From: a virus
Virus record (IMG/VR): IMGVR_UViG_3300047323_000342
Location: 1-28,633 of that record
Length of the DNA: 28,633 nucleotides
Reading direction: 5' to 3' (one strand)
Made by a program: the position numbers and the translations under genes. Below the pieces are notes generated by a model, which saw only the letters and a program-made list of their open reading frames with translations, ran no database searches and was not told the origin of the DNA. Below are positions 1 through 28,633 of the stretch, piece after piece. How positions within the stretch are numbered: the first letter of the stretch is position 1; each line of letters starts with the position of its first letter.

Positions 1-182
1 CGGCGAAAAAGATCGCAGTTGCCGGCGCGGCGGGCCTGCAAGGCCGCACGTTTGACCGTGCGCGCAATGCGTGGCGCATCATGGTTGATGACGGGCACAC
101 GTTCAGCAACGGCACTGAGGTAGCATCGTTGCGCACGCTGTTCGATAAGCTCGGAATCAACCTCTCCGACTACAAGCTCTGA
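1..182 (+). CDS. Unknown protein, C-terminal part only
   Basis: An open frame enters from the left edge (first full codon at base 3) and ends at TGA 180-182, giving 59 visible residues. The visible part contains FSNGTEVASLRTLFDKLGI and ends LSDYKL. There are no cysteines or membrane segments. I do not recognise the family. A GC hairpin and a new ribosome site follow the stop at once, so it is probably co-transcribed with the next gene at 231. Confidence 0.6.
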   Translation, partial: AKKIAVAGAAGLQGRTFDRARNAWRIMVDDGHTFSNGTEVASLRTLFDKLGINLSDYKL

Positions 183-189
183 TCGTTGC

Positions 190-215
190 GCCGCCGCCTC
201 TCACCGGGCGGCGGC
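190..215 (+). other. Intergenic GC hairpin without U-tract
   Basis: Perfect 9-bp inverted repeat GCCGCCGCC / GGCGGCGGC around an 8-base loop. It sits between the stop at 182 and the ribosome site AAGGACACACC-ATG at 221-233. No T run follows, so it is not a standard terminator. It has the same layout (stop, hairpin, ribosome site, ATG) as the spacers at 2945-3925 and may shape mRNA stability or processing. Confidence 0.6.
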
Positions 216-230
216 ACATAAGGACACACC

Positions 231-623
231 ATGATTACCGCATACAAGATGGACCCGGCATTCCTGCAAGGGAAGCTCGCCGAGTATCAGAAGCAAGTCG
301 GCGAAGGCACGCCGTTGCTGCCGATTTTCGTCAAGCAGACGGCTAAGATCGTCGCGCGCGAGCCGCGCGCCTACTGGCGCTATGGGCCCTACTGGTGGGC
401 CGTCAAGCGCATTCTGATCGACAACGATGTGAACGTTGGCACGTACATGGAGCCGATGTGGGCCGATGAGTATGCGTGCGAGACGCCGGAACTGACGCTC
501 ATCGCGGCGTGGGAATTTGGCGACGATGCGAGCAGTCAATTCGGCGTTTCGACGCGCGAATACGACCTCACCGACGACATTACGTTTTTGCTCTACGATC
601 CAGACCGCGAGGAAGCGAAGTAA
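231..623 (+). CDS. Small soluble protein of unknown function
   Basis: 130 residues, starting at ATG 231 after the ribosome site AAGGA about 7 bases upstream. The sequence is mixed and aromatic-rich in the middle (YWRYGPYWWAVKR, residues about 49-61) with an acidic second half (DDASSQ, YDLTDDITFLLYDPDREEAK). There is no signal peptide, membrane helix or metal motif. I do not recognise the family. It follows the partial gene to the left on the same strand, and a strong intrinsic terminator begins 7 bases after its stop, so it is the last gene of that transcript. Composition and ribosome site support a real gene; its function is unknown. Confidence 0.75.
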   Translation: MITAYKMDPAFLQGKLAEYQKQVGEGTPLLPIFVKQTAKIVAREPRAYWRYGPYWWAVKRILIDNDVNVGTYMEPMWADEYACETPELTLIAAWEFGDDASSQFGVSTREYDLTDDITFLLYDPDREEAK

Positions 624-629
624 GGCACG

Positions 630-653
630 GCCCGGCTCATGCCGGGCTTTTTT
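630..653 (+). terminator. Rho-independent terminator
   Basis: GCCCGGC-TCAT-GCCGGGC followed by TTTTTT: a 7-bp perfect GC stem, tetraloop and six T. It ends the rightward transcript of the gene at 231. The stop codon of the leftward ligase gene lies in its loop (637-639), so the two convergent units meet here. The minus strand has no U run, so it looks one-directional. Confidence 0.85.
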
Positions 654-1305
654 CTTTCGTGCGCCCGAAGCCCAACGCGGCGGTGCGGCTGTAATTTGCG
701 TACTTCACCTTTATCCAGTCGCGCGAGCGCCCGCGCTGGTAGGGCGATGCGAGGCGCTTGGCGACCATACCCTCAAGATCGAGGCTCGCGGCCTGCTCGA
801 AAACAAAATGCCCGGCTCCGACAATGCCGCTCGCGACGATCAAGGTGCTCGTGTCATCGAGCGCACCGCGCAGATGGCCTTGCCGCTCAATCAACGGCAG
901 TGCGCGCAAGTCTCGCCCGTTGAGCGAGAGCGCATCGAACAGATACAGGCGCGCAGGATGCTCGCGCGCGGCGGCGCCCACGTTCGCCGGCTTCTTAGTG
1001 ACCGCGCGCCGGCGCAACCGCTCGAATGATGAGCGCCCGCTCGCATCGTCAACGGTCAATTCCGCGTCAAGCACGAAGTCACCGGGCAACGCCGCGACCG
1101 CCTGCACCACGTCGGGAAACGAGAGGTTCAGGGAGTTCCCCTCTCTGCTGAGAAGCTCGGCGTGCTCGCCTGTCTTTCGCACGAGGCACCGATAGCCGTC
1201 GTACTTCAATTGAAAGAGCCAATTCTCGTCGGAGAACGCGCGCCGCCCGAGCGTGGCGAGCATCAAATCGGCGGCCTCAATTTGTGTATTTGGCGGCAAT
1301 GTCAT
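637..1305 (-). CDS. Minimal ATP-dependent DNA ligase (catalytic domain only)
   Basis: 222 residues. The nucleotidyltransferase motifs of ATP-dependent DNA ligases appear in order: motif I KYDGYR at 34-39 (Lys34 the expected AMP-accepting lysine), LLSREGN at 51-57, LDAEL at 79-83, LFDAL at 122-126, motif IV LEGMVAKR at 177-184 and motif V DWIKVK at 196-201. The product should seal nicks in DNA using ATP. The chain stops about 20 residues after motif V, so the C-terminal OB-fold domain of LigD-type and most viral ligases is absent. It resembles the ligase domain of bacterial LigD more than a T4-type ligase. The start at 1305 lies inside the upstream 73-residue gene (29-base overlap), so it belongs to the leftward hicAB operon. 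Family call is firm; activity without an OB fold is inferred. Confidence 0.85.
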   Translation of the reverse strand: MTLPPNTQIEAADLMLATLGRRAFSDENWLFQLKYDGYRCLVRKTGEHAELLSREGNSLNLSFPDVVQAVAALPGDFVLDAELTVDDASGRSSFERLRRRAVTKKPANVGAAAREHPARLYLFDALSLNGRDLRALPLIERQGHLRGALDDTSTLIVASGIVGAGHFVFEQAASLDLEGMVAKRLASPYQRGRSRDWIKVKYANYSRTAALGFGRTKEKSPA

Positions 1306-1498
1306 GGCGGCCGAACCATGCGGACACGTAACCGGCTTTGGCCCATGCGAACGCCTCGTGCCCGGCTTGCGCTTCGCTCAGGCCGGAATACGCGCAGAAG
1401 TGCTCGAAGTCATCGAGCGCGGTATGCCCTATCTCATTGCGCGGCATCGGCTCGCGCAGGATGGTTGCGAGCAATTCATCGGGGTTTTGGTAGCACAT
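1277..1498 (-). CDS. Small protein of unknown function (73 aa)
   Basis: 73 residues beginning MCYQNPDELLATIL. The start at 1498 was chosen because a near-perfect ribosome site (AAAGGAGG, 5 bases before the ATG) stands there; the frame is open further upstream but without such a site. The sequence is helical-looking, with an aromatic and alanine-rich centre (LDDFEHFCAYSGLSEAQAGH) and the end WFGRHDIAAKYTN. I do not recognise the family. It sits 28 bases after the BrnA-like gene and overlaps the ligase start, suggesting coupled translation with the ligase. Confidence 0.65.
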   Translation of the reverse strand: MCYQNPDELLATILREPMPRNEIGHTALDDFEHFCAYSGLSEAQAGHEAFAWAKAGYVSAWFGRHDIAAKYTN

Positions 1499-1526
1499 AG
1501 CGACCTCCTTTATGCCGCTCGAGCAA

Positions 1527-1844
1527 TCAGGATTCCCGGCGCCGCTGCACCTCGGAAAACGGCCGGGCTTGAGCGAAGTCCTCGGGCGTCCATTCCGGGT
1601 TGTCGGGATCGGCCGCAATGCCGCGCAGGATCGCGGCGTTCTCCGCGCGTGTCGGGCGGATTAGCCGCGCGCGCCGCACCTCGCTTTCCTCGAAACGGAA
1701 CTCGATGCGGCCCGGATACGAGCAAAAGACTTGCCGCCGGAACGATACGAAGTCGCGCGGCGTGCGGCGCGCTGTCGGCATCATGGCGACCGTCTCCCAT
1801 TCGGCGGCGCCACGCGGGCGGATCATGGCGCAGAGGACTTTCAT
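1527..1844 (-). CDS. Small protein with BrnA-antitoxin-like C-terminal segment
   Basis: 105 residues. The start ATG at 1844 overlaps the stop of hicB (ATGA), so translation is probably coupled. The first 60 residues are basic and unfamiliar (MKVLCAMIRPRGAAEWETV, then an arginine-rich stretch). Residues about 62-98 (RPTRAENAAILRGIAADP followed by DNPEWTPEDFAQARP) resemble, from memory, the segment before the ribbon-helix-helix of BrnA-type antitoxins. No ribbon-helix-helix follows; the chain ends after EVQRRRES. It may be an antitoxin remnant or an unrelated protein sharing this short motif. Its place in the hicAB operon fits a toxin-antitoxin role, but that is inference. Confidence 0.6.
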   Translation of the reverse strand: MKVLCAMIRPRGAAEWETVAMMPTARRTPRDFVSFRRQVFCSYPGRIEFRFEESEVRRARLIRPTRAENAAILRGIAADPDNPEWTPEDFAQARPFSEVQRRRES

Positions 1845-2254
1845 GAGGCCGCCTGCTCATCGCGGATCGTCTCGAGCGCGGCGCGCACTAGAAAGCCGCT
1901 GCGCGTCTCGCGGCGGCGCTCGGCGTAGGCGTCAATCTGCGCGAGCACGAAGCGCGGCAAGCTGATATTGACGCGCTCTTGCTTCACGTCGAAGCGCGCC
2001 GGATCGACCTCGACGAACGCCCAAAAAGCGCCCTCATAGTCGGGGTTCTCGCGCAAGCTCTCGATATCGGACGGTTCGAACTTGACCGTATCACCGGCCT
2101 CGATGGACGTTTCGACCCAACCCTCGATAGCCTCGAGCGTGTTCGTGAGCGCGACCGCGACCGACTCGCCCGCCGACGTGCAACCCGGAAAATCCGGCAC
2201 CGTCACGCCGTAACTGCTGCCCTCATCCTTGTGGATTGCGACCGGAAATTGCAT
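1841..2254 (-). CDS. hicB: HicB-type antitoxin
   Basis: 137 residues from ATG 2254, chosen over upstream in-frame codons because GGAG and AGGT precede it and the protein then begins MQFPVAIHKDEG as HicB proteins do. Residues about 1-80 form the HicB partial RNase-H-like fold (VPDFPGCTSAGESVAVAL is the hallmark). Residues about 98-132 (VNISLPRFVLAQIDAYAERR) are a ribbon-helix-helix DNA-binding segment. HicB neutralises HicA and represses its own operon. It lies downstream of hicA, as in the usual hicAB order, but a terminator-like hairpin separates them. The 3' end overlaps the next gene by 4 bases. Confidence 0.88.
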   Translation of the reverse strand: MQFPVAIHKDEGSSYGVTVPDFPGCTSAGESVAVALTNTLEAIEGWVETSIEAGDTVKFEPSDIESLRENPDYEGAFWAFVEVDPARFDVKQERVNISLPRFVLAQIDAYAERRRETRSGFLVRAALETIRDEQAAS

Positions 2255-2276
2255 ACCTGACTCCATTGTTTGTGCG

Positions 2277-2308
2277 AAAAACCCGCCGGGCCTGCTGCTG
2301 CCCGGCGG
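2277..2308 (-). terminator. Terminator between hicA and hicB
   Basis: Read leftward: CCGCCGGGC - 8-base loop - GCCCGGCGG, then GTTTTT. The perfect 9-bp stem is followed by five T. It begins a few bases after the hicA stop and ends about 22 bases before the hicB start. It should partly or wholly stop transcripts that have passed hicA. Confidence 0.75.
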
Positions 2309-2312
2309 CACC

Positions 2313-2498
2313 TCAGAACTTCACGCCTGACTGCCTCTCGATGCTTTTGAGCGTCCCTATCGGGATATCTCTGTCAGGGTGCTTCACCGTCGTAGTGCCC
2401 GGTTTCGTTGGGTGCCGAAAGTGGTGATGACTGCCCTTCACCCTCGCCAGCCTCCAACCCTCCTGCTCAAGCATTCGTATCACTGTTTTTGAATCCAT
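2313..2498 (-). CDS. hicA: HicA toxin, mRNA interferase
   Basis: 61 residues, the normal length. It shows the full HicA signature: GWRLARVKGSHHHF (14-27) with the catalytic histidine region GSHHHF at 22-27, then HPTKPGTTTVKHPDRDIP and GTLKSIERQSGVKF at the end. HicA is a small double-stranded-RNA-binding-fold ribonuclease that cleaves mRNA and is held inactive by HicB. The ATG at 2498 is preceded by CGGGGAAAACG, a usable ribosome site. It is the first gene of the leftward operon hicA, hicB, 105 aa, 73 aa, ligase. On a plasmid-phage it would act as a post-segregational stabiliser or an anti-phage device. Confidence 0.93.
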   Translation of the reverse strand: MDSKTVIRMLEQEGWRLARVKGSHHHFRHPTKPGTTTVKHPDRDIPIGTLKSIERQSGVKF

Positions 2499-2536
2499 CG
2501 TTTTCCCCGAGTGCTCGTGTGTATTCTAATCCACAT

Positions 2537-2547
2537 TTAGGAAAACG
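2537..2547 (+). repeat. TTAGGAAAACG element, copy 1
   Basis: TTAGGAAAACG in the divergent gap between hicA and the gene at 2636. It matches the core of the elements upstream of the virion genes. A TGTAAA stretch lies 27-32 bases after its first base. Orientation matches the rightward gene. It may be a promoter element or, here, an operator for the divergent pair. Confidence 0.5.
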
Positions 2548-2576
2548 TGTGTGTATCTGCGTGTGTAAAAAAGTTC

Positions 2577-2605
2577 TTGCATTTCAAAACGTGAGCGCAT
2601 ACGAT
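2577..2605 (+). promoter_or_regulatory. Possible sigma-70 promoter for the small-gene run
   Basis: TTGCAT, 17-base spacer, TACGAT, about 30 bases before the ATG at 2636. It matches 4 of 6 in each box with ideal spacing. It is in the divergent hicA / small-gene gap, where a rightward promoter is expected. Confidence 0.35.
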
Positions 2606-2635
2606 ATCGATAAATCAACGAGAGGGAGCGGCATC

Positions 2636-2944
2636 ATGGCAAAGGGCAACACGGTTCGGTTCTCGCACAGCGGCATTCGCGGCACGTTCAAGCGCGACAC
2701 GCAGATGATCGACTGGGACGGCAAGCAATACCCGCTCGCCGACGCGCGGCCGTGGATGAAGGAGCGGATCAAGGAAGTGTGCGACCGCGCCGACGGCATC
2801 GCCAAGCCGGTAGAGAACCGGTGGACCCTGCGCTGGTTCGACGCCGAGGAGCACACCTCGCATTTCGCTGACTGGCGCGACCTGAGCAACGTGCTCGCGC
2901 GCCTCGTGGCCGCCGGCATGAAGGTTGAAGTCTCGGCAATCTAA
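2636..2944 (+). CDS. Small protein of unknown function (102 aa)
   Basis: 102 residues, starting at ATG 2636 with the ribosome site AGGGAG 7 bases upstream. The frame is open further upstream, but that part contains the divergent promoter region and low-complexity translation. It reads MAKGNTVRFSHSGIRGTF, with a central WDGKQYPLADARPWMKERIK and an end ARLVAAGMKVEVSAI; a mixed alpha/beta single domain is likely. There is no known motif. It is the first gene of the rightward small-gene run and is followed by the first of four repeated hairpin spacers. Confidence 0.72.
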   Translation: MAKGNTVRFSHSGIRGTFKRDTQMIDWDGKQYPLADARPWMKERIKEVCDRADGIAKPVENRWTLRWFDAEEHTSHFADWRDLSNVLARLVAAGMKVEVSAI

Positions 2945-2952
2945 GACAACCC

Positions 2953-2970
2953 GCCCGGTTCGCGCCGGGC
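2953..2970 (+). repeat. Repeated intergenic hairpin spacer, copy 1
   Basis: GCCCGG-TTCGCG-CCGGGC, starting 8 bases after the stop at 2944, then TCCAACGTAGGGAGCAACGCC and the ATG at 2992. No U-tract follows. The same stem, loop and ribosome-site block recur at 3284 and 3584. Confidence 0.75.
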
Positions 2971-2991
2971 TCCAACGTAGGGAGCAACGCC

Positions 2992-3276
2992 ATGATTAAG
3001 AACCCCGAGCAAGGCACGAATTTCGTGTTCTCAGGCCCGAATGTGTGCGGCAAGCGCGGCATCGATCACACGCACCTCATGTTCGCGCGCGTCGAACTCC
3101 AACGCCTGACGCGCGAGGCGTACTACACGAGCACCAACGGCGGCCCGGCGCGCGTCTCGCTGATCGCGAGCATCGACGGCGAATACCGCGCGGCGTATCC
3201 TTTCGCGCGCCCGCTCTCGGCAATGCCGCGCGCGACGCGCACCACGCCGAGCAATCCCTGCTGGCCGTTCGTCTAA
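2992..3276 (+). CDS. Small protein of unknown function (94 aa)
   Basis: 94 residues, with ribosome site GTAGGGAG 9 bases before the ATG. It begins MIKNPEQGTNFVFSGP, has a central REAYYTSTNGGPARVSLIAS and ends PSNPCWPFV. Two cysteines (near residue 19 and near the end) are far apart, so no metal site is evident. The family is not recognised. It lies between two nearly identical hairpin spacers in a run of similar-sized genes of unknown function, the usual arrangement of phage early or accessory genes. Confidence 0.68.
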   Translation: MIKNPEQGTNFVFSGPNVCGKRGIDHTHLMFARVELQRLTREAYYTSTNGGPARVSLIASIDGEYRAAYPFARPLSAMPRATRTTPSNPCWPFV

Positions 3277-3283
3277 CAACCCC

Positions 3284-3301
3284 GCCCGGTTCGCGCCGGG
3301 C
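3284..3301 (+). repeat. Repeated intergenic hairpin spacer, copy 2
   Basis: GCCCGG-TTCGCG-CCGGGC, identical in stem and loop to copy 1, then TCAACGTAGGGAGCAACC and the ATG at 3320. No U-tract. Confidence 0.75.
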
Positions 3302-3319
3302 TCAACGTAGGGAGCAACC

Positions 3320-3577
3320 ATGCAACAACTTCTGATTGAAACGATGAGCGCGCAAGTCGCGCGCATTGACGGCGTGCTGTCGTTTCGCGCATGGGATGAC
3401 GTTGCCGACGACCTCGGGCCGTGGCATCCGGTCGATTCGTTCGTCATCACGTCGATTGAAGTCACGTTCTCTTATATGAACGATCAGGACTTGGCCGATA
3501 CGCTTTCGGGCAACTCGGTTTGCAACCTGTCCAACGAAACCGCGCTCGCGATTGTGCGCGCCGTGCGCAAGCACTAA
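3320..3577 (+). CDS. Small protein of unknown function (85 aa)
   Basis: 85 residues with ribosome site GTAGGGAG and ATG at 3320. The sequence begins MQQLLIETMSAQVARIDGVLSF, with a central FVITSIEVTFSYMNDQDLAD and the end ALAIVRAVRKH. A compact alpha/beta domain is plausible; no catalytic or metal motif is visible. Not recognised. It is preceded and followed by members of the repeated hairpin spacer family. Confidence 0.68.
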   Translation: MQQLLIETMSAQVARIDGVLSFRAWDDVADDLGPWHPVDSFVITSIEVTFSYMNDQDLADTLSGNSVCNLSNETALAIVRAVRKH

Positions 3578-3583
3578 AACCCT

Positions 3584-3601
3584 GCCCCGTTCGCGCGGGG
3601 C
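3584..3601 (+). repeat. Repeated intergenic hairpin spacer, copy 3, with compensatory change
   Basis: GCCCCG-TTCGCG-CGGGGC. Relative to copies 1 and 2 the fifth stem pair has flipped from G-C to C-G on both arms, keeping the stem intact and the loop identical. ACACCGTAGGGAGCAACC and the ATG at 3620 follow. Confidence 0.75.
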
Positions 3602-3619
3602 ACACCGTAGGGAGCAACC

Positions 3620-3883
3620 ATGCAACGCAACAGTCTTTCCGCCGCCCTCTCGCGCACGTTTGCCGCGCCGCGCGTGCGCGCACCGGACCCGCACCGCCGC
3701 GCCCGCGAGCAGGCCAAGCCGCTCGCCGCGCAACACGGCATCGAGATTGAGCGCGTCGATTCCGGGTTTAACGTATGGCCGCCCGAGGCGTTCGCCGGTG
3801 TGGACCCGTTCGATGGCGACCATTACGCGCAGGACTGGGGCGACGTGCTCGCCCGCGTGAAAGCCTACGCCGACGCACAATAA
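3620..3883 (+). CDS. Small protein of unknown function (87 aa)
   Basis: 87 residues with ribosome site GTAGGGAG and ATG at 3620. The first third is basic and arginine-rich (MQRNSLSAALSRTFAAPRVR, then PDPHRRAREQ), and the rest is acidic (DPFDGDHYAQDWGDVLARVK). There is no membrane segment. Not recognised. It is flanked by spacer hairpins 3 and 4. Confidence 0.65.
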   Translation: MQRNSLSAALSRTFAAPRVRAPDPHRRAREQAKPLAAQHGIEIERVDSGFNVWPPEAFAGVDPFDGDHYAQDWGDVLARVKAYADAQ

Positions 3884-3891
3884 CCAACCCC

Positions 3892-3910
3892 GCCCGGCCG
3901 CGCGCCGGGC
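3892..3910 (+). repeat. Repeated intergenic hairpin spacer, copy 4 (divergent)
   Basis: GCCCGGC-CGCGC-GCCGGGC: a 7-bp stem and different loop, followed by TCACCGGATCACACC and the ATG at 3926. It has the same position and layout as copies 1-3, but the ribosome-site block GTAGGGAGCAACC is not conserved. Confidence 0.65.
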
Positions 3911-3925
3911 TCACCGGATCACACC

Positions 3926-4219
3926 ATGCACCAGATCGAGATTTTCTTTTACCGCCCTGACGACGGCGCAATGACGCCGGCGGCGCACCGCGCGCACGAA
4001 CTCGGCGCGAGCGTTCTCTACGCGCAGGAGACGGTTTCCACCCCGTTCGTCTACGTGAAAGAGCGCAAAGATGGCATGTTCGCTGTCGGCGTGATGCAAT
4101 CCGCCGCGCGCCCGCCGCTCGTGGTGTTCGCCGGCCGATCGGTGGACGAAGCAATCGGCTATGCCAAGTGCCTCGAGCCGCGCGTGATCCGGCCGCTCGA
4201 GCAACTTTTGAGGGCGTGA
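3926..4219 (+). CDS. Small protein of unknown function (97 aa)
   Basis: 97 residues from ATG 3926; only GGA in CCGGATC serves as a weak ribosome site. Beta-rich pattern: MHQIEIFFYRPDDGAM, then FVYVKERKDGMFAVGVMQ and RPPLVVFAGRSVDEAIGYAK, ending RVIRPLEQLLRA. No known motif. The next gene starts 4 bases after the stop, so the two are tightly coupled. Confidence 0.68.
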   Translation: MHQIEIFFYRPDDGAMTPAAHRAHELGASVLYAQETVSTPFVYVKERKDGMFAVGVMQSAARPPLVVFAGRSVDEAIGYAKCLEPRVIRPLEQLLRA

Positions 4220-4223
4220 CGCG

Positions 4224-4418
4224 ATGGCACTCGACCTATCCAAAATCCCGGCGCATATTCTCGTGGACGTGCGCGAGCGCGGGCACTCTGACGCTGATAT
4301 CGCGGCCATGACGCCGCGCGAATTGTTCTCGGAATACTGCGAGTGGAATGGCCTGCTTCGTTGGGGCGATACCCTCTTTTCAGCCGTCGAAGCCTGCCAG
4401 AAAGCGAGCAAGCCGTGA
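4224..4418 (+). CDS. Small protein of unknown function (64 aa)
   Basis: 64 residues from ATG 4224. It contains LSKIPAHILVDVRERGHSDA and MTPRELFSEYCEWNGLLRWG, a pattern of short amphipathic helices. The phrase MTPRELFSEYCEWNG is typical of small phage proteins seen near replication or accessory genes, but I assign no function. The stop overlaps the GTG start of the next gene (GTGA). Confidence 0.65.
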   Translation: MALDLSKIPAHILVDVRERGHSDADIAAMTPRELFSEYCEWNGLLRWGDTLFSAVEACQKASKP

Positions 4419-4639
4419 AAATCGACGAAAAATTCAACAAGCGGACGGCGAACCTGATCGAAGTGCAACCGCCTTCGGTTCGCGTTGGCCCGCAATACGC
4501 GCTCGGCATCGTTGCCGAGTTCTACACCCTGCCCGGTGATCCTGACCAACGCACGCTCAAGATTCACCTGACGCCCGCCGAGGCCCTTCACCTGTCTGAG
4601 CAACTTCTCGCGGCCGCGCGCCGCGCGCTGCAACCGTGA
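4415..4639 (+). CDS. Small protein of unknown function (74 aa), GTG start
   Basis: 74 residues if translation begins at GTG 4415, which overlaps the previous stop as GTGA. An upstream ATG at 4343 lies inside the previous gene and is less likely. The product reads MKIDEKFNKRTANLIEVQPP, then VRVGPQYALGIVAEFYTLPG and ends LSEQLLAAARRALQP; strands followed by a C-terminal helix are plausible. Not recognised. The next gene starts with another GTGA overlap. Confidence 0.62.
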   Translation: MKIDEKFNKRTANLIEVQPPSVRVGPQYALGIVAEFYTLPGDPDQRTLKIHLTPAEALHLSEQLLAAARRALQP

Positions 4640-4911
4640 AAAGGCCCGGCGCCGTCTCGCTCGCCGAGGTTGCCGCCAAGGCGACTCACCTCGACGTTGC
4701 CTGTACCCGGTGCGACCGGCGCGGGCGCTACCTGCTCGCGCGGCTCGTGGCGCACCTCGGCCCTGACTATCCGATGACGGACCTCGGCGCCGAACTAGCA
4801 AACTGTCCTAACCGAAACGCAACGAGCCATGCCGCGCGATGCGACGTGTATTTTCCCGGCCTTGTGGCGATTCTCAACACGGAGGATTCAGGCGAAAGCG
4901 AAAAGCACTGA
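4636..4911 (+). CDS. Small zinc-ribbon-like protein (91 aa), GTG start
   Basis: 91 residues from GTG 4636, overlapping the previous stop. Cysteines at 23 and 26 (CTRCDRRGRY), 57 (NCPNR) and 69 (RCDVYFPG) form a plausible four-cysteine zinc site. The segment CDRRGRY-LARLV-HLG followed by a CP and a RC-V-FP motif is a recurring small-protein family in proteobacteria and phages, of unknown function, as far as I recall. It is the last of three genes joined by 4-base overlaps. Confidence 0.72.
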   Translation: MKRPGAVSLAEVAAKATHLDVACTRCDRRGRYLLARLVAHLGPDYPMTDLGAELANCPNRNATSHAARCDVYFPGLVAILNTEDSGESEKH

Positions 4912-5003
4912 CTAGGAAAGTGAAACGATAGACACCCCTCATAGCGACCATGTGACTTGCGCAATCATGTGCCGCATTTGTCCAATACTGTGGAGATAAC
5001 CCG

Positions 5004-5300
5004 ATGCGCCGCGCAACCTACTCGCATGAGTTCGAACAAGGCGTGCATGTGCTCGTAGACCTGAACGAAGGCGCGAGCATCACGAACGATGTGGAGCGCG
5101 TTATTCGCGACCTGTACAGCGCGGGCTTGGATACGTCCATGCCGGTCATCTATCGCGACTCGTGCGGCGACTATGACCGGATTTTGGTCACGCCCGATGG
5201 CGAATTCACCGCGTTCCTGCCTCTGCGCACGAAAGACCGCGCGAAGGCGATCCGCATGGTGCATAGCATTGCCGGGCTCGCGAAGGTTGGCGCATCATGA
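5004..5300 (+). CDS. Small protein of unknown function (98 aa)
   Basis: 98 residues, with ribosome site GGAGATAACCCG before ATG 5004. It reads MRRATYSHEFEQGVHVLVDL, then DRILVTPDGEFTAFLPLRTK and AKAIRMVHSIAGLAKVGAS; an alpha/beta fold is likely. Not recognised. The 92-base gap before it carries a weak CTAGGAAAGTG match to the recurrent element (4912-4922) but no convincing promoter. Confidence 0.7.
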   Translation: MRRATYSHEFEQGVHVLVDLNEGASITNDVERVIRDLYSAGLDTSMPVIYRDSCGDYDRILVTPDGEFTAFLPLRTKDRAKAIRMVHSIAGLAKVGAS

Positions 5301-5323
5301 TTACCCGATTGGGAGAATGAACG

Positions 5324-5683
5324 ATGGCAACGAAAGACGTGAAGCTGATCGACAAGGTGACGGGCGGCCATGCCGTACACCGCCGCGACACCACGACCGG
5401 GCAAGAGTGGATCGACCTGCACGATGAGGACTGGGACACGTTCTACGGCGCCCTACCCGTCGATACGTCGGTTCTCGCAATCAACAATGCGCTCAACATG
5501 ATCGCGCGCGCCGAGCAGCGCGGCTTTGAAGCCGGCAAGCAGGCCAAGCAAAACGAGGTGCTCGCGGTGCTCGGCGTGACTGACACGGTGCGCGCACTGC
5601 GCGCCGGCATCACCGAGGAAGTCGGCAAGCTCGAAAGCGAGATGACCTCGAGAATCGGCGCGGCCGATAGGTTGCGCTACTGA
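5324..5683 (+). CDS. Small helical protein of unknown function (119 aa)
   Basis: 119 residues, with ribosome site GGGAGAATGAACG before ATG 5324. A short beta-rich start (MATKDVKLIDKVTGGHAV) is followed by long predicted helices (AINNALNMIARAEQRGFEAG, then ITEEVGKLESEMTSRIGAAD), so a coiled-coil or oligomeric protein is plausible. It lies just before the portal unit, but the CAGGAAAACG element and long hairpin separate them. Function unknown. Confidence 0.7.
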   Translation: MATKDVKLIDKVTGGHAVHRRDTTTGQEWIDLHDEDWDTFYGALPVDTSVLAINNALNMIARAEQRGFEAGKQAKQNEVLAVLGVTDTVRALRAGITEEVGKLESEMTSRIGAADRLRY

Positions 5684-5684
5684 G

Positions 5685-5694
5685 CAGGAAAACG
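5685..5694 (+). repeat. CAGGAAAACG element, copy 2 (before portal)
   Basis: CAGGAAAACG starts 2 bases after the stop at 5683 and runs into the long hairpin at 5699-5752. It differs from the other copies by C for T in the first position. It is 63 bases before the portal ATG. Confidence 0.45.
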
Positions 5695-5698
5695 GGCG

Positions 5699-5752
5699 CC
5701 GGTGCGCCCGGTATGTGCGGCGATGATTGACGCTGCACATACCACGCACCGG
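5699..5752 (+). promoter_or_regulatory. Long hairpin abutting the portal start
   Basis: CCGGTGCG - CCC - GGTATGTGC - 16-base loop - GCACATACC - A - CGCACCGG. Two perfect arms (8 and 9 bp) are interrupted by a CCC/A internal loop, giving a 17-bp stem. It ends 4 bases before ATG 5757. There is no T run, so it is not an intrinsic terminator; it covers the region where the portal ribosome site should be. Confidence 0.65.
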
Positions 5753-5756
5753 ACCC

Positions 5757-7457
5757 ATGCAAGAGCAAACATCAACCGAATCGCGCCGATTCAAGGGCTT
5801 TCTCAACAAGCTCTTTGGCGCCAAGGGCGGCGAGGCCAACGCTATCGGATATTCCGAAGCGCAAGACGCCATGACCGATGGCCTGTCCATCTCGATGCTG
5901 CTCGGCACCGGCAAAAAGGGTGCGCGCAATCGAATGCAGTTGTATTTGAAGTACATGGAAATGGTGCAAGACCCGATCATTTCCACTGCACTCCGGTTGC
6001 ACGTCACCGCCGCGCTCGGCGGCCATGAAACGAGCGGCGACGTGGTTTTTATCGAGAAGCGCTCGGATAAGGCCGTTAAGGCCGCCGCCAAAAACAAACC
6101 CAAGGGCAACAAAACCGCCGGCGCATCGGGCGGCGACAAGATCGCGGAAGAAATTGCGCGCGACCTTGGGCCCATTTTCAACCGCATTGCCACGACCGTA
6201 GCGTTTAACGGCGCCTCTATGGGCGACGGTTACGGGCGCATCTACACGGCCGGCAAGCTCGGCGTGGTGGACGTGTACGTTGATGAACTCGTGCATCCGT
6301 CCATGATTACGCCATTCGAGCGCGGCAATCAGACCGTGGGCTTTGTCGCGGCGAGCGGCCAGCGTTCGGTTCAAGAGCTAGGCTTGCACCAAATGGCGCG
6401 CATGAAAATGCCGCGCACGGTGTACGTGCCGCAAGTGCGCGCCGTCGAAAAGGCGATCAAGGTTGCACTCGCCGAGGACGATATCAACAAGCTGCCGCTC
6501 ATGCCCTCGCTTGTCGGCGGCTCGTTTCTCGACGCGGCCGAAGTGCCGTATGACTCGCTGACAACCGCGATGGTTGGCCTCGTGGGCCAGCGCGTGCTCG
6601 ATTCGCTCGATGAGTCGATGCTCACCGTCAACATGGACGGCATGACCAAGGATCAGCGCGACTCTTTCATGGAGAACATGAAAAAGATTCTGCGCTCGAG
6701 CAAGGCGCGCGCAGAGAACGCGATCAAGTCCGGTAAGCCGGTGCTCGAGCGCATCTATCACCTGATTCCGACGTTTGGCGACAAGCAAATGACGGCGATC
6801 AACGGCTCGCTCGCGACCGGCGGCGGCCGTGGCGCATCGGGCACGCTGACTATCGAGGACGTGCTTTTCTACGCCAAGCTGCTCGCGGGAGCGCTCGGCG
6901 TGGACTTGTCCATGCTCGGGTTCTCGGAACTCCTTTCCGGCGGGCTCGGCGATGGCGGGTTTTTCCGCACGTCCGCGCAGGCCGCCGAACGCTCGCGCCT
7001 GATCCGCGTGGGCCTCGCCGAGTTTTTCAATCAGATCATCGACGTACACACGTACATGAAGTACGGCACGGTGTTCGCGCCCGAGGATCGGCCGTGGGAA
7101 GTCAACTTCTACGGCACCATCTCCGCGCTCGAGAGCGAGAAGCAAAAAACCAAGTCGGAAGCGATGAATACGGGCGCCCTGCTCGCTCAGACGCTTGCGC
7201 AGTTGCGCGACTTGGGCCTCTCCGATGAGGCGTTCACCGAGATTCTCGCCAAGATCATGCTGCTCGATGAGGACCAAGCCAAGATCATCGTGGGCGGCAT
7301 CGCGCCGCCGCCTGATCCGAACGCCGAATTCGGCGGCGGCGGGCCCGGTGGTGGCGGCGGGCCGGGCGCCGGCGGCATCATCCCGACGTTAAAGGGTGGC
7401 GCGAACGCGCCCGAAAACGACGACGAGCCCAACCAATTCGAGAACGAGGACGCCTAA
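5757..7457 (+). CDS. Phage portal protein
   Basis: 566 residues from ATG 5757; a TTG at 5727 in the hairpin loop is less likely. Portals form the dodecameric vertex ring through which DNA is packaged. Features consistent with the family: an early helical region (MQLYLKYMEMVQDPIISTAL), a long central stem helix region with AMVGLVGQRVLDSLDESM, the segment DVLFYAKLLAGALGVDLSML (about residues 371-390), then FFRTSAQAAERSRLIRVGLA and AEFFNQIIDVHTYMKYG. The tail is low-complexity Gly/Pro-rich and acidic. The stop overlaps the next start by one base. No ribosome site is obvious; the hairpin just upstream may control expression. The call rests on pattern, size and position at the head of the virion module. 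Confidence 0.78.
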   Translation: MQEQTSTESRRFKGFLNKLFGAKGGEANAIGYSEAQDAMTDGLSISMLLGTGKKGARNRMQLYLKYMEMVQDPIISTALRLHVTAALGGHETSGDVVFIEKRSDKAVKAAAKNKPKGNKTAGASGGDKIAEEIARDLGPIFNRIATTVAFNGASMGDGYGRIYTAGKLGVVDVYVDELVHPSMITPFERGNQTVGFVAASGQRSVQELGLHQMARMKMPRTVYVPQVRAVEKAIKVALAEDDINKLPLMPSLVGGSFLDAAEVPYDSLTTAMVGLVGQRVLDSLDESMLTVNMDGMTKDQRDSFMENMKKILRSSKARAENAIKSGKPVLERIYHLIPTFGDKQMTAINGSLATGGGRGASGTLTIEDVLFYAKLLAGALGVDLSMLGFSELLSGGLGDGGFFRTSAQAAERSRLIRVGLAEFFNQIIDVHTYMKYGTVFAPEDRPWEVNFYGTISALESEKQKTKSEAMNTGALLAQTLAQLRDLGLSDEAFTEILAKIMLLDEDQAKIIVGGIAPPPDPNAEFGGGGPGGGGGPGAGGIIPTLKGGANAPENDDEPNQFENEDA

Positions 7458-8302
7458 TGTCGATTTTCGATGAGGTGACGCAGCGCATCTCGAGCCAAGT
7501 CGATTCGCGTGTGACGGGCGCTATCAAGGGCTTCAATGTGGCCGGCGCGGGCACGGCGCTCGCGCGCGCGGCCGTCGGCAAGTACGCGCCTAAAGCGAAC
7601 AATGCGCTATCGGCCGCGCTGCGCGGTGACTACGCGGGCGCCGCGCTCGATGCGTTCCGGCAAACGGAACTCGGCGCCAAAATCCAAGGCGCGCTCACCG
7701 GCTCGTTTGCGTCCGACGTGCTCTTTAACTCGATGGCGAATCCGCTGCTTGGCGGCATCACGCCGCTCGAGGCATCGCAGATTTACGCCGATGTGATGGC
7801 GACGAAGTACGCGAAAAAGAATCTGTTTTTCCTCGAGATTCTCGACTACTTCCCGCAACAGGGCGGCACGCAGCAAAAGGCATCGGGCCTGTTCAACCTG
7901 TTCGCGACGGGCCTTTCGTTTAGCGCTCAGACTGTCACCGGCGAGGCCGTGAATTTAGGCGCCGCGCAAATGGATCAGATTCACGGTTCCGAGCGCACCG
8001 AGATGCGGATCACGACCTATGACGACGCCTACGGCTCGATGAAGCGCTGGTTTGAATACCGCGCCGGGCTCGTGGCGCATCAAGACGGCACATTCGGCGT
8101 GCCGGCCGATTACATCGTGTGCGTGCGCGTGCTGCACGCCGCGATCAACGATGAGGTGATGCAAAAGTTCGGCGGGTTCGAACAGAAATTCATCATGCGG
8201 CCGGGCCAGATCGAAACGGAATTGAGCCGCACCGAGGACGGTTTGCAGGAAGTGCAAATGACGTTCACGCAGTTCGACACCTTTATGTTTGAGCAACAAT
8301 GA
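7457..8302 (+). CDS. Tail tube-fold-like / baseplate structural protein
   Basis: 281 residues, ATG overlapping the portal stop (TAATG). The N-terminal third is alanine-rich and helical. Residues about 116-281 look like a tail-tube type beta-barrel: KKNLFFLEILDYFPQ, then SERTEMRITTYDDAYGSMKR and WFEYRAGLVAHQDGTFGVPA, ending in an EVQMTFTQFDTFMFEQQ strand. The pattern recalls tube-initiating or tube-cap baseplate proteins of contractile phages. It lies directly before the tape-measure-like gene and overlaps it by 4 bases, supporting a role at the tail base. Alternative: a head-tail connector. Function is inferred. Confidence 0.5.
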   Translation: MSIFDEVTQRISSQVDSRVTGAIKGFNVAGAGTALARAAVGKYAPKANNALSAALRGDYAGAALDAFRQTELGAKIQGALTGSFASDVLFNSMANPLLGGITPLEASQIYADVMATKYAKKNLFFLEILDYFPQQGGTQQKASGLFNLFATGLSFSAQTVTGEAVNLGAAQMDQIHGSERTEMRITTYDDAYGSMKRWFEYRAGLVAHQDGTFGVPADYIVCVRVLHAAINDEVMQKFGGFEQKFIMRPGQIETELSRTEDGLQEVQMTFTQFDTFMFEQQ

Positions 8303-10818
8303 AAAGCGATTCGCGCGGGTTCCTGATTGCGGACGAAGCCGTAGAGGTTGCAGACCTCGCCAACGGCATCGAGGGCGTGCGGCACGACACGAGCGCCATT
8401 CTCAACCTGTTGAAAAGCGGCCAGAAAGCCGCGATCCAACGCCGCCAACGCGTAGGGAGCCGTACCGCGAACGAGGCCAATGGCGCCGCGTCTCGTGCGT
8501 CTCGCGCGCCCTCGCGCGGCTCGAGCACGCGCGGGGCGAGCGGCACGCCGGCGGCCTCGAGCGGCGGCGCACGCGCGGCGCGCGCGGCGGGCGGGCGGGC
8601 ATCGGAAGCAACCGAGCGCGCCCGCACCGCCGCGCTCGCACGCCCGCGCGACGCGCGCGGCCGGTTCGTGGCCATGCCCGAGCAAAAGGAAGTGGTGCGC
8701 GCGGTAAACGCACTCACGCGCCAACAGGCCGCGCAACACGCCGCAGAGAAGCGCGCCGATAGCGCCGCCGAGCGCAACGGCGAGGCCAGCGCGGCGGCAA
8801 GCGAGCGCGCCAACGGGCAGATTCGCGACGCGCGCGGGCGCTTCGGTTCCGGCGGCGCGAGCGACGACGGCGGCGGCGATGGCCTGTTCTCGCGCATGAA
8901 AAACGTGCTCGGCGGCAAGGGCGGCGGCCTGAATGCCGATGTGGGCGACTTCGAAAAAGTCGATCCGACCATCGAGGCGTCGAAAGAGGTTGCGAAGCTC
9001 GTTGGCGGGCCGCTCAACATGGTCGGCAATGTCGGCAAGGCCGTCATTGGGCGCGGCTTTGGCGGCGCGAAGGATAAAGCGCTGCCGTGGTTCCGGCGCA
9101 TTTTCGGCGTGCTCAAGTCCACGCGCGAGGACAACGCGGGTTATGCGCTCGCTGAGAGTCGCGTGCTCAAGGATATCGAGAAGAAAACCGGCGGCGGCTC
9201 GGGCGGCAACGCCGCGCACGGCCTGCTCTCCAAGATTTTCGGCGGCGGGCTCGGCCTGCTCGGCAAGGGCGGCGGCCTGCTCACCGGCCTGCTCGGCGGC
9301 GGCAAGGGCCTGCTCAAGCGCATTCCGCTGCTCGGCGCGCTGTTCGCCGGCGGCTCTGCCCTCGCCTCGATTTTCGGCGGCGACGATCCGAACAAGACGC
9401 CCGAGGAAAACCGAAAGGACCGTTTCACCGGCGCGGGCTCAGGCATCGGCGCGATCATTGGCGGGGCGCTCGGCACGTTCCTCGGGCCGCTCGGTACCGT
9501 CGTGGGCGGCATCATCGGTGACCGCGTGGGAGAGCTCGTCGGCGAGTGGCTCTCGACCGTGGATTGGAGCGCCGTGGGCGCGACGATCACCGGCGCATGG
9601 GATACGGCCGTCTCGACCGTCAAAGACACATGGACGAAGGTAACGGATGGGCTCCAGAAAGTTGTCGATACGGTCAAAAGCGCGTGGGACGGCATCACAA
9701 CCGGCATCGCGAGTTTCCTGAAAGACAAGTTCGGCATCGACGTAGGCGGCCTATGGGAGTCCGCGAAGCAAACCGCCGCGCCCGCCGTGCAGGCTGTCTC
9801 AAACGCTGTCGCGCCCGCCGTCGAAAAGACGAAAGAGGTTGCCGGCGCGGCATACGACAAGGCGAAGGAAGTCGGCGGCGCCGCGCTCGATTACGGCAAA
9901 GAGCGCGTCGAAAAGATGGCCGCGCCGATCACGCGCGCCTATGAAAACGCCGTGGACTTCGGCAAGGGGCTCGTGGGCGGCGGCTCCAAGGCGAACAAGG
10001 CGGCCGTGATGCAGCAAGCCGCGACGATTGCCGATCCGAATGAGCGTGCGATGTTCCTCGCGCAAGTCGATCACGAGAGCGGCGGGTTCCGCTCCACGGT
10101 GGAAAACACCAACTACAAGGCCAAAGGGTTCCTGAAGCTGTTCGGCGCGCGCAACAAAATCACGACCGAGGCGCAAGCTCAGGCGATTCTCGATCAGGGC
10201 GAGGACGCGAAGCTCGAGGCGATGTACGGCGGCGACTGGGGCCGCAAGAATCTCGGCAACACTGAGGCGGGCGACGCAGCGAAGTTCAAGGGGCGCGGCG
10301 TGATGCAGTTGACCGGACGCGACAACTACACGGCCGCAAGCAAGGCGCTCGGCATCGACCTCGTGAATCACCCCGAGCTACTCGAGAACCCGGAAGTGAG
10401 CGCTAAGGCGGCGCTGTGGTATTGGAACTCGCGCAAGGGCCTGTCGGCGGCCGGAAAAGCTGGCGACGTGAAAGCGGCAACGCGCGCGATCAATGGCGGG
10501 CTCAACGGCGTGGATCATCGCGATTCGCTCTATGCGAGCTATCGTAAAGGCATCGGCGATGCGCCGGCGATTGCGACCGCGAGCGCGCCGCCCTCGCCGC
10601 CTATCGTGGCCGCCGCCGCCGCACCGCGCCCGGTGCAAGCGCCCACGGCAACGGTGCCGCCGCCGCCGGCCGCACCGCCCACGGCAACGGCCAATATCCC
10701 GCAACCAATGGGGAGCAAGGCGCCTATCGACGTGCGCGTGCAAAACGACACGCTCGCGGCGCAAGACTTGCGCGACCGGCGCCTCGCGCAGATCGCAACC
10801 GGTGGAATTGCGGCCTAG
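8299..10818 (+). CDS. Tape-measure-like tail protein with GH19 lysozyme domain
   Basis: 839 residues. Residues about 1-200 are low-complexity, Arg/Ala/Ser-rich and probably disordered or coiled. About 290-415 is Gly-rich and hydrophobic (GLLTGLLGGGKGLLK, then GIGAIIGGALGTFLGPLG), as in membrane-interacting parts of tape-measure proteins. About 415-560 carries amphipathic helices. Residues about 565-753 are a GH19 chitinase/lysozyme domain: MFLAQVDHESGGF with the likely catalytic Glu593, and KFKGRGVMQLTGRDNY. The end is Pro/Ala-rich. The protein probably sets tail length or sits inside the tail and opens peptidoglycan during DNA entry. The start overlaps the previous stop (ATGA). It is distinct from the cytosolic endolysin at 22038. 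Confidence 0.72.
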   Translation: MKSDSRGFLIADEAVEVADLANGIEGVRHDTSAILNLLKSGQKAAIQRRQRVGSRTANEANGAASRASRAPSRGSSTRGASGTPAASSGGARAARAAGGRASEATERARTAALARPRDARGRFVAMPEQKEVVRAVNALTRQQAAQHAAEKRADSAAERNGEASAAASERANGQIRDARGRFGSGGASDDGGGDGLFSRMKNVLGGKGGGLNADVGDFEKVDPTIEASKEVAKLVGGPLNMVGNVGKAVIGRGFGGAKDKALPWFRRIFGVLKSTREDNAGYALAESRVLKDIEKKTGGGSGGNAAHGLLSKIFGGGLGLLGKGGGLLTGLLGGGKGLLKRIPLLGALFAGGSALASIFGGDDPNKTPEENRKDRFTGAGSGIGAIIGGALGTFLGPLGTVVGGIIGDRVGELVGEWLSTVDWSAVGATITGAWDTAVSTVKDTWTKVTDGLQKVVDTVKSAWDGITTGIASFLKDKFGIDVGGLWESAKQTAAPAVQAVSNAVAPAVEKTKEVAGAAYDKAKEVGGAALDYGKERVEKMAAPITRAYENAVDFGKGLVGGGSKANKAAVMQQAATIADPNERAMFLAQVDHESGGFRSTVENTNYKAKGFLKLFGARNKITTEAQAQAILDQGEDAKLEAMYGGDWGRKNLGNTEAGDAAKFKGRGVMQLTGRDNYTAASKALGIDLVNHPELLENPEVSAKAALWYWNSRKGLSAAGKAGDVKAATRAINGGLNGVDHRDSLYASYRKGIGDAPAIATASAPPSPPIVAAAAAPRPVQAPTATVPPPPAAPPTATANIPQPMGSKAPIDVRVQNDTLAAQDLRDRRLAQIATGGIAA

Positions 10819-10851
10819 CCAACACAACTGTTTTCTTAAGCCAACAATCGA

Positions 10852-10862
10852 TTAGGAAAACG
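10852..10862 (+). repeat. TTAGGAAAACG element, copy 3 (before secreted protein)
   Basis: CGATTAGGAAAACG, sharing 14 bases with the copy at 14185-14198. It lies 33 bases after the tape-measure stop. A CATGAT stretch stands 25-30 bases from its first base. Confidence 0.55.
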
Positions 10863-10912
10863 TGATTCGACTTGGCATGATGCACTCCATCGAATTTGAC
10901 GGGGCCAATGTC

Positions 10913-11332
10913 ATGCAAGCGAGGGCGACCGTAGTAGTAGCGGCGGCGGTGCTAGTGGGGGTGATAGTCGCGGGGCCCGCATTCGCAGGGAGAGCGGCGT
11001 TAGACCAAGCGATTGAGGATGCGGTGAAAGACTATCGAAACGGCGGCGCGCAAAAGCTCGAAGAAAGCTCGCGCGTGTGCTATCCGGCGCGAAAAAAGTT
11101 CGTGGACAACGGCGCGCAGGTTGACTACTGCGTGGCGTATGACATTGCCGCGAACAAAATCCTTCAAGTCGAAGGGGAACATTTGCCGGATTACTTTGAG
11201 GGACTGCCGATGTCGGTTCGGCAGACGGGCGAAGCGGAAGCGGCGGGCCTGTTCGTTGGGCCCGATGGCCTCGTGAGCTACATGCGCTCGAGGATCGAAT
11301 ATGTGCAACCGCGTGTGAAAAAGAGGCTGTAA
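10913..11332 (+). CDS. Secreted (periplasmic) protein, moron-like
   Basis: 139 residues from ATG 10913. A classic signal peptide is visible: MQARATVVVAAAVLVGVIVA followed by GPAFA|G, cleavage after about residue 25. The mature part has two cysteines (RVCYPARKKF and QVDYCVAYDI) that could form a disulfide, and ends YVQPRVKKRL. Upstream in-frame starts (GTG 10862, ATG 10877) would put a charged extension before the signal and are less likely. It is bounded by a TTAGGAAAACG element and a strong terminator, an isolated transcription unit inside the tail operon, as morons are. A possible role is envelope modification or superinfection exclusion during lysogeny; this is inference. Confidence 0.72.
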   Translation: MQARATVVVAAAVLVGVIVAGPAFAGRAALDQAIEDAVKDYRNGGAQKLEESSRVCYPARKKFVDNGAQVDYCVAYDIAANKILQVEGEHLPDYFEGLPMSVRQTGEAEAAGLFVGPDGLVSYMRSRIEYVQPRVKKRL

Positions 11333-11355
11333 AGCCCCTCACGAAGCCCAAATGA

Positions 11356-11379
11356 AGCCCGCCATAGAGCGGGCTTTTT
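11356..11379 (+). terminator. Rho-independent terminator after the secreted protein
   Basis: AGCCCGC - CATAGA - GCGGGCT then TTTT: a 7-bp perfect stem with a T run, 23 bases after the stop. It isolates the secreted-protein gene from the tail tube unit whose element begins 15 bases later. Confidence 0.85.
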
Positions 11380-11393
11380 CGCGTGCGCGTTCG

Positions 11394-11446
11394 CTAGGAA
11401 AACGCACGCCTGACACCGGCAATGTCGCACTGAGAATTCAAGGGCG
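11394..11446 (+). promoter_or_regulatory. Extended TAGGAAAACG element, copy 4 (tail tube)
   Basis: CTAGGAAAACGCACGCCT opens the element, and at fixed spacing CACTGAGAATTCAAGG follows. It aligns without gaps over about 53 bases to those at 14703 and 24228 (first 18 bases identical to 14703). It starts just after a terminator and 79 bases before the tail tube ATG, so it must hold that unit's promoter. A CTGAGAAT / ATTCTCTCAG imperfect hairpin follows in the leader. Confidence 0.65.
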
Positions 11447-11472
11447 TTCCTTATTCTCTCAGGTGACAAGCC

Positions 11473-11961
11473 ATGACCGTATCCATCGGTTCGTTTCTCC
11501 AACAGTCCTACGCCCAATTCAAGGCGACCGGCGACAAGTCCGTAGCGAGCGATGCGATGTTCGTCATCAATGGCTACGAAGGCTTGCGCATGTTGTGCAA
11601 GCAGTTCCCGCAACCGATCCTCTCGCCGGCCGGCGAAATTGCCATTGCTACCCCAATGGGCGGCGAGGCATTCCAACCGCAACAGTTGAAAGTCAACAAC
11701 CAAGGCCAAGTCTCGTTTTACGAGACGGTGGAAGGCCATATGGAGGCTTTCATCGAGTCGATCATCGGCGTGGGCGCGGTGTTCAACGCGACCGTGTACG
11801 AGGGCACGCTCGAGAAGTACAAGCGCGGTTGGCAGATCAAAGACTGCTTTTTCCAGTTCGACAACCCGGATCGTGACTGGGAAAACCGCTCGCAAGTGAC
11901 GATGGTGAGCGGCACGCTGTTTTTCCATTACTTCGGCGAAAAGATTCCCGGCAACTACTAA
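11473..11961 (+). CDS. Tail tube protein (probable)
   Basis: 162 residues, with ribosome site AGGTGACAAGCC before ATG 11473. Beta-rich with a central helix: VSFYETVEGHMEAFIESIIG, then YKRGWQIKDCFFQFDNPDRD, ending VTMVSGTLFFHYFGEKIPGN. Size and the final strand pattern fit contractile-phage tail tube subunits, which form the hexameric inner tube. Supporting context: it has its own extended promoter-like element, shared only with the capsid and beta-helix genes, implying high expression, and hub and spike genes follow. Structure comparison would settle it. Confidence 0.6.
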   Translation: MTVSIGSFLQQSYAQFKATGDKSVASDAMFVINGYEGLRMLCKQFPQPILSPAGEIAIATPMGGEAFQPQQLKVNNQGQVSFYETVEGHMEAFIESIIGVGAVFNATVYEGTLEKYKRGWQIKDCFFQFDNPDRDWENRSQVTMVSGTLFFHYFGEKIPGNY

Positions 11962-11970
11962 GGCGCTGCC

Positions 11971-12471
11971 GTGAAACTGTCCGAACTCGCCTATCAAGTT
12001 GAATGGCCGCATGGGCTCGTTATCGATGACGCCGATATCGAGATTCAGGCCATGAACGCCGCGCGTCACTACCTCGGTTGGGGCGTGATCCGCGCCCTGC
12101 TCCCTGTCGCGCCCGCGCCAAGCGTGCCCGACGGGCGCCCGGTGTATTCCGGGCTCGATGGTGACGCGATTATCGGTTGGTATGGCGGGATTTATGGCGG
12201 CACGCCGGCAAGCTGCCCGGCGCCCGTCGATCCGGGCCCGCCCTTGCCGCTCACGTTCGACACGGACCTCACCGACGGCGAATGGGCACTGATCCGCCCG
12301 CTCTACATGCTCTACATCGAAAAGGTCAACGCCGTGGCGCTCGAGGCATCGCGCACGCTCGGCGTTGAGGTGTACGGGCGCGCGGTGAGCGAGATTCAGC
12401 AAGATATCGAGCGCGAGGAAAAAGAGCACATGCCGCGCATGGCGTTCTCGTGCGACGTGGTGACTATCTGA
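11971..12471 (+). CDS. Virion-associated protein, possible neck or tail component
   Basis: 166 residues from GTG 11971, 9 bases after the tube stop, with weak ribosome site AAGG. The N-terminus MKLSELAYQVEWPHGLVIDD is followed by a Gly/Pro-rich loop region (GGIYGGTPASCPAPVDPGPP). The C-terminal half is helical: LTDGEWALIRPLYMLYIEKV then RAVSEIQQDIEREEKEHMPR, ending FSCDVVTI. This C-terminal pattern recurs in small proteins of head-tail genes in contractile phages, as I recall. Function not established. The stop shares a base with the next start. Confidence 0.6.
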   Translation: MKLSELAYQVEWPHGLVIDDADIEIQAMNAARHYLGWGVIRALLPVAPAPSVPDGRPVYSGLDGDAIIGWYGGIYGGTPASCPAPVDPGPPLPLTFDTDLTDGEWALIRPLYMLYIEKVNAVALEASRTLGVEVYGRAVSEIQQDIEREEKEHMPRMAFSCDVVTI

Positions 12472-12698
12472 TGGCGTTCGATAAAGCCCGCGCGCAATCG
12501 ATGATCGAGCAAGTGCGCGCCAATCTCGGCAAGCTCGATCAGTGCCCGGATCACCAATTCGAGCGCGAGAGCGAGGACGTGCTCACCTCGCATTGGCGGT
12601 GCGCGCTGTGCGGCGGCTCGATCACCGGCATGGCCTATCGCTGGTACATGCGCGGGCGCGCGCACGGCGCCGAGCACGGCGCGGGAGAGCCCGCGTGA
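12471..12698 (+). CDS. Small zinc-finger-like protein (75 aa)
   Basis: 75 residues, ATG overlapping the preceding TGA. Cys25 and His28 (QCPDHQF) with Cys44 and Cys47 (CALCGG) make a plausible C-x2-H / C-x2-C zinc site. The N-terminal 20 residues are a helix (ARAQSMIEQVRANLGKL). It is followed by a GTGA overlap with the hub gene. Its place inside the tail operon suggests a small assembly or regulatory factor; nothing more can be said. Confidence 0.65.
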   Translation: MAFDKARAQSMIEQVRANLGKLDQCPDHQFERESEDVLTSHWRCALCGGSITGMAYRWYMRGRAHGAEHGAGEPA

Positions 12699-13573
12699 TC
12701 CAAGTGAACGATATGCGCGGCGATATGGTTCTGAGCGCGACATTGCGCTCAGACCTCGCGCCTATCCCGCTCACGTTTGAGGGGCAAATCCGCGTCACGC
12801 AACAGACCGGCGCGGACTTCAAAGACGGCCGCCCGATCACGGTGAACGGCGTGCCCTTTCGCATCGTCAAGGCTATCCCGATCCAGAACGCCGGCGGCGG
12901 TGCGCAGGGCCGCGAGCCGCTTACGGCCGTGGACGTGACCGCGTTTCCCGACGGGCTCGAGAAGCTCGCGCAACCGCGCACGGCGGCGGTGATTTTTCAG
13001 AACGCGAAGCTCGGCGGCATCTATCGCGCGTGCGGCGCCACGGTGCCCGTTGAGGGCGATTTCACCGCGAGCGCCTTTGCGTGTTTCATCGGCTCGATTC
13101 CGACGTTCCACATCGCGCGCGTGCTGCAAGAGGAAGGCGCAACCGCGATGTGGCGCAAAGGCGGAATCAAGCTCATGCGACTGCGCGAGGTGATGGCGCA
13201 AACGCCGGTGGATTCCATCGATACGGCCTCGAGCGAGGGCGTGAAAAGCGACACGCTCACCGCCGAACAGATTCCGGTGTATTGGAGCATCGGGCCCGAC
13301 GGCAACGTAATCAGCGCGCCGCGCACCGACGCCGCGCAGGGCGTGGCCTATGTGCCGCGCAAAAGCGCAACCGCGCTCGGGTTCATGGGCCGCGTGCTCG
13401 TGCGCCGGCGAACCATGACGGGAAAGGTAAATCCGTCGATTCGCGCGGGTGACATGGTGACTGTCGCGGGCGTGCCGCACGTCGTTATGACCGTCGTGCA
13501 ACACACGCAGAACGGCGGCGACGGCGGCGGCATCGCGCAGTACACGCGCCTCTTTCTCGGGACGCTCTCGTGA
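12695..13573 (+). CDS. Baseplate hub-like tail protein
   Basis: 292 residues from GTG 12695, with ribosome site GGGAGAGCCC. Predominantly beta: MVLSATLRSDLAPIPLTFEG near the start and GRVLVRRRTMTGKVNPSIRA near residue 230, then GDMVTVAGVPHVVMTVVQHT. This resembles hub proteins of contractile tails (gp27/gpD type), which carry the spike and join it to the tube. The next gene, overlapping by 4 bases, encodes the spike, matching the usual hub-spike order. Assigned mainly on pattern and neighbour. Confidence 0.55.
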   Translation: MIQVNDMRGDMVLSATLRSDLAPIPLTFEGQIRVTQQTGADFKDGRPITVNGVPFRIVKAIPIQNAGGGAQGREPLTAVDVTAFPDGLEKLAQPRTAAVIFQNAKLGGIYRACGATVPVEGDFTASAFACFIGSIPTFHIARVLQEEGATAMWRKGGIKLMRLREVMAQTPVDSIDTASSEGVKSDTLTAEQIPVYWSIGPDGNVISAPRTDAAQGVAYVPRKSATALGFMGRVLVRRRTMTGKVNPSIRAGDMVTVAGVPHVVMTVVQHTQNGGDGGGIAQYTRLFLGTLS

Positions 13574-14178
13574 TCGGCCTCATGCCCGCGTTTATCGACA
13601 CCGTATCGATTGATGACCGAGGCGCGCGCCTGTATCGCGTTCGCATTCCGGGCTTGACCGATAACGGGACCGAGCAACCCATTGCGCAACTGTGCAACCC
13701 GATTGGCGACAAGAGCGAGCACACCGAGATTCGCATCAAGCCCGGTGATCGCGTTTGGCTCGCATTCGAGAACGGCGACACGCGCTATCCGGTGATCGTC
13801 GGATTCCGTCCTAAGAACGTCGGCAATGCGATGGACTGGCGGCGCTTTGAGCACGCCAATTTCGAGTTCAACGCGGACAACACATTCCAGATCATCGCGG
13901 GCACGCAAGTCCACGTCAAAACGCCGCTTGCACTGATCGAAGCGGACAACTCGCACATCACCGGTGACGTGCAGATAGACGGCACTTGCACGGTTGAAAA
14001 GCTGCTCACGTTCAACGGCGGCATGAACGGCCGTGCGGGCGCGAGCGGCGGCCCGGCAATGGTGGTGAGCGGCGGCGCGGCGTTCTCCGATGACGTGGTT
14101 GCCGGCGGAATAAGTCAGACCGGACACACGCACACCGAGCAAGGCGACGGCGCCAATGTGAGCCCGCCACATATGTAA
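13570..14178 (+). CDS. Membrane-piercing tail spike (gpV/gp5 type)
   Basis: 202 residues from GTG 13570 (GTGA overlap with the hub gene). Residues about 7-80 look like the OB-fold at the top of contractile-tail spikes (GARLYRVRIPGLTDNGTEQP, then KPGDRVWLAFENGDTRYPVI). From about 90 the sequence becomes repetitive beta-helix (FEFNADNTFQIIAGTQVHVK, then ITGDVQIDGTCTVEKLLTFN). The tip carries GHTHTEQGDG with His186-x-His188, the HxH motif that binds iron in P2/Mu-type spike tips. The trimer pierces the outer membrane during infection. No lysozyme domain is inserted; that function is in the tape-measure-like protein. Confidence 0.8.
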   Translation: MIGLMPAFIDTVSIDDRGARLYRVRIPGLTDNGTEQPIAQLCNPIGDKSEHTEIRIKPGDRVWLAFENGDTRYPVIVGFRPKNVGNAMDWRRFEHANFEFNADNTFQIIAGTQVHVKTPLALIEADNSHITGDVQIDGTCTVEKLLTFNGGMNGRAGASGGPAMVVSGGAAFSDDVVAGGISQTGHTHTEQGDGANVSPPHM

Positions 14179-14187
14179 GCGAACCGA

Positions 14188-14198
14188 TTAGGAAAACG
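14188..14198 (+). repeat. TTAGGAAAACG element, copy 5 (doubles as ribosome site)
   Basis: CGATTAGGAAAACGCA directly before ATG 14201. AGGA lies 7 bases from the start codon, so this copy acts as a ribosome site whatever else it does. It lacks the second conserved block. Confidence 0.55.
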
Positions 14199-14200
14199 CA

Positions 14201-14686
14201 ATGAAAAACCTGATTTTCGATATTTACAACCTCTCGCACAAAGACAAGTCCATTGCCGCCGCCAAGCGAGCATTCGCGCGCGCGGGCGTGGAGGTGACAA
14301 GCGTTGATGTGGACGCGAAAACGAAAAAGACGCTCGGCATCGAATACCGGGAAGTGCAATTCGGGTTTGCCGATTCGCAAAGCGTGCGCTTTGGCGTGAA
14401 CGCCTCGGGCGACGTGGCGCAGGTAAAGATCAACGGAAAAGTGATTCCGCTGAAAAATCCCGACGATCACGGCAAGGCGATTGCCGAGATTGTCGCGGCG
14501 CTCAACAAGGGCCGCGCGAAGTTTCAGGCCGCGATGGCGAAAGTAAAGATGGCCCTGCCGCCGAGCGTTCGCACGGCGGCGCCCAAGCTCGAGCAAGTGT
14601 GGCGCGAAAAGGTGACGGCGCTCGATGAGGCTATTGAAAGCGCGACCGAAAAACTCAACGGACTCAAGGCTCAACTCGCCGCTTAA
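14201..14686 (+). CDS. Head-region protein, possibly DarA_N-like
   Basis: 161 residues from ATG 14201. Residues about 50-105 contain VQFGFADSQSVRFGVNASGD, then VAQVKINGKVIPLKNPDDHG and KAIAEIVAAL. This recalls, from memory only, the N-terminal part of P1 DarA-related head-packaged proteins (DarA_N). The C-terminal 60 residues are helical and charged (LEQVWREKVTALDEAIESAT, ending KLNGLKAQLAA). Its place between the spike and the major capsid gene suggests an internal head, scaffold or decoration protein. A capsid-borne anti-restriction factor is one possibility; function is uncertain. Confidence 0.55.
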   Translation: MKNLIFDIYNLSHKDKSIAAAKRAFARAGVEVTSVDVDAKTKKTLGIEYREVQFGFADSQSVRFGVNASGDVAQVKINGKVIPLKNPDDHGKAIAEIVAALNKGRAKFQAAMAKVKMALPPSVRTAAPKLEQVWREKVTALDEAIESATEKLNGLKAQLAA

Positions 14687-14702
14687 CGACCATTTTTAGC
14701 GG

Positions 14703-14755
14703 CTAGGAAAACGCACGCCTAGCCACTCAAAAGTGCCGTTGAGAATGAAGGCTCA
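14703..14755 (+). promoter_or_regulatory. Extended TAGGAAAACG element, copy 6 (major capsid)
   Basis: CTAGGAAAACGCACGCCTAG opens the element, followed at fixed spacing by AAAGTGCCGTTGAGAATGAAGGCTCA (in two parts: AAAGTGCCGTTGA, GAATGAAGGCTCA). It aligns ungapped with the element at 24228. A small CACT/AGTG hairpin is possible inside. It starts 16 bases after the previous stop and 110 bases before the capsid ATG. Confidence 0.7.
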
Positions 14756-14762
14756 AAGGATT

Positions 14763-14778
14763 GCACGGAGTTCCGTGC
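14763..14778 (+). other. Leader hairpin ahead of the major capsid gene
   Basis: GCACGG-AGTT-CCGTGC, in the untranslated leader between the extended element and ATG 14813. A matching ACGGA-ATC-TCCG hairpin occupies the same place in the leader of the beta-helix gene. It is probably an mRNA-stabilising structure. Confidence 0.55.
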
Positions 14779-14812
14779 ATGGTTTTGAAACTCTTATCTT
14801 GATAGGTAAAAC

Positions 14813-16450
14813 ATGAACGGAACTCAAAACAAGTTCACTCCCCGCGATATGGCGGAAGTGGAAAAATTTGTCGGCGGCGTGATGGACGGCCAAGGCGCGT
14901 CCGCTGCTGGCGTGATGCTCGATTCGACGGCCGCAGCAACGGCCGCCGGCGACGCGCTCAAGAATCAGTCGGGTATGCGCCCGGCCGTGATCGATGAATT
15001 GCTTGGCGTCTCCACGATGGAAGAAGCCGAGGTGCTGAAGTCGATTTTCGACGGCGTGAACGCCTATGAGCGTGAGCACGGTTTCAAGCCGTCGGGCGAC
15101 GTGATCCTGTCCGCAATCGCGCAGGGCAAGGACATTTTCGACTCGGCGACCAACTCGCACCACGATCAAATTTCGCTCACGCCGAATGCGCCTGTCGTGG
15201 CGATTCTCTCGGCGATGGCCGAAGCAACGCCGTTCGCGGGCTATTTGCCGGCTGACCGTGGATCGAACGAAGCGCGCTTGATTATCGTGTCGCACCAAGC
15301 CGGTTCCGACTGGGGCGAATACTCGCAGTCGCAACTGATGGACGGCATCAAGCAGGGCGGCGCGTATCTCGGTTCGACGCGCACGCTGGAACTCGCCGCG
15401 CCCAACGACACGGACGCCTACAAGTTCGTGTACACCACGCAAGTCGCGGCGGGCGCTCCGATCAAGCTGCTGCGTGGCCGCACGATTGTCTACGTGAACG
15501 GCATGATCGCGGCACAGGAAATTTCGAACGGCTCGAGCACCTCGGCGAGCGTTCCGATTGCCGGCACCATCAACCTCGGCGGCACGGACTACGCGCTGGC
15601 GGGCACGATCAAGCCGGGCGCGGGCGAAGTGTCGGTCACGCCGACGCCGGCATTCCCGGCGGGCACCGTCGTTTCGTCCGAAGCGTTTTTCGACTACGAA
15701 GCGGACCCGGACAAGACGCCGCGTATGCAGGTTCAGGCGCAGGTGTACTCGATGTTCGCCTCGCCCTTCCGTGGCATCTATCAGGTGACGCCGGAAAGCC
15801 GTTCGCAGTTCGCGAACGAGGTTGGCGTGGACGCCGGCGCCGAGGCCATGATGGCGGTTCGCGGTCAGTTCGCAATGGAGCGTCATTACAACGCTCTGCG
15901 CAAGGCCAAGATGATCGCGAAGTTCGCGAACAACCGCACGTATGACTTCGATTACGCGCTCCAGATTCAGCAAAAGATTCGCGCGCAAATCTGGCAGGAC
16001 TTCGCCTCGGTTGTCGGCCTCGCTTCGCAGCAAATGGCAGAGGACACGGCGGATCACGGCGTTACGCACATGTACGTCACGAAGTCGGTTGCGGCGCAGT
16101 TCCGCTCGATGGATCGCACGCTGTTCGAACCGTCGGGCATCGTGGACCGGCCGGGCATTTTCCGTGTAGGCCGTCTGTTCGGCATGTACGAGGTGTACTA
16201 CTCGCCGGCCGTCGTCACGGAAAGCGCGGACGGCACGACCGCCGAAATTCTGCTGGTCGGCCGCTCCACGCAAACGGCACGCTGCCCGATCATTTTCGGC
16301 GACGCGCAAGCACCGATGTTCGAACCGCTCGGCACGACCGAAGCCCTGAAGTCGGGCTACGGCTTCACCGCGCGCTGCTTCAACGCGGTGAACCCGCACC
16401 AAATGTCGGCGAAGGGTTGCGCGCTCATCACGGTGACGAACCTCAAGTAA
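14813..16450 (+). CDS. Major capsid protein
   Basis: 545 residues, with ribosome site ATAGGTAAAAC before ATG 14813. The first ~110 residues are helical and charged (TPRDMAEVEKFVGGVMDGQG), as expected of a scaffold-like delta domain. The main body is a large alpha/beta shell domain with an insertion rich in Gly/Ser/Thr (residues about 225-290, NGSSTSASVPIAGTINLGGT) and a late segment YNALRKAKMIAKFANNRTYD. Size is close to that of the P1 major capsid protein. Codon use here is visibly more uniform (GGC, CTG/CTC, GCG, AAC) and the promoter-leader block is one of three extended copies, both signs of very high expression. It should form the HK97-fold icosahedral head. Identified by size, context and expression signals rather than a hallmark motif. 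Confidence 0.75.
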   Translation: MNGTQNKFTPRDMAEVEKFVGGVMDGQGASAAGVMLDSTAAATAAGDALKNQSGMRPAVIDELLGVSTMEEAEVLKSIFDGVNAYEREHGFKPSGDVILSAIAQGKDIFDSATNSHHDQISLTPNAPVVAILSAMAEATPFAGYLPADRGSNEARLIIVSHQAGSDWGEYSQSQLMDGIKQGGAYLGSTRTLELAAPNDTDAYKFVYTTQVAAGAPIKLLRGRTIVYVNGMIAAQEISNGSSTSASVPIAGTINLGGTDYALAGTIKPGAGEVSVTPTPAFPAGTVVSSEAFFDYEADPDKTPRMQVQAQVYSMFASPFRGIYQVTPESRSQFANEVGVDAGAEAMMAVRGQFAMERHYNALRKAKMIAKFANNRTYDFDYALQIQQKIRAQIWQDFASVVGLASQQMAEDTADHGVTHMYVTKSVAAQFRSMDRTLFEPSGIVDRPGIFRVGRLFGMYEVYYSPAVVTESADGTTAEILLVGRSTQTARCPIIFGDAQAPMFEPLGTTEALKSGYGFTARCFNAVNPHQMSAKGCALITVTNLK

Positions 16451-16481
16451 GCCGCCGGCGGTAACGCCTTTTAGCGGCGGC
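16451..16481 (+). other. Hairpin pair after the major capsid gene
   Basis: Directly after the capsid stop: GGCG-GTAA-CGCC followed by TTTT (16457-16472), a GNRA-type tetraloop hairpin with a short U run. It is nested in an outer GCCGCC / GGCGGC pair (16451-16456 with 16476-16481). It may be a weak terminator or attenuator lowering expression of the next genes. Confidence 0.5.
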
Positions 16482-16531
16482 ATTGGCCTCGAGCCGGTGC
16501 CGCCGTTTTCAAACCGACACAGGATTTCATC

Positions 16532-16921
16532 GTGAGTAGAACTAAATCGAGCAAGACGGCGAAGGCCGCTAACCCGACCGGTGCCGAGGAACTCGCCGCA
16601 AAGCAGGCCGCCGAGCAAGCCGCCGCCGCGCAAGCCGCTGCCGCCGCCGGTGCCGGCCTGACGGGCGATATGCCGGATTTCCCGGCGCCGATGCGCCTCA
16701 TCAACGACACCGCGCAGGAATGGGTTCTTGGCGGCGTGCATGTTTCGCCGAGTTCGTACACGGACTTCACCGCGCGCGACGCGGACCACGTTAAGCGCGT
16801 GGAGACGGACTGCAAATACATCCTCGAATTGAGCGATCACTACCGCCCGGTAGAGGCCGCCGAGGGTGACGAAGCCGCGCCGGCCGCTCTGCGCGTTGTC
16901 GCAATCACCGACTCCGAGTAA
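16532..16921 (+). CDS. Virion-region protein, disordered Ala-rich N-terminus
   Basis: 129 residues from GTG 16532, with ribosome site AGGA 8 bases upstream. Residues 1-45 are Lys/Ala/Gln-rich low complexity (SSKTAKAANPTGAEELAAKQ). Residues about 46-110 are a small folded domain (MRLINDTAQEWVLGGVHVSP, then ADHVKRVETDCKYILELSDH), with an acidic end. Its place between capsid and sheath suggests a head-tail joining or decoration protein. Family not recognised. The sheath gene follows 9 bases after the stop. Confidence 0.6.
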   Translation: MSRTKSSKTAKAANPTGAEELAAKQAAEQAAAAQAAAAAGAGLTGDMPDFPAPMRLINDTAQEWVLGGVHVSPSSYTDFTARDADHVKRVETDCKYILELSDHYRPVEAAEGDEAAPAALRVVAITDSE

Positions 16922-16930
16922 GGAGGGGCA

Positions 16931-18559
16931 ATGTTCTATCCGCATACCCGGCAACTGGGATCGCAGGCCGGCGTTCAACTGAATCAGGTTCGTGACAACA
17001 CGGACGGATTCGTGACGGACGTGAACGATCAGACCGTTGCATTCGTGCTGCGCACCAAGCGCGGCCGAATCGACGCGCCTTTCAAGGTGAACCGTGGCAA
17101 TCTGCGCCGCAAGGCCGGCTCGCCCGAATCGTTGCGCGTCTCGGTGCTCAACGAGGCGATGGTTCACGTCTACGAGGCCGTGAACAATGGCGCACGCGAG
17201 GCGGTGCTCATGCGCCTCACGACCGCGAACGCCTCGAATCAGTACGGCGTGTTCAACGTCGATCCGACGACGGGCGTGAGCGCGTTCTCGGTTAGCTCGG
17301 CGCCGCCGGCATCGAACTATGCGTTCTATCTGCGCGACCTCGAGTGCTTCAACGACGGCGTGATCCTCGAGGTGAACGCGCCGAAGGTGACGGACGCACT
17401 CGGCGTGCCGGTGGCGACGAAGGTTTTCACCGTGCGCGTGAAAGAGCCGGATGGCACGCTGCGCTACGAGGTGACGGGCTCGCTCAATCAGGCCGCCGTC
17501 GATGAGTACGGCAAGGACTATTACATCGGTTCGAAAATCGCCGAGCAGACCGACACCATTCAGATCACGGCCAATCAGGCAACGTCGATTGCGACCAACG
17601 CCGACTGCTACGGCCGCGCATCGGACGGTTCCGAGCGTCTCGCGAAAACCGCCGTGCCGCTGATCCTGTTCCTCGAGAACGGCACCGGCTATTCGAACGA
17701 GGACTATGACCGCGCAATCGCGGCGCTGGAAAAGTCCACGTTCGATTTCGCCTATCTCTCGGCGGGCGGCACGCAAGCAACCGCGCTGATCGGCAAGCTC
17801 GCGACGATGGCCACGCGCGCGAACCGTCAACTGATCGTGGACGTGCCGGGCTCGAGCACGCCGTCGGCGGCGATCACGTTTATGAATCAACTGGGCGTCG
17901 ATACGCGCTACGTGCAAGGCTACTGGGCGCCGTTTTCGAGCAACGATCCGGTGAATGGCGGCCGTGCGGTGATCGGCGTGTCGGGCCTGCAAGCCGGTAT
18001 GCGGTGCGCGCGCAACGCGGAAACGAACAGTTACGGCCTCGCTCCGAAGAACTACCCGATTGCGGGTAAGGACTGGTCGGTGAGCGGCGCGCGTACCGGC
18101 ATTCAACAGTTGCAGAACCCCGACGAGTTCCAATTGAGCGACCTCGCGGACGCGAAGATCAACCCGGTGATTTACCAGACGTTCAACGCCGGCGGCAAAT
18201 TCGTGTTTCTCGATTCGCTCACGTCGGCGAAAACCAACGGCCTGTTGAAGCTCATTTCCACGGCGGAAATGTCCTCGAGCATTGACGACATGATCGCCAA
18301 GTTCGGCAAGGAAGTGATGCAGTTGCCGATGAGCATTGGCCTGAAACGCATGGGCGATTTCCTCACGGAATTGTTCAAGGGTGCGCGCGCCTCGGGCTGG
18401 CTCGTGGCCTCGGAAGATCCGATGCTCGGCGACAAGGGTTGGACGTTCACCGTCAAGCCCAACAAGCAACGCCCGACGGATCGCATGGACGTGGAGTACG
18501 GCCTGCATTACGACGGCGTGGTGCGCGCGATCTACCTGACGCAAACCCTTCAACCGTAA
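16931..18559 (+). CDS. Contractile tail sheath protein
   Basis: 542 residues, with strong ribosome site AAGGAGGGGCA before ATG 16931. The N-terminal half is beta-rich, with tube-proximal and inserted domains (VNDQTVAFVLRTKRGRIDAP). The centre shows SNEDYDRAIAALEKSTFDFA then LSAGGTQATALIGKLATMAT, and RQLIVDVPGSSTPSAAITFM (about 295-315), the alpha/beta core typical of sheath proteins. The C-terminal domain contains SIDDMIAKFGKEVMQLPMSI and ends MDVEYGLHYDGVVRAIYLTQ. The sheath surrounds the tube and contracts to drive it through the envelope, so the virion is a myovirus. Size fits the P1/T4-like range. Confidence 0.8.
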   Translation: MFYPHTRQLGSQAGVQLNQVRDNTDGFVTDVNDQTVAFVLRTKRGRIDAPFKVNRGNLRRKAGSPESLRVSVLNEAMVHVYEAVNNGAREAVLMRLTTANASNQYGVFNVDPTTGVSAFSVSSAPPASNYAFYLRDLECFNDGVILEVNAPKVTDALGVPVATKVFTVRVKEPDGTLRYEVTGSLNQAAVDEYGKDYYIGSKIAEQTDTIQITANQATSIATNADCYGRASDGSERLAKTAVPLILFLENGTGYSNEDYDRAIAALEKSTFDFAYLSAGGTQATALIGKLATMATRANRQLIVDVPGSSTPSAAITFMNQLGVDTRYVQGYWAPFSSNDPVNGGRAVIGVSGLQAGMRCARNAETNSYGLAPKNYPIAGKDWSVSGARTGIQQLQNPDEFQLSDLADAKINPVIYQTFNAGGKFVFLDSLTSAKTNGLLKLISTAEMSSSIDDMIAKFGKEVMQLPMSIGLKRMGDFLTELFKGARASGWLVASEDPMLGDKGWTFTVKPNKQRPTDRMDVEYGLHYDGVVRAIYLTQTLQP

Positions 18560-18571
18560 AAGGAAACGGCT

Positions 18572-19288
18572 ATGAAAAATTTCCACCCGGCCGCCGACTA
18601 TCTGCGTCCGCTGCTCACGCCGGCGAAGGCAGAGCCGAAGCGCAAGTCGCAAGACGTGTTCGATGACACGGACGACGGACCCTCGGCGGGCTCGAGCTAC
18701 GCCAACGCCGATATGCGCGTGAAAGCCGCCTCTATCGTGCAGGAATTCGCGGCGACCTCGAGCGACTCGCTCGCCGAGGACGAAACGCTCGCGGATCGCC
18801 TGCTCGCGCTCGTTGTCGGCACCATCGACGCGGACAAAGACGGCGAACTCTCCGACGAGGAAGCGCAGGTTGCGTCGATTCTGCTCGATGCGATGTGGAG
18901 CTACCTCTCGAGCAAGGGCGTCTCCGACGAGGACTGCGAGGCGTTGCTCGACAACTGGGACGCGGACGCAGCCGCGCGCGTGCGCGACTTGCTCGCGGAC
19001 GGCGGCGAGGCATCGGACGAGGATATCGACTCGTTCGCGTTCGATGACGACGCGGAATCGGCGGTTTTCGATGACACCGGCGAAGTGATCTACGACGCCG
19101 CGTACAAGAAGAAAACCGTTATTCGGCACGGCAAGAAAGTGCGTATCAACAAGCGCATTTCGGGCCACGTCCGACTGTCGGCGAAGCAAAAGATTGCCGT
19201 GCGCAAGATGGTTCGCAAGAGCCATTCGGCCGTGGCGACGATCCGCCGCATGAAGTCGCTGCGCATTCGCAAGGCATCGGGCCTGTAA
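18572..19288 (+). CDS. Virion-region protein with an EF-hand calcium-binding loop
   Basis: 238 residues, with ribosome site AAAGGAAAC before ATG 18572. Residues 86-97 read DADKDGELSDEE, a textbook 12-residue EF-hand loop with acidic ligands at positions 1, 3, 5 and 12 and Gly at 6; helices are predicted on both sides. The region to about 175 is very acidic (SDEDIDSFAFDDDAESAVFD). The last 70 residues are strongly basic (KKKTVIRHGKKVRINKRISG, then KQKIAVRKMVRKSHSAVATI). This acidic/basic split resembles scaffold-like or DNA-facing assembly proteins. Only one EF-hand loop is seen, so it may dimerise or be a dockerin-like single loop. Calcium-dependent assembly is an inference. Confidence 0.72.
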   Translation: MKNFHPAADYLRPLLTPAKAEPKRKSQDVFDDTDDGPSAGSSYANADMRVKAASIVQEFAATSSDSLAEDETLADRLLALVVGTIDADKDGELSDEEAQVASILLDAMWSYLSSKGVSDEDCEALLDNWDADAAARVRDLLADGGEASDEDIDSFAFDDDAESAVFDDTGEVIYDAAYKKKTVIRHGKKVRINKRISGHVRLSAKQKIAVRKMVRKSHSAVATIRRMKSLRIRKASGL

Positions 19289-19291
19289 GCG

Positions 19292-20119
19292 ATGGCAAAC
19301 ACCCCGAGCCTGAATGGCGGCGGCGAGGCCCGCGTTCTTTCGAGCATTTGGACGGGCCTCAATCCGGCGCTGATCGCACGATTCTTTCCCGTCAAACGGA
19401 TGGAATCGGGCTCGGGGTGGACGCAAGCAACGGGCGTGCGCGAGATTTCCGCGCAAGACAAGTTCTCGGTTGATGACGGCGTTGAGGTTCACTGCCCGAT
19501 CACCGACGGGCAAATGGAAATGTCGCTCAACTGGACAAGTCCGTTTGAGGGCGCGGGCGCCGAGAGCAAGGCGCCCACGCTTTCATCGATGCTCCAATCC
19601 GGCGCGCTCACGCCGCAGTTGCAAGCGATCCTCGGCGACTATCGGGACACCGCCGGCGGCAACGCCGCGCAAAACCTTGTGCGCGACGCAATGGGCCGCA
19701 CCGGTATCACGAAGCTCAATAGCACGCAGGTTTTCTCCGGTATGCCGCCGGTGAAATTCAACCTGACCGCGCATTTCCGGGCGCTGCGCAACCCTATCGA
19801 GGAAGTGCGCGACCCGATCAGTCAGTTGGAAGAATGGTCCGTGCCCGAGTTCCTCGCCGATGACGGCGTGATCGCAAACGCGGTCAAAAACGGCGCGAAT
19901 CAATCCGCGCTGCAAACCATTTTCCCGTCCGTGGCGCCGCAGATTATCGCGATGCGCTATGGCGATGCGACCTACATGCCGCTCGTGCTCGAGGGCGTAG
20001 GCAAACCAATCACCAATCCGCGCAACTCCGACGGCGTGATGATTTCGTGCAGCGTGCAACTCACGCTTTGCACGCTCACGGCATGGGATAGGCGCGACAT
20101 TCGCCGGCTCTACGCATGA
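19292..20119 (+). CDS. Tail or baseplate structural protein
   Basis: 275 residues from ATG 19292, 3 bases after the previous stop. The N-terminus MANTPSLNGGGEARVLSSIW leads to a beta-rich domain. The second half reads VKFNLTAHFRALRNPIEEVR, then APQIIAMRYGDATYMPLVLE and ISCSVQLTLCTLTAWDRRDI. The pattern of a strand, PI-EV-DP, then a last strand ending in LTLCTLTAWDRRD recalls tube-associated baseplate proteins of contractile phages. It overlaps the next gene by 4 bases. It is structural with fair confidence; the exact part is not known. Confidence 0.6.
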   Translation: MANTPSLNGGGEARVLSSIWTGLNPALIARFFPVKRMESGSGWTQATGVREISAQDKFSVDDGVEVHCPITDGQMEMSLNWTSPFEGAGAESKAPTLSSMLQSGALTPQLQAILGDYRDTAGGNAAQNLVRDAMGRTGITKLNSTQVFSGMPPVKFNLTAHFRALRNPIEEVRDPISQLEEWSVPEFLADDGVIANAVKNGANQSALQTIFPSVAPQIIAMRYGDATYMPLVLEGVGKPITNPRNSDGVMISCSVQLTLCTLTAWDRRDIRRLYA

Positions 20120-20886
20120 TTAACTTCGCTCCACTTCGCACCGCGCGGCTCGATGTGCGGTTGCGTGAACTCGGCATCGGCAACGAGCTATCGCTCTGTC
20201 ACATGCCGCTCACCGCGCACGAAAAGACGCTCACCGAGTTCCTCAACTTCGTGCTCGCTGATGCGAACGCGCCCACGCCGCGCCACTTGACCGATCCGCG
20301 CGCGTGGAGCGTGAGCGAGCGCTTTCTCGTGCTCGCGCATTACAACCTGCATGTGCGCGACGACGCGCCCGATTGGGCCGTGACGGAGACGAGCAAGCTC
20401 TCGGACTATCTCGATCCGGCGCTCGAGCCGGGTGCCGCGAAGCCCTTTCAGGCCGCCCGCGATACCTGGACTTTGCGCCCGCTCTCGGGCGCGATGGCCG
20501 AAGCGCTCGAGACGTTGCAACTGGAAAGCACGCTCGTAGGCTTGGAGCATTGGGTGATTGGTGCGATGGCCTGTCAACTGTTGCGCGAGGGCGAGGAAAG
20601 CCCGGATGCGGCGCTGGAAACGGCCGATTTTCACGCGTGGCTCGCCAAGCGCATGACGGTGCTCAAGGAATATCCGAGTTCGGATTTCGATGCGCTGTTC
20701 GTAGGCTATCGCGTGGCGCTCGCGCAGAGCACGCAGTATTTCACGCTCTGGTTCGATGACGAGGGCGTGATCGTGCTGCCGAAAACCTCGGATACGGAGG
20801 CCGCCGCGCTGTTGCCGGCGGCGCGATTTCTCGCCGATTCCGCTCTCGGCAGAGTGGCGCTCAGTCTCTCAGGAAAATCTGAGTGA
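20116..20886 (+). CDS. Possible tail assembly chaperone
   Basis: 256 residues from ATG 20116 (ATGA overlap). It is mostly helical: LRTARLDVRLRELGIGNELS, then LTAHEKTLTEFLNFVLADAN, SVSERFLVLAHYNLHVRDDA and DALFVGYRVALAQSTQYFTL. Members of this style occur in tail operons as assembly factors with an N-terminal domain of 200-260 residues, from memory. An open frame in the +1/-2 phase overlaps the end and continues for 73 codons to 21103, recalling the frameshifted extensions of tail assembly chaperones. Against this, the tape-measure gene is far upstream rather than next door. Function is tentative. Confidence 0.5.
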   Translation: MINFAPLRTARLDVRLRELGIGNELSLCHMPLTAHEKTLTEFLNFVLADANAPTPRHLTDPRAWSVSERFLVLAHYNLHVRDDAPDWAVTETSKLSDYLDPALEPGAAKPFQAARDTWTLRPLSGAMAEALETLQLESTLVGLEHWVIGAMACQLLREGEESPDAALETADFHAWLAKRMTVLKEYPSSDFDALFVGYRVALAQSTQYFTLWFDDEGVIVLPKTSDTEAAALLPAARFLADSALGRVALSLSGKSE

Positions 20887-20941
20887 GTTAGCTAACAACC
20901 TGTTCTTAAACTTCGCCAACGACTTTGACAAGTGCTTGGCG

Positions 20942-21103
20942 ATGAAACGCAGTGACGTTAAGGCGCTGTTCGAAAGCAAGGCCATGAAAGACTGGGCCCG
21001 CGCACGCGAGGCGCAGGGAAAGATGGACTTGGCTATCTGCGAACGGCTCGATAACGTGATCCGCGCAATCGGGAGCCTTGGCAAAGTTTTGGCCGGCCGG
21101 TGA
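20942..21103 (+). CDS. Small ORF or frameshifted extension of the preceding gene
   Basis: From ATG 20942 the frame encodes 53 residues: MKRSDVKALFESKAMKDWAR, then AQGKMDLAICERLDNVIRAI, ending LGKVLAGR. The frame is open upstream beyond 20882 and is protein-like from about there (NLSELANNLFLNFANDFDKC). There is no ribosome site before ATG 20942 or TTG 20936, so an independent start is poorly supported. The frame would be reached from the 20116 gene by a +1 or -2 shift near GGA AAA TCT GAG TGA (20875-20886). Either a small gene with an unusual start, or the C-terminal extension of a fusion product. Confidence 0.45.
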   Translation: MKRSDVKALFESKAMKDWARAREAQGKMDLAICERLDNVIRAIGSLGKVLAGR

Positions 21104-21130
21104 CGGCCGCAACCAACCAAGGCACCAACG

Positions 21131-21565
21131 ATGAACCCCTCTCAAACCTGTATCGCGAGCGTCATTTTTCGCGTCTATCTGTGCGGCCTCGCTTGTGTAA
21201 CGTGGTTCACGTCGGCATTCGAGCCGCGCTCTTTGGGCGCACTCGTGATGCGCTTTGATGAGGGTGAGCTAGTGCTGTGGGCAATGCTCTTTTGCGGCGT
21301 TATCGGCCTGCTCGATGTGCTTATCAACGAGACGCCGCTCGCGCGTCTCATCCCATTCCACTCGGCTCGCAACCTGAGGCACCTCGGATATGCGGGCCTT
21401 GCCTTTTGTTACGTCGCGCAACTGTTTATCGCCGTTCTCAAACTGGCTTCAGTCGGGCTCGCCGCGTTTTGTCTCTGGAATGCCCTTTTTGCCGTCGCTT
21501 TCTCGCTGTTCGACGCGCACCAACGATCCAAGGAACCAACGCAATGCCTGCAAACCTGCAACTGA
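21131..21565 (+). CDS. Membrane protein, possible lysis regulator
   Basis: 144 residues from ATG 21131, with AAGG about 8 bases upstream. Three to four hydrophobic stretches are visible: CIASVIFRVYLCGLACVTWF, LVLWAMLFCGVIGLLDVLI, YAGLAFCYVAQLFIAVLKLA and VGLAAFCLWNALFAVAFSLF. A soluble tail ends QRSKEPTQCLQTCN. It lies directly before the holin and overlaps it by 22 bases, so an antiholin or second holin is plausible. No family is recognised; the assignment rests on topology and position. Confidence 0.6.
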   Translation: MNPSQTCIASVIFRVYLCGLACVTWFTSAFEPRSLGALVMRFDEGELVLWAMLFCGVIGLLDVLINETPLARLIPFHSARNLRHLGYAGLAFCYVAQLFIAVLKLASVGLAAFCLWNALFAVAFSLFDAHQRSKEPTQCLQTCN

Positions 21566-22041
21566 AAGCCTTTCAAGCGTATGTGTTCCTGCTGCTGCTC
21601 ATCTTTTGGTCCGCTGCTGCTGTCGCTGCGCAAGTGACCTTCGCGCACGACCTACGCGATATCCCGCCGGCGGCCGTCGGCATCTCGGTTCTGCTCGCGG
21701 TGATTGGCGGTTCCGCGTGGACGGCATCGAAGCTCGCCGCGCCCGACGTGGTGGTTAAGAGCGTGCCGCTCGAGGTGCTTAAGGACTTGCTCGCCTCGGT
21801 TGTGATCGGCCTTGTGACGTTTTTCGCCGGCACTTATTTCGAGTGGCCGTCTGTCGTGCAGGCCGGGCTTATCACGCTCGGCGGCTATGGCGGATCGCGC
21901 GTGCTCGAGCCGTTGCTCGCGATTGGCGTCAAGCGCCTCGCGCGGTTTTTCGGCGTGGATGAGGCAACGCTCACGCCGCCGCCCGCCCTGCCGCCGGCTA
22001 CCCCGCCGGCCGATCCGGCCGCCAATGGAGAGTCGCAATGA
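21544..22041 (+). CDS. Holin-like membrane protein
   Basis: 165 residues from ATG 21544, with ribosome site AAGGA 10 bases upstream. Hydrophobic segments: AYVFLLLLIFWSAAAVAAQV, AVGISVLLAVIGGSAWTASK and LLASVVIGLVTFFAGTYFEW, then a weak fourth near LITLGGYGGSRVL. The soluble C-terminus is Pro-rich (PPPALPPATPPADPAA). The endolysin start overlaps its stop (ATGA), the usual holin-endolysin arrangement. It should form the pores that let the endolysin reach the wall. Confidence 0.72.
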   Translation: MPANLQLKAFQAYVFLLLLIFWSAAAVAAQVTFAHDLRDIPPAAVGISVLLAVIGGSAWTASKLAAPDVVVKSVPLEVLKDLLASVVIGLVTFFAGTYFEWPSVVQAGLITLGGYGGSRVLEPLLAIGVKRLARFFGVDEATLTPPPALPPATPPADPAANGESQ

Positions 22042-22673
22042 GAGTCACGCTCGAGCAACTGCGCGCGCTCGCGCCGCGCTCGCCGGCGAAGTTTGCTGAA
22101 TGGGTGGAGCCGCTCAACGCGGCGCTCGCCGAGTTCGGCATCACAACCGAGCAACGCATCGAAATGTTCCTCGCGCAGACGTTGCACGAGACGCTCGGCT
22201 ATTCGGCGCTGTCGGAGAACCTCAACTATTCGGCGGCCGGGCTCGCGAATACATGGGAACGATTCAGCACGACGGGCAAGCGCGGCGGGCCGCCCAATGC
22301 GCTCGCCAAGGCCCTCGAGCGGCGCCCGCAAGCCATTGCGAGCAACGTGTACGCGAATCGCCTTGGCAACGGCTCAGAGGCCGGCGGCGAGGGTTGGTTG
22401 TATCGCGGGCGCGGCCTGCTGCACACGACCGGCAAAGCGAACTATGAGGCCACGCAAAAGGGGACCGGCATTCCCTGTCTGAGCAACCCCGATGCGCTGC
22501 TCGAGCCGCTCAATGCGGCGCGCGCGGCGGGGTGGTTCTGGAAAGCGCACGGCCTCAACGAGATAGCCGACGCCGGCAATTTCAAGGGCACAACGAAAGT
22601 GGTCAATGGCGCCGATATCGGCGGTGCCGAGCGCATTGGTTTGTGGAATCTCACGCAAAAGGTGATCGCATGA
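22038..22673 (+). CDS. GH19 endolysin (muramidase/chitinase fold)
   Basis: 211 residues from ATG 22038. GH19 core visible: RIEMFLAQTLHETLGYSALS with likely catalytic Glu51 and second acid Glu60, NTWERFSTTGKRGG, GEGWLYRGRGLLHTTGKANY and AGWFWKAHGLNEIADAGNFK. There is no signal peptide, so it is cytosolic and depends on the holin at 21544. It degrades peptidoglycan at lysis. The stop overlaps the next start (ATGA). It is only loosely similar to the GH19 domain in the tape-measure-like protein, so the two probably have separate origins. Confidence 0.88.
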   Translation: MRVTLEQLRALAPRSPAKFAEWVEPLNAALAEFGITTEQRIEMFLAQTLHETLGYSALSENLNYSAAGLANTWERFSTTGKRGGPPNALAKALERRPQAIASNVYANRLGNGSEAGGEGWLYRGRGLLHTTGKANYEATQKGTGIPCLSNPDALLEPLNAARAAGWFWKAHGLNEIADAGNFKGTTKVVNGADIGGAERIGLWNLTQKVIA

Positions 22674-23251
22674 GCACGACGGCCGCACACACACAGCACG
22701 AGACGCTCGAGGTTGAGGTGAACGTGCCGGCGCACGCCAAGCGCGAGACGACGGCGCTTTTCCGGCGCTCGCGCGAGCAACTGATCGAGCGCGAAAAAGG
22801 CCGCTGTTGGGTTTCGGGCCTCACCGCCGAGCAAACCGGGCATCCCCTCGAGGCACACCATCACCCTATCGAGCGGTGCATGGCGGAAATGATCGACTGG
22901 GACCGCTTCGCTCACGACGCGCGCGCCGGGCACTGGGGCCCGCACGCGCAAGGGTTCGACTGGGAGGCGTTTTTCGAAGGCGCCACGCTCGAGCACGTCA
23001 CGATTGATCCGACCGAGGATCAACCGGGCGCCGAGCCCTACACGATCACGTTCCGCCGCCCGCGCGACCCGTATCTGTTTGTGGACGATATGACGGTCAA
23101 TGGCTTGCTGCTCGCGCGTGACTATCACACCGGCCGCAACGAGGGCATTCACGACCTGCCCTACCCCATTTGGATCGCACGCAAGTACGGGCGTGAGGGC
23201 TACGTGTTCTCGAGCGTCGAAACGATTCACAACGCGCGCGAGAGCGCGTAA
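22670..23251 (+). CDS. HNH-like protein in the lysis cluster
   Basis: 193 residues from ATG 22670, overlapping the endolysin stop. Residues about 30-70 contain SREQLIEREKGRCWVSG and LEAHHHPIERCMAEMIDWDR, with Cys46 and His63-65. This resembles an HNH-type metal site in which the usual paired cysteines are reduced. The C-terminal part has FRRPRDPYLFVDDMTVNGLL, then LARDYHTGRNEGIHDLPYPI and WIARKYGREGYVFSSVETIH, a conserved block in phage relatives as I recall. HNH nucleases often sit near packaging genes, but this one is in the lysis region. Nuclease activity is a guess. Confidence 0.6.
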   Translation: MSTTAAHTQHETLEVEVNVPAHAKRETTALFRRSREQLIEREKGRCWVSGLTAEQTGHPLEAHHHPIERCMAEMIDWDRFAHDARAGHWGPHAQGFDWEAFFEGATLEHVTIDPTEDQPGAEPYTITFRRPRDPYLFVDDMTVNGLLLARDYHTGRNEGIHDLPYPIWIARKYGREGYVFSSVETIHNARESA

Positions 23252-23283
23252 TCCCCGCAGTTCTCAACCCTGATAGGTGCTTT

Positions 23284-23769
23284 ATGCAAAAGTCGAACCC
23301 CTTGCTACACATCGTCATGTTCGCCCTTATGGCGCTCATCGGCGCGCTCACGCTATTCGGCCTGTCCGGTTGCGTGAATGGCTCGAGCATCGCGCTCACC
23401 GCGCAAGCGAAAGCCGAGAAGCTCGCGCAAGTCGCGCTTACCGTGGACAAGAACTGTCAGATCGGCCTGCCGTTCCTGACGACGATGAGCGCGTTACAGA
23501 CCGATCCGGCGAACGTCGCGTTACTGGCGAAAGTCACCGATGGCGCGCGTCCGATATGTGCCGTTGCGGCCTCTGTTGCGCATCCGAAAGATGGCGCCGC
23601 GCCGACACTCGATCTTGCCGCCATTCAGACATTCGCCAATGCTCAGTTGCCGGTGCTTGCGGAACTCGTGAAAACATCGAGCCTCGACGAGCGGCAAAAG
23701 CAGGCCGCCGGGCTCGCGATTACGGGCGCACAAGCCGCGCTGCTGATAGCCGTGGTGAACGCGCAATGA
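23284..23769 (+). CDS. Phage lipoprotein
   Basis: 161 residues from ATG 23284 with ribosome site ATAGGTG. The signal peptide is hydrophobic (LLHIVMFALMALIGALTLFG) and ends in a lipobox LSGC at 27-30, with lipidation expected at Cys30. The mature part is Ala/Leu-rich and helical, with two cysteines (KNCQIGLPFL and PICAVAASVA). Its place after holin and endolysin suggests an outer-membrane spanin-like role or another envelope function. It is longer than typical Rz1 proteins and not proline-rich, so a spanin call is weak. Confidence 0.65.
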   Translation: MQKSNPLLHIVMFALMALIGALTLFGLSGCVNGSSIALTAQAKAEKLAQVALTVDKNCQIGLPFLTTMSALQTDPANVALLAKVTDGARPICAVAASVAHPKDGAAPTLDLAAIQTFANAQLPVLAELVKTSSLDERQKQAAGLAITGAQAALLIAVVNAQ

Positions 23770-24200
23770 GCAAGTTCCTGACGGCGCTTGTCGTGGAGCC
23801 GGCAACCGAGAAAGACACCGAACAATGGCGCCTCGTTTCGCCGCTCGTCTATCGATCAGACCTCGCCGACAAAACGTTCTATGTGCCGGCAGGATTCGTC
23901 ACCAACTTTGCGAGCGTACCGCGCATTCCGGGCGTGTACGAACTCGCCGGCAACACCTCGAGCAAGGCCGCCACGTTGCACGACTTCCTCTACAGCACGC
24001 ACGAGGTTGAGCGCGAGATGGCCGATGCGATTTTGCGCGAGGCATCGGCCGTTACCGGCGTTCCGCTTTGGCGGCGCTGGCCGATGTATTGGGGCGTGCG
24101 TGCGTTCGGTTGGGCGTTCTGGCACAACGCCGCAAGCGATGAAACATCGGCCGCTCACAAGGCGGTTGACCGTCCCGATAACGTGTATTCCGGCGCGTAA
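23766..24200 (+). CDS. DUF1353 family protein
   Basis: 144 residues from ATG 23766 (ATGA overlap with the lipoprotein). It has the family pattern: FYVPAGFVTNFASVPR (38-53), LHDFLYSTHE (71-80) and the end WRRWPMYWGVRAFGWAFWH. DUF1353 proteins are common in phage late regions next to lysis and tail-fibre genes; their function is unknown. The His-Asp-x2-Tyr set at 72-76 is conserved and may be catalytic or metal-binding. It is the last gene before the independently driven beta-helix gene. Confidence 0.85.
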   Translation: MSKFLTALVVEPATEKDTEQWRLVSPLVYRSDLADKTFYVPAGFVTNFASVPRIPGVYELAGNTSSKAATLHDFLYSTHEVEREMADAILREASAVTGVPLWRRWPMYWGVRAFGWAFWHNAASDETSAAHKAVDRPDNVYSGA

Positions 24201-24227
24201 GCGAGGCGCGCAAACGATTCCCGCGAG

Positions 24228-24280
24228 TTAGGAAAAAGCACCGTCGGCACTCCTAAAGTGCCGCTGAAACTGAAGGCTCA
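24228..24280 (+). promoter_or_regulatory. Extended TAGGAAAA element, copy 7 (beta-helix gene)
   Basis: TTAGGAAAAAGCACCG opens the element, then GGCACT-CCTAA-AGTGCC forms a 6-bp hairpin, then GCTGAAACTGAAGGCTCA. It aligns ungapped with the element at 14703 over 53 bases; the GTGCCG and TGAAGGCTCA blocks are at identical spacing. It starts 27 bases after the previous stop and 117 bases before ATG 24345. Confidence 0.7.
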
Positions 24281-24317
24281 TTGGTTAGACGGAATCTCCG
24301 CTGACCTTTGAGCCTTC
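24272..24317 (+). other. Leader stem ahead of the beta-helix gene
   Basis: GAAGGCTCA (24272-24280) pairs perfectly with TGAGCCTTC (24309-24317). An inner ACGGA-ATC-TCCG hairpin lies between them. The outer stem is followed by TCTTTTT, so it could act as an attenuator as well as a stabilising leader. Confidence 0.6.
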
Positions 24318-24344
24318 TCTTTTTCCTACTTCAAGGGCAATACA

Positions 24345-25262
24345 ATGGATTGGCAACTTGCTTCGGATTTCGGCACGATCAACGGCTTTGGCGTGGACAA
24401 CCGCGCGGCCCTGCAAGACGCACTCAACTCGACGGCGGCGCTTGGCCGTGGTCTTATCATCGACGGTCAGTACGGCCTGCAATTCGATAGCTCGCACGCG
24501 GAACTCGTCGTGCCGTCGAATTCGAACATCAAGTTTCAGCCGGGCGCGGCGCTGAAGCTGCTGCCGCACGACCTGAAGGCGTACAACGTCTTTTTGATCG
24601 ACGGCGTTTCGAACGTCGTCATCGAGCGCCCGCTTATCGACGGCGCGAAGGAACTGAACGCCGATCCGGGCACATTCGAGTCGGAATACGGCATGGGCAT
24701 CGGCCTGTACGATGCAACGAACGTCACGATCATCGACCCGGATATCCGCAATACGTGGGGTGACGGCATCTACATCGGCGGCGGCGCGAAGTGCCAGAAC
24801 ATCAACATTCACAATCCAGTCATCGGCGGCTGCCGTCGCAACGGTATGTCGATTGTGACCGTCGATGGCCTGAAAGTCTGGAGCCCGCTCATCAAGCGGA
24901 TCAACGACACGAACCCGAAGGCCGGTATTGACTTCGAACCCAACAACAACGACTGCGAACTGAAGAACATTTTCATCTATTCGCCGCGCACGGTGAACTG
25001 CAATCTCGGCATCGAGTTCTACATGGACAACTTCCCGGGTCCGAAGCCGAAGGTTGTGTCGATCAGCGTGCTCGATTTCAAGTCGATCAACGACGGCGAT
25101 ACGTCGCTGTTCTTCGGCGACTTGCAGAAGGGCACGAACTCGGTTTCGGGCACGATCAACGTGCATAACGTGCGCTACGTGAAGCCGAACATCGCCAAGG
25201 GCATCCAGAACTGGGACAACTCGATTGTTATGTCCGTGACGGGCGAAACCACGATCAGCTAA
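24345..25262 (+). CDS. Right-handed beta-helix protein, probable tail spike or decoration
   Basis: 305 residues from ATG 24345, with a weak site AGGGCAATACA. The N-terminus (DWQLASDFGTINGFGVDNRA, then ALQDALNSTAALGRGLIIDG) resembles the start of pectate-lyase-like phage tailspikes. Repeating strands follow: VSNVVIERPLIDGAK, ATNVTIIDPDIRNTWGDGIY, CQNINIHNPVIGG and LKVWSPLIKRIND, a clear parallel beta-helix. There is no separate receptor or catalytic signature. It has its own capsid-type promoter element, leader and terminator, and sits apart from the tail operon, implying high and independent expression. A host-binding spike, depolymerase or head decoration are the options; spike is favoured. 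Codon use is as uniform as in the capsid gene. Confidence 0.7.
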   Translation: MDWQLASDFGTINGFGVDNRAALQDALNSTAALGRGLIIDGQYGLQFDSSHAELVVPSNSNIKFQPGAALKLLPHDLKAYNVFLIDGVSNVVIERPLIDGAKELNADPGTFESEYGMGIGLYDATNVTIIDPDIRNTWGDGIYIGGGAKCQNINIHNPVIGGCRRNGMSIVTVDGLKVWSPLIKRINDTNPKAGIDFEPNNNDCELKNIFIYSPRTVNCNLGIEFYMDNFPGPKPKVVSISVLDFKSINDGDTSLFFGDLQKGTNSVSGTINVHNVRYVKPNIAKGIQNWDNSIVMSVTGETTIS

Positions 25263-25288
25263 TCAGCAAAGTCGCGGTTTGATGCACG

Positions 25289-25323
25289 AAACCCGGTTCG
25301 TTATGCGCGAACCGGGTTTTTTT
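25289..25323 (+). terminator. Strong terminator after the beta-helix gene
   Basis: AAACCCGGTTCG - TTATGCG - CGAACCGGGTTT, with seven T in all. The 12-bp perfect stem ends at the stop codon of the convergent rep gene. It closes the virion/lysis region and protects the replication module from read-through. Confidence 0.9.
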
Positions 25324-26518
25324 ATGCGCTCGCGCGCTCAAAGGCTCGATAGCCCGTCACATGCGCGGGCTTGTTCCACTTACCCGTTTCCTCATTGAAG
25401 CTCGCGCCCGGATGCGCGGCGATATAGGCGGCGCGAAGTTCCGCGCGGCGCTCATCGGTGAGGCTCGCCGAGGCTTTGCGCGCCTCGTTCGATTGCTTGT
25501 CTTTCGCGACCTCATCGGGCTTGTTGTGTGGCAATGGTGCGGCCTGCTGTTGCTTGCGATCCGGTACCGGCGCGCGATCACGGAAAAGCGTGAAGGCGAG
25601 GCCGCCCGGGTTATCAACGCCGGGCCGTTTGACGTGCGCGGCAAGGTTGAGCGCGTATTGCTCGCCCATAAGCTCGATCACGCTCGTTGCCAACTTGCCG
25701 TCGAAGCCTATGCCTTGCAGGGCTTTGTAGCCCTCGGTTTCCCTGATTCCGTCCGACTCGGGGCTCTCATGCAGGAAAGAGGTTTGCGGGTTCTCGGATA
25801 CCTCGAATCGGATGCGCTCTACTTTGCGCCCTACCTTTTCCTCGTGCAGCGTGACGAAAATGTTTGATACGCGATTCACCTCGGCGACCGCCGGCACGAG
25901 CACCTTGGACTTGAAAACCTTGTAGCTGTCGTATGTGGACGGAAGCGCGTTCCTGTCTTTGTCGTATTTGATGGTCCCGAGCAAGCGCCGCCACTTCTCG
26001 ACGCCGTGAAAGCCGGTGGAGCCCGTTTTGAGGTACCGCGCGCAATTCTCGTAGAGCGAGAGCGAGTGCGTGCGCTCAAATTGGCGCTGCACGTTCATGT
26101 TGATGACGCCGAATATCTCAGGATCGGCGAGTTTGCGCTGTAGCTCGGGCGCGTATGCGTACTTGCACACACCGTTCTTGAGAACGGCTTGCGCGAGCAG
26201 CGTCATTGCACCCCAGTCAATCGAGGCGTCCTCATCATCGTCCATGAGATTGAACTCAATCGGCGCAACAACGATGTTCTTAAGCGCCTTCTTGAGCGCG
26301 GGCGAATTATTGCTTGCATCCCAACCCAACATCGCGCAGAGGGCAGTTTGCGAGATAAAGAACTCGCGCGCGCTCTCATCGGGAATTTTCTCGAATGCGT
26401 TGAGCAACAGAATGTTCACGAGTTTGCGCTCGGTAACGGTTAGATCACCGCCCGCGTGGATCGTGGACACATGTTTTTTTAGGGACTTCTGTTTGGCGAC
26501 CTTGGGTGCTTGAGGCAT
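25322..26518 (-). CDS. Plasmid replication initiator, Rep_3 family
   Basis: 398 residues from ATG 26518, chosen because AAAGGAG lies 7 bases upstream; the frame is open further back without a ribosome site. Rep_3 pattern: two winged-helix domains. The first covers about 30-165 (VTERKLVNILLLNAFEKIPD, then FFISQTALCAMLGWDASNNS and SLSLYENCARYL); the second covers about 170-270 (GVEKWRRLLGTIKYDKDRNA, then YKVFKSKVLVPAVAEVNRVS and KVERIRFEVSENPQ). The C-terminus (from about 330) is Lys/Gln-rich and probably flexible. The protein binds the iterons next to its own start, recruits host DnaA/DnaB and usually represses itself. It converges on the virion module, so prophage replication is plasmid-like. 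Confidence 0.88.
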   Translation of the reverse strand: MPQAPKVAKQKSLKKHVSTIHAGGDLTVTERKLVNILLLNAFEKIPDESAREFFISQTALCAMLGWDASNNSPALKKALKNIVVAPIEFNLMDDDEDASIDWGAMTLLAQAVLKNGVCKYAYAPELQRKLADPEIFGVINMNVQRQFERTHSLSLYENCARYLKTGSTGFHGVEKWRRLLGTIKYDKDRNALPSTYDSYKVFKSKVLVPAVAEVNRVSNIFVTLHEEKVGRKVERIRFEVSENPQTSFLHESPESDGIRETEGYKALQGIGFDGKLATSVIELMGEQYALNLAAHVKRPGVDNPGGLAFTLFRDRAPVPDRKQQQAAPLPHNKPDEVAKDKQSNEARKASASLTDERRAELRAAYIAAHPGASFNEETGKWNKPAHVTGYRAFERASA

Positions 26519-26600
26519 GGCAATCTCCTTTGCGCCTCGATCATGCCCGCGTAGGTAACTTTTCGCAAGTACCTTTTTATACCCTAGGATATCTACCATA

Positions 26601-26833
26601 CTCCCCTATCCGGGTACCTTTCCGCTCGCCGCCCGAATTCTGCTCCCCTAAAAGGGTACCGTTCATAGCATTATTGGCACTTGATTATCCTTTGGAATCA
26701 ATGGGTTAAGCGTGTTTTTCGTGGGGCCTATGAGTGCTCCCCTATCCGGGTACCTGTTCCCCTATCCGGGTACCTTTCGCGCTCGTTTTGCTCCCCGATC
26801 CGGGTACCGTTGCTCCCCGATGAGGGTACCTTA
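26601..26833 (+). repeat. Iteron array, probable origin of replication
   Basis: Six direct repeats of about 18-22 bp with consensus GCTCCCCtATCCGGGTACC. Positions: 26601-26620, 26642-26663 (ATCC replaced by AAAA), 26736-26758, 26756-26777, 26790-26811 and 26812-26833. The last four form a near-continuous block and the first two lie between it and rep. The gap at 26664-26735 is AT-rich (CATAGCATTATTGGCACTTG) and suits strand opening. No exact DnaA box was found; TTATCCTTT at about 26688 is a poor match. This is the typical Rep_3 origin layout. The repeats should bind the Rep protein at 25322. Confidence 0.88.
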
Positions 26834-26841
26834 TCGGCCGC

Positions 26842-26864
26842 AAAGCCTTACCTGTTAAGGCTTT
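26842..26864 (+). other. Inverted repeat beside the iterons
   Basis: AAAGCCTTA - CCTGT - TAAGGCTTT, a perfect 9-bp inverted repeat 9 bases after the last iteron. A second, imperfect one (GCAAAGTCTTTAAAGGTTTGC without its last base pair match) follows at 26872-26892. These may be operators, primer-site hairpins or part of a small RNA. Confidence 0.55.
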
Positions 26865-26905
26865 CAGAAACGCAAAGTCTTTAAAGGTTTGCTGTTTACT
26901 TAAAT

Positions 26906-26940
26906 GCAGCAAGGGCACGCCCTCGCTGCTGCTGTTTTTT
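26906..26940 (+). terminator. Possible rightward terminator in the origin region
   Basis: GCAGC-A-AGGG ... CCCT-C-GCTGC with a CACG loop, then TGCTG and TTTTTT. One mismatch in the stem and a 5-base gap before the T run make it moderate. No rightward gene precedes it between 26519 and 26905, so it may end a short untranslated RNA crossing the iterons. Confidence 0.4.
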
Positions 26941-26959
26941 AGACGCGAAAAGCGACGAA

Positions 26960-26976
26960 CCCGGCTCGAGGCCGGG
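26960..26976 (-). terminator. GC hairpin downstream of the H-NS-like gene
   Basis: CCCGGC-TCGAG-GCCGGG, 64 bases beyond the leftward stop at 27040. Reading leftward it is followed by TTCGTCGCTTTTCGCG, a weak U-rich stretch. It may be a terminator for the partition/H-NS operon. Confidence 0.35.
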
Positions 26977-27039
26977 CTCAACTTTGGTTAGCGAAACGCC
27001 AATGCTTGCATTATGCATGTATCACTAACGGCGGGCGTG

Positions 27040-27489
27040 CTAATGCGTCATGGCGGGGCGGGCCTCTTGATTCGGGCGCGCGTCGGCGTTTGCGATCAGG
27101 TATTCATCGCGCGGCCCTGTCATCCACTTCGGTTGCGGCCCTCGCCCGCTCCACGTCTGCCCGGTTTCCGGGTTCACGTATTTCGGTGCCGGCGCGGCTT
27201 TCGGCTCTTGCGCGGCAAAGGTGCGCTCGGATTTCTTCTCGCGCTTGGCCGGGATCAGTTGCGTTTTGACGAACCCGCATTCGAACGCGGTCAGTCCCCA
27301 ACGTGCGATGAGCGACTTGACCGTTTCCAGATCGCGGGCGCTTTCCTCGGCGCGCGCGGCCTCAATCTGTCGATCCAGTTTCGCGCGCTGCTCGAGCAAC
27401 GCCTCGTAGCGGCTCTCAGGCGTGCGAAGGGGCGAACGTTTCGGTCCCCCGTTTGCGGCGGGCGTGTCGGTGGTTCTACGGCGTGGCAT
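27040..27489 (-). CDS. H-NS-family nucleoid-associated protein (xenogeneic silencer type)
   Basis: 149 residues, with ribosome site AAGGAG before ATG 27489. Residues about 25-52 form the N-terminal coiled coil (SRYEALLEQRAKLDRQIEAA). Residues 104-123 carry the H-NS DNA-binding signature (YVNPETGQTWSGRG, then PQPKWM), with the TWSGRG loop that inserts in the minor groove of AT-rich DNA. This C-terminal form is that of the beta-proteobacterial Bv3F/H-NS group. Plasmid H-NS proteins lower the cost of the plasmid and can silence late phage genes. It lies 5 bases after the RHH gene stop, so it is in the partition operon. The linker is long and basic. Confidence 0.85.
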   Translation of the reverse strand: MPRRRTTDTPAANGGPKRSPLRTPESRYEALLEQRAKLDRQIEAARAEESARDLETVKSLIARWGLTAFECGFVKTQLIPAKREKKSERTFAAQEPKAAPAPKYVNPETGQTWSGRGPQPKWMTGPRDEYLIANADARPNQEARPAMTH

Positions 27490-27494
27490 TGCGC

Positions 27495-27848
27495 TTACTC
27501 TCCTTCCGGGTGGTAATACTTCTCGATGCAGCGCGCGACTTCGGCCTCGATGGCGCGGCGCACGAGCGCGGCAATTTTGGAGTCAGGCACGTTCTTGGTA
27601 CACCACTTGAGTTTCTTGTGCATCTCGTCGGTGACGGTGGTGGTGAACGTGACCGTTTTTTCCGGGTTGTGATCCGCCCACGGTGGCGGCGGCGCGCCCT
27701 TGCGCTCGCGCAGATCGAGCGCGGCCTGATTCGGGTTCACCTTGCGCGCGCCGGCGGGCGACACGCGCGCGGGCGGCTCCGATACATCGGGTATCGGCAC
27801 TAAATCGTCGGGCTTGAATTCAAATCCGGGTTTCAGCGCGTATCGCAT
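27495..27848 (-). CDS. Ribbon-helix-helix-like DNA-binding protein, probable partition factor 1
   Basis: 117 residues, ATG at 27848 preceded by GGGGATTAGATC. The first 60 residues are Pro-rich and disordered. Residues 64-105 (KTVTFTTTVTDEMHKKLKWC, then NVPDSKIAALVRRAIEAEVA) form a short strand, helix, turn, helix pattern typical of ribbon-helix-helix proteins, with an extra C-terminal helix. The strand-LKW-KN-PD block is shared with the neighbour at 27860, so the two genes look like an old tandem duplication. It probably binds plasmid DNA and takes part in partition with the ParA-like protein; also possible is an operon repressor. Confidence 0.65.
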   Translation of the reverse strand: MRYALKPGFEFKPDDLVPIPDVSEPPARVSPAGARKVNPNQAALDLRERKGAPPPPWADHNPEKTVTFTTTVTDEMHKKLKWCTKNVPDSKIAALVRRAIEAEVARCIEKYYHPEGE

Positions 27849-27859
27849 GATCTAATCCC

Positions 27860-28459
27860 CTATCGTTTGAACTGCTCTTTCATGGCGGCTTTGATAATCG
27901 GGAGTTCCATCGTCCGCTCGATTTTTTCGTCTATCGCCTGAAACACAAGTTTCTGAATCGACATATCGGGCAGATTTTTCACGAGCCATTTAAGGCGCTC
28001 GTGTAATGGCCTGTCGAATTTCGCATTGAATCCGACCGGCTTTAATTCGTCGGTGACAAGCTCCCACGGCGGCACAGCCTCGGGCTCGGCGGGTTTCACC
28101 GGTGCGGCGGGCTCTTTGGCCGGCTTGGCGGCCGTTTTCGCGGCCGTTTTCGCGGCCGTGGCGGGCTTTTTGGCCGTGGTGACGGGTTTCCACTCGGCAT
28201 TGGGGGCGGCGGCGGCCTCGCTGGCCGAATTTTTGGCCTCTGGCGGGCTTGCCGGGCTCTCGGCATCACGCTCGGGCTCGGCGGCGGCCGGCGGCGGCGT
28301 GGCGGGCCCGTTTCCGGCCTCGCTCGCGGCGTTGGGCACGGCGCGGCGCTCGCGTTCCGTTTCGGCCACGTACTTGCTGATGTTCGCCTCGCGCGCGAGT
28401 CGTGCCGCCTCGAGTGCGGCGGCCTGCCGTTCCTGCTTCGTGGGCTTGGTTTCAGACAT
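27860..28459 (-). CDS. Ribbon-helix-helix-like DNA-binding protein, probable partition factor 2
   Basis: 199 residues from ATG 28459, with GAGG 9 bases upstream; the stop of the gene before it overlaps this start. Residues 1-30 are charged helix (TKQERQAAALEAARLAREAN). About 50-140 is Ala/Pro/Lys low complexity (KKPATAAKTAAKTAAKPAKE). The folded end, about 155-199, is VGFNAKFDRPLHERLKWLVK then NLPDMSIQKLVFQAIDEKIE. This matches the tail of the protein at 27495 (LHERLKWLVKNLPD vs MHKKLKWCTKNVPD). Its position right after a probable ParA gene fits a ParB/ParG-type centromere-binding role. Confidence 0.65.
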   Translation of the reverse strand: MSETKPTKQERQAAALEAARLAREANISKYVAETERERRAVPNAASEAGNGPATPPPAAAEPERDAESPASPPEAKNSASEAAAAPNAEWKPVTTAKKPATAAKTAAKTAAKPAKEPAAPVKPAEPEAVPPWELVTDELKPVGFNAKFDRPLHERLKWLVKNLPDMSIQKLVFQAIDEKIERTMELPIIKAAMKEQFKR

Positions 28460-28633
28460 TCGGGAATACCTCGCTGAAAACGGCCTCACACTCGGCGAGC
28501 GCCTTTTTATCGAGCGGCTTCTGTTCGACGATGGCCTCGCCGTCATCGGCCCACGTCTTATAGGCGTTGCGCGTCGCCATGACCGAGCCGAGCAATTCGA
28601 AATGATGGAACTCGGCAACCTTTTTGTAGAACG
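28452..28633 (-). CDS. Probable ParA-type ATPase, C-terminal end only
   Basis: Leftward frame entering from the right edge; 59 residues are visible, stop TGA 28454-28452. It reads FYKKVAEFHHFELLGSVMAT, then WADDGEAIVEQKPLDKKALA and ends ECEAVFSEVFPNV. The run VMATRNAYKTWADDG followed by EAIVE and KKALAECEAVF-EVF fits the end of plasmid ParA proteins, but no Walker motif is in view. It overlaps the start of the RHH gene by 8 bases, as parA-parB pairs often do. Confidence 0.5.
   Translation of the reverse strand, partial: FYKKVAEFHHFELLGSVMATRNAYKTWADDGEAIVEQKPLDKKALAECEAVFSEVFPNV

Follow-up and report, generated by a model that had tools for sequence, protein, structure and literature searches.

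A GGAAAA box as the predicted upstream half of a conserved late promoter in P1-like phages of Burkholderia and other proteobacteria

The DNA sequence analysed here (the window) comprises 28,633 nucleotides and represents a 28.6-kb fragment of a P1-like phage. Homologues of the P1-type proteins Ulx, portal, tail tube, Hdf, major capsid, tail sheath and PmgG are encoded in the window, and its minus strand contains a gene resembling that of a replication initiator. The plus strand includes the genes of the tail tube (positions 11473..11961; phrog_1120, E 5e-44) and of a P1 gp23-like major capsid protein (14813..16450; phrog_1014) as well as a beta-helix gene (24345-25262). The deduced capsid protein matched P1 gp23 in a tblastn comparison, with approximately 23% of the residues being identical. 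At the protein level, the closest annotated relative is plasmid pBVIE05 of Burkholderia vietnamiensis G4, whose capsid protein is 64.5% identical, and a megablast comparison of the window with the phage collection yielded no close DNA relatives.

A recurring sequence is present in the window as TAGGAAAACG or TAGGAAAAAG at positions 2538, 10853, 11395, 14189, 14704 and 24229 and as CAGGAAAACG at position 5685, in each case on the plus strand. The exact motif YAGGAAAACG covers the copies at 2538, 5685 (with C as the first base), 10853, 11395, 14189 and 14704, and the copy at 24229 is the one that reads TAGGAAAAAG. When one mismatch was allowed, 10 matches were detected in the window compared with 3.1 +/- 1.8 in shuffled sequences, and none of 100 shuffles reached this number. 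All copies listed in a preliminary description of this DNA were thus recovered on the plus strand, but most of the coordinates given there were one base too low. The likeness described for the copies at 11395, 14704 and 24229 was confirmed at 73% and 62% over 45 ungapped bases. The main copies are located 70-114 bases upstream of a start codon. The assertion that all copies are intergenic did not hold, since those at 10853 and 14189 extend into the start region of the gene that follows (GTG at 10862 and ATG at 14201, respectively).

A comparison with related sequences identified TAGGAAAA as the upstream half of a predicted late switch-on signal that is conserved in P1-like phages whose hosts include Burkholderia and many other proteobacteria. 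The deduced layout consists of the hexamer GGAAAA, about 29 bases without conservation and a -10 hexamer that starts 35 nt after the first G and is of the sigma-70 type NANAAT or TACAGT (GAGAAT, TACAGT and similar). The box is preceded by AAYY and followed by C/G-rich sequence, and its centre lies approximately 45 bp before the predicted transcription start. At the -35 position the information content was at most 0.38 bit, in one column, and TTGACA at a distance of 16-18 bp was not enriched relative to shuffled sequence. Because these promoters have no -35 element, the upstream box appears to substitute for it.

More than 50 non-redundant relatives, with protein identities between 100% and about 40%, display this layout in front of their capsid and tail-tube genes. 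Among non-redundant regions carrying the box, the -10 hexamer was found at offset 34-35 in 57 of 60 capsid promoters and in 51 of 52 tail-tube promoters. Since this set had been picked by the presence of the box, two independent tests, a word count and an offset scan, were performed. The unbiased count of 6-mers returned GGAAAA as the top word both before capsid genes (58 of 69 sequences versus 9.9 expected) and before tail-tube genes (51 of 58 versus 7.0 expected). The offset scan examined offsets 8 to 59 after TAGGAAAA and covered -10-type hexamers only, the type NANWNT with A at position 2 and T at position 6 being the search criterion. In nine Burkholderia-group phages, a -10-like hexamer started precisely at offset 35 in 47 of the 69 late-strand copies of TAGGAAAA, with about 1.6 expected per offset; the binomial P value of this enrichment (~1e-59, before allowing for relatedness) overstates the evidence, because the sequences are related by descent. 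The control with GGAAAA on the opposite strand gave three hits among 158 sites.

Moreover, the distribution of TAGGAAAA in these nine phages is strongly biased in orientation, with 69 copies on the late strand and two on the other (n = 71). The preliminary description had made its reading depend on the motif not occurring at the same rate within the coding sequences of relatives, and this refuting condition did not apply: in pBVIE05, 90.5% of which is coding, five of the six copies of TAGGAAAA lie entirely between genes and the sixth shares three bases with the end of a gene. Boxes followed by -10 hexamers are located at 53459 and 50107 on the minus strand of this plasmid (CP000621). Hits of a strict scan precede capsid, tube, portal, PmgG-like, DarA-like, DarB-like and tail-fibre genes, with 3-12 late-strand hits per genome and additional ones when a weight matrix was used. 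A match at position 20872 of the window, within coding sequence, also passed the scan and was rejected, as its equivalents in relatives occupy the same coding place and look protein-driven. Likewise discarded was the reading of T-rich columns around offset 23-25 as an inverted half-site; these columns are found in capsid promoters and are absent from tail-tube promoters. The sites displaying the GGAAAA/offset-35 layout are almost certainly late promoters, and the comparison of relatives lends good support to the earlier proposal of a dedicated late-promoter family without a standard -35 element.

According to this rule, the copies at 11395, 14704 and 24229 are predicted promoters with a full fit to the layout. 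The tail-tube late promoter (11397..11437, plus strand) contains the box at 11397-11402 and the -10 hexamer GAGAAT at 11432-11437, with a predicted start near 11444. The major capsid late promoter (14706..14746, plus strand) combines GGAAAA at 14706-14711 with GAGAAT at 14741-14746 and should start near 14753, and the late promoter preceding the beta-helix gene (24231..24271, plus strand) combines GGAAAA at 24231-24236 with GAAACT at 24266-24271, placing its likely start near 24278. These -10 hexamers replace the previously suggested TAAAGT, AAAAGT and CAATGT at 27-32 bases, which proved to be wrong, and fall within what had been described as a second block shared by the copies. The site at 5685 is probably the portal promoter (5687..5727, plus strand), with GGAAAA at 5687-5692, a weak -10 hexamer GATGAT at 5722-5727 and the portal ATG at 5757; the portal genes of the relatives G002 (AACAAT at 35) and G004 (CAAAAT) are preceded by the same layout.

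Of the seven copies proposed as a family, only these four fit the conserved layout, and the inclusion of those at 2538, 14189 and, in its present form, 10853 is not supported. The variant site TAGGAAAACG at 10853..10881 (plus strand) overlaps the GTG of the ORF at 10862-11332 and is followed by an extended -10-like sequence, TGG-CATGAT, at offset 21 and not 35. At the same gene junction, four relatives contain TGG and then a -10-like hexamer at offset 20-21; as this geometry recurs, the site may be related but different. The copy of TAGGAAAACG at 14189..14203 (plus strand) lies outside the promoter family: it has no -10 hexamer at 34-36, the box is missing before hdf in the relatives L010, L011, L012, L014 and L022, and it is the ribosome-binding site of the Hdf-like gene (ATG at 14201). 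The copy of TAGGAAAACG at 2538..2547 (plus strand) also lacks a -10 hexamer at 34-36, and its membership is not supported.

Directly upstream of the tail-tube promoter, a terminator-like hairpin with a T run (AAGCCCGC-CATAGA-GCGGGCTTTTT) is located at 11355..11379 on the plus strand, as had been noticed before. Terminators occupy the matching place in the relatives L010, L011, L012, L013, L014 and L022. Transcription of the tail-tube gene must therefore start downstream of them.

The search for a gene encoding the putative activator, which had been recommended along with the promoter proposal, yielded a candidate in the relatives but not in the window, a fragment without the terminase region and without a helix-turn-helix gene. 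A family of XRE-type helix-turn-helix proteins of about 200-250 residues was detected in 35 of 36 records, coliphage P1 being the sole exception. Conversely, a homologue of the P1 late activator Lpa (PF25716) was found in none of the 35 non-P1 records and matched only in P1; an hhalign comparison of the candidate with Lpa gave a probability of 0.6%. The candidate gene is located immediately upstream of terS, encoding the terminase small subunit, on the same strand in 37 of 40 relatives, a closeness that could also reflect another role. When seven whole genomes were compared for shared proteins, its product was the only evident DNA-binding protein apart from RdgC.

The HTH_31 domain scored above the cut-off in the proteins of Rb1 and Ideonella and below it in that of pBVIE05 (Bcep1808_7702). 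Profile comparison matched the candidate with ImmR (7t8i) and the 434 repressor, and Foldseek retrieved XRE folds (best E 0.006). The structural model reached a moderate confidence (mean pLDDT 71.5); its helix-turn-helix resembles that of the 434 repressor and ClgR, and its structural neighbours include the 434, lambda and P22 repressors. The GGAAAA box is not palindromic, which is unusual for a dimeric XRE protein.

The recognition helix of the candidate changes together with the last base of the box, a co-variation that comprises about three or four lineages. A helix of the type GY.[NS][SP][ST], with CY in one case, is encoded by each of the 28 genomes in which the box reads GGAAAA, whereas the genomes with GGAAAG boxes (G007, G026 and W03) encode GHENAT, KHENAT or GQKQCS, and W05, with the boxes GGAAAC or GCAAAC, encodes AHEGVT. 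It is likely that the box is read by a phage protein, and fairly probable that the XRE-type helix-turn-helix protein is this reader and acts as an activator.

The explanation that is likely to account for these observations as a whole regards the element as the activator-binding half of late promoters in a large group of P1-like phages. The GGAAAA box together with a -10 hexamer lacking a -35 element would drive the capsid, tail tube, portal, fibre, head and DarA/DarB-like genes, and the predicted transcription start lies about 12 nt downstream of the base with which the -10 hexamer begins. The XRE-type protein, whose gene immediately precedes that of the terminase small subunit, would bind the box late in infection and recruit the host sigma-70 RNA polymerase, presumably through a contact with sigma region 4 from a site immediately upstream of the -35 position, in the manner of lambda CI at PRM.

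The same promoter family could also be envisaged with a host factor or a different phage protein as the reader of the box; the helix-turn-helix protein would then have another regulatory task. The host protein SspA is needed for P1 late transcription, a precedent showing that host factors can take part, and the hosts of the box-carrying phages are all proteobacteria. This possibility is rather unlikely in view of the recognition helix and the box variant changing in step, the standing of the helix-turn-helix family as the sole evident conserved DNA-binding protein besides RdgC, and the complementary distribution of this family and Lpa. XRE proteins are more often repressors, a role that would agree with the structural neighbours of the candidate, and binding to the box might then silence the late promoters in the plasmid prophage. 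Such a function is improbable, since the box upstream of the -35 position is in the place of an activator site, separate CI-like repressor genes are annotated in pBVIE05 and Rb1, and the late promoters have no -35 element and should therefore need help, not blocking.

Two further readings concern the RNA level. In the first, TAGGAAAACG would form the 5' strand of a structured leader acting as a riboswitch or in translational control. The leader of the beta-helix gene indeed contains a long inverted repeat (24272..24328, plus strand; GAAGGCTCA...TGAGCCTTC, then CTTTTTCCTA, which is complementary to the box), and the RNA fold of 24225-24347 is very stable (-54.7 kcal/mol, z -7.6) with the box paired. 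The fold of the copy at 14704 reached a z value of -4.4, and the capsid mRNA leader carries a conserved hairpin, TGCACGG-AGTT-CCGTGCA (14762..14779, plus strand), for which covariation was observed in 16 relatives, with two-sided changes in four of seven pairs and a covariation score that was reached by none of 500 shuffles. The reading as a structured leader is nevertheless very improbable: among all window copies, each of which was folded, long-range pairing of the box is confined to that at 24229, the Rfam scan returned chance hits only, the bases between the box and the -10 hexamer are not conserved, and the terminators directly upstream require transcription to begin there. In the second, Shine-Dalgarno sequences (AGGA) would recur in front of genes by chance. 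This is true for the copy at 14189 and possibly for part of that at 10853, but the fixed 35-nt spacing to the -10 hexamer refutes it for those at 11395, 14704 and 24229. The distance of the main copies from the start codon also speaks against this reading, which can practically be dismissed as a general explanation.

With the interpretation as activator-dependent late promoters, it appears on balance that P1-like phages of beta- and gammaproteobacteria use an XRE-family activator that reads GGAAA(A/G/C) at about -45, runs the whole late programme and has replaced Lpa wholesale. The candidate gene occupies the same genome slot as the Lpa gene yet is unrelated to it, and the late switch would therefore have been swapped along with all promoters. 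If true, the activator helix and the box have co-evolved, providing a natural example of a master regulator that was exchanged together with all of its sites, with the target genes and the position of the activator gene left unchanged. Late control is known for P1, and the open-access papers searched describe none for the P1-like phage-plasmids of Burkholderia, Pseudomonas, Xanthomonas, Nitrosomonas and relatives, which constitute a far larger set than P1; open-access text on the promoters, their carriers or the motif contained nothing describing the element. The promoter rule enables the annotation of 3-12 late promoters per genome from sequence alone, the named candidate activator is open to test, and the paired changes of helix and box make its specificity directly testable.

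The deduced system can be compared with several known late-control and activator systems. It shares with P2 Ogr/Delta and Mu C a phage-coded activator, here a candidate, with sites upstream of weak late promoters, but the candidate matches neither of these families. Ogr is a zinc-finger protein and Mu C displays the Mor/C fold, and their sites are palindromic. As with lambda CI at PRM and with CII, a helix-turn-helix activator would be placed beside the -35 position of a sigma-70 promoter, whereas the GGAAAA site is not an operator repeat and serves a dispersed late regulon instead of lysogeny genes. In P1, the promoters served by Lpa number eleven and contain a 9-bp inverted repeat (PMC10695390). 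This palindrome, AAGTNACTT, is located four bases before the -10 hexamer, in contrast to the asymmetric GGAAAA box at a distance of 29 nt, and a P1-type palindrome at -22 is absent from the 108 promoters compared here, in which the respective columns contain at most 0.13 bit. The analogy with Lpa drawn in the preliminary description consequently fails with respect to homology, an unrelated XRE-type protein being present in place of Lpa, but stands for the logic, the target genes and the position of the activator gene. Both systems comprise several dispersed promoters per genome (about 11 in P1) that have a -10 hexamer without a -35 element and precede the same late genes, namely those of the capsid, tail tube/sit, fibres and head, and in both the known or candidate activator gene directly precedes the terminase genes (lpa-pacA-pacB in P1), a likeness of position and not of homology.

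The box, GGAAAA, which forms the upstream half of the predicted late promoters with the -10 sequence starting at offset 35, also occurs in a shorter arrangement, in which the -10-like sequence begins at offset 20-21. This arrangement was found at 10853-10881 of the window and in four P1-like relatives (W01 54003, G005 9630, G003 4023 and G012 73267); at these sites TGG is followed by CATGAT, CACACT, CATACT or CAAACT. In all five phages the box precedes a small gene, and judging from the sequences the layout appears to constitute a conserved second spacing class.

The 35-nt spacing itself is unchanged in Pseudomonas-type and other diverged relatives that use a different box, namely GGAAAG instead of GGAAAA in W03 (CP018759.1), G007 and G026, and GGAAAC/GCAAAC in W05. 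The sequence TAGGAAAAC overlaps the terL stop codon at W01 20961, G005 68288, G011 57243 and G012 39152 and is the ribosome-binding site of the following gene. The hexamers GATAAT, GACAAT or AATAAT located within that gene at offset 35-36 may represent either coding sequence or a promoter. Another relative, L074 (JAMPER010000001.1), is a betaproteobacterial-type P1-like phage; the contig that contains it is assigned to a MAG of Alistipes senegalensis, an assignment that may be wrong.

The capsid mRNA leader contains a hairpin (14762-14779) with compensatory changes among 16 relatives, in which the stem varies and the loop region GGTTCC is constant. This pattern points to a conserved 5' UTR element, perhaps involved in mRNA stability or translational control. 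A very stable hairpin, GAAGGCTCA/TGAGCCTTC, followed by a stretch of T residues with complementarity to the box, is located 3' of the beta-helix gene promoter (24272-24328); it is limited to this copy of the promoter element and resembles a terminator or attenuator.

Two 49-nt leaders with 90% identity (3278-3326 and 3578-3626) precede two successive small genes and comprise the hairpin CCCGCCCGGTTCGCGCCGGGC, a ribosome-binding site and ATGCAAC, with a third hairpin copy at 2950-2972. Directly upstream of the replication-initiator-like gene (25322-26599, minus strand), five imperfect repeats around CTCCCCTATCCGGGTACC (26601-26841) are likely plasmid-origin iterons.

In the relative G002 (L034), a strong predicted late promoter is present for each of four consecutive genes (23974, 26414, 28643 and 31397); the deduced proteins start alike, and the first gene is orthologous to a tail-fibre gene of the Burkholderia vietnamiensis G4 plasmid pBVIE05.

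Follow-up and report, generated by a model that had tools for sequence, protein, structure and literature searches.

A P1-like phage-plasmid lineage with a probable exchangeable cassette of iterons and Rep DNA-binding core

General features of the window

The stretch of DNA analysed here (the window, 28.6 kb; 28,633 nt of IMGVR_UViG_3300047323_000342) is part of a P1-like bacterial virus that probably also lives as a plasmid. Very likely, this fragment represents about a third of a circular P1-like myovirus of 88–98 kb, which persists as a plasmid and in which a cassette of the Rep iterons and Rep core can be exchanged between kept flanks. The gene content, the convergent layout, the conservation of that layout and the circular relatives were results at the sequence level; we infer plasmid replication, partition, lysogeny and particle production by the lineage of the window, and likewise the host of the window itself. 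The initial annotation had read the window as a phage-plasmid, with a plasmid module joined to a virion module; this reading was largely upheld, and relatives had the same layout.

The window was without the immunity region, the terminase and most of the partition region, and neither end repeats nor tRNA genes were found in it. No overlapping virus contig was found by a DNA pattern from its 3' end, so the ParA gene located there was left incomplete. The relatives named below are pBVIE05 (CP000621.1), a finished circular plasmid of Burkholderia vietnamiensis G4 of 88,096 bp with one PF00239 match, and virus records given G numbers.

Virion, lysis and anti-restriction genes

P1-homologous virion genes (portal, gp23, sheath, baseplate and Pmg) were found in the window by PHROG and tblastn comparison. 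The rightward genes were as follows (percentages are identities).

231–623, +, Ulx-like anti-restriction protein (P1 ulx family); phrog_1629 8e-32; 73% to pBVIE05, 33% over 63 aa to P1
5727–7457, +, portal protein; phrog_1497 7e-159; 69–73% to pBVIE05/G001, 26% to P1 prt
7457–8302, +, tail tube-related protein; phrog_24337 7e-99, phrog_1842 (tube) 1.6e-10; 25% over 81 aa to P1 at tub
8299–10818, +, tail transglycosylase or tape-measure-like protein with C-terminal GH19 domain; phrog_4067, phrog_181 and tape-measure PHROGs; PF00182
11473–11961, +, tail tube protein; phrog_1120 5e-44
12542–13573, +, tail protein; phrog_1390 2e-42
13570–14178, +, baseplate protein with gpV/gp5-like OB domain; PF04717 24.1 bits (cut-off 23.8); 32% over 82 aa to P1 gene 5
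14201–14686, +, Hdf-like antirestriction protein; phrog_1620 7e-41; 30% to P1
14813–16450, +, major capsid protein, P1 gp23/T4 Gp23-like; phrog_1014 1e-133, PF07068 below cut-off; 23% to P1 gp23 (E 7e-19)
16931–18559, +, tail sheath, P1 gp22-like; phrog_1036 2e-136; 61–64% to pBVIE05/G001, 22% to P1 gp22
18572–19288, +, gp21-position protein, after the sheath like P1 gene 21; phrog_1053 2e-48
19292–20119, +, PmgG-like morphogenesis protein; phrog_1114 2e-59
21652–22038, +, holin, LydA superfamily III; PF16083 36.6 bits (cut-off 28.4); phrog_6384
22038–22673, +, GH19 endolysin; phrog_181 5e-73; 56–70% to pBVIE05 and G001
22670–23251, +, HNH endonuclease-family protein; phrog_8048 6e-30; equivalent position in G001 and G005–G009
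24345–25262, +, beta-helix spike-like protein at the junction, variable cargo; phrog_14824, PF13229 below cut-off; 88% to G005 at the same position

The matched virion and lysis set comprised portal, tube, baseplate, sheath, capsid, PmgG, LydA-type holin, GH19 endolysin and beta-helix protein; the spike-like ORF had no match in pBVIE05 or G001. After induction, this rightward operon would make a contractile-tailed particle. A defective P1-like plasmid that has kept its virion genes and no longer makes particles was considered unlikely. The deposition of pBVIE05 as a plasmid would suit it, but the virion, lysis and anti-restriction ORFs were open, with 53–78% identity to pBVIE05/G001 (spike excepted), and Xanthomonas phage Rb1 (PQ569993.1, 91,478 bp), an isolated phage that matched 14/40 window ORFs, has a homologous virion module with identities of 34–52%. 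The origin of most relatives in a virus collection is weak evidence in the same direction.

Replication initiator and iterons

The leftward block carried an iteron plasmid replicon with its initiator, as summarized below.

25322–26599, −, Rep_3 replication initiator, 425 aa; PF01051 and PF21205 over cut-offs
25322–25507, −, 3' end and stop of rep, coding the C-terminal domain (aa 365–425), class A, the kept part of the mosaic by identity comparison, breakpoint and model
Rep aa 38–330 (approximately), winged-helix core, the predicted exchangeable part
26602–26660, no strand, rep-proximal iteron cluster, 2 copies
26661–26737, no strand, inter-cluster spacer, 43% GC, bearing an element common to relatives
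26738–26830, no strand, rep-distal iteron cluster, 4 copies

Both winged-helix domains, WH1 and WH2, exceeded their cut-offs (Rep3_N 52.4 bits, cut-off 22.4; Rep3_C 46.2 bits, cut-off 21.1). The adjacent iterons, TCCCC(T/G)ATNNGGGTACC, occurred six times at 26602–26830, with 0.02 copies expected and six reached in 0/100 shuffles; a Rep_3 initiator with six iterons, as first annotated, was thereby confirmed. The Rep model matched RepE54 and pi (Foldseek), and showed a WH1–WH2 core, a low-confidence linker (349–359) and a separate C-terminal helical domain (361–425). In lysogeny, plasmid replication would be started by Rep binding to the six iterons ahead of rep, at a predicted origin of two iteron clusters flanking an AT-richer spacer.

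Partition region and convergent junction

The remaining features of the junction and of the block upstream of rep were as follows.

25288–25320, no strand, hairpin separating the convergent virion and rep units, probably a terminator; −29.3 kcal/mol, z −2.6 (+) and −3.3 (−)
27040–27489, −, H-NS family protein, variable cargo; PF00816 38.6 bits (cut-off 25.6); 48% to G005 at the same position
27495–27848, −, small par-operon protein "RHH2"; 34–36% to pBVIE05 and G001 orthologues
27860–28459, −, small par-operon protein "RHH1"; 36–38% to orthologues over 55–96 aa
28452–28633, −, ParA C-terminus, truncated where the contig stops; 39–41% to the ParA ends of G001 and pBVIE05, 55% to G006 and G007

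The partition genes in the window were the ParA end and two small genes. The ParA end shared 41% identity over 56 aa with the C-terminus of the 225-aa ParA of pBVIE05 (AAA_31 over cut-off); its own HMM support was weak (phrog_164, E 0.044). With the pBVIE05 ParA as query, ParA matches of 224–235 aa were found in G001, G005, G006, G007, G008 and G009. The two small proteins had been described as RHH-like. Their membership of the par operon is supported by orthology (34–38%) to the pair of small genes that pBVIE05 has between ParA and Rep, but neither had an RHH match in Pfam or NCBIfam. ParA and these partners would segregate the plasmid copies. The annotated H-NS protein was verified by Pfam, and had no match in pBVIE05 or G001.

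The orientation of the ORFs agreed with the convergent transcription claimed earlier, the rep/par block facing the lysis and spike genes. The strong terminator placed between them was partly sustained: the hairpin folded stably on both strands, but a generic terminator scan, which gave no excess over shuffles, did not list it. No sigma-70 promoter-like sites were found by a promoter scan that performed no better than on shuffles. A hairpin able to act both ways would separate the virion-lysis operon from rep.

Related records, circularity and integrase search

Syntenic matches across the junction were found for 26/40 window ORFs in pBVIE05 and 27/40 in G001. The order lysis genes, convergent Rep, iterons, small par genes and ParA was present in pBVIE05 and in seven virus records, six of them distinct (G001, G005, G006, G007, G008 and G009/G016; G016, a duplicate of G009 that stops inside the rep region, was counted once). 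Four of the virus-record relatives spanned 93–98 kb. Exact terminal direct repeats were present in G005 and G007, and the virion gene order continued across the contig ends in G001 and G007. The relatives thus gave no sign of chromosomal flanks. A phage joined to an unrelated plasmid by misassembly or in a one-off cointegrate would be most improbable: the window is a metagenomic fragment without end repeats, but the identical join recurred in the isolate plasmid pBVIE05 and in the virus records, and a misassembled join, or Rep and iterons on a separate fused plasmid, was therefore rejected.

The initial annotation had noted the lack of an integrase. The search for a tyrosine integrase was negative for the window (0/1), a fragment that cannot settle its absence, for 13 related records (0/13; five were fragments below 25 kb) and for three non-P1 records (0/3) of a four-record set in which only P1 had one (Cre), giving 16 related non-P1 records, several of them fragmentary. 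An integrative temperate phage incidentally carrying a Rep_3 gene was very improbable and was rejected. In its favour, Rb1, with a long serine recombinase, and the siblings G010–G013 (85–91 kb) shared the virion module without a Rep_3 match and with PF00239-family recombinases, and pBVIE05 has its PF00239 match; however, the Rep_3-bearing virus records G001, G005, G006 and G007 had neither a tyrosine integrase nor a PF00239 recombinase, G001, G005 and G007 showed terminal repeats or circular gene order, and pBVIE05 is a circular plasmid.

The 13 records were a selection from locus lists of 9, 64, 12 and 7 rows, with many endolysin matches of about 40% outside the set. G014 and G015 were excluded from the lineage: both have Rep_3, but the stretches examined contained none of the lineage's virion genes (the sheath was absent from the whole G014 record). 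G003, which ends ahead of the junction, and G010–G013, which have no Rep_3, were also left out of the lineage counts. Virus contigs searched with the single Rep protein yielded no relative; an alignment-based Rep search yielded seven loci. Among genome contigs, the sheath scan matched only Methylocucumis (34%), and a DNA search at near identity returned a single plasmid without any phage. Searches in the text of open-licence PMC papers (pBVIE05, Xanthomonas phage Rb1, Burkholderia phage-plasmids) brought up no account of the lineage.

Comparison with known systems

The window had been called P1-like in kind, with proteins not close to those of P1. The distance was evident from identities of only 22–33% to Escherichia phage P1 (NC_005856, Punavirus; portal 26%, capsid 23%, sheath 22%, baseplate 32%, Hdf 30%, Ulx 33%), but homology was detectable, 8/40 window ORFs matching at E ≤ 1e-3. 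P1 also has iterons, bound by RepA, whose Rep3_N score passed the cut-off (25.7 vs 22.4) and whose Rep3_C score fell just under it (20.5 vs 21.1). In P1, repA-parA-parB lies upstream of gene 23 on the same strand, whereas the window rep converges on the lysis end; the P1 ParA (398 aa) has an HTH domain, which the pBVIE05 ParA (225 aa) lacks; and P1 has Cre, for which the searched relatives had no match. Members of Punavirus are closely related to P1, with RepA/ParAB of the P1 type and Cre-lox. Assignment to Punavirus was rejected on the low identity, the small ParA type of pBVIE05 and the lack of a Cre-like match in the window or relatives.

The order of virion and plasmid genes in pBVIE05 was that of the window, with convergent Rep, two small par genes and ParA, and its Rep C-terminal domain was 68% identical; its Rep core was only 34% identical, its iterons were unrelated, and the spike, H-NS, DNA ligase and HicB ORFs of the window had no match in it. 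The window Rep matched 4/50,697 records, the sole named phage being Escherichia phage D6 (two entries), a P1-group phage-plasmid. Unlike the window, D6 is enterobacterial, and the match covered 28% of Rep (identity 30%). In tyPPing, D6 serves as an example of P1 subgroup 2 (PMC12977533).

Mosaic structure of the replicon

By sequence comparison, pBVIE05 was a mosaic with two breakpoints. Its flanks were G009-like (RHH2 93%, Rep C-terminus 74%, endolysin 84%), its Rep core was 80% identical to that of G008 vs 39% to G009, and its iterons were of the G008 type. The pBVIE05 Rep resembled that of G007/G008 in the core (78–80%) and not in the C-terminus (24–25%), and the reverse held for the window/G009 (C-terminus 68–74%, core 34–39%). 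One break lay upstream of the iterons, the other in the predicted linker ahead of the Rep C-terminal domain; in a windowed DNA comparison of CP000621 they fell near 39.48 and 40.95 kb, and the DNA identity switched at each end of a 1.4–1.5 kb block.

The window rep had an intragenic break between aa 337 and 361 (0/2000 permutations). Its C-terminal domain was 68–70% identical to pBVIE05/G009 vs 22% to three plasmid Reps, and its core 34–40% identical to lineage Reps and 43–45% to the three plasmid Reps. In the breakpoint test, 0/2000 permutations were obtained in 6/6 triples with the window, G009 or pBVIE05 as query, and 103–1781 of 2000 in 6/6 control triples. No close donor of the window's Rep core was found, and only distant partners define the break.

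Iteron sequences varied between members, and the two-cluster layout persisted. The spacer element was present in 7/8 members and absent from 11 plasmid rep upstreams (0/11; PREW-6R was left out, with too little upstream DNA) and from G014/G015 (0/2). Three observations ran counter to a simple pattern. The ParA of pBVIE05 was nearer to G001 (78%) than to G009 (68%), so its flanks were only partly G009-like; the iterons of G005 resembled the pBVIE05/G007/G008 type and its core did not; and the virion genes of G006 grouped with G007/G008 and its Rep C-terminus with G001/G005, so the Rep C-terminus also moves.

Phylogeny of Rep

The Rep tree included, besides pBVIE05, homologues from 12 of 454 matching plasmid records. 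With the C-terminal columns, a single origin of the window, pBVIE05 and G001 Reps was not rejected (p-AU 0.133). Core-only tests were borderline (p-AU 0.0545 for window and pBVIE05; 0.0725 with G001 added), and core-only pairs with G001 were not rejected (0.173 and 0.137), with long branches.

These trees bear on divergence in place, in which the Rep core evolves fast to escape incompatibility while the C-terminus is held back, without recombination. One Rep clade not rejected at 0.05, the same junction occupied by every lineage Rep and a spacer element common to members with very different cores are compatible with it, and it is harder to exclude for the window alone, for which a close donor was not found. 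We judged it improbable nonetheless: the pBVIE05 rep shows two parents, the identity switches bound a discrete block, and three ordinary plasmid Reps conserve the C-terminus less (48–53%) than the core (69–77%).

Discussion

Cassette exchange thus remained the preferred reading. The iterons and the Rep DNA-binding core would form a single exchangeable cassette, replaced between two kept flanks, namely the upstream par genes and the last ~60 rep codons, with the downstream crossover in the linker ahead of the Rep C-terminal domain. We suggest that such exchange may serve to change incompatibility. More tentatively, and with somewhat less than even confidence, a cassette of iterons and origin-recognising core, swapped into a fixed socket of par genes and Rep C-terminus, might change the plasmid identity, so that close phages could share a cell. 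Cassettes would then circulate within the lineage, as the common spacer element, absent from the 11 plasmid origins, suggests, and the crossover in the inter-domain linker would keep chimeric initiators functional.

In the modular Pseudomonas replicons RepA-PFP/RepJ, described as chimeras of exchangeable modules, the exchanged module, which carries incompatibility, is a control module preceding rep genes that belong to unrelated families (PMC5304414); in the lineage of the window, the exchanged unit is the iterons with the DNA-binding core inside one phage initiator gene. On the basis of gene-level counts, it has been proposed that phage-plasmids and plasmids exchange replication and partition genes as an escape from incompatibility (PMC10879196). 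Here, one finished plasmid and its relatives show exchange inside a single gene, with both breakpoints, the donor type and the recipient type, so that the incompatibility idea can be tested directly with small replicons. In the tyPPing scheme, both P1 groups are enterobacterial (PMC12977533); the present lineage is an anchor for P1-like phage-plasmids outside the enterobacteria, and cassette exchange in it would alter which plasmids can share a cell with the phage-plasmid.

Organization of the virion and plasmid blocks

The window (28,633 bases) is classed as linear in IMG/VR, and end-to-end comparison found no repeat common to both of its ends. A rightward virion block occupied 5.7-25.3 kb and closed with the lysis genes and a beta-helix protein, and the plasmid functions lay in a leftward block (28.6-25.3 kb). 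According to family searches, the rightward block encoded the portal, tube proteins, a transglycosylase/tape-measure-like protein, the baseplate, Hdf, a Gp23-like capsid, the sheath, PmgG, a LydA-type holin and a GH19 endolysin. Besides a Rep_3 initiator (Rep; 425 aa, 25322-26599, minus strand), the leftward block carried H-NS, two small proteins and a ParA end. The Rep_3 initiator with six iterons named in the initial annotation was confirmed: both winged-helix domains of Rep exceeded the Pfam cut-offs, and 6 iterons were found vs 0.02 expected. The strong terminator proposed between the convergent blocks held up in part; its hairpin beat shuffles on both strands but was absent from the consensus scan.

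The tail transglycosylase (8299-10818) had a C-terminal GH19 domain that falls in one PHROG with the endolysin (22038-22673); this domain seems to be duplicated between the tail and lysis genes. Over 14593-22876, two other metagenome records had 99.88% DNA identity to the window; therefore, the phage is present in more than one sample.

Conservation of the junction in related genomes

The 40 ORFs of the window were compared by tblastn with pBVIE05 (finished circular Burkholderia vietnamiensis G4 plasmid, CP000621.1), the related virus record G001 (94,463 bp), the isolated Xanthomonas phage Rb1 (PQ569993.1) and Escherichia phage P1 (NC_005856), in which 26, 27, 14 and 8 ORFs were matched, respectively. 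Three features lay to the left of the portal:

637-1305 (-), ATP-dependent DNA ligase domain, NHEJ (LigD) type, 222 aa
1527-2311, HicB-like antitoxin (PF15919, 155 bits) and overlapping downstream ORF
2400-5700, series of small ORFs separating the HicB region from the portal

The ligase ORF and the small ORFs had no tblastn match in these four genomes, and the ORF overlapping HicB was 65% identical over 51 aa to G001 and 51% over 39 aa to pBVIE05.

Both pBVIE05 and G001 kept the window order, in which the lysis genes converge on Rep, followed by a gap, two small genes (called RHH2 and RHH1) and ParA. Scans for relatives of the sheath, endolysin, portal and Rep supplied 13 further records, which were picked for comparison. 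Rep_3 was present in 8 of them, and the same junction was seen in six of these (G005, G006, G007, G008, G009 and G016, the last a duplicate of G009); in the stretches read, the other two, G014 and G015, carried Rep_3 without the virion genes of the lineage. The joining of a plasmid module to a virion module, first proposed from the window, was found again in its relatives; this phage-plasmid join is real and common to the lineage. G005 carried the spike (88%) and an H-NS gene at the positions they have in the window, so both are cargo common to some members.

Several other groups were encountered. G010, G011, G012 and G013 (85-91 kb) had the lineage virion module without Rep_3 and a PF00239 recombinase in each; next to the lysis genes, G010 and G011 carried a ParA-like gene, assigned by eye, and a small gene resembling par genes. 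The Rep_3 of G014 (92.9 kb) and G015 (15.3 kb) was a cousin at 36%, and these records are possibly another phage-plasmid group. In Ideonella dechloratans NZ_CP088082.1 (708,898 bp, annotated as a plasmid), a sheath relative (45%) with a terminase small subunit nearby was found; this replicon is possibly a cointegrate.

Integrase and genome ends

As the initial annotation had stated for the window, no tyrosine integrase was found there, nor in pBVIE05, G001, Rb1 or any of the 13 further records; the search used for pBVIE05, G001 and Rb1 returned Cre from P1. Exact terminal repeats were present in G005 (105 bp) and G007 (77 bp), a repeat of 127 bp lay near the end of G001, and G006 had a 44 bp repeat at 95%. 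The virion gene order ran across the contig ends in G001 and G007. Complete genomes of the lineage are taken to be circular or terminally redundant and about 88-98 kb, and the window roughly 30% of one.

Mosaic structure of Rep

The model of Rep (mean pLDDT 70.8) showed a winged-helix core matching RepE54 and pi, helices to residue 340, a low-confidence linker (349-359) and, standing apart, a helical domain at the C-terminus (361-425). Core identities (window aa 38-330) were 78-95% among pBVIE05, G007 and G008 and 34-48% for all other pairs among the eight members. The C-termini fell into other classes: window, G009 and pBVIE05 (68-74%); G001, G005 and G006 (61-65%); and G007 and G008 (72%), with 17-36% between classes. 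The pBVIE05 Rep thus joins a G007/G008-type core to a G009-type end. Three ordinary plasmid Reps showed the opposite trend, the core (69-77%) being more conserved than the C-terminus (48-53%). The window core was 43-45% identical to three Burkholderia/Paraburkholderia plasmid Reps vs 34-40% to lineage members, and no close donor of it was found.

The virion, lysis and small par genes of pBVIE05 had their closest counterparts in G009 or in G016, its duplicate (sheath 77%, gp21 87%, endolysin 84%, RHH2 93%, RHH1 64%). Its ParA was 68% identical to G009 and 78% to G001; ParA, too, moves independently.

The DNA identity of pBVIE05 to its relatives was scanned in 60-nt windows. Up to about 39,480 (pBVIE05 coordinates), a point past the RHH2 stop but ahead of the first iteron, identity to G009 was 73-95%; beyond it identity to G007/G008 was higher, and from 40,980 on the sequence was G009-like again (70-82%). 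Informative sites placed the downstream break of the pBVIE05 rep at codons 336-341; in the window rep, the break fell within the linker, at a point in aa 337-361. Breakpoint tests, chosen after the pattern had been seen and with permutations covering the choice of breakpoint but not of triple, gave 0 of 2000 permutations in all six triples with the window, G009 or pBVIE05 as query, and 103-1781 of 2000 in all six controls, half of these triples being plasmid-only and half drawn from the other lineage classes.

Phylogenetic trees weighed against the mosaic reading. With all Rep columns, a single origin was not rejected for the Reps of the window, pBVIE05 and G001 (p-AU 0.133). With the core only, a single origin was borderline for window and pBVIE05 (p-AU 0.0545) and for all three (0.0725), and the pairs with G001 gave 0.173 and 0.137. 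The pBVIE05 Rep grouped with Paraburkholderia plasmid Reps in the core-only tree (96/99), where branches were long and its place shifted once the window was omitted. The C-terminus is moreover an imperfect lineage marker, since G006 paired a G001/G005-like Rep end with virion genes that sided with G007/G008. The separate movement of ParA, the missing close donor of the window core and the choice of breakpoint tests after the pattern had emerged also count against this reading.

Iterons and spacer element

Upstream of rep, each of the eight distinct members had its iterons in two groups, separated across the gap by 94-127 bp (start to start); the automatic gap call for G005 took a stray distal match, and its two groups were 116 bp apart. 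The window, G009, G006 and G001 each had their own iteron sequence, while one type was common to pBVIE05, G007 and G008, with a similar type in G005. A short spacer element was present by motif in seven of the eight members (23/4000 mononucleotide shuffles), and in none of 11 ordinary plasmid rep upstreams or the two of G014 and G015. As this element is shared, it suggests that cassettes of iterons and Rep core circulate within the lineage and do not come from ordinary plasmids.

Proposed cassette exchange

Iterons and the Rep domain reading them have to switch jointly, or the origin fails; the cassette of iterons plus core seen here switches site and reader at once, and its downstream edge in an inter-domain linker would leave a working chimeric Rep. 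In published work, exchange of replication and partition functions by phage-plasmids, possibly as an escape from incompatibility, has been proposed (PMC10879196), as have diversified partition genes and exchanged maintenance cassettes in mycobacteriophages (PMC7157519), and replicon modules of Pseudomonas plasmids are exchangeable (PMC5304414). Among open-licence papers, none was found that treats pBVIE05 as a phage or describes exchange within the initiator gene of a phage-plasmid. By analogy with known iteron plasmids, from which replication, particle formation and the change in incompatibility are inferred, cassette exchange would give a new incompatibility specificity to a phage otherwise unchanged.
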